Assembly (NCBI GenBank): GCA_946497955.1
Contig: CAMMMH010000006.1
Span: 1 to 57,527 of the forward strand
DNA: 57,527 nt
Source of the DNA: an uncultured Mycoplasmatota bacterium
GTDB taxonomy: Bacteria; Bacillota_I; Bacilli_A; RF39; UBA660
Direction: 5' to 3'
Shown: piece after piece, positions 1 to 57,527 of the stretch
Numbering within the stretch: position 1 is the first letter of the stretch
Layout: each line of letters begins with the position of its first letter
Notes under the pieces: generated by a model
Told to the model about the DNA's origin: nothing
Databases searched by the model: none
The model's input: the letters and a program-made list of their open reading frames with translations, nothing else
Translations under genes and position numbers: made by a program

Positions 1-124
1 GAGTTTTGGTCATAAAAGTATTTCTATTGAACTGTACTAATTCTTCTGGCTCATAGTTTTTTAAATAAGTTAGTAAGTCCATTTGTTTTACTTTTTGAAT
101 AATCTCTGGTGGGTAGTAAGCCAT
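1..124 (-). CDS. Partial CDS (N-terminus only, runs off window): DUF3991/TOPRIM-type ICE protein
   Basis: Reverse-strand reading from ATG at 124 gives MAYYPPEIIQKVKQMDLLTYLKNYEPEELVQFNRNTFMTKT..., resembling the N-terminus of ICE TOPRIM/DUF3991 proteins (YxPPEVVxxAxxxDLLTYLxxYEPxELVxxxxxxYxT). Not in the ORF track because it is truncated. Confidence 0.6.
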   Translation of the reverse strand, partial: MAYYPPEIIQKVKQMDLLTYLKNYEPEELVQFNRNTFMTKT

Positions 125-132
125 ATATATCA

Positions 133-480
133 CTACCTTTCCATAGATTTATTCTTTTCTTTTTGTTCTCTTTTTAAAGTTTCTATTGTATCATCTATAC
201 TATATTCTAATGACTCGTGTATTCCTCCATCAAAATCCATCCATCCTTGATAAAGTTCTTCAAGTGGCTTTTCACATTTATTTAATGCTTTAATATCACT
301 AATATCATACTTCTCATATTCTGGATAAAACATTGAAACAAGTTCCTCTTTCATAACTTTTTCATAGGCACTATCTATAATTTTTTCCGGAGATAATTGT
401 TTTAAATTCTCAATAAAAAGATCATACTCTTTTTCCATTTTACTATATAATTCTTCTCTAATATTCATAATATTTTCCAC
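133..480 (-). CDS. Hypothetical protein (acidic, ICE-associated)
   Basis: ORF of 115 aa in a run of minus-strand genes; no recognised motif. Confidence 0.5.
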   Translation of the reverse strand: MENIMNIREELYSKMEKEYDLFIENLKQLSPEKIIDSAYEKVMKEELVSMFYPEYEKYDISDIKALNKCEKPLEELYQGWMDFDGGIHESLEYSIDDTIETLKREQKEKNKSMER

Positions 481-524
481 CTTTCTTTGTTTTTAATTGC
501 AATAAAAAAAGCAACTAGATTTCT

Positions 525-785
525 CTAATCGCTTTCCCTTTCAGTAAAGAATTTTACTATTGGAACATTTAGAATAATTGATATATTCTCTACTAAAACA
601 AGTGTTGGCTCTTTCTTATATTTTTCTTGTTCCAAATTTTCTATAAACTTTTTTGTCTTACCAAGTCTTACTGATAATTCCTCTCGACTTAAATTATTTT
701 GCTCTCGATAATATTTAATATTGTTTGTAACTATTGTTTTCAACCTACAATTATTATCACTCATTTTAAATTCCCTCCATAACAA
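525..785 (-). CDS. XRE-family helix-turn-helix protein
   Basis: NIKYYREQNNLSREELSVRLGKTKKFIENLEQ... HTH_3-like pattern. Confidence 0.7.
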   Translation of the reverse strand: MLWREFKMSDNNCRLKTIVTNNIKYYREQNNLSREELSVRLGKTKKFIENLEQEKYKKEPTLVLVENISIILNVPIVKFFTERESD

Positions 786-1047
786 TTTTTTGAAAATAAT
801 TTTCTCCTATTAAAGATTCCAAACTGGTATTTAATGTTTTACATATATCTATTACAACAGCCACAGGAGGAATCTTTTTCAATTTAAGGCTTTCTAATCT
901 TTCAATATAATCTTTGGGTTTGCCTATAATTATTGATAATTCTTCTTGACTCAAGTTGGCTTTTATTCTATAAATCATAATGTTTATAGACAATTTATTC
1001 ATCAATTCAAAATCTTCACTTGACATATAATTCTTCCTTTCCTGCAA
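766..1047 (-). CDS. XRE-family helix-turn-helix protein (paralogue of neighbour)
   Basis: NIMIYRIKANLSQEELSIIIGKPKDYIERLESLKLKKIPP... HTH_3-like pattern; overlaps the next gene by 20 nt. Confidence 0.7.
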   Translation of the reverse strand: MQERKNYMSSEDFELMNKLSINIMIYRIKANLSQEELSIIIGKPKDYIERLESLKLKKIPPVAVVIDICKTLNTSLESLIGENYFQKIVMEGI

Positions 1048-1087
1048 CCATTATAAATAATCAAAAGAAGATAAACAAATGTGCAAA

Positions 1088-4000
1088 TTATCTTGCATAA
1101 GCCTTTTCGTAGGTTTGACACTCTACTTCTTCATTATCAGAGAAATCTATTACTTCTTTTTCCTTATCATTCATATTTAATTTTATATTTAATTCATCTA
1201 ATCTTTTAGATTTTTCTTTTAATTCTTGCTCTTGTTTGAAAGGTCTTTTTGCTTCTTCTTTTGCATTTTCAAATTGTAATTTGGTATCTTCTAGTGATGT
1301 TATAGTATCTTTTAATATTTCGTTTATATCTTTTAATTTATTATCAATACGTGTAATATTTCCACTAGGATCAGTTCCTAAACTAACTTCATAAGACAAT
1401 TTATTTTTTAAAATCAAGTTAAAAGTTCTTCCTATTTTATCGAACTCAATACTTGTTTTAAATCCTTTATATTCTCCCAATTCTATTGGCTCTGGATTAG
1501 TCATACCTTTACAAATTTCTAATATTTTATTTCCTGCTTCCATTCTATCTGTATAGGTTTTATCTTTAATAACCATACTATCAAACTTGATTTCTTCAGT
1601 CTGCAAATGACTATTTAATAGTCCTATATCTTCTTTTAAATCTAATATTTTTGTTTCTAATCTTTTAATTTCATTAGGATAATATTTAATTATTTTATCT
1701 TCTATTGCATATATCTGACTTAAATGACTTTGCTTTAATAATTTTAATTTAGCAACCTCTGTATCAAGTTCTGTCTTTTCAATTATTAGAGGATTACCAG
1801 AAGCAAGAGATTTAATTTCAGCATAAGATAAAGCTGTTTCATCAATATCTTCTGCACTTCTTACTGGGGTTTTAGATGTCATTATTTGTGAAATAAATCT
1901 TTGTTTATTTTCTACCAACTGATAAAGATATGCGTCAAATGTTCCCTCAGTTACATAGCGATAGATAAACACCTCTGGATTATTATTTCCTTGTCTGACA
2001 ATTCTTCCAGAGCGTTGTATTAAATCGCTAGGTCGCCACGGACAGTCAAGATCGTGTAATGCTATAAGTTTATCTTGGCAGTTAGTTCCAGCACCCATCT
2101 TCTGGGTACTGCCCATTAAAACTCTGGTAATTCCTTTCCTAACTTTTGCAAATAATTCTTTCTTTCTAATATCAGTATTTGCATAATGAATAAATTGTAC
2201 TTCATCTTCTGGTACACCCATTTCTTCTAGTTTTTTCTTTAAGTCATCATATACATTAAACTTACCGTCATTGTGTGGAGTGGACAAGTCACAGAATACA
2301 AGTTGAGTAAGTTTTTGGTCTTTATTTTCTTCCCATATACGATAAATATTTTTAGCACAGGTAGCCACTTTACTGTTTGGATCATCTGGTAATATTTCAT
2401 TCATAAGTCTTTGGTCTAGTGCTAATTTTCTACCATCATTCGTAATTTTAAGCATATTATCAATAGATGAGTCCACCATTTTATTCCTTACTCTTTCAGC
2501 ACGCTCTGCAAGTTCTGCAACCATTTCTTTTTGTAATTCAGTAGGCTTTACCACAACATTTTCATAGTTTGCTTTTGGTACTGGTAGATTAAGCATATCT
2601 GATGTTTGAATATCAGCAACTTCTTTAAACATTGCAAGTAATTCTGGTAGATTATAGAATTTTGCAAATCTTGTTTTAGCACGATAACCTGTACCCTCTG
2701 GTGCAAGTTCTATGGCAGTTACTGTTTCTCCAAAGGTCGAAGCCCAAGCGTCAAAGTTTTGGAGATTTCTTTTTTCAAGTTCTGCATACTGCAAATATCT
2801 TTGCATTGTATATAATTCTACCATACTATTACTTACTGGTGTTCCTGTGGCAAACGTAACACCTTTTCCATCAGTTAATTCATCAAGATAGCGACATTTC
2901 ATATATAAATCACTAGATTTTTGTGCTTCTGTTTGGGCAATACCACCCACATTTCTCATCTTTGTATAAAGAAAGAGATTTTTATAATAATGTGCTTCAT
3001 CAACAAATATTCTATCGACACCTAACTCCTCGAATGTGACAACATCATCTTTTCTTGATGTGTCATTTAATTTCTTTAATTTTGTTTCCAAAGTCTTTTG
3101 TGTTTTCATTAACTGTTTGATAGTAAATCTTTCTCCGTGATTTTCTTTTAAATCTGCTATGCTTCGCATAATGTCATCTATTTGCTTTTGTAGTATTTGT
3201 GTTTGTCTTTCAACAGACATTGGTATTTTTTCAAATTGACTGTGTGAGATAATAACTGCGTCATAATCTCCTGTTGCGATTCGTGAACAAAACTTCTTTC
3301 TATTACCAGTTTCAAAGTCTTTCTTTGTCGTTACGAGAATGTTCGCAGATGGATATAATTGCAGAAATTCTGAACTAAACTGTTCCACAATATGATTAGG
3401 TACTACAAACATACTTTTATTACATAGTCCTAATCTTTTTGCTTCCATAGCTGCAGCAACCATTGTAAACGTTTTCCCTGCTCCAACTTCGTGTGCTAAT
3501 AAGGTATTACCTCCATAAAGTATTCTTGCTACTCCATTTATTTGATGTTTTCGTAGTTTTATTTCTGGATTCATTCCATTAAATCTAATATGTGAGCCAT
3601 CAAATTCTCTTGGTCGAATTGAATTAAATTTTTCATTATATATTTTACATAGTCTTTGTCTACGTTCTGGATCAGTCCATATCCATTCTTCAAAAGCACT
3701 CTTTATTTGTTCTTGCTTTGCTTGTGCAATAGCCGTTTCTTTTTTATTTAATTCTGGTACTCGCCTACCCTCATCATCTATTGTATAATCATAAACTCTT
3801 ACATCTTTTAAATTAAGTGTTTCTTCTATAATTTTATAAGCATTTACTCTATGAGTACCAAAAGTAGAATTGGCTTTTACATTTCCTCTATCATAGTTTT
3901 TATTTTCAATACTCCATTGGGCTGTACTTTCCATATAATGAACTTTCACACTATCTTTTACATACCAAGATGGAGTTAGTAAATACCACATAAATTCTTC

Positions 4001-7000
4001 TATATCTTCTGGTGGCAACCACGTTGCACCTAATCTTACGGCAATTTCACTTGCTTCTAAATCTTTGGGTTGTACTTCTTTTAAATGTTTTACATTTGTT
4101 TCAAACCTTGAATCTGTTTTAGAAAATTCTTCGGCTATTTTTAATTTTTCTCTAACATTACCACTCAAATATTCATCAGCAGTTACCCATATATTTGGAT
4201 CACCGTAAGTTGGAACATTGAATATCTGTCCCTCTAAATCTTTTATCATTTTATCCATATCCATACCAGTTAATTTTTGCATATAATCAAGGTCAACTCT
4301 TGCCTTTTCAGATATAGATACAACTAATGCTTCTTGGGCAGTATCAACTTTTGTTATTTCAATATTTGGCTTAATAGTTCTTTTTGTGAACATATCAGCC
4401 TTGCATTTTAATTCTTTATTTTCATCTAATATTTCTAACGAACATAATAAATAAAAACTATTATCGTTAGAAAAAGCAGAGGTATTTGCTCTGCTATTGA
4501 TAAGACCATATTTTTTTGTAAAATTATCATATAAAACATTTAACTTTCTTTGTTCTTGCTTTATATCTTCGTCTGGATAATCTTCTGTTTGTAGTTCAAT
4601 TAAAGTTCTAACACAATCTCTAATTTCAATTAAGCCTTTTATTCTATTTTGAGTAGTAAGTGGTAATTCTTGTGGATACATTCTACTGTTTTCACGATAA
4701 TATATTTTATTATCTACTAATGTGTATGAGAAGTTTCTAACACTTACATCAGCAGGAATTGATAAATCTTCCTCATTTTCTTCTATGTCATCAAATTCAT
4801 ATTCTTTTATTTCAGCGTGTATATTTTGAATTGCTTTATTTAATTGTTCTTCAAGTGTAGTATCTTCATTTGCTTTACAAGCAGAGTCCATACCAAATTG
4901 TGTAGATTCCATTACCATATTTCCACAAATCATCTCTGGATGATCTATGAAATATTTATTCATTTTGATACCATCTTCATTTGTATCTAAATGCACCCAC
5001 TCTGGCTCTAAATCTGTGATAGAATCTCTTTTTTGTAGGAATATAATATCTGAAGTTACTTTTGTTCCTGCGTTTGCTTTGAAAGTATTATCCGGCAAAC
5101 GAATAGCACCTAAAAGGTCTGCTCTTTGAGCAATATATTTTCGTACAGTAGGACTTTCCTTATCAAGTGTACCTTTACTCGTGATAAAAGCAATAACTCC
5201 TCCCGGTCTTACTTTATCTATGGCTTTCGCAAAGAAATAATCGTGAATCAAAAAATTGTGTTTATCATACTTTTTATCTAGTAATTTAAAATCTCCAAAT
5301 GGGACATTTCCAATACAACCATCAAAAAAAGAGTCTGGAAGTGCAGTATTTTCAAATCCTTGTACTGCAATAGAACTCTTTTGATATAATTGTTGGGCTA
5401 TTTTACCAGATATTTTATCAAGCTCTACTCCGTATAATTTACATTCATTAAGAGTTTCTGGCAACATTCCTATAAAATTACCCGTACCACACGCAGGCTC
5501 TAGGATATTTGCCGTTTTCATACCCATTTGTTCTAGTGCTTTATACATTGTTCTAATAACTACTGGTGGTGTATAAAAAGCAGTTAAAGTTGATTCCATT
5601 GCTGATTTATATTCATCTTCATCTAGCAAATTCTTTAATTCTAAATACTCACTCGCCCAAGAACTATTTTTCTCATCAAAGGCTTGTGGTAATCCACCCC
5701 ATCCAACATATTGAGATAACACTTTTTGTTCTTCTGGTGTAGCAAAACGATTTTCTTTTTCACACAATTTCAAAACTTTAATTGCTTCAACATTTCGATT
5801 AAACTTTTCTCTATCTGTTCCAATACCTAACATATCATCAGTAATATGAAAATTGTGCCTATCTTCATTTTTAATTTCTGGGTGTAAATCAAAAGTAGTA
5901 ACTTTCGATTTTTTCTTTTTTTCAAAAGCAGGTACAAATTCTGTCTTTTCTTTTTCAGTCAGTAATTCTTTTACATAGTCTATATTTTCTTCTCTAAATA
6001 TAGGAAAGCCAGTTGCACCTTGAAAAGTAACATCTCTTAAAGATACTCTATCATTATGGATAGTATCAACAATAAACTCTCTATTATCTATTGTTAGATG
6101 TTCTCCCACAAGATCATCAACTTGTGGTGTTTGCTCCTGTATTTCTTCTTTTGTTTCTTCTTTTGGAGTTATTTCTTCTACTGTCTTACTTTTCTTTACC
6201 TTTAAATGGTCATTAGCAGGATTTTCTTGAACTTTCCTATCAAATTCTTCTCGTGTCATTTCCTTATTAAACAAAGGATATTGATAATCATATAATCTAA
6301 CTGTGTTTTCATCAAATGAAAGAATTTCGTATTCTTCTGCACCAATATATACTTTATCTCCTAAATGATACTCATATTCTTCAATAAAATCTTCTTGTTG
6401 TTCTACTATTTCAATATCATTTTGTTCTTCTTGTTCTAAAACATTTTCATCTTTATATTCTTCTCTTTGACTATTTTCATATTTTTCTAACCACGTTGGA
6501 TAATATTCTTTTTCTTTTGGGTTTAGATAACGATCCAAACTTATTAGTTCTTTTAATCGTTTTTCAATAGTATTCCATTTCAATAATACTTCTATCTCAT
6601 CTGCTTCATATCCTCGATATAAAGTAATTCCTTTACCATTGCTATTAAACCCAACACCAGAGCCTTTTACCGTATGACTACTTCCACTTATTCCATAAAG
6701 ATTTTTTAAAAATGTTATATTATCACTTGTAGATAAACTGCTTTGTAATTGTCTATAAATATAATACTTTCTTTCAGAGTTTTGCTCTTGAAAAAAAGTA
6801 TCTATGAATTCTTGTGAAAATTCTAACTCTGGTCTTTCTTGTTCTTCAGTAAGGTCTAGTAATGATAATTGTTCTTTTTCAGTAGGTAACTTCTGTTTTC
6901 TATCATATAACTGTTTCAACAATATCATTGAATTATAATGTTCAGTTAAATCTTCCCAACTTATAAAACTTTCGGTATCTCTTGATAAGAAGTTTCCTTT

Positions 7001-8461
7001 CCAAATTAAAAGTCCATTGTCAAATGCTTTATACCCATATAATTCAGTACCGACATAAATACCAACATAGACATTATCAAAAGCATTTTTTAAATATTCT
7101 GCTCTTTTAGTTTTATCTTTTTCGGTTTCAAAATAATTTCTAATTTCTTCATTAGTAACTTTTAAATTAGCAGAACTTAATATTTGATTTACTTTTGCGT
7201 CTATAACGACATAAGGACAGTGATGACTGTCCTTATCAAATACTCCTAATTGTAAATTAGTTCTTTCATTGTTATCTCCTCTGCTATCATCTTCAAGTTG
7301 TTCATTAAGCCTACCCACTTCATCTGGTCTTGTTGTTTCAATTCCTCGTTGATATTCTCTTTTATCATCATCTGTGATACTAATTGTTCCACTCTCATTT
7401 CTGATTGTTCCTGTATCTCTGATAGATGTTCCATCAACTGGTCTTTCATTAGGAGTGTTGTGTATAATGCTTTCTTGTGTTCTTTTAGGTAGTTTAGCCT
7501 CATCAATGCGTATTTCCCATTGACTTCTTTCCTCTCTTTCGGTGGCAACATTAGGTCTGGTATTTTGTAATCTCCCTGCATTGTGTAAGTTACTTTTTGC
7601 ATATTCCTCGCTCCTTTCACTTTCAATATTTCTGTTTTCACTTATATCATAATCTATTTGTTTTTCTTTATCAAATGTGCGAATTTTATCTATTTCATTT
7701 TTTCGTACATTTTTAATAGTAGCATATATTTCACGCAAACCCATTTCAGATATATCACTTGTAGCAATACCTAATCTAGTTATTGTGTCATAAGTATTGA
7801 ACTCTTGTATATCTTTAAAATCATCTGCTTTGAAATATTCAGTAGGATCAATACCACATCTTTTCATCATCATAAAAGCAACACTATTTGATAATAAAGT
7901 CTGATATGTTGCTTTAATATGGTTATCATCTTGCGAGCCTAACATACTATTATCAGAAAATTGTTTCAAATCTTCTAAATAATCGGGCAAGTTATCCTCT
8001 ACCATATTATATGCAGATGAAATAATTGCAGTAGCAAGAGAGGTTTTATTCTCTAATTCTCCATATCTGTTTTCTAATGCTTCTATAACATTTTCTTCAT
8101 AAGCCTTTGTTACTGTCCAAAGAAGAAAGTTTTTACCTAATCTACTATTAGTATCTGATACATCAAACACATATCTTAAAAACGGATACCCATTTTTTTC
8201 GGTAAGTAGAGCAATACCAGTTGCTCCTTTATTTACCCATCTTTTAAAACTTCGATTCCAAGTTTCAATTTCAGCACAAGCAACAGTTTCTGGCTTTTGG
8301 GCATATATAAGTGCTTGATCGGAGAAAGAATATTTATAATTCATTGCAGCACATTCCATAAATGAAAGCCACTCATCTGGGCTTTTGCTTATTTCTTTTA
8401 ATGTTTCTCCATATAATTCTGTAATATCTCTAATTCTTCTAGCCAATATAGTCACCTCCAT
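1088..8461 (-). CDS. ICE megaprotein: ArdC-like N-terminus, N6-methylase-like domain, SNF2/DEAD helicase
   Basis: 2457 aa. SAM motif ILEPACGTGNF, motif-IV position NVPFG, Walker A LLAHEVGAGKTFTM, Walker B FVDEAHYYKN, motif VI QRSGRIVRQGN; N-terminus SFSDQALIYAQKP...W..W..RGATGIALL-like. Confidence 0.85.
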   Translation of the reverse strand: MEVTILARRIRDITELYGETLKEISKSPDEWLSFMECAAMNYKYSFSDQALIYAQKPETVACAEIETWNRSFKRWVNKGATGIALLTEKNGYPFLRYVFDVSDTNSRLGKNFLLWTVTKAYEENVIEALENRYGELENKTSLATAIISSAYNMVEDNLPDYLEDLKQFSDNSMLGSQDDNHIKATYQTLLSNSVAFMMMKRCGIDPTEYFKADDFKDIQEFNTYDTITRLGIATSDISEMGLREIYATIKNVRKNEIDKIRTFDKEKQIDYDISENRNIESERSEEYAKSNLHNAGRLQNTRPNVATEREERSQWEIRIDEAKLPKRTQESIIHNTPNERPVDGTSIRDTGTIRNESGTISITDDDKREYQRGIETTRPDEVGRLNEQLEDDSRGDNNERTNLQLGVFDKDSHHCPYVVIDAKVNQILSSANLKVTNEEIRNYFETEKDKTKRAEYLKNAFDNVYVGIYVGTELYGYKAFDNGLLIWKGNFLSRDTESFISWEDLTEHYNSMILLKQLYDRKQKLPTEKEQLSLLDLTEEQERPELEFSQEFIDTFFQEQNSERKYYIYRQLQSSLSTSDNITFLKNLYGISGSSHTVKGSGVGFNSNGKGITLYRGYEADEIEVLLKWNTIEKRLKELISLDRYLNPKEKEYYPTWLEKYENSQREEYKDENVLEQEEQNDIEIVEQQEDFIEEYEYHLGDKVYIGAEEYEILSFDENTVRLYDYQYPLFNKEMTREEFDRKVQENPANDHLKVKKSKTVEEITPKEETKEEIQEQTPQVDDLVGEHLTIDNREFIVDTIHNDRVSLRDVTFQGATGFPIFREENIDYVKELLTEKEKTEFVPAFEKKKKSKVTTFDLHPEIKNEDRHNFHITDDMLGIGTDREKFNRNVEAIKVLKLCEKENRFATPEEQKVLSQYVGWGGLPQAFDEKNSSWASEYLELKNLLDEDEYKSAMESTLTAFYTPPVVIRTMYKALEQMGMKTANILEPACGTGNFIGMLPETLNECKLYGVELDKISGKIAQQLYQKSSIAVQGFENTALPDSFFDGCIGNVPFGDFKLLDKKYDKHNFLIHDYFFAKAIDKVRPGGVIAFITSKGTLDKESPTVRKYIAQRADLLGAIRLPDNTFKANAGTKVTSDIIFLQKRDSITDLEPEWVHLDTNEDGIKMNKYFIDHPEMICGNMVMESTQFGMDSACKANEDTTLEEQLNKAIQNIHAEIKEYEFDDIEENEEDLSIPADVSVRNFSYTLVDNKIYYRENSRMYPQELPLTTQNRIKGLIEIRDCVRTLIELQTEDYPDEDIKQEQRKLNVLYDNFTKKYGLINSRANTSAFSNDNSFYLLCSLEILDENKELKCKADMFTKRTIKPNIEITKVDTAQEALVVSISEKARVDLDYMQKLTGMDMDKMIKDLEGQIFNVPTYGDPNIWVTADEYLSGNVREKLKIAEEFSKTDSRFETNVKHLKEVQPKDLEASEIAVRLGATWLPPEDIEEFMWYLLTPSWYVKDSVKVHYMESTAQWSIENKNYDRGNVKANSTFGTHRVNAYKIIEETLNLKDVRVYDYTIDDEGRRVPELNKKETAIAQAKQEQIKSAFEEWIWTDPERRQRLCKIYNEKFNSIRPREFDGSHIRFNGMNPEIKLRKHQINGVARILYGGNTLLAHEVGAGKTFTMVAAAMEAKRLGLCNKSMFVVPNHIVEQFSSEFLQLYPSANILVTTKKDFETGNRKKFCSRIATGDYDAVIISHSQFEKIPMSVERQTQILQKQIDDIMRSIADLKENHGERFTIKQLMKTQKTLETKLKKLNDTSRKDDVVTFEELGVDRIFVDEAHYYKNLFLYTKMRNVGGIAQTEAQKSSDLYMKCRYLDELTDGKGVTFATGTPVSNSMVELYTMQRYLQYAELEKRNLQNFDAWASTFGETVTAIELAPEGTGYRAKTRFAKFYNLPELLAMFKEVADIQTSDMLNLPVPKANYENVVVKPTELQKEMVAELAERAERVRNKMVDSSIDNMLKITNDGRKLALDQRLMNEILPDDPNSKVATCAKNIYRIWEENKDQKLTQLVFCDLSTPHNDGKFNVYDDLKKKLEEMGVPEDEVQFIHYANTDIRKKELFAKVRKGITRVLMGSTQKMGAGTNCQDKLIALHDLDCPWRPSDLIQRSGRIVRQGNNNPEVFIYRYVTEGTFDAYLYQLVENKQRFISQIMTSKTPVRSAEDIDETALSYAEIKSLASGNPLIIEKTELDTEVAKLKLLKQSHLSQIYAIEDKIIKYYPNEIKRLETKILDLKEDIGLLNSHLQTEEIKFDSMVIKDKTYTDRMEAGNKILEICKGMTNPEPIELGEYKGFKTSIEFDKIGRTFNLILKNKLSYEVSLGTDPSGNITRIDNKLKDINEILKDTITSLEDTKLQFENAKEEAKRPFKQEQELKEKSKRLDELNIKLNMNDKEKEVIDFSDNEEVECQTYEKAYAR

Positions 8462-8481
8462 TCTGTTTTATATTTTGCTTC

Positions 8482-8817
8482 TTATTCATTATTCATTTCT
8501 TGTTTTTTTGCTTCTCTTACCTTTTGTAGGACTTCAAAATAATTGGTACTAATATCTAGGTCATCTACATTGTAAATTAGCATATATATAATTTCTGACG
8601 CTTCATTAGGATAAAATCTAATATCAACTTTTGTATCTTGTTCTTCCTCTGTTCTTGGAATACTATATCTTAATAGTTTATCTTTCATTTTGGTTGCAAG
8701 TTGTGCAACTCTTTCATCACTCATTTGTGTATATCTTGTAAGCATTTCCACTAATAAATTAAATTTTTCTATACTTAATTCCACTTTTACAGGTGGTATT
8801 CTTTTTTGATATGGCAT
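8482..8817 (-). CDS. Hypothetical ICE protein
   Basis: 111 aa, tightly packed downstream/upstream in the ICE operon; no recognised motif. Confidence 0.5.
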   Translation of the reverse strand: MPYQKRIPPVKVELSIEKFNLLVEMLTRYTQMSDERVAQLATKMKDKLLRYSIPRTEEEQDTKVDIRFYPNEASEIIYMLIYNVDDLDISTNYFEVLQKVREAKKQEMNNE

Positions 8818-8832
8818 TTTATAATCTCCTTT

Positions 8833-9027
8833 CTATCTTTCTAAATCTCTATTTTCTTTTACTTTGCTGACTAAAGAAATATTATTTTGATATTTTTCTA
8901 ATGCTTCTTTCAAAGCAGTATTTGCTAGTAATTCATCTACTTTTGATTGTGCTTCTTTTTTATTATGAGCTTGAACTTCAAAAGTAATTTTTCCATTTAT
9001 ATTTACATCTACTTCAAATGTTTTCAT
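8833..9027 (-). CDS. Small hypothetical ICE protein
   Basis: 64 aa, 'MKTFEVDVNINGKITFEVQAHNKKEAQSKVDELL'; overlaps the next gene. Confidence 0.45.
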   Translation of the reverse strand: MKTFEVDVNINGKITFEVQAHNKKEAQSKVDELLANTALKEALEKYQNNISLVSKVKENRDLER

Positions 9028-9257
9028 TTGCTCTCATTTCCTTTCTCATAATTTCCACTTAAAAAAGCAATTATCTTTTTATTTTTAATTGCTTCTTTGA
9101 ACTCAATAATAGTCATTATTTCGGCAGAAGATAATGTTGGTATTTTTTTTAAATCTGCCATTTGCATTGCAAGTATTTTTTTATCTGTATTAAAACCTGC
9201 TTTAAATAATTTTTCTAATGTTTTTGTAATTAGATTTAAACTATACTTTACCTCCAT
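9024..9257 (-). CDS. Small hypothetical ICE protein
   Basis: 77 aa, 4-nt stop/start overlap with gene at 8833-9027. Confidence 0.45.
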   Translation of the reverse strand: MEVKYSLNLITKTLEKLFKAGFNTDKKILAMQMADLKKIPTLSSAEIMTIIEFKEAIKNKKIIAFLSGNYEKGNESK

Positions 9258-9269
9258 TTTATCCCTCCT

Positions 9270-9929
9270 CTATATCTTTTCTACTAATTCACATATAATT
9301 ACTATTTGTTTATTAGTATTATGTCTGCACGTTATTAGTGTTAAAGTACTTTTTTGGGCATTTCTTGTTATCTCAACACTTCCAGTTTTTTCTACATCAT
9401 AAGTATTTATCATTCTGTACTTATACTCATATCCATTGTAGAAAATACTAACCGTGTCATCTATTTGTAATTTATCAAGATTTTTAAAAAATGCTGTTCT
9501 TCCATTTCCACTATGTGCAGCTAAAATAACATTTCCATTTTCTTGATCAGGCATATCTGATTCATCTAGTATTTTAATGTTTCGATTTACATTATTATAG
9601 TAACTATCTTTAGCAACTAATCCTTTTTCTAGTCCTATACTAGGTATTTTTAAAACTGCAATATAATCTAGGGAATTTGTACTTTTTGCTTGTTCAGTTG
9701 TATTATCTGTTTCTTCTGTTTCAGTTGGTATTTCATTATCAATTTTTTCTTGTTCTTCATAAAATTCTACCAAAGCAATATCTTCTAAATTATCTGCTCT
9801 TACATCAAGGAATATTTTAATTCCAATTACACTAATACCAATTAAGATAAGCAAAGAGCCAACTATTAAAAGTTGACTCTTTTTGCCTTTCTTATTGTTG
9901 TTTTTTTCTTTTTTTAACATAAACAACAA
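9270..9929 (-). CDS. Sortase
   Basis: N-terminal TM, catalytic-type AAHSGN and TLTLITC...R motifs; start overlaps the adhesin gene. Confidence 0.85.
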   Translation of the reverse strand: MLFMLKKEKNNNKKGKKSQLLIVGSLLILIGISVIGIKIFLDVRADNLEDIALVEFYEEQEKIDNEIPTETEETDNTTEQAKSTNSLDYIAVLKIPSIGLEKGLVAKDSYYNNVNRNIKILDESDMPDQENGNVILAAHSGNGRTAFFKNLDKLQIDDTVSIFYNGYEYKYRMINTYDVEKTGSVEITRNAQKSTLTLITCRHNTNKQIVIICELVEKI

Positions 9930-12663
9930 CTCCTATTCCACTTATAATTAGTAATCCACCAACAATTTCAAGAATATGATAATCGTTAATTCCTGTATTT
10001 GGAACTTCAACAACAACTTTTTCATTTTCCATTGTGGCTTTTACAATTTCTCCATCCTCAAGAATTTCAAAATACATTCTTTCTTCATTAAGGATATAGC
10101 CCTCTGGTGCCTCTTTTTCTAAAATATAATAGCGACCATATCTCATTTCTTCAATAACAATTTTTCCATTTTCATCAGTTCTACCACTAAATACTAATTC
10201 ATCTTTGTCATTATAAATTTCTATTAGTGTATTTGGTAATGGTGTTCCTGTTGATAAATCTACTTTTGTAAATTCAAGAGTACCTGTAATAGGTTTATTT
10301 TTCATTTCTGCTTTAATTACCTCGCCATCTTCTGTGATTTCAAAAGTAACTTTTTCATCTGTTATTACATAGCCAGTTGCACTTTCCTTTTCTAAAATAT
10401 AGTATTTTTTTCCTGCAACTAGGTCAGTAATTTTAATTTGACCATTCTCATCAGTTACTCCTGTGAAAATTAGTTCATCTGTATCTTCTACATAGATTTC
10501 AATAACTGTATTTGGAATAGGCTCTCCATTTACTAAATCAGTTTTTGTAAATTCAAGTTCTCCCTTTTTCAATTCATTTTTTAATTTTAATGTTTCAGAT
10601 ACAATAGCAGTTTTATTATCAATTTCAGTTAATTCAATTTTGTGTTCAGTTGTATCAATAACGTGATTATCTACTGTCTTGGTTTCCTTAATTAGATATT
10701 TTCCTAAATAAAGGTCAGTAAATGTGGCAGTTCCCTCTGATCCTGTTTCAATGGATTTTATGAACTCGCCCTTTTTATAATGAGTAACACCATCTGGTGT
10801 AATAATGTCCTCATCTGCATAAATTGAAAACTCTACTCCACTTAATTTGATTTCTTCATAAGAGTATTTTCCATCTTCAATAGTAAATGCTTCTCCTGTT
10901 TTTTCGATTACAACTTCGCCCATTATTTTATCATTAGCAAATTCAACTTCAATATATTTGCCATAATCATCATCTTCGATAATTGTACTATTCTCATCTA
11001 ATCTAAATACAATACCTTCTTCATTTAAAAGATAGCCAGACGGACTTGTTAGTTCCTCGATTTGATAAGTGGCACTTGTTAAAGGGTATGGAGTAATAAA
11101 TACACCGTTCTTATCAGTTTTAAACTCACAGATTTCTTCTTTATCTGGATAAGTTACTTTTTGACATACATATTCTCCAGTATCAAGATTTTTAATTTTA
11201 AAGGTTACATTTTCATAAGGTATAACTTTTCCAGATTCAGAATCTGTCTTTACAAGTTTTAATTTTGCTGTAATTGGAGCATTTGATAATGAATATCTTA
11301 TTGTTTCTGGTGAATTTCCATTAACAACTATTTTAAAGTCTTTTACTTTTTCGTGTCCATCTGTTGCATTAAGTTGTTTTACTGTATAAGTGCCATAAAC
11401 GAGATTAACTTTTGAGTAACCTTGTTCATCTGTCTTAACAGTTGTAACGTGATTTCCCTTACTATCATAAATACCAAATTCGATATTGACTTCTGGCTTT
11501 AAAATTCCTGTTTCTGCACTTGCATAATACTTATTGATTTCAACATCTCTTTTAATGATTTGCTCATACACACTAATTGCAGGGTGTAAATCTTCGGTAG
11601 TAATTTCAAAATAGTATTTATTTGTGTCTAATTCATAACCTGTACTTGGACTAATTTCTTGTAAATAGAATGTTCCAATGTCTGGTAAAATTGGACTTGT
11701 TACTGTACCATCTGCTTTTGTTGTAACTTTTTCTACTAATTCATCATTAAGATTATAAATACCATAAACTGCTCCCTCTAGTGTTGCTTCAACACCTTGT
11801 GGCTCGTTTGTTTGAGTATCATTATCTTTCTTTTCTACTGTTACATCTCCACCTTTGGTATCGACTTTAACAGAAGCAACTACTGGATCAGAAAATCTAA
11901 AATAACCCATTTTTTGAGAATTTACTCCATTTCCTAAATACACAATAGTTGTAAAATTATCGTAATGTTTTCTTACGACATTTAATGTTTGCTCACCAAC
12001 TTCAAGTGGTGTGACATATATATCATTTCCATCTATTCTAACAGAAAGTCCATCAGAACTATAAACTTCATATTCACTTAATACACCATTTGTATCAGTT
12101 AGTTTAAATTCTTGACCTATTACTGCTTCTTGTGTTGTTCCATTGAAGCTAGGTTTATTATAATGAGAATTTACTAATCTCATTATTTCATTTTTCTCTG
12201 CGTCTATGTTGATATAATCCCCATATCCAGAGGCTTGAGTCCAAAATTCTACAATTTGACCACCTGTTGTTTCCCATATAAGGGCTTGTGCAGCCATTCT
12301 ATATCTTAATGTTTGATGTCCGGGATAGTCATATCCATAGTGACCAATAAGTTCTATTTTTTTATTGATCTCATCACTATATGGAGATGACTGTAATCCA
12401 TCATAGCCTAAATAACTTGTTGTAGCAATATCAATTCCCGGCTCTATGCAATAGACAACCTTTCCGTTCATCGTATAAGTTTCATATTGTGCTGACATAT
12501 ATGGCTTTCCACCACCACGTCTTGTGTACCATACATCTGGTACTTTTGGATGTGATAATGTTTCATTTGTCGCTGCACTTACTATTGCTGGTATAGAAAA
12601 AGCAAATACTTCAAACAAAGTAAGTGCTATTAACAATACTGATAATAATTTTTTCTTTTTCAT
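9892..12663 (-). CDS. SpaA/Cna-B repeat surface adhesin with thioester (TQXA-like) domain and LPXTG-like anchor
   Basis: Signal peptide; VYCIEPG and AAQALIWE thioester-domain-like motifs; several KxDxxxG.....F.I / GxYxIxE.xxPxGY Cna-B repeats; C-terminal VPNTG + TM + KKRKK. Confidence 0.9.
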   Translation of the reverse strand: MKKKKLLSVLLIALTLFEVFAFSIPAIVSAATNETLSHPKVPDVWYTRRGGGKPYMSAQYETYTMNGKVVYCIEPGIDIATTSYLGYDGLQSSPYSDEINKKIELIGHYGYDYPGHQTLRYRMAAQALIWETTGGQIVEFWTQASGYGDYINIDAEKNEIMRLVNSHYNKPSFNGTTQEAVIGQEFKLTDTNGVLSEYEVYSSDGLSVRIDGNDIYVTPLEVGEQTLNVVRKHYDNFTTIVYLGNGVNSQKMGYFRFSDPVVASVKVDTKGGDVTVEKKDNDTQTNEPQGVEATLEGAVYGIYNLNDELVEKVTTKADGTVTSPILPDIGTFYLQEISPSTGYELDTNKYYFEITTEDLHPAISVYEQIIKRDVEINKYYASAETGILKPEVNIEFGIYDSKGNHVTTVKTDEQGYSKVNLVYGTYTVKQLNATDGHEKVKDFKIVVNGNSPETIRYSLSNAPITAKLKLVKTDSESGKVIPYENVTFKIKNLDTGEYVCQKVTYPDKEEICEFKTDKNGVFITPYPLTSATYQIEELTSPSGYLLNEEGIVFRLDENSTIIEDDDYGKYIEVEFANDKIMGEVVIEKTGEAFTIEDGKYSYEEIKLSGVEFSIYADEDIITPDGVTHYKKGEFIKSIETGSEGTATFTDLYLGKYLIKETKTVDNHVIDTTEHKIELTEIDNKTAIVSETLKLKNELKKGELEFTKTDLVNGEPIPNTVIEIYVEDTDELIFTGVTDENGQIKITDLVAGKKYYILEKESATGYVITDEKVTFEITEDGEVIKAEMKNKPITGTLEFTKVDLSTGTPLPNTLIEIYNDKDELVFSGRTDENGKIVIEEMRYGRYYILEKEAPEGYILNEERMYFEILEDGEIVKATMENEKVVVEVPNTGINDYHILEIVGGLLIISGIGVVVYVKKRKKQQ

Positions 12664-12737
12664 ACTCTATCATTTCCTTTCCTAAATTAAAAAAAGCAAC
12701 CGTTTTATTGGTCGCTTATAACTAAAATTTTATTTAA

Positions 12738-13352
12738 TTATTCCATTGGATTTGTATAATCAATGTGTAACTTATATCCTAACACTTCGCCTTTATAAAT
12801 TATTTCTTGACAACTAAAACCCAATATATTTACTGTGTCTGCAAAGGCTTTTTCAAAACCTGCTTTCTGGCATTCCTCGTAAGTATCATATTCCACCTGT
12901 TTTTTTAACCTTTCATATTCCTCATCAACTTGTGGTGTTTGCTCCTGTATTTCTTCTTGAACATTGCTAGTAGTTGGTGGATTTTGAGTTGGTAATTGTT
13001 CTTCTTGAATTTGAGATTTGTTTTCGCTTTGCTCCGTTTTAACAGACTGTTTCGTTTCCTCTTTTGGAGTTACAGTAGTTTGTTTTTCGGTATTCCTTTG
13101 AGCCTCTTTATTTTCTTGCTCCTCTTGTTTTTCTTCTGTCGCTCCATTTGAAGTTTCTGCCTTTTCTGTTTCATTAACCGTTTCTATATTTTCTTTCATC
13201 TCATTTGTTTCTTCAATTTCACTTCCCACGTTCACTTTTTCTTCCACCTCTGTTTTCGCATTTTCTCTGTTTAGTGTAAATATTGCAACACCAATAGCAA
13301 TCAAGAGCACAAAAATAATTACAACTACAACTTTTTTTCTCATACCAATCAC
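12738..13352 (-). CDS. Membrane-anchored E/Q/T-rich protein
   Basis: N-terminal MRKKVVVVIIFVLLIAIGVAIF, low-complexity stalk, folded-looking C-terminus YDTYEECQKAGFEKAFADTVNILGFSC. Confidence 0.6.
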   Translation of the reverse strand: MIGMRKKVVVVIIFVLLIAIGVAIFTLNRENAKTEVEEKVNVGSEIEETNEMKENIETVNETEKAETSNGATEEKQEEQENKEAQRNTEKQTTVTPKEETKQSVKTEQSENKSQIQEEQLPTQNPPTTSNVQEEIQEQTPQVDEEYERLKKQVEYDTYEECQKAGFEKAFADTVNILGFSCQEIIYKGEVLGYKLHIDYTNPME

Positions 13353-13488
13353 TTCCTTTGGTATTAGTATAATCTAAAATATTTATTCTTGCATTTGTGT
13401 AATTATATATTTTTTTTCAGTTAGTATTACAGTTAGTAATATACTAGGGAGGTTTGTAAGGAGGGATTTACCGTAAAAGATACTCCCA

Positions 13489-14406
13489 CTACCTTGCTTC
13501 CATACTTCGCTTTTTTTCCAAATACCTGTTGTAAAAGTCCAATGCTTTGTAAATGTGATCGGCATATTTCTCCTTTGGCATACCTCTTGGCATTTTTGGA
13601 GTTAGGTTTTTGAAATCAAGTTTTAATTTTTCTACTTGATTTGGCTTTTGTTGGCTCAAAAGTTCTTCGATTTTATCTTCATCTAAATTCCCACTTTGAC
13701 TTAATCGTTTCATTTCTTGTGCCTGTGATAATGATGGTGTAGCAACATTACATTCAATACTATTCATAAGCCATTTTTGTTCTTGCTTTGTTAAGAATGA
13801 AAGTTCTACTGCTGGACTAAATGCAATTTCTTCATTATCGACCATATCAAGCAATGGCTTTATTAGTTCAGTAAGTCTTATATATCTTTGTATTTGTGAT
13901 TTGCTATCTGGACTATTAGCAGATAATTTTTCTACTGATGTCAACTTCTCCCCAACTTGGTCAGAAGTTAAATCATTTCTCTTGCCTTGATGTGTCATTG
14001 CTTCTAATTTCATTTTATAAGCAAATGCTCTTTCACTAAATAGTATTTTTTGTCTTTGTTGCAAGTTACTATCAACCATTATAATTGCAGCCTGCTCATC
14101 AGTTAAATCTCGAACAATACAAGGCATAGTATTTTTATTTGCAATTTCACTTGCTTTCTTTCTTCTATGTCCAGAAATCATTTGATATTTACCATTTCCT
14201 ATTGATCTTACTAACGCAGGCTCTCGTACGCCATCTTTTTCTATACTACTTGCCATTTCTTTTAATTCATCATTTACAATAACTCTAAATGGGTGATTTG
14301 GAAAGTCCTCAATTTCTGTTATTGGTATATCAATAACTTTTTCTAAATTAGCCGTTTGTCTTTCTTCCTCTGTTGTAAATAACTCATCTAACTTTGGTAA
14401 CGGCAT
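13489..14406 (-). CDS. parB: ParB-family partition protein
   Basis: NPFRVIVNDELKEMASSIEKDGVREPALVRSIGNGKYQMISGHRRKKASEIA. The ORF track extends to 14556, but MPLPKLDELF at 14406 is the more plausible start. Confidence 0.85.
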   Translation of the reverse strand: MPLPKLDELFTTEEERQTANLEKVIDIPITEIEDFPNHPFRVIVNDELKEMASSIEKDGVREPALVRSIGNGKYQMISGHRRKKASEIANKNTMPCIVRDLTDEQAAIIMVDSNLQQRQKILFSERAFAYKMKLEAMTHQGKRNDLTSDQVGEKLTSVEKLSANSPDSKSQIQRYIRLTELIKPLLDMVDNEEIAFSPAVELSFLTKQEQKWLMNSIECNVATPSLSQAQEMKRLSQSGNLDEDKIEELLSQQKPNQVEKLKLDFKNLTPKMPRGMPKEKYADHIYKALDFYNRYLEKKRSMEAR

Positions 14407-15214
14407 TTTTGCTTCGTTCTTTGCCAATATCAACCACCTCCTTTGCAAATGAAGAATATGCTTCTGCCACCTTGCTATTTTTGTCATAGGTAAATATACT
14501 TTTACCTCGTGAAGTAGATTCTGCTGTTTTAATTGCAAGAGGTATTTGAGTATCAAAAAGTTTTAATAAACTTCCGTAATTCTCTTGTAATTGTACTTTC
14601 ATTTCTTTTGATAAATTTGTCCTTTTATCTACCAAAGTTAATAATGCACCATCTACTTTTAAATCTGGGTTAATTTGTCTTTTTACTTTTGAAATTGTTT
14701 TCAATAAATGTGTCATACCTTTTGCAGCAAGATATTGCGACTGTATCGGTATAATTACACTATCAGCACTAGCAAGAGCATTTATTGTTACCATTCCTAA
14801 ACTAGGCATACAATCTAAAATAATATAGTCATAATCTTTTTTGACTTCTGATAAACAATTTCTCATAGTGTACTCCCTACTCATTGCATTTACTAATGAC
14901 ATTTCCATTGCCGATAAATCAAGATTAGATGGAATTAAGTCTACATTCTCTTTATGGTGTAATATCGCTTCCTTTGCCCTTATTGGCTCATCATTCATAG
15001 ACTGTTCCATTAGGTCTGCTAATGTTAATGGCAATTTATCTTGTTCATACCAACCCATATAAGTTGTTAAATCGCCTTGTGGATCAGCGTCCACTAAAAG
15101 AACTTTCTTACCCATTTTTGATAATGCTACTCCTAAACTAAAAGTTGTAGTAGTTTTACCAACGCCACCTTTTTGATTTGCAACAGCAATTACTCTACAT
15201 TGTGACATTTTCAT
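14384..15214 (-). CDS. parA: ParA-family ATPase
   Basis: VANQKGGVGKTTTTFSLGVAL deviant Walker A, VLLVDADPQGDLT, YIILDCMPSLGMVTINAL. Confidence 0.9.
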   Translation of the reverse strand: MKMSQCRVIAVANQKGGVGKTTTTFSLGVALSKMGKKVLLVDADPQGDLTTYMGWYEQDKLPLTLADLMEQSMNDEPIRAKEAILHHKENVDLIPSNLDLSAMEMSLVNAMSREYTMRNCLSEVKKDYDYIILDCMPSLGMVTINALASADSVIIPIQSQYLAAKGMTHLLKTISKVKRQINPDLKVDGALLTLVDKRTNLSKEMKVQLQENYGSLLKLFDTQIPLAIKTAESTSRGKSIFTYDKNSKVAEAYSSFAKEVVDIGKERSKNAVTKVR

Positions 15215-15333
15215 CTCCTCCTTTCTTTTTATATTTAGCCATCTTAAATAAATAAAATGGCTATGTACTGCCTTTCAAGGCACAAAAAAAGAACTGATAT
15301 TTTATTACCAGTTCAAAATATGTTATATGTTAT

Positions 15334-15480
15334 TTATTTTTTATCTACTAATCTTAATAATAATTCATCAATAGGAGATGTATCTTCTTTTTCTCTTAAT
15401 AATTTATTTCTTAATTCAACTAATCCGTTCACAAGCATTCCGTATTCTATATTATCCACTTTTAATTTTATTTTTTTCAT
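15334..15480 (-). CDS. Small ORF (48 aa) upstream of parA, absent from ORF track
   Basis: Reverse reading MKKIKLKVDNIEYGMLVNGLVELRNKLLREKEDTSPIDELLLRLVDKK*, uninterrupted. Confidence 0.5.
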   Translation of the reverse strand: MKKIKLKVDNIEYGMLVNGLVELRNKLLREKEDTSPIDELLLRLVDKK

Positions 15481-15579
15481 CTTTATCACACTCTCATTTC
15501 ATATAAGTATAATACTATACTTTTTTAGCAAATGAAAATGTGTAACAACTATTTTCTTGTTGCAAGGACAATTTTTTAT

Positions 15580-15765
15580 GGGGTTGCAATGACGTAATCA
15601 CCATTCTAATTCCCATCATAAATATCATTAAATTTGCTATATTTTTATCTATTTTGAATGATTTTAGGCTTTTTTTATCAAAAATGTGCAAGATCAAAAA
15701 TCAAGGAAAGCCTTTATTTATAAGGTTTTTGCTAGGGGTTGCAATAAATCGTAATCAACCATTGC
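15580..15765. repeat. Imperfect ~27-bp direct repeats: GGGGTTGCAATGACGTAATCACCATT and GGGGTTGCAATAAATCGTAATCAACCATT
   Basis: Copies begin at 15580 and 15735; both sit in AT-rich non-coding DNA upstream of parA. Confidence 0.6.
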
Positions 15766-15973
15766 ACTATTTGCTTATTTTCATTCATTTGAACCACTTT
15801 CCATTTCTAATTTCATTTTTGAAGTTTTATCTAATTATATCATTTTGTTGATTTCAACAAAATGCTTAAGTACATTAAATTTACTATTTTCACTTTTAAT
15901 TACAGATTGACTTGTTAACCTCAACAATCCAATCATTTCTTAATATTAAATTTATTTTATCAAATTAATTTAA

Positions 15974-15998
15974 TTTAGTCAGCATCGCCGACCAAATT
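15974..15998 (-). terminator. Hairpin downstream of RhuM gene
   Basis: Minus strand AATTTGGTCGGC-GAT-GCTGACTAAATT forms a ~12-bp stem with two G.U pairs, just after the RhuM stop codon. Confidence 0.45.
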
Positions 15999-16001
15999 TT
16001 A

Positions 16002-16994
16002 TTAAACTTCATTATTATTTGGTAAAGACTTCATCATTAAATCAAAATCACTTTGTAACTCTCTCATTTCTCTTTCTCGATATAGAGCAAATTCTTTTTC
16101 TGCTTTTTTAATCGCTTCTTCGTGAGATATTTTTCCCTTACCTTCCAAAACTTTCCTTCTATTAAGCAAAATTTGGTTATCTAGCTCTTCTACCCAATCA
16201 CTCATTTTCATTGGTCTTTGTTCCAAAGCTTGTAGTTCTGCATAGTCTAAAAACTGTGATACTAGCAAGTTTAATCTTTGAAGTTCTATCTCAGATAAGT
16301 AATTTTTAGCAATTTTAACATCATCTATTGTAACATAATCTCCTTTAAAATTAGTCATTCCAACATATGGCTTTTCATTATCTACTCTTTCATGAATAAG
16401 CTCTGCCGCAGTATGTTCATGAACAGCATAATGTAATTTATTTTGAACTGTAGCAAAGAACTTTTTTGTTATATTACTTCTTGGGTCATAATCTATAGAA
16501 GTTGCATAGATATCTGTTACTTGTTGATAGAAGTTTCTTTCACTAGAACGAATATCTCTAATTCTCTGTAATAGTTCTCTAAAATATCTATTACCGCCTT
16601 GTTTCAATCTCTCATCATCAAGTGCAAAACCTTTTTGTATATACTCATGTAATCTTTTTGTTGCCCATATTCTAAATCTAACTGCAACATCAGATTGAAC
16701 ACGATAGCCTAAAGCGATTATCATATCTAGATTATAATGGTCTATATTTCTTTTAACATTTCTATTACCTTCTTTTTTAACTAACAAAATTTTTTTGTGA
16801 GTTGAAATATCTTGTAACTCTCCATCTTTATAAATATTTTTAATATGAAAACTAATATCTTGTTGTGAAGTCTTATATATTTCTGCAATTTGATTTTGAG
16901 TTAACCAAATATCTTCATCAATAAATTTAACGCTAACTTTAGTAACACCGTCTTTATCTTCATAAATCATAATATTATTTTGCTTATCACTCAT
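16002..16994 (-). CDS. RhuM-family protein
   Basis: IWLTQNQIAEIYKTSQQDISFHIKNIYKDGEL...YNLDMIIALGYRVQSDVAVRFRIWATKRLHEYIQKGFALDDERLK. Confidence 0.9.
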   Translation of the reverse strand: MSDKQNNIMIYEDKDGVTKVSVKFIDEDIWLTQNQIAEIYKTSQQDISFHIKNIYKDGELQDISTHKKILLVKKEGNRNVKRNIDHYNLDMIIALGYRVQSDVAVRFRIWATKRLHEYIQKGFALDDERLKQGGNRYFRELLQRIRDIRSSERNFYQQVTDIYATSIDYDPRSNITKKFFATVQNKLHYAVHEHTAAELIHERVDNEKPYVGMTNFKGDYVTIDDVKIAKNYLSEIELQRLNLLVSQFLDYAELQALEQRPMKMSDWVEELDNQILLNRRKVLEGKGKISHEEAIKKAEKEFALYREREMRELQSDFDLMMKSLPNNNEV

Positions 16995-17003
16995 ATTTTC
17001 ACC

Positions 17004-17426
17004 TCATTTATAAGTTTCTCTAGCTTTAAATATAAAATTTTGCAAGGCATCGAGTACTTTTTGACTTTGTTCTTCTCTTAATCTTAACTCTTCTTTATAT
17101 TCATCTACTGTATATTTCTTTAATCTTTTCAAAACAAAGCTTCTATTTTCTTCTAAAACTTCAATAATATTTTTTATCATTACTAGTTCTTGATAAGTTA
17201 TCTCCTTTTCAGATAAAAACTGTGTATCTAAAACAAATTCATAATGAAAATCTTTATCAGTACAAACTGGTTTTGCAATTATTATTAATTTTGATTCAAT
17301 ATCTACTAAAAATTCAGAACTACTAAAATTGGTTTTATATTGATATCCTGGAATAATAAACTTATCAATTATCTTTTTTATTTCTTTAACACTATTTATT
17401 TTAGTCATTATCATCACATCCTTCAC
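17004..17426 (-). CDS. Hypothetical protein
   Basis: 140 aa; 4-nt overlap with upstream ORF. Confidence 0.5.
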   Translation of the reverse strand: MKDVMIMTKINSVKEIKKIIDKFIIPGYQYKTNFSSSEFLVDIESKLIIIAKPVCTDKDFHYEFVLDTQFLSEKEITYQELVMIKNIIEVLEENRSFVLKRLKKYTVDEYKEELRLREEQSQKVLDALQNFIFKARETYK

Positions 17427-17713
17427 TTTTCATTAATAATATCTAAATAAAGTTTTTCATAATCATCAGCACTTTTTAAATCAATATCTTTATAATATTC
17501 AAGTAAACTATAATACAATTCTCTTATATTTTCACCATACCAATATACTAAATCTAATATATTATCTAAAGTAAATTCTATCTCTTTTTTATCAGATATT
17601 TTATTACTAATTATATAATCTACTTTATCTTTAAGAATATCTATTTTTTTATCTAATAATACTTTTATTTTTTTTATTTCTGTTACTATTTTCTTCATCG
17701 ATGCCTCAATCAA
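17423..17713 (-). CDS. Hypothetical protein
   Basis: 96 aa; overlaps the next ORF, suggesting one operon. Confidence 0.5.
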   Translation of the reverse strand: MIEASMKKIVTEIKKIKVLLDKKIDILKDKVDYIISNKISDKKEIEFTLDNILDLVYWYGENIRELYYSLLEYYKDIDLKSADDYEKLYLDIINEK

Positions 17714-17955
17714 TCTAATAAATAATTAATTAAATTTATCTTATCATTAGAATAATTGTTCGTCAACACTTTTTGAAATATTTTTGATACGAGTTTTCGT
17801 AAATAAAACTAGGTACTTTCATACTTCAGATAATACCTAGTTTAAATTTATTCTATAATTTTAAAACATAATCTTTATATGTCTATTAAAGCTAGTTAAT
17901 TTACAAAAATAATTATATATGTTATTATGTTTTATAATAACAAAGAGGTGGATAT

Positions 17956-18873
17956 ATGTTTAAACAATTATTAACTCAAGTTCAAAATAAGTATAAAGAA
18001 AAGGTAGAAGAAAATGAAAAGTATAAAGAAATATTAAATAAAGTGAACACACTTCCTAAATTTTATAATTATTCCCATACTGGAAATGATAAACCAACTA
18101 TAAGTTATAAATTACTTATGGATATATGTCCTAATTTAAATGAAAATGATGCAATTATTTTAAGAGAAGTTATTCCAATAGATGAACTTATATTATCTTG
18201 TGTTTATGCAAATGAGTGTAAAACTTACGTTAAATTTTACTTTGTAGCAACTACGAAATATCTATGGCTTGTTAATACAGAAGGATATATTAAATATAGC
18301 TACCAAGACCTTACCATAGAAGTTATAAAAAATAGTATATTAAGTAAAACTATATTACTTAGTAATATGCTATTTAATATTAATGGTTCTAATGAAATGC
18401 TTTTAGCATTTATAAAGCTATTTCAAGATTCTAACTACAGAGAAGAGGAAATTAATAAAAAGTTAGAGAGTCTATGTAATACTATACCTAGAATTTTTTA
18501 TCTAAACGACCTAGCCTCTGGTATTAGTATTGGTATAAATAATGAAGTTGTTTTTCATACAAAAACATTCCATTATAAATACAATATTAAAGATATTAAA
18601 AACTATGAATTATTACTAGATAATACTGTTGTAGAAGATAAAAAAAGCAATCATAAAAATAGAATTATTGCCAATAAAAATAGTTGTTATGAAATGACAA
18701 TACGTATCACTACTGATAATAATACATTTCTTATTCCTATTTTAGAAAAGAATGATTTTTCTACTCTATATTCATATACTAGTAAAGAATTTAGAGAAAA
18801 TAAAGAATTTGCATCTAATATAATTGATATATTAGATGACTTAGATAACAAATTACTAAATGGAGAGTTATAA
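17956..18873 (+). CDS. Hypothetical protein
   Basis: 305 aa with RBS (agaggtgg) before ATG; no confident domain. Confidence 0.6.
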   Translation: MFKQLLTQVQNKYKEKVEENEKYKEILNKVNTLPKFYNYSHTGNDKPTISYKLLMDICPNLNENDAIILREVIPIDELILSCVYANECKTYVKFYFVATTKYLWLVNTEGYIKYSYQDLTIEVIKNSILSKTILLSNMLFNINGSNEMLLAFIKLFQDSNYREEEINKKLESLCNTIPRIFYLNDLASGISIGINNEVVFHTKTFHYKYNIKDIKNYELLLDNTVVEDKKSNHKNRIIANKNSCYEMTIRITTDNNTFLIPILEKNDFSTLYSYTSKEFRENKEFASNIIDILDDLDNKLLNGEL

Positions 18874-18875
18874 CT

Positions 18876-19382
18876 TTATTTAGTACTACCTATTCTATTA
18901 AATGGTAAAATGATTAGACTAGTTCTACCTAATAACTGGTCTATTTTCATAAAACCTAACTCTCTACTATCTAGAGAGTTTTCTCTATTATCTCCCATAA
19001 TTAAATAAGAGTCTTCTGGAACTGTATCACTACCTAATTCTTTTATGTTAAAATCTTCTGTCTTACCATGTTTAAAGTTTTCTTTAACTTTCTTACCATC
19101 TACATATAAAGTATTATCCTTATATTCTATATGTTCTCCAGGCAATCCTATAACTCTTTTAATTAAGTATTCATCTGGCATATCTACTACAACTATATCA
19201 AATCTTTTAGGGTTATTAAAGTAATATGCAGTCTTATTTAAAATCATAATGTCTCCTTCTTCAAGGGTAGGATGCATTGATTCTCCATTTACTTTAATAG
19301 GTGTAACTATAAAAGCTTTAATAAATAAGACAACAACTATAATAATTATATATGGTAAAAATGGTTTTATTTTCTCTTTCAT
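18876..19382 (-). CDS. lepB: Signal peptidase I
   Basis: TPIKVNGESMHPTLEEGD, DIVVVDMPDEYLIKRVIGLPGE, YLIMGDNRENSLDSRELGF. Confidence 0.95.
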   Translation of the reverse strand: MKEKIKPFLPYIIIIVVVLFIKAFIVTPIKVNGESMHPTLEEGDIMILNKTAYYFNNPKRFDIVVVDMPDEYLIKRVIGLPGEHIEYKDNTLYVDGKKVKENFKHGKTEDFNIKELGSDTVPEDSYLIMGDNRENSLDSRELGFMKIDQLLGRTSLIILPFNRIGSTK

Positions 19383-19448
19383 ATCTAATCCTTTCTAACA
19401 CATTAATATTATACATCTAATTTAAGCTTTAGAAAAGAAAAAAGAGAA

Positions 19449-19796
19449 CTATTGTTGTCCTCTTTCTTTAATACGATATTGACCTTTACTATTTCTTAAA
19501 ACATTTCCTAATTTAGCACGTCTTACTTTACCATGTCTTAAGACAGTAATTTTAGCAATCTTAGGTGAGTGAATTGGGAATGTTCTTTCAACTCCTACAC
19601 CACTACTCATTTTACGAACAGTAAATGTTTCACTAACACTACCACCACGACGAGCGATTACAATTCCTTCAAAAGCTTGGATTCTTTCACGTTTACCTTC
19701 GATAATCTTAACGTCAACACGAACAGTATCTCCAACTCTAAATTCAGGAATGTTCTTATTAATTTGTTTGTCATTAATTTTGTCAATTACGTTCAT
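19449..19796 (-). CDS. rplS: 50S ribosomal protein L19
   Basis: [31 protein letters not shown]...[31 protein letters not shown]. Start reassigned to MNVIDKIND after AAAGGAGG. Confidence 0.95.
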
Positions 19797-19799
19797 ATA

Positions 19800-19870
19800 A
19801 GATCCTCCTTTACCTATAACCAATGCTCATAACCAAAGAGCCAGCGGAACATTTTTTTGACGTCTCTAAT
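19800..19870 (-). ncRNA. Probable L19 leader (5' UTR element of rplS)
   Basis: Minus strand ATGTTCCGCTGGCTCTTTGGTTATGAGCATTGGTTATAGG upstream of rplS, with GCTC...GAGC hairpin; matches location and look of the Firmicutes L19 leader. Confidence 0.5.
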
Positions 19871-19882
19871 TATATCATAGTA

Positions 19883-21196
19883 TTAATCATTTTGTAAAGG
19901 ATTATTTTCACTTATTACTCTAACAATCGCTCTATTAGTAAAATCTAAGCTATTAATTACTTCTTTCATTGTTGTAATATTCATATTCTTAATAAGTTCT
20001 ACATAGTTAGTAATAACTTTATGATAATTAATCATATCATCTACTACAGTATCTACAATACTATCGGCATAATCACTTTTAATTACTTCACTAGATATCC
20101 AAACTTTTTTAATTCTCTCTAAATCTTCTTCTAATACATCTAAATTATTAAGATAATTCTCTAATTCTTTTAAATATACAGGATAATTCAAAACATCTGC
20201 TTCTACCATAAAAGTAACGATATTACCTATATCTTGAAAATAGTAACCACTTCTACTAACTAGATGTCTTTTTCTTATCATTTCTCTAAACTCTGAACTA
20301 GCACCAAAGCAAAGAGAAATTAACATATTAAGATATAAGTCTAAGGTAACTTTATTTTTTATAGGAAACTTTGATTTATCCATTTTAAAACCAATAGCAA
20401 GTTTTTCTACTTTTACATCTTTTTTTATCTCTTCATAGTCTTTAACTACTTTAACTGGTTCTTTATAATTTTTTATTTTAATATTATCACTTTTCTCTAA
20501 ATTAAATCTTGCTAAGGTATTGGTAGCAATTTTAACAACTTCATCTTGATCAACTGCCCCGCCTACTACTAAGAACATATTACTAGGACGATAGAAAGTA
20601 TTATAACAGTTATATAAGTCATCTTTAGTGATTTCTTTTATACTTTCTATAGTTCCAAGTATTGGTGTATTATAAGGAGATACTTTATAAAGATTTTTAT
20701 TAATAGTTTTATATGCTAAATAATCAGGACTATCATCATTCATCGCTGCTTCTTCACATATTATTCCTTGTTCTTTCTCTACATTTTCATCTGTGAAGTA
20801 AGGACTATTAACAAAAGTTAATAAATACTCTAAATTTTCTTTCATCTTCTTATTACCAGTTACAACATAACAAGTATTTTTATAACTAGTAAAAGCATTA
20901 ACATAACTACCTGTCTTAGCATAAAAATCAAAAGGCTTTATTCCATCTCTACTTTCAAACATCTTATGTTCTAAGAAATGAGCGATACCACTAGGAAAAG
21001 AAGTCATTTTATTTTTCCCAACAGGAACAAATTCATTAATAGCGGCTCCATAGTAAGTAACATAACTAAAGTAATAATTTTTCTTCTTACTAATCTTATC
21101 ATTAGGAATAATAATAATCTCTAAACCATTATCTAAGACTTCTCTATAAATAAATTTATCTACATTCTTTATCTCAATTTTCTCCATTATCATCAC
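19883..21196 (-). CDS. M16 family metallopeptidase (YmfH-like, intact HxxEH)
   Basis: GIAHFLEHKMFE zinc motif; EEAAMNDDSPDY. Confidence 0.85.
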   Translation of the reverse strand: MMIMEKIEIKNVDKFIYREVLDNGLEIIIIPNDKISKKKNYYFSYVTYYGAAINEFVPVGKNKMTSFPSGIAHFLEHKMFESRDGIKPFDFYAKTGSYVNAFTSYKNTCYVVTGNKKMKENLEYLLTFVNSPYFTDENVEKEQGIICEEAAMNDDSPDYLAYKTINKNLYKVSPYNTPILGTIESIKEITKDDLYNCYNTFYRPSNMFLVVGGAVDQDEVVKIATNTLARFNLEKSDNIKIKNYKEPVKVVKDYEEIKKDVKVEKLAIGFKMDKSKFPIKNKVTLDLYLNMLISLCFGASSEFREMIRKRHLVSRSGYYFQDIGNIVTFMVEADVLNYPVYLKELENYLNNLDVLEEDLERIKKVWISSEVIKSDYADSIVDTVVDDMINYHKVITNYVELIKNMNITTMKEVINSLDFTNRAIVRVISENNPLQND

Positions 21197-22445
21197 TTCC
21201 TTCTAGAATATAAATTGTATTAATTTTAACTTTCTTAGCAACAGCGATGATTTCATCTTTTGTTACCTTTAACATCTTCTTACGTTTAGTCTCAATATCA
21301 TCTACTCCAAGTAGTTCTATCATATAATAACTCTCTATTATTTGAAAAGGGCTTTCAATAATATCATCAATGGCACTAGTATAGTATTCTTTCGCTTTCT
21401 CTACTCTATCATCATCTATTTTACCTGCTTCTAAGTCTTTTAATATCTTTTTTATTATATTAACTGCATCCATACTTTTATCTTTAGTAATACCACCTCT
21501 AATAATAATTAAATTATCTAATTTATTAGGAGTACTACTAACATAATAGGCAAGAGAATTCTTTTCTCTAACTTCACTAAATAATAAAGATTCTGAACCT
21601 CCACCAAGTATAGCATTATATAAAGAAAGAGGATAATTTCTTTCATAATCTGTTAAGTTATTAAGAGATAAAGTTATTATTAAGTTATCTTGTTCTGCTT
21701 CTACTTTTTCTTTAACAGTTTTAATTCTAGATACTTTTAAGGGCTCTACTAAAGCTTTTATAGGTTTCTTTTTAAAAGTATTTATCTTAAATTTTTCTCT
21801 TATAATATTGGTAATTTTCTCTTCATCTATATCTCCTAAAACAAAGATATCAACAAAGTTATGACTAATAACATTCTTATAGTAATCATATAAGTTTTCT
21901 TTAGTAATTTTCTCTAAGTCTTCTAAATAACCAATACCTCGATAACTTATAACACTTTTATTATCTGTAGCTTCTAAACCTTTAATTAAAGCGTAAGTCA
22001 TTTTATTTTCTACTAAACTACTAAGGTCTGCTTTATATTCTTCATAAACGGTATTAAAGTCTACCTCATCAAAGGCATTATTAGTAACTTTAGGGTTGAA
22101 GATAAGGGAGTCTAATAAATCTAAACTCTTCTCAAAGTTACCTTCTTCTGTATATTTATCATGTAATACTTTAAGACTAATTCCAGTATCTAAATAGTTA
22201 CCTATTCTTCTGTTAGTACTTGATATATTAACAGCATATAAGTCTTGTTCAGCTTTAGTAAGTTCTACTTTAGTTTTATAGTCATTACTTCCTAACATCA
22301 TCATCCGACTTAAGAAATTACGTTTCGTAATATTTTCTTTTAAGGCTTCTTCTCTAAAAAATATCTTAACAGTAATAGTCTTATAAAGGTTTGTTTTTAT
22401 TATATGAAGATTATAAGCTCCTAAATCTTTCTTTACATAATCCAT
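21174..22445 (-). CDS. M16 family inactive homologue (YmfF-like)
   Basis: M16 fold pattern without HxxEH; overlaps the YmfH-like gene. Confidence 0.8.
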   Translation of the reverse strand: MDYVKKDLGAYNLHIIKTNLYKTITVKIFFREEALKENITKRNFLSRMMMLGSNDYKTKVELTKAEQDLYAVNISSTNRRIGNYLDTGISLKVLHDKYTEEGNFEKSLDLLDSLIFNPKVTNNAFDEVDFNTVYEEYKADLSSLVENKMTYALIKGLEATDNKSVISYRGIGYLEDLEKITKENLYDYYKNVISHNFVDIFVLGDIDEEKITNIIREKFKINTFKKKPIKALVEPLKVSRIKTVKEKVEAEQDNLIITLSLNNLTDYERNYPLSLYNAILGGGSESLLFSEVREKNSLAYYVSSTPNKLDNLIIIRGGITKDKSMDAVNIIKKILKDLEAGKIDDDRVEKAKEYYTSAIDDIIESPFQIIESYYMIELLGVDDIETKRKKMLKVTKDEIIAVAKKVKINTIYILEGSDDNGEN

Positions 22446-22460
22446 ACTGCACCTTCCTTT

Positions 22461-23174
22461 CTATATAATCGCAGCTTCTAAAGCTAGAGTAATCATTTGA
22501 TTTAGTGACTGTTCTCTTTCTTCACTAGTTAGACTCTTCTTATCATAGAAAGAATCAACCACAGTCATTAGGCAAGAAGCTTCTCTATTAAACTTCTTTG
22601 CTATATAAAATAGTCCAAAAGCTTCCATTTCTACTGATAAGAAATCTTCATCTGGAAAATTGGATTTAAATTCATCAAGAGAACTACTATATAAATCAAA
22701 CACATCACTAGTAATAGTCTTACCAATTTTTAAAGGAATATTCGCAAGTTTAGCGGCTGTTTTAATATTTTCATTTAATTCTTCACTTGATGTAATAAAA
22801 TCAACTTCTTTACCATCTAATAGTTTTGGAAAATATGTTTTACAGTAAGCTCCACTAGATAATACTACATCTAGTACTTTAATATCTTTATTGAATGAAC
22901 CACTTGTACCAATTCTAATTATTTTCTTTACATCATAGAATTTATATAATTCATAAGAATATATTCCAATACTAGGAATACCCATACCTGAGGCAAATAC
23001 TGTTACTCTTTTACCTTTATAATAGCCAGTATAGCCAAACATGTTTCTAACTTTATTGACTATTTTATAATCAGTTAAGAAATTTTCAGCGATATACTTA
23101 GCTCGTAATGGGTCTCCTGGCATAAGTACTACCTCGGCAATATCTTCTTTTTTACTTTCAATATGAACTGTCAT
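22461..23174 (-). CDS. deoD: Purine-nucleoside phosphorylase
   Basis: VVLMPGDPLRAKYIAENFL, NMFGYTGYYKGKRVTVFASGMGIPSIGIYSYELY, VEMEAFGLFY. Confidence 0.93.
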   Translation of the reverse strand: MTVHIESKKEDIAEVVLMPGDPLRAKYIAENFLTDYKIVNKVRNMFGYTGYYKGKRVTVFASGMGIPSIGIYSYELYKFYDVKKIIRIGTSGSFNKDIKVLDVVLSSGAYCKTYFPKLLDGKEVDFITSSEELNENIKTAAKLANIPLKIGKTITSDVFDLYSSSLDEFKSNFPDEDFLSVEMEAFGLFYIAKKFNREASCLMTVVDSFYDKKSLTSEEREQSLNQMITLALEAAII

Positions 23175-23191
23175 AATAACCTCCTTAAAAA

Positions 23192-23224
23192 AAGATTATA
23201 AAAATGTTAACTTTTTATAATCTT
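23192..23224 (-). terminator. Perfect 13-bp inverted repeat followed by T7 on minus strand
   Basis: AAGATTATAAAAA-TGTTAAC-TTTTTATAATCTT; on the minus strand it continues TTTTTAAGGAGG directly into the deoD RBS. Confidence 0.65.
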
Positions 23225-23304
23225 ATTATTAACACTTCCTATTAAAATTATAACTTAATTAATTTAAAAAAGGAAGTTAAAAAATCTTAATATGTTAAAT
23301 AAAA

Positions 23305-24856
23305 GTAACTATTCACAGTCCAAAAAATAAATAACTGGAAAAATCAGCCAATTTATTAATTGTTGGCTGTTTTTAAATTTCTAAGTTCATCAACGGTATA
23401 TGGGCTATTATCAAATAATCTCTTTATCTCTTCATATTTATTAACACCATAGTTACCACAAGTTTCTGTGTAAGTTATAATATTGGCAAAACACTTAGCA
23501 GATTCTAGATTTTGAAATTGATAACTTATCTTCATCTTGGTCTTCAACATTCTAAGTAATCTTTCACATAGATTATTTGAATATGGTAAAGAAAAGTCTC
23601 TAACCCACTCAGTTATTGGTCCTTTGAAGTCTCTAATAAACTCTAATAGATTCTCTTCTTTAGTAAATTCATATTTATGATTGAACTCTATATATTCTTT
23701 AAAACCATCTTTAATAATAGAGTCATACTTACTATCAAAGTCTTTAATTTTCTCTTCACTAAAAGACTTAATTTTCTTTTCACTATATTCTTTTCTTTTT
23801 GTTAAAGTACTTTCCAATAACTCTTTCATTTTGTCTGCCCAATCATGTTTAGTATTTTCTACTATGCTTTGTAATTTCCTTGTTATATATGCATTACATT
23901 CTATGTTTTTATAACTATAATCTTCACAATAGTTATGTAATAAATGATCATGCATAACAGTACAATCACTAGGTAAGTTTTGCAATATACCATCTTCATC
24001 CATACCATCAGTATTTTTTGCAAGATGAGCTTTATACAAAACTTCTTTTCCATTAGTATAACCTCTAATACATCCTTTATCTTTTTCTCCTATTTTTGCA
24101 ACGGTATCATCCCAGTAATTTAATTTAGACTCTAATATCTTTTGTTTTACATCAAAAGTAAAATCTTTAAGCATAGAAGATGCTTTCTTTTGCAGTTTAA
24201 CAAGGTACCCTTCTTAAAGTAGTGTCTTCTTTTTATTATAGTAATTTTAAAATCTAATTCATCTCTTACTTTAACATTTATTACTTTAATATTTTTACTA
24301 TTACAATTAGGGCATTTATCCATAGTATGATTTACTTCTTCTGTTATTTCGTCATCATTAAATTTTTCTAATTTATGTTTTTTATGATCAATCTGTCCTC
24401 CTTTACTTTTATCAGTTTCTTTTCTTGAATTACATATTTTAGTTTTATATATAGTCTTTACTGCTAGGTAAACTTGAATTGTTTGAGTTAATGTTAAGTC
24501 TTTGTTCTAGTTCAAAAATTCTTTGATCTTTTTCTTTTATTATTTTCTCATATTTTTCAGATACTTCTTTAACTGCTTTAGTCAAAGCGGTTTCTAACTT
24601 TTTATCAAAACTTTCTTCTAAATATTTTAGTTTAGATGTTAGTGATTTTTTCTCTTCTATTAATTCAGAGTTTTTATCTTGTAATTCCACTAACTTCCTT
24701 TCTAATTCATTAACTCCAGTTTGTAATTTACCTAATGTATTCCCATATTTAAAACTCCTTTTATTTTCACTATTATCTTATCATATAATTATGGGATTTT
24801 ATCAGAATAATTGTGTAAAAAAGTAACTATTTCACTTTAGGGATGTGAATAGTTAC
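23305..24856 (-). mobile_element. Degenerate IS66-family insertion sequence
   Basis: Ends form inverted repeats GTAACTATTCACAGTCC / GTAACTATTCACATCCC (IS66-type GTAA ends); contains a frameshifted IS66-like transposase. Confidence 0.75.
23356..24750 (-). pseudogene. IS66-family transposase, multiply frameshifted
   Basis: Fragments in different frames: coiled coil + NSNNSSLPSSKD; zinc-finger EEVNHTMDKCPNCNSKNI; catalytic C-terminus DFSLPYSNNLCERLLRMLKTKMKISYQFQNLESAKCFANIITYTETC. Confidence 0.85.
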
Positions 24857-24874
24857 AAATATATTTGTAAAAAC

Positions 24875-25910
24875 TTATTTATTAGGGCTAACTAATATCT
24901 TAACTGCTCCATCATTACCACTAGTTAATCTAAGATAAGCATTTTGTACTTCATCATAACTTACAATATCATCAACAAACTTCATAACTTCTATTTGTTT
25001 ATTGCTAATTAAATCAAGACAAGTTGCAAATTCTTCTTTAGTATAGGCAATAGCACCTTTTACAGTTAATTCATTCATAACAGCAACAACAGTTGGAATA
25101 CTAATAGGTCCAGTTGCTACGCCTACTAATACAACTACTCCACCTGGTCTAACTGTAACAAGTGATGATGTAACTGCACTAGCATTACCACAACACTCTA
25201 TTACTATATCAAAGCCTCCATTAGTATCAGAGATTACTTCATTAAGCATATTTTCATCAGTTGCATTGTAATATTTATCAGCAACACCAAGGCTTACTGC
25301 TTTCTCTCCTCTTTTGAGATTAGTTTCACTGACTGCAACAAAACTAGCTCCTTCTTTTTTAGCAAACATGGCACTTAAAAGTCCAATAATTCCTCCACCA
25401 ATTACTAAGACTTTAGAGCCTACTTTAACATCAGCAAGATGAATTCCATGTAGAGCAACAGCAGTAGGTTCAACCATAGATGCTTCTTCATCACTAACAT
25501 TATCTGGTACTTTTAAAACCATATCACTTCTTACTTTAATCTTTTCTGTCAAAGCTCCAGGATTATCTAAAGAAAGTCCTACAGCATGGGTCCAAGGTAC
25601 TTTTACAGTACTGGGGATTACCACTTAAACAAGCAGGACAATTACCACATGGAGAAATAGGTAAAGCCGTAACTCTATCACCTACTTTTAAATCAGTTCT
25701 GTTACCTGGATTAATTACTTCTCCACAAAACTCATGCCCCATTACTAATCCTACAGGTTCCCCCATCTCAAAATAATGTAAATCAGAGCCACATATACCA
25801 GCTTTTAATATTTTAATAACAACTTTCTCATTATCAATAACTGGTTCTTCTATCTCTTTTAATTCAAATTCTCTTTTACCTTTTAATGCAACAGCACGCA
25901 TCTTAATCAC
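24875..25910 (-). pseudogene. Zinc-binding medium-chain alcohol/polyol dehydrogenase, single frameshift
   Basis: N-part (25563-25910) KAGICGSDLHYFEMG...GHEFCGEVI...CGNCPACLSGNPQYC and C-part (24875-25624) VKVPWTHAVGLSLDNPGALTEKIKV...GSKVLVIGGGIIGLL join if one A is removed from TGTAAAAGTACC. Confidence 0.85.
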
Positions 25911-25955
25911 CTCTAGTTTAAGTTTAACATAAACAAGAAAGAAAAAGTGTAAAGT

Positions 25956-26411
25956 TTACTTATCTTTACACTTTATATAATCAAATAAAGCTCTACACCC
26001 TTTATCTACCTCTTCATAAGTAATAGTAAAGTTATGAGTATACCAAGGGTCATCTATCTCTTTACTATTCTTAGTAAAGTCTAATAGTTTATACACTTTC
26101 TTATCAGTACCAAATAACTTTTTCATAGATAGAACATTATAATCATCCATGCCAATGAAGTAATCAAACTTTTCATAATCACTTTTTAATAATCTAGTAG
26201 CATAATGCCTAGTATAAGGAATATTATGTTTATCTAGGATACTTTTAGTACCAGGATGAATATCATTACCAATTTCATCATCACAAGTACCACGAGACTC
26301 AACTAAAAACTCATTCTCTAATCCTTCTTTTTTTACCAAATCTTTAAATATAAACTCAGCCATTGGACTTCTACAAATATTACCTAAACACACAAAACAA
26401 ACTCTTATCAT
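25956..26411 (-). CDS. Low-molecular-weight protein tyrosine phosphatase
   Basis: VCFVCLGNICRSPMAE P-loop and IDDPWYT. Confidence 0.93.
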   Translation of the reverse strand: MIRVCFVCLGNICRSPMAEFIFKDLVKKEGLENEFLVESRGTCDDEIGNDIHPGTKSILDKHNIPYTRHYATRLLKSDYEKFDYFIGMDDYNVLSMKKLFGTDKKVYKLLDFTKNSKEIDDPWYTHNFTITYEEVDKGCRALFDYIKCKDK

Positions 26412-26422
26412 GCTACACCTCT

Positions 26423-29400
26423 TTATTCATTATTAAATTTTAGTAACTCTCTAATATCATCAACAGATAAGTTTTGAAAACTCTTATACTCATCACCATC
26501 ATTTTCTATTAACTTATCACTAAGTATCTTCTTCTTTGCTTGTAAATCAAGAATCTTCTCTTCAATAGTTCCCTTAGTAATTAGTTTAATAACTTCAACA
26601 GTATTCTTTTGTCCTATTCTATGGGCTCTATCAGTCGCTTGATTCTCTGCTTGGGGATTCCACCATAAGTCTAAGTGAATTACGATATCAGCACTAGTAA
26701 GGTTTAAACCAGTACCACCACTTTTTAACATAATTAAGAAGATATTAGTATCATCTGTATTAAACTTATCTACTAATTCTTGACGTTTCTTACTACTGAC
26801 AGAACCATCTATAACGTAACTAGTAATACCTTCTTTAGTAAGATTATCTTTTACGATATTTAAAGCCGTTCTAAAACTAGTAAATAAAAGTATTTTATGG
26901 CCATTAGACACTGCTTCCTTAACAACATCTGTTAAGTGTTCTATTTTAGAAGATGTTTTATTAAAGTTATCAAAGATAATCTTAGGGTCAATACAAACTT
27001 GTCTAAGTCTTGTTAATAATGTAAGTATCTGCATCTTATTCTTAGAAAAACCTGCACTTAATAACTCTTCCATCTCTTCCTTAGTCTCTTTAACTAAAGC
27101 CGCATATATCTTCTTTTCTTCATCACTTAAATCTATATAAATATTATTCTCTATCTTATCAGGTAAATCTTTTAAAACTTCATTTTTCTTACGTCTTAAG
27201 ATAAAAGGTTTAACTTGACTTCTTAATTTACTTAAAGTCATATTAGTATCATCATCAAAGTTTTCTCCTATCTTATATTTCTCACTAAACTTAGATTTAT
27301 TAGCAAGAAAACCTGGCATAATGTAATCAAAGATACTCCATAACTCTATAATAGAGTTTTCAATAGGTGTTCCTGTTAAAGCTAATTTTATTTCACTATT
27401 AATACTCTTAACCGCTTTAGTTAACATAGCCGTAGGATTCTTAATATTTTGTGCTTCATCTATAACCATAACTTTAAAGTTCATCTCTTTATAGATATCT
27501 AAATCTTCTCTTAATAATCCATAACTAGTAATATAAACATTACCATTATAGATTTTTAATTTATTATGTCTATCTTTCTTTAATCCTACAAAGATACTTC
27601 TTTTAATATCATCACTGAACTTCTTAAATTCATTATCCCAGTTATAGACTAAAGCCGTAGGACATACTATTAATATTTTAGCATTCTTATCTTCTTCTAA
27701 TACTCTTCTAATAAAAATAATAGTCTGTAGGCTCTTACCAAGTCCCATCTCATCAGCAAGTATACCTCCAAGTCCACATTTATAAAGATTATAAAGCCAT
27801 TTAACCCCCTCTTTTTGATAGCCTCTAAGTAGTTTATCTTCACTCTTAGTAAAGTTAACATCTATATCTTTATATTCTTTAAAGTTCTTAACAAATTCAT
27901 CAAATAAATTATTAGTCTTAATAAATCTATTTTTACTTCTTAAACTATCAAGATAAAGGGCTCTAAACTTAGGTATTTCTCCCCTTTCTTCATCAAGGTC
28001 TAAATCTTCTTTTAACTCCTCTAACTCTTTAAGAGAAGGGTCTAATAAGTCTAAGATATCACCACTTTTTAATCTATAGTACTTCTTCTTATTCTTTAGA
28101 TTTAAAAAGATATCATCCAACTCACTAGGACTTACATTATCAAGTTTAAATTCATAATTTAAGATATTATCAGTACCTATACTAAAAGATGTTGAACCTT
28201 TTACTTTCTTAATTAAACTTGTATTCTTTAACTTCTCACTAGTAAATACTTCATAAGTATCAGTTAACTCATCTATCCCATTTTCTAAAAAATAACCTAC
28301 TTCATCTATATCATGAAGTTTAAGTTCACTATCAAAACCATACTTAGTAAGTTCTAAGAAGACACTTCGCTCAAACTCTTTATCTCTAACAACATTACTA
28401 TTATCTTTATCTAAATAATTTACCTCTATATCACCATAAGTAAAGATAATTTTACATTCTATATATAACTCTAAAATATCAAAATATAACTTTACAGAAG
28501 GAGTCTTAACTATAACTAAATCATCTACTGATTCATCAAGTTCTACTTTATCTTTTATACTAGGAATTACATAATCTTTAAAGCCTTTAAAATTCTTATC
28601 AGAGAAAGTTAAACTATCTACCTCTTCTTCCATAATATTACTAGCAAGTATAGTTTCTTTTTCATTTAGTCTATAAATACCATTCTTATCTATTAAGTAA
28701 CTATAATCATTAGTTAACTTCTTTAACTTTGTTAAATCATAGTCTATTTTTAAGATATGATTATCATCTTCTTTAATAATTTTAAAAGTAAATGGCAAAT
28801 GATTAACAACAGGTAATTCTCTATTAATATTAAATCCTTCTACATAAATACTATCAACTATAGAAAATAAGTCATCTAAACTCGTTTTAGTAGGTACTAA
28901 GTATGAATCATATCTATAAAGTCTTGAGTATGCAAGTTCTATAAAGTTTATTAGTCTTTTACTTTCACTATTAAAATAGTATTCTTTATTACTAAATGCA
29001 AACTCTTTACCAAACTTAACTTCTCCTCCATTACGATATCTATCTATAAAAGCATTAACTTTAGTACCTAACATATAAAGTTTATTAGTACCCACTTTAA
29101 ATCTTAATTCAAAAGATTCACTATCATAGTAACTATAATAATTATAGTAACTTTCAAATTTTAAATAAGGAATAACTCTTGCTTCTTTTTTAACAATGTT
29201 TTTATCAAGAGAAGTTCTCTTTAATTCATTTAGTAAAACAGAAGCAAGAATGTTATTATGTTCTTTTTCATCAAATAAAAAGTATTCTCCTTGAAACTTA
29301 GTAAGGACAGCAGCGACATGTTTACATGAGTCTGTCAAAGAAAATTGAGGACAAGTACAGGAAATATCAGATATTTCTTTATCATCACTATCAACTTCTA

Positions 29401-29566
29401 TTGTAACTATATAAGACTTTAAGGTATGTTCAGATGATACAATAAATCTATGAGTGGTATATCCTAAATCTTGATAACTACCTACATATCTTACTTTCCT
29501 ATTATCATAGTTTAAGCCTTTATCTAAATCACTTGGATTAACATATCTTAATAATTCTTCAGTCAT
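26423..29566 (-). CDS. SNF2-family helicase with SWIM zinc finger
   Basis: SWIM CTCPQFSLTDSCKHVAAVL; GILADEMGLGKSLQTI; MVIDEAQNIKN; ATDRAHRIGQKNTVEVIKLI. Confidence 0.93.
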   Translation of the reverse strand: MTEELLRYVNPSDLDKGLNYDNRKVRYVGSYQDLGYTTHRFIVSSEHTLKSYIVTIEVDSDDKEISDISCTCPQFSLTDSCKHVAAVLTKFQGEYFLFDEKEHNNILASVLLNELKRTSLDKNIVKKEARVIPYLKFESYYNYYSYYDSESFELRFKVGTNKLYMLGTKVNAFIDRYRNGGEVKFGKEFAFSNKEYYFNSESKRLINFIELAYSRLYRYDSYLVPTKTSLDDLFSIVDSIYVEGFNINRELPVVNHLPFTFKIIKEDDNHILKIDYDLTKLKKLTNDYSYLIDKNGIYRLNEKETILASNIMEEEVDSLTFSDKNFKGFKDYVIPSIKDKVELDESVDDLVIVKTPSVKLYFDILELYIECKIIFTYGDIEVNYLDKDNSNVVRDKEFERSVFLELTKYGFDSELKLHDIDEVGYFLENGIDELTDTYEVFTSEKLKNTSLIKKVKGSTSFSIGTDNILNYEFKLDNVSPSELDDIFLNLKNKKKYYRLKSGDILDLLDPSLKELEELKEDLDLDEERGEIPKFRALYLDSLRSKNRFIKTNNLFDEFVKNFKEYKDIDVNFTKSEDKLLRGYQKEGVKWLYNLYKCGLGGILADEMGLGKSLQTIIFIRRVLEEDKNAKILIVCPTALVYNWDNEFKKFSDDIKRSIFVGLKKDRHNKLKIYNGNVYITSYGLLREDLDIYKEMNFKVMVIDEAQNIKNPTAMLTKAVKSINSEIKLALTGTPIENSIIELWSIFDYIMPGFLANKSKFSEKYKIGENFDDDTNMTLSKLRSQVKPFILRRKKNEVLKDLPDKIENNIYIDLSDEEKKIYAALVKETKEEMEELLSAGFSKNKMQILTLLTRLRQVCIDPKIIFDNFNKTSSKIEHLTDVVKEAVSNGHKILLFTSFRTALNIVKDNLTKEGITSYVIDGSVSSKKRQELVDKFNTDDTNIFLIMLKSGGTGLNLTSADIVIHLDLWWNPQAENQATDRAHRIGQKNTVEVIKLITKGTIEEKILDLQAKKKILSDKLIENDGDEYKSFQNLSVDDIRELLKFNNE

Positions 29567-29636
29567 AAAAACACCACCTTTTCACATCATGTATTAATAT
29601 AACATAAAAGGAAGAAAAAAGCATCTAATAATTAAA

Positions 29637-29840
29637 TTAAATGCCTTTAAACATTACTACAATGAATAATACTATCGTCAAAATAAGAGCGATAATTGTT
29701 AAAGCAAAGATTAAATCTTCTTTCTTCTTTTCAATATCTTTATTCATAGATTGTTCTCCTTTCTCTAGAATAATAAATATCGCCCAAAAGAATATTAGAT
29801 GCTTCAATATTATAGTATCAGATTGTAATCTTTTAATCAA
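29637..29840 (-). CDS. Small membrane protein
   Basis: 67 aa with C-terminal hydrophobic segment; RBS before MNKDIEKKKEDL suggests a shorter real product. Confidence 0.4.
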   Translation of the reverse strand: MIKRLQSDTIILKHLIFFWAIFIILEKGEQSMNKDIEKKKEDLIFALTIIALILTIVLFIVVMFKGI

Positions 29841-29850
29841 GAGAAACTAT

Positions 29851-32280
29851 CTAAATTATTTCTATTTGTCCGTTAGAATATCTTTCTACTACATTATCAT
29901 ACTCGACTATTTCTTTTATAAAACTGGATCTTTCTTTATAAGAGTATGGACATAGTATATATACCTTATTCTTAGTCCTAGTTAATGCTACATAGAATAA
30001 CCTTCTCTCTTCTGGATAAAGAATTGGTTCGCACTTTTCTTTTGATAATAAAGATATTACAGGTTCATCTTTTATCATACTAGGAAAGCCTCTTTTAGCA
30101 TTAATAGTATTAAGAATTATTACTTGATCAAAACCTAAACCTTTAGATTTATGAATAGTTAAATATGTTATATCAATTTTTTTATTATCCTTTAGTATAA
30201 CATGATCTCCATCACCTTTTTTAAATAGTGATACATCATAAAAGTAATCTATATCTTTATTATATCTACCTAACAAAAGAATTTTATCACGAGGATTATC
30301 TTTATATATATCTAAAATTATATCTTTTAAAATCACTTCAATCTTAGCACTATCTAAATTATTATCATAATAGTTTATTACAACAGGATTTTTTAAATGT
30401 TTTTTAGTAATTAATCTCTTATCTATTTGATAATCATTTTTAGAGATGAAAGTGTAGGCAACATCAACAAGTTCTTGACTATTTCTATAAGTATTAATAA
30501 TTTTTAAAATATCAGCATAACCCATAAGTTCATAAAAGTTTGTAAATAAAGACATATCTGCTAGGGAAAATGAGTAGATAGACTGATAATCATCCCCTAC
30601 TGCTACAATCTTTGCATTAAATAAAGTCGAAAGTTCTTTAATAAAATTATATCTTTGATAAGAGATATCTTGATATTCATCTACAAATATATAATCATAT
30701 TCAATTTTTTTAGTTTTAAGTAAAGATAGTTTTTTATAAGCATAATTAATCATATCTTGAAAATCAATTTGGTATTTACTATGAATATAATCATTATAAT
30801 AACAATAAACTTTTCTAATAAATTTTAACTGTTTTACTACTATTTCATCATCAGTATTAGTTATTAATGTATCAAAGTCCTTTAAAGTTAAATTACTAGC
30901 TTTAAATTTATTAATAAACAATCTAATTATCTTCGTAGCTTTAAAAAATATTGTATCAGTAGATGTTTCTAAAATCCTAAAATACACTTCATCTAAACTT
31001 TTCTCTATTAACTTTATATTTCTCTTTTCTAATTCTTCTTTTAATTTATTTATATAGTCAGTACCATCATCATATTCACTATACAATTCAATTAAATCAG
31101 TATTATATTTATGATGGAGTTCACGTTTCTTTTCAACTAGTCTATTATAATAATTAATATCATCAAGTGTATAGTTCCCATCTTCATTATATTTTGTAAG
31201 TCCATAAAACTCTATATATGTTTTTTTACCATTAACATCTATGGTAAAGTCTGGAGAATAACTAGCTTTATTGAAGAGATTATATGGATAAACTTCTTCA
31301 TAATGATATGGAATGTTATTACGATATAGAAAATTAGCAATGCGTGCCTCTCCTAATGATTTAACATATTCCCCATTAATAGTTCTATTATATCTAAGAC
31401 GTCTATCTATTTTGTTTTTAACTACTTCTAATAGATTATCCTTTTCTTTATGATATTTCTCTTGCATATAAAATTTATAATATTCTTTAAATGTAGGATA
31501 AGAAAAAGCTTCATCTTGAAAATTAACTTTTGATTTAAAAGCATCAATAAACTCTTTTAAAAGGCTTTTATTTTCAAAGACTACTTCTTTTATATAACTA
31601 TTAAGTATTGCTATCATTTTATTATCATCTATTATTTGTAAAGGTTTATCTGTTAGTTCTCTTAAAATAGAGATACCAAGTTTATGAAAAGTTAACACTT
31701 CTATATTAAGATTAAAATCATTATTTATTCTAAGAGAAAGTTCATCCTTTGCTTTATTAGTATATGCTAAAACTATTATTTTACGAGGATCTACTTTAAG
31801 CTTATCTACTAAATATTTAACTTTAGCGGCGATCACTGTTGTTTTACCACTTCCTGCTCCTGCAATAACTAGAGAATAATCTTCATCACTAACAATTGCC
31901 TTTCTTTGATAATTATCTAAAAGAATATTAGAATCTATTTCTTTAAACATATTATCAAAATAATCTTTATATGTAATTAAAGCATTATTAATAAAATAAG
32001 TATTATAGTTTTTAATCATATTATAGCCATTATTTATAATTTGTAACATTTTATTTTGATTATCTAAAGATAAAACACTTCTATTACTATTAAACATTTT
32101 AAATACATCTTGGTATCTATCTAAGAATTCATCAAATACTTTTTTAGAGATAAATTTATTCTTAGTAAACAAGCTTTCAAATTCAGACAAACAATTAGAT
32201 ACTGCTACACTATAATAATCATTACTATTCATAAGACCACCTACTATAATAATAGTAACACAAAATTTGTATAAGTGCAT
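29851..32280 (-). CDS. UvrD/Rep-like superfamily 1 helicase with embedded nuclease-like segment
   Basis: VIAGAGSGKTTVIAAK, FVDEYQDISYQRYNFI, LTIHKSKGLGFDQVIIL, RRLFYVALTRTKNKVYIL; insert YSPDFTIDVNGKKTYIEFYG resembles PD-(D/E)XK. Confidence 0.88.
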   Translation of the reverse strand: MHLYKFCVTIIIVGGLMNSNDYYSVAVSNCLSEFESLFTKNKFISKKVFDEFLDRYQDVFKMFNSNRSVLSLDNQNKMLQIINNGYNMIKNYNTYFINNALITYKDYFDNMFKEIDSNILLDNYQRKAIVSDEDYSLVIAGAGSGKTTVIAAKVKYLVDKLKVDPRKIIVLAYTNKAKDELSLRINNDFNLNIEVLTFHKLGISILRELTDKPLQIIDDNKMIAILNSYIKEVVFENKSLLKEFIDAFKSKVNFQDEAFSYPTFKEYYKFYMQEKYHKEKDNLLEVVKNKIDRRLRYNRTINGEYVKSLGEARIANFLYRNNIPYHYEEVYPYNLFNKASYSPDFTIDVNGKKTYIEFYGLTKYNEDGNYTLDDINYYNRLVEKKRELHHKYNTDLIELYSEYDDGTDYINKLKEELEKRNIKLIEKSLDEVYFRILETSTDTIFFKATKIIRLFINKFKASNLTLKDFDTLITNTDDEIVVKQLKFIRKVYCYYNDYIHSKYQIDFQDMINYAYKKLSLLKTKKIEYDYIFVDEYQDISYQRYNFIKELSTLFNAKIVAVGDDYQSIYSFSLADMSLFTNFYELMGYADILKIINTYRNSQELVDVAYTFISKNDYQIDKRLITKKHLKNPVVINYYDNNLDSAKIEVILKDIILDIYKDNPRDKILLLGRYNKDIDYFYDVSLFKKGDGDHVILKDNKKIDITYLTIHKSKGLGFDQVIILNTINAKRGFPSMIKDEPVISLLSKEKCEPILYPEERRLFYVALTRTKNKVYILCPYSYKERSSFIKEIVEYDNVVERYSNGQIEII

Positions 32281-32303
32281 TTAAAAACATCTCATTAGAG
32301 ATG

Positions 32304-33191
32304 TTAGTTGTCAATTTCTATAAGTTCATACTCACGGTTACCTACACCAAGGTCATAAGCTGCTTCTACAGTATGTATACCATGAAGTGATTCAATTCTA
32401 CTAATTAGTTTATCTTTACCAGGATCAGTAGAGTTATATACAAAGTCAAGGCAAGCTTGATCTATTGCTACTGGATCAGTTGATGCAAGTATACCAATAT
32501 CTTGCATACAAGGAGCTGAGGCATTACCATCACAGTCACAATCTATTGAAATATTTTTCATGACATTAATGTAAACAGCATTACCTTTAAAGTAATCTAC
32601 TACAGAACTAGCAGCATCTGCCATTGCCTCTAAGAATCGATCTTGTTCTGGTAAGTTACCAAATAGTTTTGTTTGGTCATTTGTAACACCTGCTGTATGA
32701 ATTAGTGTTTTACCAGCTGATGAAGCACAACCAATAGATAATTGTTTTAAAGCTCCGCCATATCCTCCCATAGCATGTCCTTTAAAATGAGATAGAACAA
32801 GTAATGAGTCATACTTTGCTAAGTCTTTTCCTACATAGTTTTTCTTTAAGACTTTACCATTAGGAATATCTAGTTCCATATCAGGTCCTTCAGCATCTAA
32901 TAAATCAAATGGAAAATATTTATCCCATTCATGTTCTTTAATTAATTCACGATGTTTTTCTGTAGAGTTTCTAGCTCCTTCATAAGCAGTGTTACATTCA
33001 ACAACAGTACCATGAACATAGTTAATTACATCTTTAACAAACTCTGGTCTTAGATAGTTCTTATTACCTTTCTCTCCAGAATGCATTTTAACGGCTACAT
33101 TTCCTTCTAATTTTTTTCCAACAACCCCATAAGCCTTAATAATGTTTTCAGGAGTTATCTCCTTAATAAAATATACTTTTGATTTTTCCAT
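32304..33191 (-). CDS. DUF362-domain protein
   Basis: MHSGEKGNKNYLRPEFVKDV, LSHFKGHAMGGYGGALKQLSIGCASSAGK, STDPVAIDQACLDFVYN. Confidence 0.8.
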   Translation of the reverse strand: MEKSKVYFIKEITPENIIKAYGVVGKKLEGNVAVKMHSGEKGNKNYLRPEFVKDVINYVHGTVVECNTAYEGARNSTEKHRELIKEHEWDKYFPFDLLDAEGPDMELDIPNGKVLKKNYVGKDLAKYDSLLVLSHFKGHAMGGYGGALKQLSIGCASSAGKTLIHTAGVTNDQTKLFGNLPEQDRFLEAMADAASSVVDYFKGNAVYINVMKNISIDCDCDGNASAPCMQDIGILASTDPVAIDQACLDFVYNSTDPGKDKLISRIESLHGIHTVEAAYDLGVGNREYELIEIDN

Positions 33192-33236
33192 AATTTATAT
33201 TTCCTCCTTTATTTGGTATATATCGTTTTTTATATT

Positions 33237-33653
33237 TTATAATTTATTATACTTTTCATCAGTTACAGGTTCACACCATTCATTTGAAGTTTCTTCGCCT
33301 GGTACTTCAATTGCTAAGTGGCTAAACCAAGAATCTTTCTTTGCTCCATGCCAATGTTTTACATTAGCAGGAATAGTAATAACCATACCAGGTTTTAGAC
33401 TAACTGCCTCTTTTCCTTCTTCTTGGTACCATCCTTCTCCATCAACACAGATAAGAATTTGTCCACCACCATTTTTAGCATGATGAATGTGCCAATTATT
33501 ACGACAAGCTGGTTCAAATGTAACGTTAGCGATGAATAGACTTGTCTTATTAGGATCAGTTAAAGGATTTAAATAACTTTTACCTATAAAGTATTTGGCA
33601 TAAGCCGTATTTTCTTCTCCTAAACCAAAGTCTCCTCCATGTTTCTCATTCAT
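33237..33653 (-). CDS. Cupin-domain protein
   Basis: NNWHIHHAKNGGGQILICVDGEGWYQEEG...VTIPANVKHWHGA. Confidence 0.9.
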   Translation of the reverse strand: MNEKHGGDFGLGEENTAYAKYFIGKSYLNPLTDPNKTSLFIANVTFEPACRNNWHIHHAKNGGGQILICVDGEGWYQEEGKEAVSLKPGMVITIPANVKHWHGAKKDSWFSHLAIEVPGEETSNEWCEPVTDEKYNKL

Positions 33654-34315
33654 TATTTATCACTTCCTTTAATAGTTATATTCTTAATTAAATTAATTGT
33701 ATTTAAACTTATAGGAAAGCCTAAATAAGGAACCAAATTCTTTACTACTTCTATCAATAACTCTTTACTATTGCCTAAAGCTAGATTAGCATTGATGTGA
33801 GATGAAAGCTGTGGGGCAACATCCTCGTAAGATGCTAGAGTTGCAAAAGTAACTAGTTCTCTTTCTTGATAATTTAAATAATCTCTTGTATAAAAGTCGC
33901 CAAAACAATAACTTGCCAAATAATCCCAAATAAATTTAAAATCTTCACTTTCTCCATCTCTTGATTTATCAATATTTTCTTTACCAAAAAGATTGTACTG
34001 TGTTTCTAACCCTTTAGAATATCTATCTTCATTTGTTGTAGTAGAAGCTGAATTTATTTTTCCTAAAACTTCTTCTGCTGTTACAAGAAATGGATAAACC
34101 TTACCATACCCTAGATATGGAACAGTCTGATATACTGCTTCCTTCAATGATTCTTTATCTACATGAGTTACCGCCTCACTTAACTTATCTTTAAATATCT
34201 CTTTACTATTAGTAGATATTAAAGCTGGTAATATAGTAAGATATTTACTTCTTTCATCAAGGTTGCTTTTAATATCATTATTTATAAAATTATTTACAAT
34301 ATTCTCTATTTCCAT
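33653..34315 (-). CDS. Carboxymuconolactone decarboxylase-family protein
   Basis: LNYQERELVTFATLASYEDVAPQLSSHINANLALGNSKELLIEVV. Confidence 0.8.
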   Translation of the reverse strand: MEIENIVNNFINNDIKSNLDERSKYLTILPALISTNSKEIFKDKLSEAVTHVDKESLKEAVYQTVPYLGYGKVYPFLVTAEEVLGKINSASTTTNEDRYSKGLETQYNLFGKENIDKSRDGESEDFKFIWDYLASYCFGDFYTRDYLNYQERELVTFATLASYEDVAPQLSSHINANLALGNSKELLIEVVKNLVPYLGFPISLNTINLIKNITIKGSDK

Positions 34316-34381
34316 TACTCTCCTCCTTATTTCTTACAAGATAATTCTATCACTTAGACTTAACTCCAAGTCAAGAGAAAA

Positions 34382-34693
34382 TTACTTAGTTTCCTCTTCT
34401 ATCCACTTTAAATAATCATTACTTGGACTAGTTAAAGGAAAAACGGCAAATTCAAATACTTCATAACTATGAATTTCTTTTATTACTTTATAAACTTCAT
34501 TAATTAAAGACTCTTTTGTCTTCATAAAGACTAAATACCCTTTATCGCTTTCAAGCTCTCCATTATAATTCCAAATACTATCACTAGTTAATACTTGTAA
34601 ACTTGCTACTAACTTTTCTTTTAAAAGTTTTTCTTCTGTTAAATTAACTTCTTCCTTATTATTAAAAGCAACTTCTATCATTACGTATTTCAT
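34382..34693 (-). CDS. cutA: CutA-like divalent ion tolerance protein
   Basis: ATTTAG...VASLQVL, WNYNGELESDKGYLVFMKTKESLINEVYKVIKEIHSYEVFEFAVFPL. Confidence 0.8.
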   Translation of the reverse strand: MKYVMIEVAFNNKEEVNLTEEKLLKEKLVASLQVLTSDSIWNYNGELESDKGYLVFMKTKESLINEVYKVIKEIHSYEVFEFAVFPLTSPSNDYLKWIEEETK

Positions 34694-34788
34694 TTTGTCA
34701 CCTTCAAGTATATTATATAAAATTAAATTCTTATATTCAATTATTTCTATATTTTTCCATATTTTTCCAATTTATAGTAAAAGAAAAA

Positions 34789-35811
34789 CTAGTCTTGGAA
34801 ATGTCCAAATCTAGCTTTTTCTTCATAACATGTATTTAATAAATCTAAGTCCTTTATAATATTTTTAGGAGTACACTCTAAATATAATGACTCTTCTGGT
34901 TCAATATAGCCTTTATCACTATTAATATATATTGATAGAGGTTTATCTATACCAATAGCATAACTAATAACAACTTCACACCAAGATAAATTATATTTAG
35001 ATAAATAATCTTTAGCGACTAATCTTGCTTTATAAGCTGCACTTCTATCTACTTTAGTAGGATCTTTTCCAGAAAAAGCACCTCCACCTACTCTTGCAAA
35101 TGATTGATAAGAATCAACTACTATCTTTCTTCCCGTAAGACCAGAATCTCCTTCAAAACCACCTATTTCAAATCTACCAGTAGGATTAATTAAAAACTCT
35201 TCTATTTCAATATCATAATCTTTACATATATTAATACATACCTCTTTTATTAAATTATCTGTATAGTCACGATGTTCTTCATCATTTTGATAAGAGATAG
35301 TAAAATATTTTATTCTCTTTAATTTCATATTATCATCGTAATAACCTGTTATTTCTGCTTTACCATCACTTCTTAGATAAGAACAATTTAGTCTTTCTTT
35401 ATCATACCATTTACTAAATCTTTGAAGTATTACCATAGCAGTAGGAAGTAGTTCTTTAGTATCATTACAAGCATAACCAAACATCATTCCTTGGTCCCCT
35501 GCACCTCCCACTTCATCATTTGTACCCATTGCAATATCAAAACTTTGCTTACCTAAATTATTAATTATTTCATAGTTAGTATCATAGCCAACATCTTTCA
35601 ATACTCTTTTAACAACACTCTCTACATCAACATCTACTTTACTAGTAACTTCTCCTGTAATAAATATTTTGCCTTTACCACCCATTACTTCTATACCACA
35701 TCTAGAGTGTTTATCTTCTTTTAAATAAGCATCAAGTAAAGCATCACTAATTTGATCACACACTTTATCAGGATGACCACGAAATACTATTTCATTTGTA
35801 TATAATCTCAT
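34789..35811 (-). CDS. metK: S-adenosylmethionine synthetase (short, divergent)
   Basis: GHPDKVCDQISDALLDAYL, GAGDQGMMFGYAC, NPTGRFEIGGFEGDSGLTGRKIVVDSY, GGGAFSGKDPTKVDRSAAY. Confidence 0.9.
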   Translation of the reverse strand: MRLYTNEIVFRGHPDKVCDQISDALLDAYLKEDKHSRCGIEVMGGKGKIFITGEVTSKVDVDVESVVKRVLKDVGYDTNYEIINNLGKQSFDIAMGTNDEVGGAGDQGMMFGYACNDTKELLPTAMVILQRFSKWYDKERLNCSYLRSDGKAEITGYYDDNMKLKRIKYFTISYQNDEEHRDYTDNLIKEVCINICKDYDIEIEEFLINPTGRFEIGGFEGDSGLTGRKIVVDSYQSFARVGGGAFSGKDPTKVDRSAAYKARLVAKDYLSKYNLSWCEVVISYAIGIDKPLSIYINSDKGYIEPEESLYLECTPKNIIKDLDLLNTCYEEKARFGHFQD

Positions 35812-35840
35812 AACAACATCATCTTCCTTAATCGATTAAA

Positions 35841-35868
35841 TAAAGTTAACAAATTAATGCTAACTTTA
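35841..35868 (-). terminator. Hairpin between SEC-C gene and metK
   Basis: TAAAGTTA-N12-TAACTTTA perfect 8-bp inverted repeat overlapping the SEC-C stop codon. Confidence 0.45.
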
Positions 35869-37839
35869 CTTACCACAACATTTTTTATATTTTTTTCCAC
35901 TCCCACATGGACAAGGATCATTTCTACCTACTTTTTTCTCTTTAGGCATAGAATTAACTTCTTTTTTAGTATAACCATTAAAAGCCCATATAGGTATATC
36001 ATTCTTATATTTATTTATAATATTATTTATATTCTTATAGTCTGTATTACTAGCTTTAATCTTATAATCTTCAAAAATAGGAATTAAAATATCAGGTACA
36101 TAACAATTCATATTTATTAAGGTAATAATATACATACCAATCTCTCTTGCATCATCTTCATTTTTACATAGTTTATTTATATAACTACGTAATTCGCTCT
36201 CTAAAGTATTCAAAAAATCAAGTTCATAATAACTATCAAAATCAACCTCTTTATACTTTTTAAAGTTTTTCTTACTAGGCAATAAAAATTTGTCTATTAC
36301 TTCATCAGTTTCATCTAGAACACAATAATAATTGTCTATACTATACATATCTAAAGTTTTAATAACTGTATCTAATTCATCAATCGTATACTCTAAATCA
36401 TGATTTTCTTGAAGTAATCTTTGTAATATCTTTTTTTCAATAATACCATTATAAAGCATATATAGATTTAGTATTTCTCTATCATCCAAACCATTAAAGC
36501 CATAATCATCACTTAAATCAAAATTATTAATTATCTCTTTAATTTCATCAGGAATTATTACCCTAACTTCTTCTTTATCTTTATATATATAAGCATATCC
36601 ATTTATAATAAAGCTTGTTATAGTATCATTTCCATTATAAGGTTCATTATCTAAAGATAAAATATCTTGTATTTCCTCATATTCATCAAAATAATTTATT
36701 CCTTCTTCTTTAAAATCATCAATTATAGCATCTTCTATTTCATATGTATCATCTAAATAATATGAATCTAATAACTGTGCTAATCCCTCATTTGATAATT
36801 TATTTAAACATTCTTTTAAAGTTGTTTTCTTAGGCTTTTCTTGAAGCATTAAATTTTCTATTTTACCTTCATCTATAGTATTTCCACCATTTTCCCAAAA
36901 TCTTATATTATCATATTCTTCATCAATTATTTCTTCTAACTTCTTTTTGTCCTTTTTACTTAAATTAAATTCATCACTAAAGTCTTTTAAAATTTCCAAA
37001 GAATCCCTTTCTTTTAATAATAATTTAGATATTATTACATTCATTGCTTCTTTACGAGGAATATCTATAATATTAACAATAGTTTCTACTAATAGCATAA
37101 TTCTCATCATATATGAAACATAATCTTGAATTTTTCTTTTAATGTATCTTCTATTTTCTAAATTAATAGCATATTCATCTTTATAAGGTATATCTTTAAG
37201 CCATAAATACTTTTTATTATTTATATCTTTAATAAGAATAGCATCTTTTATTTCCTTAAGTAACTCTTCTTTTGTAAATAAATTATCAAAATTACCATAA
37301 TAATCAAAAATAAAATCTTCATCTACAAGACCCATACTAAAAAACATTGAAAATAGTTTTGTAACTACTTCACTTTTTAAAGCAGTAGCTTTATCTTCTT
37401 TAGTAACTTTTTCTAAATATATTTTTTTAATATCATTAGGAAGCACATAAATAACTTCTTCTTTTTTATTTAAATAACCATAAACTATACCAGCATATAC
37501 AAACACTTGAGCGATAGCATCAATTTCCTTATTATTAGCTAAGTTTTCAATATTAACATATTGTTTATATGGCATACCACTCAAAATATCTAAAAAATTT
37601 TCTTTAATTTTTCTATCTAAAAGTTTTATTAACTCATTATCATGCTTATTATTTAATTCATCTCGTTCATAATAAGCCTTTGCTACAATATACAACTGTT
37701 CACTACTTAAAGCCTTTAAAAAATCTTTTAGATTTCCTTCAACTTTATTTTCTAAAAACAAACATTCTACAGGATACATTTCCATTAATTCGTCAATATT
37801 ATCAATTATATTATTACTTAATTCTTTTTCTTTTAACAT
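35866..37839 (-). CDS. SEC-C motif protein, 3 nt downstream of jetD
   Basis: 657 aa ending [21 protein letters not shown]; the rest is acidic, helical and unassigned. Confidence 0.85.
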
Positions 37840-37842
37840 AAA

Positions 37843-39072
37843 CTACTTCTCCTCTAATTTCATTTTAATAAATTTTTCTATAAATAACAAGTTATTTTCT
37901 TGATAACCACACTTTTTATTTTCAAATAGTAAACTCTTAACTTCTTGTAACTCTTTTGACTTAACAAGTTCTAATTTATGAAGTCTATTATTACCAACAC
38001 TAACACTAGGTTTAGTATTAAAGTAACTTTTCCCATCATAAAGAAATAATTTAATATTACTATATTTATTATTTAGTTTATCTGCTATTAATAATCCTTC
38101 AGGATCATAATCTCCATTATAATAAAGAGTTGTATCACTAGTAATATTTTCTAATAATTTATAGAAAGCAAGATTAGGAATACCAGATGTTATTATAATA
38201 GAAATATCTAAATCCTTATTCTTAAAATAATTTAAAATAGAAGGATTTTCAAAGATAAATATCTTATTACTCTTGCCAGTTATATTATTTAATTTAAAAA
38301 TATTATCAATATTTAAGTTCATAACATCAAAAGGCATTTCTTTATCATAAACTAGGTTATATGTAATAACATAATTACTAAGCGAATCTATATAGACATT
38401 TATCTTTTCTAATAGTTTAGTCTTATCTAAATTAGTATTAGGTATATCACATTCTAAAATATTACTTAATATTCTATAGAAAAGATTACTACTCTTAGCA
38501 TTATAATCTAAATAATGAGGATTAGAGGTTATTGAAGCATAAATTGGTAAATAAGTTATCTTATCTGGAATATTACTTAATAGTTTATCTATCATAAGTA
38601 ATTCTTCTTTTAAAGCTTTTTTATTTTGTTTATATTTACTTTTTATATTACGCATAGTACTAAAGTTTTTATTTATATTTCTTTCAAAAAAATCTTTAAG
38701 TTTCTCACTCGTAAGTTCTAAAAGTAAATCTTCTATAAATGAAACAAACTCTTCATGAAATTTTCTCTTCTTTAAGGTATTAGTAAGATAAGAAAAATCA
38801 TCATAGGTATTATAGAAGTAATCAGTAAACTCAAAGTCTTGAAATTTGCTTTTATCAAGTACTTTATTAAATTCACTTATCTTTATTTTATAAGTCTTAC
38901 CTTCTTCAAATTTTCTAGCAAAGAAATCTGTTAGACTAACTGCTTCTTCATAAGTTATATTATCAAGAGTAATAATCCCTGTTACCCTACCATAACTTTG
39001 ATACTTCTCTTTAGCTTTTACCATAAACCTTTCAAAACCTTTATTATTCTTAAAATAATCTAAATAATCCAT
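37843..39072 (-). CDS. jetD: Wadjet JetD-like (DUF2399/TOPRIM-like) nuclease subunit
   Basis: FENPSILNYF...ITSGIPNLAFYKLLENITSDTTLYYNGDYDPEGLLIADKL; position directly after the SMC gene. Confidence 0.82.
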   Translation of the reverse strand: MDYLDYFKNNKGFERFMVKAKEKYQSYGRVTGIITLDNITYEEAVSLTDFFARKFEEGKTYKIKISEFNKVLDKSKFQDFEFTDYFYNTYDDFSYLTNTLKKRKFHEEFVSFIEDLLLELTSEKLKDFFERNINKNFSTMRNIKSKYKQNKKALKEELLMIDKLLSNIPDKITYLPIYASITSNPHYLDYNAKSSNLFYRILSNILECDIPNTNLDKTKLLEKINVYIDSLSNYVITYNLVYDKEMPFDVMNLNIDNIFKLNNITGKSNKIFIFENPSILNYFKNKDLDISIIITSGIPNLAFYKLLENITSDTTLYYNGDYDPEGLLIADKLNNKYSNIKLFLYDGKSYFNTKPSVSVGNNRLHKLELVKSKELQEVKSLLFENKKCGYQENNLLFIEKFIKMKLEEK

Positions 39073-42000
39073 CTATTCCACACTTTCTCTAACTAATCCA
39101 TTCCAACGATATCTTTTAATACTTACAGTATCTGCTGCCTGAGGCTTAATAAGTTCACATATTGAAATATCTTTTATTTCTTTATAATCACACCATAATG
39201 CTTGACTTGTTAAGATATAATCTAAATCAAAACTTGCAAGGATTGCAAACATTTCTTCAATATTAACTTCATCTACACCTGCAAAGGCTTCATCTAAAGC
39301 GATTAATCTAGGAGATGAAGGTGCTGCACTATCTAATTTAGCATAGATACTTGCAAATAATGGAACATACATAGTCTTAGCTTTCTCTCCTCCACTAAAG
39401 ACAGAAAATATCTTATCAGTTAATTCTCGTTTTTGATTACCATCTTTTTTATAAAAGAGTTTAAAAGTAAACCAATTACGATAATCTAAAATATTAAAAA
39501 TCATTTGGAAGTACGTTATATTATTAGTAAGCATAGACTCTTCTTCTCTTTTTATCTTAGATCTAAAATGCTTAATTAATCTATTAGTATCTTCAGGCTT
39601 TATAAAATTACTTGGCATCATAAATATCTCTACTAAATCTTTAGTATCCATTTCTTCTAGTGTCTCTCCACTTTTAGGTTTCCAATCCAAGTAAAAAGAT
39701 AAATTACTATTTTGTTGTTTTATTTCCATAATATTATTAATCTTTTTAACCCAATCTCTTGCTTCTATTATTTTCTCTTTAATCTTAGTCCCAATAGTTC
39801 TAAGTAAAATATCTTCAAACAAATGTCTATCTTGTTCATTAAGATAAATCTTATCTGCCTCATAACTTTCTAATAAAGCATTAGAAAGTTCATAGATATT
39901 TAACTTCTTACCTTGATAACTAGTTAAAACATCTTGTCTTTTCGCATCGTTATATATGTTAATAACTCTTGTTCTATCAGATACTTTATCACTATAATAA
40001 TTAATTAAATTATCTCTTTCATTAAATAAAACTACATCTTGAATATTATACTCTAATAATTCCTGACGATATTCATTAAAAGAACGGTAATAGTTCATAG
40101 TAACATCTTTCAAATCTTTAGTTTTAGCATCATTATTTCTTAAAAAGTTCTTAATAGTTTTAAAGTCTACTTCTAAATCTTTAACAACATAACCTAAATC
40201 TAGTTCTTCTTTTAAAATATTAGATAGTATTTCTAAAAAAATCTCTTCTTCTTTTTTCTGTTCTTCTAAAGACTTAAGTTGTTCTTCTTCTCCTTTAAAG
40301 CTCTGTTCTAAAACACCTAATCTCTTTGATAAATTAGCACTCTTAAAAGGATAATCTTCAATAGTCTTTACAATTTTCTCTATTTTTTTACTAAGTTCAA
40401 GATACTCTTTAGTATTAAGAATCTTTAAAATAGTATTAAGTTCTATTTCTCGTTTTTTCTTATCATTAACTAAACTAGATATAGTAGCATACACTTCATC
40501 ATGATTAGTAGTTAAATCATCTAATCTTTCTTTATTAGTCATTAATAATTCCTTTTTCTGATTTAATTTATCATAAAGAGCATTTAACTCTTTAGTAGTA
40601 TCTAAAATATCTCTAATTACAACACTAGCTTTCTCATAAGTTACAAGGTTAAGAGGAATATTACTTCGATATTGCTCTAATTCTTTAATAACTTCTTCAA
40701 TTTGTTGTTGATACTTTCTAATTTCCTCTTCAAGTTCCTTTTCTTTATTATTAATAAAATCAAGTTCTAAATCTGTTTCTTTAATCTTAGCTGTAATTTC
40801 TTCTAATATTCTATTACTAGGAAATAATTTACTTTCATTATTTAAAGTATTTATAGAAGTATCTAATGTATCTAATTCAAGTTCTTTTTTTCTAATAACT
40901 TCTTTAATAGCATCAATCTTCTCTTCCTCTTCTTTTATAAGTAATTGATGTTCTTCTTTTCTTTTTAAAACTCCTATATATTTACTATTATAATCACCTT
41001 TAATATTACCTTTAATAAAGTCAAAGTTATAATTATTTTCATTAATACTAATAACATCACTATCACTAGTACTAATAGATTCTAATATTGAAGTAATAAA
41101 CTCATTACTAAAAACTTCATTAGGATATGCTTTTAAATATTTAGTCAAGTTATCTTTCTTTTTACTACTTTTCTTAAAGTAAGAAATATTCATATTTTCT
41201 ATCTTTCTTAAGTCTTCATCTCTAAATATCTTAGTATTTAAAATCCCTGATGAATATAGCACTTCTTCTAATTTATTTTTAGTATCATCATCTATTCCTT
41301 CTTTAAATTCTACTACTTGATAAAGTGCAGCATAAGGAATATTTTCTTTATCTAAATAATCTATTGTCTTTCTAGTTAAATCATCTTCTTCTAGTTTTAT
41401 CTCTTCCATTTCTAATAATTCTTTTAATAATAACTCTTCTTTACTTAACTTATCTTTCTCAGTTAAAAGTTCAGTTTTCTTAAAAGATACTTCTTCTAGT
41501 AATTTACTATACTTAATCTTATATATTTCTTCATACTTCTCTTTAGATTTTAAATAACCTTCACTACTATATTCATCTAAATAACTAGCAATTTCCTTCA
41601 TATCATCACTTAATAAAATAAGAAATTTATTATTAGTTCTAATATTATTTAATGAAATAAAGAATAGTTCAAGTTCATTATCTAGTTCTTGATAAAAACC
41701 ATCTCTTATCTTTTCTTTTTCTAAATAATCTGTTTTTAATTTTTCATATTCATTAGACTTAATATTTTGACTCTCTAAAAGATTTCCTTTTCTTATAAGT
41801 AGTTCTTTAGTCTTTTCTATTTCCTCTTTCTTAAAATTTATCTTTTCAATAATATAACTAACTTGAGTTTTCTCTTTTATAAAAGGAATTAAATCTTTTA
41901 ATTCATCAAAACTAATCTCATCTCCTAAATCACTTAAGTTAGTGATTAAATTAGTTATTTCTTTATCAAGGTTAGTAATATCATCTTCATTATCGTTTAT

Positions 42001-43125
42001 TAAAGAAGTTATCTCACTCATCTTCTGTTTCAAATTATCAATTACTTCTTCTTCTTTAACAAGTCTTTCTTTAAGTATCTCCAACTCATTATCAAGTTCT
42101 ACTTTTCTTTTACTTTTTTCTTCTAAATCAGTATTGTTTAAATGTTCTTTCTCCTCTTTAGCAGTATTAAATTCATCTAATAGTACTACCTCTTCTTCTT
42201 TTAGTCTAGTAATCTCTTCTTCTAAACTAGTAATAGCATTAGTTTTCTCAGTAATTTTAACCTTTATATTTTCAAGAGCTTGGTACTCTTTATAATAATT
42301 AGTCGCTTTAGCAAGTAATACTGCTTCGTTATAATTTTTAAAGACTTTAGTAAAGTTAGAAAGAATATCAATGTTATTTTTTAACTCATTAATCTTTTCT
42401 TTAGTAGCATTTAAATTTTCAATAGTATCAGATAAAGGTCTTAAAGTCTCATCTGATAAAGGTGGTAAAACTTCATTTAATACTTCCATTAATTTAGTAG
42501 GCTTATACTCTTTAGATAATTTTGGACTCCTAATTTGTAAGATAATATTGATAAATTCATCAAAAGTTTCTATATTTCTAAATTTAAATAGATTATCATT
42601 AACTAACTTTTTATATTCTTTAGCAGTTTCTACTAAATTATTAGAAATACCTAAAGCACTTCTTAACTCTAATTTTGTTAAAGGCGTCTTAGTAAAACCA
42701 TCTTTTGTCTTATATAAGAAGAAATCTTTTCCTACTCTTCTACCATCTTTTAAGATAAAACCAAAGAAGTCAGTAGGCTTACCCCTTCTCGCTCTAAGTC
42801 CCATACCAATAGTAATATATCTATCTTCTAAACCATTATAAAACTCCATATATAAATAACCAGTAGAATCATCTTTTTCATTATTTTCTCCAAGTAAATA
42901 ATATTCTATATGTTTGTCAGTAGAACCAAAAGTATCTAATCTTTTAGGAGATTTATTACCATCTAATATTAAGGGAATAAATGATTGCATAGTAACAGAC
43001 TTTCCTGATCCATTTTGTCCTCTAAGTAAAAGTTTACCATCATAAAAATTAAATACTTCATCATCATATAACCAAAAGTTTATAAGTCCCATTCTTGTAG
43101 GTTTAAACATCTTCTTCACCTCCAA
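39073..43125 (-). CDS. jetC: Wadjet JetC-like SMC/MukB-type ATPase (TIGR02680-like)
   Basis: MGLINFWLYDDEVFNFYDGKLLLRGQNGSGKSVTMQSFIPLILDGNKSPKRLDTFGS; long coiled coils; VFSGGEKAKTMYVPLFASIYAKL; RLIALDEAFAGVD. Confidence 0.9.
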   Translation of the reverse strand: MEVKKMFKPTRMGLINFWLYDDEVFNFYDGKLLLRGQNGSGKSVTMQSFIPLILDGNKSPKRLDTFGSTDKHIEYYLLGENNEKDDSTGYLYMEFYNGLEDRYITIGMGLRARRGKPTDFFGFILKDGRRVGKDFFLYKTKDGFTKTPLTKLELRSALGISNNLVETAKEYKKLVNDNLFKFRNIETFDEFINIILQIRSPKLSKEYKPTKLMEVLNEVLPPLSDETLRPLSDTIENLNATKEKINELKNNIDILSNFTKVFKNYNEAVLLAKATNYYKEYQALENIKVKITEKTNAITSLEEEITRLKEEEVVLLDEFNTAKEEKEHLNNTDLEEKSKRKVELDNELEILKERLVKEEEVIDNLKQKMSEITSLINDNEDDITNLDKEITNLITNLSDLGDEISFDELKDLIPFIKEKTQVSYIIEKINFKKEEIEKTKELLIRKGNLLESQNIKSNEYEKLKTDYLEKEKIRDGFYQELDNELELFFISLNNIRTNNKFLILLSDDMKEIASYLDEYSSEGYLKSKEKYEEIYKIKYSKLLEEVSFKKTELLTEKDKLSKEELLLKELLEMEEIKLEEDDLTRKTIDYLDKENIPYAALYQVVEFKEGIDDDTKNKLEEVLYSSGILNTKIFRDEDLRKIENMNISYFKKSSKKKDNLTKYLKAYPNEVFSNEFITSILESISTSDSDVISINENNYNFDFIKGNIKGDYNSKYIGVLKRKEEHQLLIKEEEEKIDAIKEVIRKKELELDTLDTSINTLNNESKLFPSNRILEEITAKIKETDLELDFINNKEKELEEEIRKYQQQIEEVIKELEQYRSNIPLNLVTYEKASVVIRDILDTTKELNALYDKLNQKKELLMTNKERLDDLTTNHDEVYATISSLVNDKKKREIELNTILKILNTKEYLELSKKIEKIVKTIEDYPFKSANLSKRLGVLEQSFKGEEEQLKSLEEQKKEEEIFLEILSNILKEELDLGYVVKDLEVDFKTIKNFLRNNDAKTKDLKDVTMNYYRSFNEYRQELLEYNIQDVVLFNERDNLINYYSDKVSDRTRVINIYNDAKRQDVLTSYQGKKLNIYELSNALLESYEADKIYLNEQDRHLFEDILLRTIGTKIKEKIIEARDWVKKINNIMEIKQQNSNLSFYLDWKPKSGETLEEMDTKDLVEIFMMPSNFIKPEDTNRLIKHFRSKIKREEESMLTNNITYFQMIFNILDYRNWFTFKLFYKKDGNQKRELTDKIFSVFSGGEKAKTMYVPLFASIYAKLDSAAPSSPRLIALDEAFAGVDEVNIEEMFAILASFDLDYILTSQALWCDYKEIKDISICELIKPQAADTVSIKRYRWNGLVRESVE

Positions 43126-44293
43126 ATAAATCCATCTGTTTTGTATTATCTTTTATAAGTTTAGCATTAAACCTAGCGATAGTTGGTAATACTAAATAAG
43201 TATTATCCTCTTCTTTTAAGAAAGAATACTCTATCATATAATTTACTACTTCATCAAAGAATTTCTGTAAAGATAAATTAATATACTGTTTACTTAAGTA
43301 TTCTTTATTATTAGTCTTAATGTCTTTAATAATCATCTCTAAACTTTCTTTTTTTATTCGTCCTATCTCTTTATCATCAAGAGATATTTCTTTATTTTTA
43401 ATCATTTCATAAAGTTTAGTATTTATCATTAAAACTATATCTGTAATTTTCTTATTATTAGGAAAATTATCTTTAGAATTACTTGTTTCATATTCATAAA
43501 GAAAAGCCATATTCTTTGTAACTTCAATTTCGAAGTTCAAATTAGAAAACTCATTTTCTAAATAACCACGCATCTTCTTAATATAATCAATTTCTGCTTC
43601 TGTTAAGTTATAAGAAAAAACAGCAGGAGTAAATAAAAGATTACGATAAACTTTATATCTTCTAACATCACCTTTTTCTAAAGTTTGATATTTCCATTCA
43701 TCATTTAAGAAATCATTAGTATCTTCTATTTCAAAAATATCGTTTGTAAATAATCGCATTACATAGTTAGCAAGACCTGTTACTTCATATAAAGCTTCAG
43801 CATTTTGATCATCTTTAAAGCTTATCTTTTCAGCATCTTTAACCTTTATTACTGATATTTCTGTTAAGAAATCTATTACTCTAACTAAACTTTGTCTATC
43901 ACTTCTTAAATTCCAATCTGGTATTGTCTCAAGATTTAAGGTAACCGCGGTATTTTTAACATAATCTATTAGTGATGATAAAACAAAGACTTCACCTCTA
44001 GTTTTATCTTCTAAAAATAATAGAATTATACACAAAATGACATAGTCTTGTTTTGAATTAAAGTTATCTATTCCTAGATTATCAACTCTACTACTAGGAA
44101 TCTTTTCAAGTTTAACAAATCTATCATGAATAATTAATTTACTACCAAGAGTCTTAGTAACAAAGTCTTTAATAATATTTTGTTTTCTTTTAACGTCATA
44201 GTATAAGTCAGGATTATCTTCTTTTAAAATCCAAAAGTTAGTTAAAAGTTCTCTTATTTCATTTTCAATTGATTCCATCATAACCCCCTTCAA
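43103..44293 (-). CDS. jetB: Wadjet JetB-like (DUF2398-like) protein
   Basis: 396 aa, operon position between JetA- and JetC-like genes with overlaps on both sides; MESIENEIRELLTNFWILKEDNPDLYYDVKRKQNIIKDFVTKTLG. Confidence 0.75.
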   Translation of the reverse strand: MKGVMMESIENEIRELLTNFWILKEDNPDLYYDVKRKQNIIKDFVTKTLGSKLIIHDRFVKLEKIPSSRVDNLGIDNFNSKQDYVILCIILLFLEDKTRGEVFVLSSLIDYVKNTAVTLNLETIPDWNLRSDRQSLVRVIDFLTEISVIKVKDAEKISFKDDQNAEALYEVTGLANYVMRLFTNDIFEIEDTNDFLNDEWKYQTLEKGDVRRYKVYRNLLFTPAVFSYNLTEAEIDYIKKMRGYLENEFSNLNFEIEVTKNMAFLYEYETSNSKDNFPNNKKITDIVLMINTKLYEMIKNKEISLDDKEIGRIKKESLEMIIKDIKTNNKEYLSKQYINLSLQKFFDEVVNYMIEYSFLKEEDNTYLVLPTIARFNAKLIKDNTKQMDLFGGEEDV

Positions 44294-45755
44294 AAATAAT
44301 ACTTAAACTAGGTAAAGTAAATATTCCATCATCACTAATAATTCTACAAGTAGTATTACTATCATTAAAATTAACTTTATAGTTAAGTCCAAATAAAGGT
44401 TCTTTAAAATAATTAGTACTATTTCCTGCTTTACTTATTAGATTTAAAAGATATCCTCTTTCTTCTTTAGTTAATCTAACTTCATCTTTTAACTCTACTA
44501 CTTTAGTTTGAACGAACTTCTTTAACATTTCTTTTTTTCTAGCTTCTTCCTTCTCATATAACTCTAATATTTCTTTTTTCTTACTAGTTTTATCTACTAT
44601 AGTACTATGACGTTTTTCTGCTCTAATTTTTTTATCATTAGGTAATACTGATATTATTGTTGGCTTTACTTCATAAGAATTAACTAAAGAGTCAGTATCT
44701 TTTTTACTAATACCTTTAAAGTGTTTAACTCTATAAATTCCAAAGACAGCATTAGATAAATCTCTTACTTCAGTTAGATTAGTTTTTTTATCAAAAAGTT
44801 TACAAATATACTTATACTCTTCTTTACGTTTTATCATATTACCATGAAGTTCTATGAGACTACTAGCACATTTAGTAATTCTACTGATAAGATTACTAGT
44901 AACTTCTAAAAGTCTATCACCTTCACTCTTTTCTTTAGTATTAACAAACCATTTATAAATACTTCTCCATTTACCCAAATTAACTTGATTAAATTTCTGA
45001 TAATTAAAGTCTAAAGCTATTTTAGGAATACCTCTTTCTGCTTCTTCTAATCTTTTAATAAGATTATCTTGAAAGTTATTATCCATACTCTTTAAAATTT
45101 CTCTTATAACTTCAGCTTGATTTAAGTACCCTGTTATAAAATCTTTTAAGTACTGAATCATTTTATTTTTATATTCTAGAAAGACTGTACTTTGTAAAAG
45201 TTCTTCAGTTTTTGACTCTTGAAACTTCTTTAAAAAGTCTTGATAGTTTCTATTAATATCACTAAATTCATTAGTAATTCTCTCCCAAGTATCAAGTAAT
45301 TCTTCGTTAGATAGAGAATCTAATTTTTTTATCTTTTTTAATAAGTCTCTTAATACTTCAAATCTTTTAGGAGATAAAGATGCAACCTTTACTTCCATTT
45401 CTTCAAGTTCAATAGTCATACGTTCTATAGCGATAGCATAATCTGTTAATTGATATCTATATTTTTTATATTTAAAGTCGGCAAGCGAGTTAATATTATT
45501 AACATCTTGAACAGTAGTTAAACTTAAATTATCTACTAAAAACTCTAAATCTCGTTCTAAATCTTCCATAGTATAGTTATCTATTTTATCCTTTAATTCA
45601 TCATAGATATCTTCTTTAAAAAGCCAATTCTCTGCTTCTTCATATTTATGATAGAAAAAACGCATAATAGGTCTATAACGATAAGTATTTTCTTGTGATA
45701 AATATTTAGTCTCCGTAATAGCTTTTTGTAGTACTTCAAAATTATCCATAAACAC
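44265..45755 (-). CDS. jetA: Wadjet JetA-like (DUF2397-like, kleisin-type) protein
   Basis: 496 aa; KYLSQENTYRYRPIMRFFYHKYEEAENWLFKEDIYDEL; first gene of the operon. Confidence 0.75.
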   Translation of the reverse strand: MFMDNFEVLQKAITETKYLSQENTYRYRPIMRFFYHKYEEAENWLFKEDIYDELKDKIDNYTMEDLERDLEFLVDNLSLTTVQDVNNINSLADFKYKKYRYQLTDYAIAIERMTIELEEMEVKVASLSPKRFEVLRDLLKKIKKLDSLSNEELLDTWERITNEFSDINRNYQDFLKKFQESKTEELLQSTVFLEYKNKMIQYLKDFITGYLNQAEVIREILKSMDNNFQDNLIKRLEEAERGIPKIALDFNYQKFNQVNLGKWRSIYKWFVNTKEKSEGDRLLEVTSNLISRITKCASSLIELHGNMIKRKEEYKYICKLFDKKTNLTEVRDLSNAVFGIYRVKHFKGISKKDTDSLVNSYEVKPTIISVLPNDKKIRAEKRHSTIVDKTSKKKEILELYEKEEARKKEMLKKFVQTKVVELKDEVRLTKEERGYLLNLISKAGNSTNYFKEPLFGLNYKVNFNDSNTTCRIISDDGIFTLPSLSIIFEGGYDGIN

Positions 45756-46050
45756 TCCTTTATGGCTATTATTCTATCATATGTTCTAGTTAATGTATAG
45801 TTATTTTTTTGCATTTTCCAAATGTTACCAAAAAAAAGAAAACTATTAGTATAGACTTCTCAAAGTAATTATTATAATACTTGTAATAATTCATATCTCG
45901 TAGCATGTTTATTACATAATTGAACACTTAAGTCTAAAATCAGCTCTTTATAAGATTACTGACTATTATTCATATCTTCCTTTTTTATAGCATTAAAAAT
46001 ATTATTATACATTTTTTCTATTCTTTATTATTATATTTACTGATATTGTC

Positions 46051-46080
46051 AAAAAAATTACTCTAGAAAGTAATTTTTTT
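46051..46080. terminator. Bidirectional intrinsic terminator between GmrSD-like gene and jetA
   Basis: AAAAAAATTACT-CTAGAA-AGTAATTTTTTT, perfect 12-bp inverted repeat with A/T tracts. Confidence 0.75.
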
Positions 46081-46199
46081 GGTTTTTTCTTAATTTATTA
46101 CTGTAGTACCTTCTTATATATTTTAAAGTTTATTATTTTTAATTAAAACAGTTTCTATTAAGACGTCTAAAGTATTACTCGCATCGTTATTATTAATTA

Positions 46200-48038
46200 T
46201 TATAATTCAAACTCTTTCATAAAAAAATCTACTAATCTATTTGTTCTTTCCTTTATGTCTTCGATATGCCAAGCATCTTTACTAACTACATCGTCATTCA
46301 ATTTTAATCCATTTTTATAACCAATATAATTACCATCTTTATTAACTCTATTCTTTTTCTTTTCGAAAGACAAATTACTTAAGTTTTGGTTATATCCAGT
46401 TATAGTTAAATTTCCTAAAATATGTACATAATTATTTAAATATTCAATTGCTAAATTTTTATCACCATTTGCAATCATATTAACCCACTCTACTGGAATA
46501 TTTTCTCCTTCAGGAAAAATATGCTCTATAGTCCAAATATATTTATTACTACTATCTCTACTCCACAAATTAGTATATATTTCATTTGTTTTAAATTTAT
46601 CTTCATAATAACATAGTAAAAATCTTGTAGCATCTGGATTATCTAAATATATTGATCCTTTTAATTTTGCTTCAAATATTTCATCAGATGATGAATTATC
46701 TTTTAAGTTATTGATAATCAAATCATATATTTCAGTACCTTGTTTATCCTTAATTAGTGCTACTAAATCCATAAATATCTTTGTTAGATTTCTTGTATTT
46801 GGATAATCTGTAATATTCCTTCTAACAAAAAACTTTGTTAAATAGTTAATAATATTTGCAATAATTTCATTATTTAAATTTAATTCTTCTTTTTTTGACA
46901 TCAAATATAAAAGTAAAATATATGCAGGTGCTCCTTGAATTTTATCTAAATTAAATAATGGCTGTGCTAATTCTTCAATAACATAATCTTCACTTGCGTT
47001 GTTAATTAGAATTGAATAATTTCTAGCTTCTTTTTCAACTCTATTTAAAAATTTTTCATAATCTGTCTTAATTAATTTTTCATAGATATCTAGTATTGTA
47101 CTTTTTGTAGCTAGATAACCTAATGCATATTTTACTTTTCCTTCTGCTTTATATGGTGCGTTTAATTCATCTCTATAAGCATTATAAAATTGTCTAAAGA
47201 ATCTTTCTTGTACGCTATAATCATCGCTTAAATAAGAAAGTATCTTTTTCCATTTAGAATAAGCATCATCTGATTTACCATCAGCATCTGATACACTAAT
47301 TAATAAATTTTTGATTAAATCAATAGCAGATAAAGGAACTCCTCTATTATTCAAGGATTCAAATAGCATATACGCATCTTTATGTGTTTCTACCTGAATA
47401 GATACTAAAATAGCAGAATTAAATTTGTTTACTAACTCAAATAAAATATCTATTTCATTTAAATTTGAATCTTCTTTTTGAATTTCTTCTATATATTTAT
47501 CAATTAAATTAGAAAAGTAATAATAGGCTCTATATATTCTTCTATTACCAGCATTATTCTTCTTTTCATAGTCCAAAAGTAAATCATTTTCACATAATAA
47601 ACTAAAATAGTCATCTCTATTATTATTTTGAACTTGTGGCTTTAATCTTGAAATGTTTTTACCATTTCTTTTAACAACTAATTCTCTTTTAATATTATTT
47701 AAATCTGTAAATCCATCTTCATCTAATTGACTTTTCTTTTTATTCAATTTATTGTATAAAGCTATTAATAGAATAGAAATAGATGTTAATCTTTGTTGTC
47801 CATCAATAACTTCTAATATAGCATCACTCCAAGCACTGACACTATCATCTACACAAATAATAGAACCTAAAAAATATCCTTTATCATTTTCAATTACATC
47901 ATTAAATAATAATCCCCATTCTTTTTGTCCCCATGTATATTCTCTTTGATATTTTGGTATGTTATATAGAATACTTTTTTCATTAGAAAATATTTGAGCT
48001 ATATTATTTGGCTCTGTATATTTAATCATTACACTCAC
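46200..48038 (-). CDS. GmrSD-type single-chain protein (DUF262 + DUF1524)
   Basis: YNIPKYQREYTWGQKEWGLLFNDV, FLGSIICV, EVIDGQQRLTSISILLIAL; C-terminal WTIEHIFPEGE...HILGNLTITGYNQNLSNLSFEKKKNR. Confidence 0.9.
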   Translation of the reverse strand: MSVMIKYTEPNNIAQIFSNEKSILYNIPKYQREYTWGQKEWGLLFNDVIENDKGYFLGSIICVDDSVSAWSDAILEVIDGQQRLTSISILLIALYNKLNKKKSQLDEDGFTDLNNIKRELVVKRNGKNISRLKPQVQNNNRDDYFSLLCENDLLLDYEKKNNAGNRRIYRAYYYFSNLIDKYIEEIQKEDSNLNEIDILFELVNKFNSAILVSIQVETHKDAYMLFESLNNRGVPLSAIDLIKNLLISVSDADGKSDDAYSKWKKILSYLSDDYSVQERFFRQFYNAYRDELNAPYKAEGKVKYALGYLATKSTILDIYEKLIKTDYEKFLNRVEKEARNYSILINNASEDYVIEELAQPLFNLDKIQGAPAYILLLYLMSKKEELNLNNEIIANIINYLTKFFVRRNITDYPNTRNLTKIFMDLVALIKDKQGTEIYDLIINNLKDNSSSDEIFEAKLKGSIYLDNPDATRFLLCYYEDKFKTNEIYTNLWSRDSSNKYIWTIEHIFPEGENIPVEWVNMIANGDKNLAIEYLNNYVHILGNLTITGYNQNLSNLSFEKKKNRVNKDGNYIGYKNGLKLNDDVVSKDAWHIEDIKERTNRLVDFFMKEFEL

Positions 48039-48194
48039 ACTCCTAAAGCTATTTTAGCATATATTTATAATAAAAAGAAATTATTATAATTTCATTTCTT
48101 TGGTTAAAAATAATTATTTTCAATTTTTAATATGTGAAACTATAAAGAATATCTGTTATTTATAAAAATCACAATTTACACAATGTATCATTAA

Positions 48195-51011
48195 TTATTC
48201 CTCACTCTTTTTGTTTTCAAGATTATATTTAGTTTCTTTGATTATTTTATCTTTATCTTTTTTATTTTTTTCATCTTGATATAGTATTTTAAATCTCACA
48301 ATTTCCTTATTAACAAATTCTTTAACTTTTTTATCTTTTGGTTTTAATTTTTTAAAAAAAGCGTATTTATCATGAAAAGAATTTGCAATACCATATTCTC
48401 CCTTAACAACTCCAGTATTAAATACTAGACATTCAATCTTGTTTAATAATTCATCATTAGAGGCAATCTTAGATATTATATATTCATATATTTCCCAACA
48501 AGATATTGATACGTCATATAATCTACATAAATCAATTACTTTTACGTAATTATCATAATTGTCATTTTCTTTTAAATACTTAAGTATATCGCTACATAAT
48601 TCATTGTTATATTCGCCAAGTAAATAATATATATAGTTAGATATTTTATAATAATTATTTTCAGTCAATAATTCTATACACAATTTTAAATTATTATATC
48701 TTTCTTCTTTATAATTATTACAAGTTGTTAGATTAACATATCTAAAAAAATTATATAAATTACTATTTGGATTATCTGTTATTTTTTCTTTAAGCAATAG
48801 CCTTAAATCTTCTGGATATTTTTCAAACAAATCATTTAAGAAAAACTCATCTAACCTATTAAATTCACTATACCTAAAATTTTCTAATAATATACAAACA
48901 TCAGCATAGTTATATTCTTCTATAATCATTTTCTCAGTATTAGGATTATATAATACTTCTCCAATAATTCCTTTAGTAATACTATTATACTTTTTTATTT
49001 TATTTAGTAAATAATTTTTATATTCTTTATTATTTACTAAATCAACATTATTAGAAATAAGCTTTAATATCTTAATTTCTAAATTCTCATTTTTATTATT
49101 TTCAACAAATTCTATTAAATTATTTATAATATTCAAATCTATATTACCTGTTTGTAGCATAGCTTGAATAATTTTATCAGCTTTTATGTCATTATCAATT
49201 ATATATTCATAATTTTTATCTTGTCTAATTACCCCAAGTAAGATAAATTCATTCCATTTAGTCTTTATTATTAATTTTCCATAATTTTCTAGTGTTCCAA
49301 TGCCAATTAAAAATCTTCCTGCATTAAAAAAATTCGAATTACTAATTTTTTCATTATCCAATATATCCAATATAGCTATAATCTCTTTAACATTACTCTT
49401 TTTAAAATTTTTGGTATATTCATTTAAATAATTAGTTCTAAATTCTTCATTTTCAGAATCATCAGCACATGGTATTTCATTAATAAAAAAATTGAATAAC
49501 ATTGCATATAAATTCTGAATTTTATCATTTTTTAGTTTTTTATAAAATTTGCTATCTTTTAATTTTGTATTTTTCCAAGCACATACAGATTTATATAGTT
49601 CGTTTTTACTATACACATCAATTTCATCATAATTATTATTGAAAAAATCATATATTGGATTATAGTCAAATATGTTTGTGTTTCTCTCCAACTCACAATT
49701 TATGTTAATTAAAGCATTTAAAGCTTCCTTCGAATGTTGATTAAAAAATATATCTAATATCACTTCTATTGCCTTATATATTTTATTTTTATAATTTTCA
49801 CTAGGGCTTACTTTATTATTTACAAAAGATATCTTATCCATGCCGACTTCTTCACAATAATTATAATTTATATTACAAAAATATTCAGCCAACTTTATTC
49901 TTACATATACATCTAAATCTTTTTCAAAAATTAATAAATAAGCAATTTCGTGAATATTATAATCAGCATAGCCTCTGTTAGAATCAGCTTTATCAGAAAC
50001 TATTAGATTCTCTATAAATTTATCAAACTTTTCTAACATATTATTATTAGTTGATATTTTATATAAAGTAGAAATTATTCTTTTAAAATCACTAAGCCAT
50101 AAATATTTATAGCTTTGTAAAAATTCTAACATTTTACTAAATTTATATTCATATGTATCATAATTCAAGAATTTAGCTGTTTCAATAGGTAATTCACTAA
50201 ATTTTTTTACTATTGAATAAATTATACCTGAATCATAAATTTCTTTGTACTTTTCTTCGTATTCATTAATTAAGGGAATAACTTCTATCATTTTATTAAT
50301 TATTTCTTCCAGCTCATTTAAAGATTTAACATTCTGCAACTTTTTACCGAAATCATCTCCTAATAATATCGCTATATTTTCTGCCCCCTTTTTAATGCTA
50401 GATACACGTTTATTAATAAACTCTAGGCTTGCCATTATCTTCAAAGTTTCTTTTCTTACATCTTCAAAAGTAGACTTAATTCTATTATATTCTTTGCTAT
50501 CCTTTGATTGTAATTCATCTACATCCTTATAAATTATATTATGCCCAAATTCATTCATGGCATGAGCCAACAATGTTGTTAATTGTATTTCACATAATAA
50601 ACCTTTAAACTTATTAAAATCATTTTTTAACGAAATTGTTATGTTAATTCCATCATATTCCATAATATCTTTTGATGGTCTATATGATTCAACATTAAAT
50701 TCATCGTAGATAATATTGTTAAATTTTTTTAATTCATCTTCATCATAAAAAATAATTCTTACGCCACTAAGGTCGTTTAGTTTTTTTATATTTTTGCAAA
50801 TGCCATTTATAATTTTCTCTGTTAACTTGTTTTCCAACGAATCATAAGATTTAACTCGACTATTTAAGGACTGATATTTTATACCATTTTCAATAAGAAT
50901 ATTTTTTACCTTATTCTCAATATAAGATGTAAATTCAACATAGATTAACTGAGATGATAAATATTCTTTTAACATTTGTTCTTTTACTTGTTTAAGTTTT
51001 TCAGATGTCAT
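48195..51011 (-). CDS. RelA/SpoT-like synthetase-domain protein with long helical C-terminal region
   Basis: SLNSRVKSYDSLENKLTEK, LNDLSGVRIIFYDEDEL, CEIQLTTLLAHAMNEFGHNIIYK; ~650 aa C-terminal region without recognised motif. Confidence 0.75.
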   Translation of the reverse strand: MTSEKLKQVKEQMLKEYLSSQLIYVEFTSYIENKVKNILIENGIKYQSLNSRVKSYDSLENKLTEKIINGICKNIKKLNDLSGVRIIFYDEDELKKFNNIIYDEFNVESYRPSKDIMEYDGINITISLKNDFNKFKGLLCEIQLTTLLAHAMNEFGHNIIYKDVDELQSKDSKEYNRIKSTFEDVRKETLKIMASLEFINKRVSSIKKGAENIAILLGDDFGKKLQNVKSLNELEEIINKMIEVIPLINEYEEKYKEIYDSGIIYSIVKKFSELPIETAKFLNYDTYEYKFSKMLEFLQSYKYLWLSDFKRIISTLYKISTNNNMLEKFDKFIENLIVSDKADSNRGYADYNIHEIAYLLIFEKDLDVYVRIKLAEYFCNINYNYCEEVGMDKISFVNNKVSPSENYKNKIYKAIEVILDIFFNQHSKEALNALININCELERNTNIFDYNPIYDFFNNNYDEIDVYSKNELYKSVCAWKNTKLKDSKFYKKLKNDKIQNLYAMLFNFFINEIPCADDSENEEFRTNYLNEYTKNFKKSNVKEIIAILDILDNEKISNSNFFNAGRFLIGIGTLENYGKLIIKTKWNEFILLGVIRQDKNYEYIIDNDIKADKIIQAMLQTGNIDLNIINNLIEFVENNKNENLEIKILKLISNNVDLVNNKEYKNYLLNKIKKYNSITKGIIGEVLYNPNTEKMIIEEYNYADVCILLENFRYSEFNRLDEFFLNDLFEKYPEDLRLLLKEKITDNPNSNLYNFFRYVNLTTCNNYKEERYNNLKLCIELLTENNYYKISNYIYYLLGEYNNELCSDILKYLKENDNYDNYVKVIDLCRLYDVSISCWEIYEYIISKIASNDELLNKIECLVFNTGVVKGEYGIANSFHDKYAFFKKLKPKDKKVKEFVNKEIVRFKILYQDEKNKKDKDKIIKETKYNLENKKSEE

Positions 51012-51242
51012 TTAGAATCCTCCTTATAAAAGAAAAATTTAATATACCTAATGAAAAAGTTGTTTATTACTATGACTGCAAATATAGGAAATTATAACAC
51101 TTTAGAAATATATAGACAAGCAAGTATCATAGTGATTTAATATCAAAAAGTATTAAAACTTATGTAATATTCAAACTGAAGTAATAAGGTAATTACAACT
51201 TGACTAAAAAAATCTAATATAAAAATAAAGTGAATATTTAAT

Positions 51243-52331
51243 TTACTTCTTTCTTTGTGCATAAAATCTTACACTCGGATATTCTTTTTTCATTTTTACA
51301 ATATCATAGTATGTATACACATAAAATTTTGGAAATTTTTCTTTTACTTCAGTAACCATGTACAATACATATGAGTCTTTATATTTTTCCATAAACTTTA
51401 TCTCTCCACTAGACATATTAAAGATTGGCTTAGTTTCAGATGTTGACTTTACTTCTACATATTTCTTTTCTCCATCTACAATATATTCCATATCATATGG
51501 AGATTGTGGAAAGTCTAAGCTAGTATGATATAACTCATTATCATCATCTAACTTTTCCCTTAATAATTTATATATAAACTCTTCTCCTAGCCTTCCATTT
51601 TCTAATCTAGATTTATTGATTAATTCATAAGTTATAGTTGTAGATTCTTGAATATCTGGATTTTGTCCAACCACTACAACATAGTCATTATCTACCACTT
51701 TATTAGGATCTATAATTAATTTTTTTCCTACACCTTTTTTCCTTCTAAAGACAGTTGATAGAGGTATTCCATTTGGTCCTATTAAAGAGGTTATAAAGTT
51801 TAAAGTCTTAGTATCTTGGTAATACTCAAACCCTCTAACTACAAATGCAAATCCTCCATTTTGTTCCATAATTGAATTTAAAACAGCCTTATTGTCAATA
51901 TTATAACCATCTGCTTTAAAACTAAAAGTTATTGGATAATGAAGTTTTATTCTTCCTAAATGTGTATTATTAACTTTACTTCCATTTAACTTAGTTATAA
52001 CATGATCTGTTTCTCTTTTAAAATACATAGCAAATTGAAATTTAGTATTTAATTTTATTCCATCCAATAAGAAATTACTAAATATAAACACATTATCAAT
52101 ACTATTTCCAGAATGTGAAGAACTTTGACATTTATGAATTAGCATGGCCGGTGGATTAATAACATTACAATTATATTTTTTTAATTCTAATATATCTTTT
52201 CTCCATTTATTTTCATCTTTGCTTTGATTTAGTGGTGTTGAGACTGTCGCAGTTTGACCTTTTGCATAATCATTATATGTTCCTAAAAATAAAGATTTTT
52301 CATCAATTTTAAATCTAATTTTATTTTTCAT
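51243..52331 (-). CDS. DUF3883-like / PD-(D/E)XK-like protein, probable restriction partner of the methyltransferase
   Basis: NGRLGEEFIYKLLREKL...SPYDMEYIVDGEKKYVEVKSTSETKP; 11-nt overlap with the methyltransferase gene. Confidence 0.75.
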   Translation of the reverse strand: MKNKIRFKIDEKSLFLGTYNDYAKGQTATVSTPLNQSKDENKWRKDILELKKYNCNVINPPAMLIHKCQSSSHSGNSIDNVFIFSNFLLDGIKLNTKFQFAMYFKRETDHVITKLNGSKVNNTHLGRIKLHYPITFSFKADGYNIDNKAVLNSIMEQNGGFAFVVRGFEYYQDTKTLNFITSLIGPNGIPLSTVFRRKKGVGKKLIIDPNKVVDNDYVVVVGQNPDIQESTTITYELINKSRLENGRLGEEFIYKLLREKLDDDNELYHTSLDFPQSPYDMEYIVDGEKKYVEVKSTSETKPIFNMSSGEIKFMEKYKDSYVLYMVTEVKEKFPKFYVYTYYDIVKMKKEYPSVRFYAQRKK

Positions 52332-53427
52332 TACTACCTCCTGTATTTAAATTCAACCAATCTTCGTCAAAATCCTTAAGTTGCTTAAATATAAATTCTA
52401 ATAATATTGTAACTAAATTAACATCCCAACCATTACCAGCTCTTTTAGATAATTGCGTATATGATTGATTTCCAAATACAATATCAACTTTTCTCCCTTT
52501 GATATTTAAGCCTTCAAGCCCCATCAATCTAAATTGCTCAGTAACTGACATTTTTCTTACAACCTCTTTATTTCTATTAGGTTCTATAACTCTTAAGCTA
52601 TTATGTTCAGGCATAGTTATTGTAATAGAATATCCGTCTGTTTTGATTTTTTTATTATATACATCAAAACACAAAGCTTTTTTTACTTTAAAACTATCAA
52701 TTTTATGTTTTTCTTTTAAGTGCTCTATTTGCTTATCCGACAAATACATCTCTTTTGGAACGTATTCTTTAGGATCTAAAAAATCTGCCATTAATAATCC
52801 TGTTATATTTTTAGGGGGTTCCATCGAAAAGTTTTTTGGTAAACCTCCAAGCTTTGCAAACATCCAAACCCTTTCGCGATTTTGAGGAATACCATAATCT
52901 TTACTATTTAATAAAGCAACCCTTAATGGAGATTCATCTTTATCATTTTTATCTGCAACATACCCCATCTCTCTTAGCATATCTTCCATTTGTTTTCTAG
53001 TTGTCTGAAACTTTTTTGAAAAAAATCCTTTAACATTTTCAAGCAATATATATCTTGGCTTTTTTGCATCACATATTCTCATAATATGTTGAAATAAAGT
53101 TCCTCTTCCATAAGGATCATCTATGCCTTTTTGCATTCCTGCAGTTGAAAAAGGCTGACATGGAAAACCACCCATAAAAATATCAAAATCAGGAACATCA
53201 TCAGGATTTAGTTTAGTAATATCTCCAAAATTTTTAATATTTTTCCCATTTTTATCTTTATGATTTAAATTGTATAGCTCACACGCATATTTATCAATTT
53301 CAGAATATCCAATTACTTCAAATAAAAAATCAGGATATTTTTCTTTTAATCTGTCTAAAGCAAAATGTCCACCGCCATATCCTGCAAAGCCTTCAAAAAC
53401 CCTTAATACTTTTTTGTTTTTGTTCAC
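52321..53427 (-). CDS. DNA (cytosine-5-)-methyltransferase
   Basis: RVFEGFAGYGGGHFAL, FMGGFPCQPFSTAGMQKG, ILLENVKGF, GIPQNRERVWMFA, QFRLMGLEGLN...RAGNGWDVNLV. ORF track starts at 53463, but GTG at 53427 after TTAGGAGG is the likelier start. Confidence 0.93.
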   Translation of the reverse strand: MNKNKKVLRVFEGFAGYGGGHFALDRLKEKYPDFLFEVIGYSEIDKYACELYNLNHKDKNGKNIKNFGDITKLNPDDVPDFDIFMGGFPCQPFSTAGMQKGIDDPYGRGTLFQHIMRICDAKKPRYILLENVKGFFSKKFQTTRKQMEDMLREMGYVADKNDKDESPLRVALLNSKDYGIPQNRERVWMFAKLGGLPKNFSMEPPKNITGLLMADFLDPKEYVPKEMYLSDKQIEHLKEKHKIDSFKVKKALCFDVYNKKIKTDGYSITITMPEHNSLRVIEPNRNKEVVRKMSVTEQFRLMGLEGLNIKGRKVDIVFGNQSYTQLSKRAGNGWDVNLVTILLEFIFKQLKDFDEDWLNLNTGGSNEK

Positions 53428-53504
53428 AATGTTGCCTCCTAACTTTGGTAACTTAATAATCATATTTTTTATTATATGTTTATTAGAATACCTCTTACAT
53501 TTAT

Positions 53505-53533
53505 ATTATAGCATGTATATTTTAAGATGTAAA
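53505..53533 (-). promoter_or_regulatory. Sigma-A-type promoter for the methyltransferase operon
   Basis: Minus strand TTTACA-17 nt-TATAAT with extended -10 (TGCTATAAT). Confidence 0.6.
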
Positions 53534-53632
53534 TCAATGAAAAAACATAGTTTTCATTTTATACCAAAATTTACATGGCTAAAACTTAATTATATCAAAC
53601 TCATTATATAATTAGTAAAAAATTATTTAGTA

Positions 53633-54013
53633 TTATTCAAAATGACTATTTCTGCACAATTTATCTACATCACTGACATCTGGAATAGGGGGTAATTTTT
53701 CAATGCCATATGGATAAAGTTTTCTAATCTCTTTAACATTTTGCAAAAATTTATTACTAGACCATAAATTAATAAAATCTTTATCACTCAACATTGAAAC
53801 TGCTGTTTTGCCATCATATATAATGCCATTATATATATTCATCTTTAGTTTACTATTTTTACAATGCAAATGAGGAAAAGATGGATTAATATCAGAATCG
53901 CCTTTTTTAAAGTACCAGTTCCTTTTGCTTAATTTAAATGGTATTGGGCCAAAGAAAAGTGGCTCACTAAAAAACGAGAGCAATTGCCAAAGTATTAGTT
54001 TTAAAATGTACAT
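53633..54013 (-). CDS. Small hypothetical protein with FPHLH motif
   Basis: 126 aa; SDINPSFPHLHCKNSKLKMNIYNGIIYDGK; start uncertain. Confidence 0.5.
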   Translation of the reverse strand: MYILKLILWQLLSFFSEPLFFGPIPFKLSKRNWYFKKGDSDINPSFPHLHCKNSKLKMNIYNGIIYDGKTAVSMLSDKDFINLWSSNKFLQNVKEIRKLYPYGIEKLPPIPDVSDVDKLCRNSHFE

Positions 54014-54087
54014 ATATTCAAATCACTACTTTCAAAATTATATTATTATATTTTTTATGAACATATTTTCAGAATCAAAAAACACTA

Positions 54088-54924
54088 CTAAAATAACTCT
54101 TTCACAATTAAATCTTCAGAATGTAAATTATTATTTTTTCCTAATAATAAATTCTCATAAAACTTAATTAAATAACCTTTATCTTCTTTAATGCCTAAAT
54201 CATTATTAAAATAATTACTTCTAACTAATGCATTTCTAAAATATACTGATTTATCTTTAAATAAAGTATTATCTACGTTATAACCTAAATTAATTAAATA
54301 CTTTTCTATAAATAAAGCTGTAGTTCTAGTATTACCTTCTCTAAAAGGATGTACTTGCCATATACTAGAAGAAAAATCAGTAATATTTTTAATCACGTCT
54401 ACAATAGACATATCTTTATAGTTTTTATCTTTTTCTAAACTTATGTCATATTCTAAAGATTCTTTTAAAGTCTTATAATCTCCATAAGCTACAGAATCAT
54501 TATTTAATATTTTTTCATGTTTAGAAAAATTAATATCTCTAAACTCTCCTGCAAATTCATAAACATCTTGAAATAAATATTTATGAATATACTTTAAATA
54601 ATCTACTGATAACTCAAAATTATCTTTTTCTAATAACTCAACTATTCTCATAGATACAAAGTCACATTCTAATTCATTATGATTAATATTATTTTGTTTT
54701 GATTTTTCTACATAATACTCTTTTAGACTTTTCTCTACTTCTTCTATTGATAATTCTCCTAAAACATTCTTTTCTTTAATCTGTTCTAGATATTTAGATG
54801 GTTTTAAATTATCTACCTCTTGTAAACCAATAGCCATATCCCACTCTAATTGTTTAACATAGCCTTTAGGATTATCTATCTCATTATATTGATTTATACT
54901 AGAATCAAAATCTCTTTCACTCAC
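54088..54924 (-). CDS. Fic family protein
   Basis: HPFREGNTRTTALFIEKYL core motif; IHKYLFQDVYEFAGEFRDINFSK upstream. Confidence 0.93.
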   Translation of the reverse strand: MSERDFDSSINQYNEIDNPKGYVKQLEWDMAIGLQEVDNLKPSKYLEQIKEKNVLGELSIEEVEKSLKEYYVEKSKQNNINHNELECDFVSMRIVELLEKDNFELSVDYLKYIHKYLFQDVYEFAGEFRDINFSKHEKILNNDSVAYGDYKTLKESLEYDISLEKDKNYKDMSIVDVIKNITDFSSSIWQVHPFREGNTRTTALFIEKYLINLGYNVDNTLFKDKSVYFRNALVRSNYFNNDLGIKEDKGYLIKFYENLLLGKNNNLHSEDLIVKELF

Positions 54925-55049
54925 AACATCACCTTCATCTAATACAATTATAGCATATAAATTTAATATTATAGTAAAATAACTTAAATTAATTGATATA
55001 AAGAAATAATTTAATTACCAAACATTACCAATTACTTTCTAACAAACAA

Positions 55050-55074
55050 AAAATCGACTCATAAGAATCGACTA
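55050..55074 (-). terminator. Terminator downstream of tRNA-His
   Basis: Minus strand AGTCGATTC-TTAT-GAGTCGATTTTTT, stem with two G.U pairs plus T tract. Confidence 0.6.
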
Positions 55075-55107
55075 TATCATTAAGTCTTTACGACTAACTT
55101 TCCATTA

Positions 55108-55184
55108 TGGGGCGGTATAAGGGAATCGAACCCTTGCATACTGGTGCCACAAACCAGCGTGTTAACCACTTCACCAATACCGCC
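55108..55184 (-). tRNA. tRNA-His(GTG)
   Basis: GGCGGTATTGGTGAAGTGGTTAACACGCTGGTTTGTGGCACCAGTATGCAAGGGTTCGATTCCCTTATACCGCCCCA: cloverleaf with 8-bp acceptor (G-1:C73), GTG anticodon, encoded CCA. Confidence 0.93.
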
Positions 55185-55201
55185 ATCTGAAATACATACC
55201 T

Positions 55202-55231
55202 ATTATAACCATAAAACTATTAAATAAGCAA
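55202..55231 (-). promoter_or_regulatory. Putative tRNA-His promoter
   Basis: Minus strand TTGCTT-18 nt-TATAAT. Confidence 0.45.
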
Positions 55232-55247
55232 GTTTTTTTTGCAATAT

Positions 55248-56949
55248 CAGCAAAAAAGAGTAAATTTCTTCGCAAAGAAAATCTGATATAATTATTACTA
55301 CAGAATAAGAAAGGATGTAGTAATGAAAAAAAGAAGTAAAAAGGAAGAGGAAAAATTACAGGAAGAAATAAAGAAATATGCAAATGAACCAAGAAGTGTA
55401 AGAAGAAAAAAAGAAAGAGAATTAAAGAAAGAATATAAAGATAAATCTATTACAATTAAATCAGGTAAGAAATTCAAGAAAACTAAAGAACCTCTTACTA
55501 GAAAACAAAGAAGAGAACTTTTAAAAGATAAAAATCTATTAAAGGAAGTTTTAAAGATAATTAGAAAATATTTCCCACAGTTAGAAAACTTATTTAGTAA
55601 ATTAACTGATAAAAGACATAAAAGTTATATTACTTATAAGATGAGAACTATTATAATGACTAGATTATTATCTTTAATTTGCGGTATTACTACCATGAAA
55701 GGTATTAATCAAAAATTTAATACTGATGAAGCTATTAAAAATTTATCTTCTATTTGTAACCAAGAACTTAAAGAAGTTCCTGATTGGCAAACTATTCAAG
55801 ATGTTATTGAAACTCTTTCTATAGAAGAAATAGAAGATATTAGGAAATATATGGTAAAGGCTTTAATTAGAAGTAAAATGTTTGATAGATTTAGATATAA
55901 AGGTGCTATTCAAGTATTAGTAGATGCTACTGGTCTATCTAGTCATGATTATAACTTAAATGGTAATTGTATTTCTAGAACTAAAAGTGGCATTATTAAA
56001 TACTATAAATATGTCTTAGAAGCTAAAATTGTTTTTGGTAACATTGTTATTAGTATTGATTCTGAATGGATAGAAAATAAGGAATTAAATAATGAAAACG
56101 AGAAACAAGACTGTGAAGTTAATGCTTTTAAAAGAATGGCTCCAAGACTTAAGAAAAATTATCCTAAAATGAAATTTATTATTACAGGGGATGCTTTATA
56201 TGCTACTACTCCTATGATTGATATTTGTAAAGATAATAAGTGGTATTATATCTTTAATCTTAAGAAAGATAGACTTAAAAATGTCTATGAACAATTTACG
56301 GATAATGTTAACTACTTTAATGAAACTAATAAAGAAAACTATTATTTATCTAAAAATGTAGAGTTTAATGATAATGTTTTTGATGTGTTTAAATATATAG
56401 AAGTTACTAATAATAAAACTACTACTTTTCACTATGTTAGCAATCTTAATGTTAAAGATAGTAATATAGAAGAAATTGTTAATATGGGTAGACGTAGATG
56501 GAAGATAGAAAATGAAGGCTTTAATCAACAAAAAAATGGGACTTTTTGTATTTCCCATATGAGTAGTAGACATATTGTTGGTTTAAAGGTCCAATATTAT
56601 TTAATACAGATCGCCCATATTATAAGACAACTATTAGAATATGGTTCTATTATAATAAAAGAGATTCGTGATATAACAAAAAAGGAAATAAGCGACAAAA
56701 TTTCCACCATGCTTACTTCCAACAAAATCTCAAATTTTAATTGTTTGGATTTGAATTTTCAATTAAGATTTGATGGTTAAAGTGTAACATATTTCAGGGG
56801 AGTTGAAAACTAGTGGTGGAAATTTTTACAGTGTATTTGACACTTCTTTTTTGCATGGTTTATTTATGCGAAGAAAAAGATTTATGTTATTTTTCAATCT
56901 TTTGCACATAAATCTTTTCTTTTTTAATTAAATTTGCTCTTTTTTACTG
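55248..56949 (+). mobile_element. 1702-bp insertion sequence with IRs and 8-bp TSD
   Basis: IRs CAGCAAAAAAGAGTAAATTT / CAGTAAAAAAGAGCAAATTT (18/20), flanked by direct repeats TGCAATAT at 55240-55247 and 56950-56957. Confidence 0.88.
55323..56780 (+). CDS. DDE-type transposase (IS4-superfamily-like / unclassified)
   Basis: QVLVDATGLSSHDYN, FIITGDALYATTPMIDICKDNKWYYIFNLKKDR, RRRWKIENEGFNQQKNG. Confidence 0.82.
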   Translation: MKKRSKKEEEKLQEEIKKYANEPRSVRRKKERELKKEYKDKSITIKSGKKFKKTKEPLTRKQRRELLKDKNLLKEVLKIIRKYFPQLENLFSKLTDKRHKSYITYKMRTIIMTRLLSLICGITTMKGINQKFNTDEAIKNLSSICNQELKEVPDWQTIQDVIETLSIEEIEDIRKYMVKALIRSKMFDRFRYKGAIQVLVDATGLSSHDYNLNGNCISRTKSGIIKYYKYVLEAKIVFGNIVISIDSEWIENKELNNENEKQDCEVNAFKRMAPRLKKNYPKMKFIITGDALYATTPMIDICKDNKWYYIFNLKKDRLKNVYEQFTDNVNYFNETNKENYYLSKNVEFNDNVFDVFKYIEVTNNKTTTFHYVSNLNVKDSNIEEIVNMGRRRWKIENEGFNQQKNGTFCISHMSSRHIVGLKVQYYLIQIAHIIRQLLEYGSIIIKEIRDITKKEISDKISTMLTSNKISNFNCLDLNFQLRFDG

Positions 56950-56994
56950 TGCAATATTGTATAAAAAATAGAAATATGTAAATAATAAAAATAA

Positions 56995-57021
56995 TTAGCA
57001 CTTTAACTTGACAAGTGCTAA
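56995..57021 (+). promoter_or_regulatory. CIRCE (HrcA) operator
   Basis: TTAGCACTT-N9-AAGTGCTAA perfect inverted repeat upstream of hsp20. Confidence 0.88.
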
Positions 57022-57036
57022 AAACAGTGGTATAAC
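57008..57036 (+). promoter_or_regulatory. hsp20 sigma-A promoter overlapping CIRCE
   Basis: TTGACA-17 nt-TATAAC. Confidence 0.75.
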
Positions 57037-57068
57037 ATAATTGTAATGAGAAAGGAAAGTGATAATAT

Positions 57069-57458
57069 ATGTTACCAACAAGATTTTATTTTGATAATGC
57101 ATTTGATCAATTATTTGGAAATGAAGGAAGTAAGATGATGAATTGTGATATCTATGAAAAGGATAACACATATCATGTAGAGATGGATTTACCAGGATTT
57201 AAGAAAGATGAAATTAAAGTAGAATGTAACAAAGGAAACTTAGTTATAACTGCTGAAAAATCATCTAATGAAGAAGATAAAGATGAAGATAAAAAATATC
57301 TACGTCGTGAAAGAAGTTATGGTAAATATTCTAGAAGTTTCTATCTAGGTGATATTAAAGAAGATGCTATTGAAGCTAAATTCGATAATGGTACATTAAG
57401 TATTTCTATTCCAAAAATTGATGAAAATGAAAATAAAAAACTTATTGATATAAAATAA
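57069..57458 (+). CDS. Hsp20/alpha-crystallin small heat-shock protein
   Basis: YHVEMDLPGFKKDEIKVECNKGNLVITAEK...YGKYSRSFYLGD..KEDAIEAKFDNGTLSISIPK. Confidence 0.95.
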   Translation: MLPTRFYFDNAFDQLFGNEGSKMMNCDIYEKDNTYHVEMDLPGFKKDEIKVECNKGNLVITAEKSSNEEDKDEDKKYLRRERSYGKYSRSFYLGDIKEDAIEAKFDNGTLSISIPKIDENENKKLIDIK

Positions 57459-57527
57459 AAGAAGGCAGCTAGCAATGTTATTAACTTAAGAAAAATTAAG
57501 ATAAAGGATTTAATCTTTTGTCTTTTT

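What the first reader, a model, noticed from the sequence alone, without database searches (positions are those of the whole stretch)
48195..51011. 938-aa RelA/SpoT-like synthetase domain fused to a large helical C-terminus inside a defence island
Seen: N-terminal ~200 aa carry RelA/SpoT-synthetase-like signatures (RVKSYDSLENKL, DLSGVRIIFYDEDEL, CEIQLTTLLAHAMNEFGHNIIYK). No HD hydrolase motif, TGS or ACT domain is visible. The usual Y(R/x)SLH position reads YDGINITISL, so the catalytic site is altered. The remaining ~650 aa look like repeat/HEAT-type helices. Context is a DUF3883 RM system on one side and a GmrSD-type protein on the other. Established: RelA/SpoT-fold enzymes act as abortive-infection toxins (toxSAS, CapRel). 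Inference: a large single-protein phage sensor-effector, with the C-terminus as sensor or autoinhibitor, not housekeeping stringent response. This is the strongest novel-system candidate in the window.
Basis: partly seen in the sequence, partly recalled or inferred. Interest (0 to 1): 0.78.

Follow-up and report, generated by a model that had tools for sequence, protein, structure and literature searches.

The report
RelA-type toxin fused to HEAT-solenoid sensor
This gene encodes one large protein in which a stress-signal-type enzyme is fused to a long helical arm that other bacteria attach to quite different killer enzymes, so it is most likely an undescribed, self-contained alarm that shuts down an infected cell to stop viruses.

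Summary
ORF 48195-51011(-), 938 aa, carries a Pfam RelA_SpoT domain (aa 51-163, E 2.9e-11). AlphaFold gives an alarmone-synthetase fold followed by an all-helical HEAT/ARM solenoid. It is not housekeeping: a 721-aa Rel and a 217-aa SAS lie elsewhere in the genome. One genome scan found about 46 full-length relatives (938-1310 aa) in Bacilli, Pseudomonadota, Nitrospira and Cyanobacteria, forming one well-supported clade. Nearly all ATP-donor/catalytic residues are kept; the acceptor side differs (EIQxRT Arg is Gln/Thr, G-loop His is often Asn), so the acceptor may not be GTP. The solenoid is modular: it recurs as a separate protein behind a PIN nuclease (E 1e-141 to 1e-145) and fused to STAND-type ATPases (E 1e-36 to 1e-38). 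Neighbour genes are rich in defence families (84 PADLOC families versus 4 in a control). The window gene sits with Wadjet, GmrSD, a DUF3883/5mC RM and Fic in a tRNA-His/metK hotspot whose cargo differs between congeners. Best reading: an autoinhibited one-protein sensor-effector of abortive defence, like CapRel in logic but with an unrelated sensor. Activity, acceptor and trigger are untested.

The parts
48195..51011 (-). The whole gene: 938-aa RelA/SpoT-HEAT protein (P0001)
   Evidence: 69-80% identical full-length orthologues in other Bacilli
50523..50861 (-). SYNTH (RelA_SpoT) pyrophosphotransferase domain, aa 51-163
   Evidence: Pfam E 2.9e-11; fold match to S. aureus RelP 6fgj, TM 0.75 by target length
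50850..50858 (-). ATP-donor site R52, K54 (SaRelP R78, K80)
   Evidence: invariant in 47 of 47 family members; residue roles from PMC5794853
50757..50774 (-). D80-x-x-G-x-R85 (SaRelP D107 Mg ligand, R112 adenine stacking)
   Evidence: invariant in 47 of 47
50640..50657 (-). G-loop YDGINI, aa 119-124: Tyr kept, His replaced by Asn
   Evidence: family counts Y32/F15 at 119 and H25/N22 at 123
50574..50591 (-). EIQLTT, aa 141-146: catalytic Glu kept, Arg of EIQxRT replaced by Thr
   Evidence: E 47/47; Q41/T5/H1 at 145; Arg in all 25 other SAS domains where the motif was scored
50112..50522 (-). Helical linker, aa 164-300
   Evidence: AlphaFold secondary structure
48198..50111 (-). HEAT/ARM-like alpha-solenoid, aa 301-938, proposed sensor/autoinhibitor
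   Evidence: homologous to the solenoids of the other family members (HMM 3e-12, hhalign probability 95.5)
48390..48416 (-). Solenoid signature TGVVKGEYG, aa 866-874
   Evidence: G871 and G874 invariant in 47 of 47; also present in the PIN-partner protein P0009 (TGVVTGEYG)
46200..48038 (-). GmrSD-type type IV restriction gene (island neighbour)
   Evidence: Pfam GmrSD_N/GmrSD_C
51243..53463 (-). DUF3883/NO VEIN-C gene and C-5 cytosine methylase (island neighbours)
37843..45755 (-). Wadjet type II operon JetABCD (island neighbour)
   Evidence: JetA, JetB, JetC by PADLOC and Pfam; JetD by Pfam DUF3323/DUF2399/JetD_C
54088..54924 (-). Fic gene (PDC-S72) beside tRNA-His (55108-55183)

Best explanation
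It is a one-protein sensor-effector of abortive anti-phage defence. The N-terminal domain is a live RelA/SpoT-type pyrophosphotransferase that takes pyrophosphate from ATP. The long HEAT/ARM solenoid holds it inactive in the uninfected cell and binds an infection signal, probably a phage protein. Binding frees the enzyme, which pyrophosphorylates an essential acceptor, most likely the 3' end of tRNA or an adenine nucleotide rather than GTP, and growth stops before the phage matures. Shown here: the fused architecture, the predicted folds, the conserved donor and catalytic residues, the diverged acceptor residues, the re-use of the solenoid with other effectors, mobility, and defence context. 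Inferred: autoinhibition, phage triggering, and the acceptor.
For: Enzyme: Pfam; AlphaFold and Foldseek; R52, K54, D80, R85, E141, Q143 and H157 are invariant in 47 of 47 members, matching ATP/Mg ligands of SaRelP (PMC5794853) and FaRel2 (PMC11782079). Acceptor side changed as a family trait. Not housekeeping: three other RelA_SpoT genes in the genome, and no relative in any of 34 congeneric genomes. Family is one clade (100/99), patchy across phyla, on plasmids and beside integrases. Solenoid re-used: second gene of a PIN operon (Legionella, Pseudanabaena) and fused behind a Walker-A ATPase (Aulosira) with a second such C-terminus in another cyanobacterium. Defence context: 84 PADLOC families at E<=1e-20 among 150 neighbours versus 4 among 136 control genes from 17 of the same genomes; a DSR2-like gene near the Rhizobium member. 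Window island: Wadjet, GmrSD, RM, Fic in a tRNA-His/metK hotspot with other cargo in G003, G010 and G015. The solenoid evolves faster than the enzyme domain (median 26-30% versus 48% identity), as expected of a sensor. CapRel is a precedent for the logic (PMC9712102).
Against: No activity, toxicity or phage data exist. By sequence profile the enzyme domain is nearer to the (p)ppGpp synthetases RelP/RelQ (E 6e-12) than to CapRel (0.03) or FaRel2 (0.23), so a guanosine product is not excluded. PADLOC does not call P0001 itself. The Bacilli clade lies on a long branch and its solenoid resembles the others only weakly. Some members lie beside non-defence genes, such as efflux and DNA-repair genes on the Sphingobium plasmid. 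The context counts are of families, not genes, and one gene can match many families.
Confidence: 0.6

Rival explanations
1. A regulated (p)ppGpp synthetase: the solenoid senses a stress ligand or scaffold protein and the enzyme makes ordinary alarmone, so it is a dispensable stress-response enzyme carried on mobile DNA.
For: Closest profile matches in the PDB are RelP/RelQ; the G-loop Tyr is kept in this protein and in 32 of 47 members.
Against: The Arg of EIQxRT is lost in all 47 members and the G-loop His in 22, unlike the SAS domains compared; the genome already has a long Rel and a SAS; the neighbourhood is defensive; the solenoid pairs elsewhere with a nuclease, which makes no alarmone.
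Confidence: 0.2
2. A fused toxin-antitoxin used for element maintenance (addiction), with no specific phage trigger.
For: Many members are on plasmids or beside integrases.
Against: A fused toxin-antitoxin cannot give classical post-segregational killing, because toxin and inhibitor are made and lost together; a solenoid of about 700 aa is far larger than an antitoxin needs to be; defence context.
Confidence: 0.12
3. The enzyme domain is degenerate; the solenoid does the work as a scaffold.
For: Changes in the acceptor motifs.
Against: The donor and catalytic residues are invariant across very distant members, and the enzyme domain is the slowest-evolving part.
Confidence: 0.05

Closest known systems
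CapRel (fused toxSAS, CapRel-SJ46; PMC9712102)
   Same: One polypeptide with an N-terminal SAS-fold enzyme and a C-terminal inhibitor/sensor; a phage-defence protein; CapRel structure 7ztb is a fold hit.
   Different: The CapRel sensor is a small pseudo-zinc-finger domain in a protein of about 373 aa; here it is an alpha-solenoid of about 640-770 aa. CapRel gives only a weak profile match (E 0.03).
toxSAS FaRel2/PhRel2 (PMC11559606, PMC11782079)
   Same: ATP-site residues R, K, S, K, D, R and the G-loop Tyr correspond.
   Different: No separate antitoxin gene; weak profile match (0.23); solenoid present.
RelP/RelQ small alarmone synthetases
   Same: Closest solved structures by profile and fold.
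   Different: They are about 210-250 aa enzymes without a solenoid; they keep the EIQxRT Arg (alignments).
PADLOC candidate PDC-S33
   Same: 42 of 47 family members match the model, best E 1e-14, in the SAS part where the stretch was shown.
   Different: A 349-position profile without the large solenoid; P0001 itself does not match.
Olokun OloA
   Same: Three family members (best 5.5e-6) and the PIN partner P0009 (3e-7, within its solenoid) match the OloA model: a possible remote link of the solenoid to a known defence protein.
   Different: Weak and partial; no OloB gene was recognised among the partners scanned.
DSR2 (NAD-depleting SIR2 defence)
   Same: Similar plan by established knowledge: N-terminal effector plus long helical sensor in one protein; a DSR2-like gene lies near the Rhizobium member.
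   Different: Different effector; the DSR2-like protein did not match the solenoid profile.

Membership tests
RelA/SpoT SYNTH superfamily | RelA_SpoT domain above the curated cut-off and the SAS fold | tested here: met
   44.1 bits against 27; TM 0.75 by target length to 6fgj
Housekeeping long Rel/RelA/SpoT | HD, TGS and ACT/regulatory domains; sole or core Rel of the cell | tested here: not met
   No such domain; a 721-aa Rel is elsewhere in the genome; absent from 34 congeners
(p)ppGpp synthetase (RelP/RelQ type) | ATP-site residues | tested here: met
   R52, K54, S58, K62, D80, R85, E141, H157; the RelP R91 equivalent is not kept
(p)ppGpp synthetase (RelP/RelQ type) | Acceptor motifs Y-x-S-L-H and E-I-Q-x-R-T | tested here: not met
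   YDGIN and EIQLTT in P0001; family counts
(p)ppGpp synthetase (RelP/RelQ type) | Makes ppGpp/pppGpp | not testable with these tools
   needs an enzyme assay
CapRel / fused toxSAS | Small C-terminal pseudo-zinc-finger antitoxin with YXXY motif | tested here: not met
   C-terminus is an all-helical solenoid in both models; the YXXY motif itself was not searched
CapRel / fused toxSAS | tRNA CCA-end pyrophosphorylation, and a toxic enzyme fragment rescued by its own C-terminus | not testable with these tools
   needs bench work
PADLOC PDC-S33 | Match to the profile | tested here: not met
   P0001 none, although 42 of 47 relatives match
Olokun | OloA together with OloB | tested here: not met
   OloA matched weakly by 3 members and P0009 only; P0001 none; no OloB hit in the genes scanned
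RelA-HEAT family defined here | SYNTH domain with Q/T at EIQxRT plus the TGVVxGExG solenoid | tested here: met

The most novel reading that the evidence does not exclude
The solenoid is a general infection-sensing module that bacteria plug into different effectors: fused to a RelA/SpoT-type pyrophosphotransferase, in an operon with a PIN nuclease, or fused to STAND ATPases (one beside a caspase). In the RelA branch the enzyme has moved to an acceptor other than GTP, possibly a new one.
Probability: 0.4. Interest if true: 0.85.

Novelty: new variant of a known kind. Interest (0 to 1): 0.7.

Why it matters
If true, fused alarmone-synthetase immunity is not confined to the small CapRel type: a second, structurally unrelated sensor has been joined to the same kind of enzyme and to quite different killers. 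That would let one ask directly what the solenoid recognises by swapping effectors under a constant sensor, and whether RelA-type enzymes have a further acceptor. Most members match only a PADLOC candidate model (PDC-S33), and the window protein matches none, so this architecture would go unrecognised or half-recognised in defence surveys.

Tried and rejected
Housekeeping Rel: rejected. Chance motif: rejected (Pfam, fold, clade). PDB phmmer with P0001 found nothing. A single-protein scan of viral contigs with P0001 found nothing and the phage collection gave only one SAS match, in a filamentous phage. A solenoid-only alignment was too diverse for a pattern scan. A shared sensor with the neighbouring DSR2-like SIR2 protein was tested and not seen: it gave no match to the solenoid profile. 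The solenoid has no specific solved relative: PDB hits are generic HEAT/ARM proteins and designed repeats. Promoter-like sites around the gene are no more frequent than in shuffles, so transcription cannot be inferred. Literature searches for this architecture found no paper; the library is open-access only and holds few preprints. Two further weak hits of the solenoid profile in other genomes, in a helicase (L139) and a PriA-like protein (L141), were judged chance.

Full report
What is there. The ORF at 48195-51011 on the minus strand encodes 938 aa without interruption. Pfam finds RelA_SpoT at aa 51-163 (E 2.9e-11, 44.1 bits, cut-off 27) and nothing else credible. A 47-sequence AlphaFold model (pLDDT 79, pTM 0.54) shows the mixed alpha/beta synthetase fold and then only helices to the end. 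Foldseek matches the first part to RelP, RelQ and CapRel (6fgj TM 0.75 by target length) and the rest to HEAT/ARM solenoids such as importins, CAND1 and UNC-45. A relative (L067, Nitrospira) modelled better, pLDDT 87, with a very similar layout.

It is not the housekeeping enzyme. The same genome has a 721-aa Rel, a 217-aa SAS and a further 358-aa RelA_SpoT frame. No match to the protein was found in any of 34 congeneric genomes, or full length in 99 relatives.

It belongs to a family. A 72% identical orthologue lies in another genus of the same family, converging on and overlapping by four bases an integrase-like gene at a contig end. Distant full-length relatives occur on a conjugative Sphingobium plasmid, on a Rhizobium plasmid with an extra poly-gamma-glutamate hydrolase domain, and on an IMG/VR contig. 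One scan of 84,980 species genomes gave 59 loci, most with a full-length member of 938 to about 1,300 aa, in Bacilli, Alpha-, Beta- and Gammaproteobacteria, Nitrospira, a cyanobacterium and others. On a tree of the enzyme domain the 47 members form one clade (100/99) apart from 26 other SAS domains; the Bacilli members are a long-branched sister group within it.

Active site. Against SaRelP (PMC5794853) and FaRel2 (PMC11782079), the ATP-donor and catalytic residues are kept: R52, K54, D80, R85, E141, Q143 and H157 in 47 of 47, K/R at 62 in all, S58 in 42; the RelP R91 position is not kept. The acceptor side is changed: G-loop Tyr is Y32/F15 (Tyr in this protein), the following His is H25/N22 (Asn here), and the Arg of EIQxRT is Q41/T5/H1 (Thr here), whereas it is Arg in all 25 other SAS domains whose motif was scored. 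Y128F impairs FaRel2 by disturbing acceptor accommodation. I infer a live pyrophosphotransferase whose acceptor may not be GTP. Against that, the profile of the domain matches RelP/RelQ better than CapRel or FaRel2.

The solenoid is modular. A search with the IMG/VR member found two plasmid proteins that match only its C-terminal part, in Legionella adelaidensis and Pseudanabaena galeata; each is the second gene of a pair whose first gene is annotated as a PIN-domain protein, two bases apart. A profile built only from RelA-fused solenoids matches them end to end (1.9e-145 and 1.2e-141), and also matches the C-termini of an Aulosira protein with a Walker-A ATPase N-terminus (3.9e-36) and of a second cyanobacterial protein beside a caspase-like gene (1.3e-38), with no hit in 200 shuffles. 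Calling the Aulosira N-terminus STAND-type rests on its sequence (GPGGIGKT and layout); the PDB search gave nothing, and the N-terminus of the second protein was not read. The window protein's solenoid is remote: a profile of 21 non-Bacilli members finds it at 3e-12, chiefly the last 130 residues with the TGVVKGEYG motif, and hhalign gives 95.5% probability over 509 columns. Within the family the solenoid is less conserved than the enzyme. PADLOC's OloA model matches the solenoid of P0009 (3e-7) and three family members (best 5.5e-6), a weak link to a known defence protein.

Context. Within two genes on either side of 41 members, 150 predicted neighbours hit 84 PADLOC families at E<=1e-20, including type I and II methylases, a Thoeris ThsB, an Argonaute-associated TIR protein, PifA and an endonuclease effector; 136 genes from control stretches of 17 of the same genomes hit 4. 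These are family counts with overlapping models, so they show direction, not a calibrated enrichment. In the window the gene lies between GmrSD and a DUF3883/5mC methylase pair, with Wadjet II and Fic. The stretch between metK and HSP20, with tRNA-His, is a hotspot: about 21 kb in the window, 8.3 kb with other, methylase-like genes in G010, 14.3 kb with Fic and a JetD remnant in G015, and 29 kb in G003 with a 99% identical Wadjet but no RelA or GmrSD gene.

Mechanism. I propose an autoinhibited sensor-effector: the solenoid binds an infection signal, releases the enzyme, and the enzyme pyrophosphorylates an essential acceptor, stopping growth. The CapRel precedent (PMC9712102) makes this credible; autoinhibition, trigger and acceptor are inferred. 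It works like CapRel but is not a member: the CapRel C-terminal pseudo-zinc-finger is absent.

Limits. The genome scan used enzyme-domain patterns, so it could not reveal other effectors; the solenoid profile was tried on only about 740 further genomes, where it found one more RelA member and one STAND-type protein. Gene calls in neighbours were crude. No function was tested.

Noticed in passing
window 37843-54924: tRNA-His/metK defence hotspot: Wadjet II, GmrSD, RelA-HEAT, DUF3883/5mC RM and Fic in the window, with different cargo in G003, G010 and G015 (L162-L165).
   Followed up: yes
L104:6589-10007, L105:6553-10001: Two-gene PIN nuclease plus solenoid operons in Legionella adelaidensis and Pseudanabaena galeata plasmids; neither gene is called by PADLOC except a weak OloA match of P0009.
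   Followed up: partly
L107:4682-8299; L138:1480-3678 (-): STAND-type ATPase fused to the same solenoid in a cyanobacterium (Aulosira) and a second solenoid of this type in another; in L138 a caspase-like gene follows.
   Followed up: partly
L010:5683-9612, L090:9779-13648, L097:9758-13618: Rhizobiales members of the family reach about 1,290-1,310 aa; in the Rhizobium plasmid member the extra C-terminus is a poly-gamma-glutamate hydrolase domain, and the other two align with it there: an odd extra enzyme on a RelA-HEAT protein.
   Followed up: no
L011:5938-6945; L007:6001-7071: SAS-type RelA_SpoT proteins of about 340-360 aa in a Vibrio filamentous phage genome and in a Bacteroides phage-like plasmid, matching PDC-S33; probable phage-borne defence or exclusion genes.
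   Followed up: partly
L165:7862-13839: Three tandem paralogues of the window's SEC-C protein (35866-37839) next to Wadjet in G003.
   Followed up: no
window 1088-8461 and 9270-12663: A 2,457-aa helicase/methylase fusion and a sortase with a thioester/SpaA-domain surface protein at the other end of the window, suggesting a second mobile region.
   Followed up: no
window 16002-16994: RhuM-family gene, often seen in mobile or defence settings.
   Followed up: no
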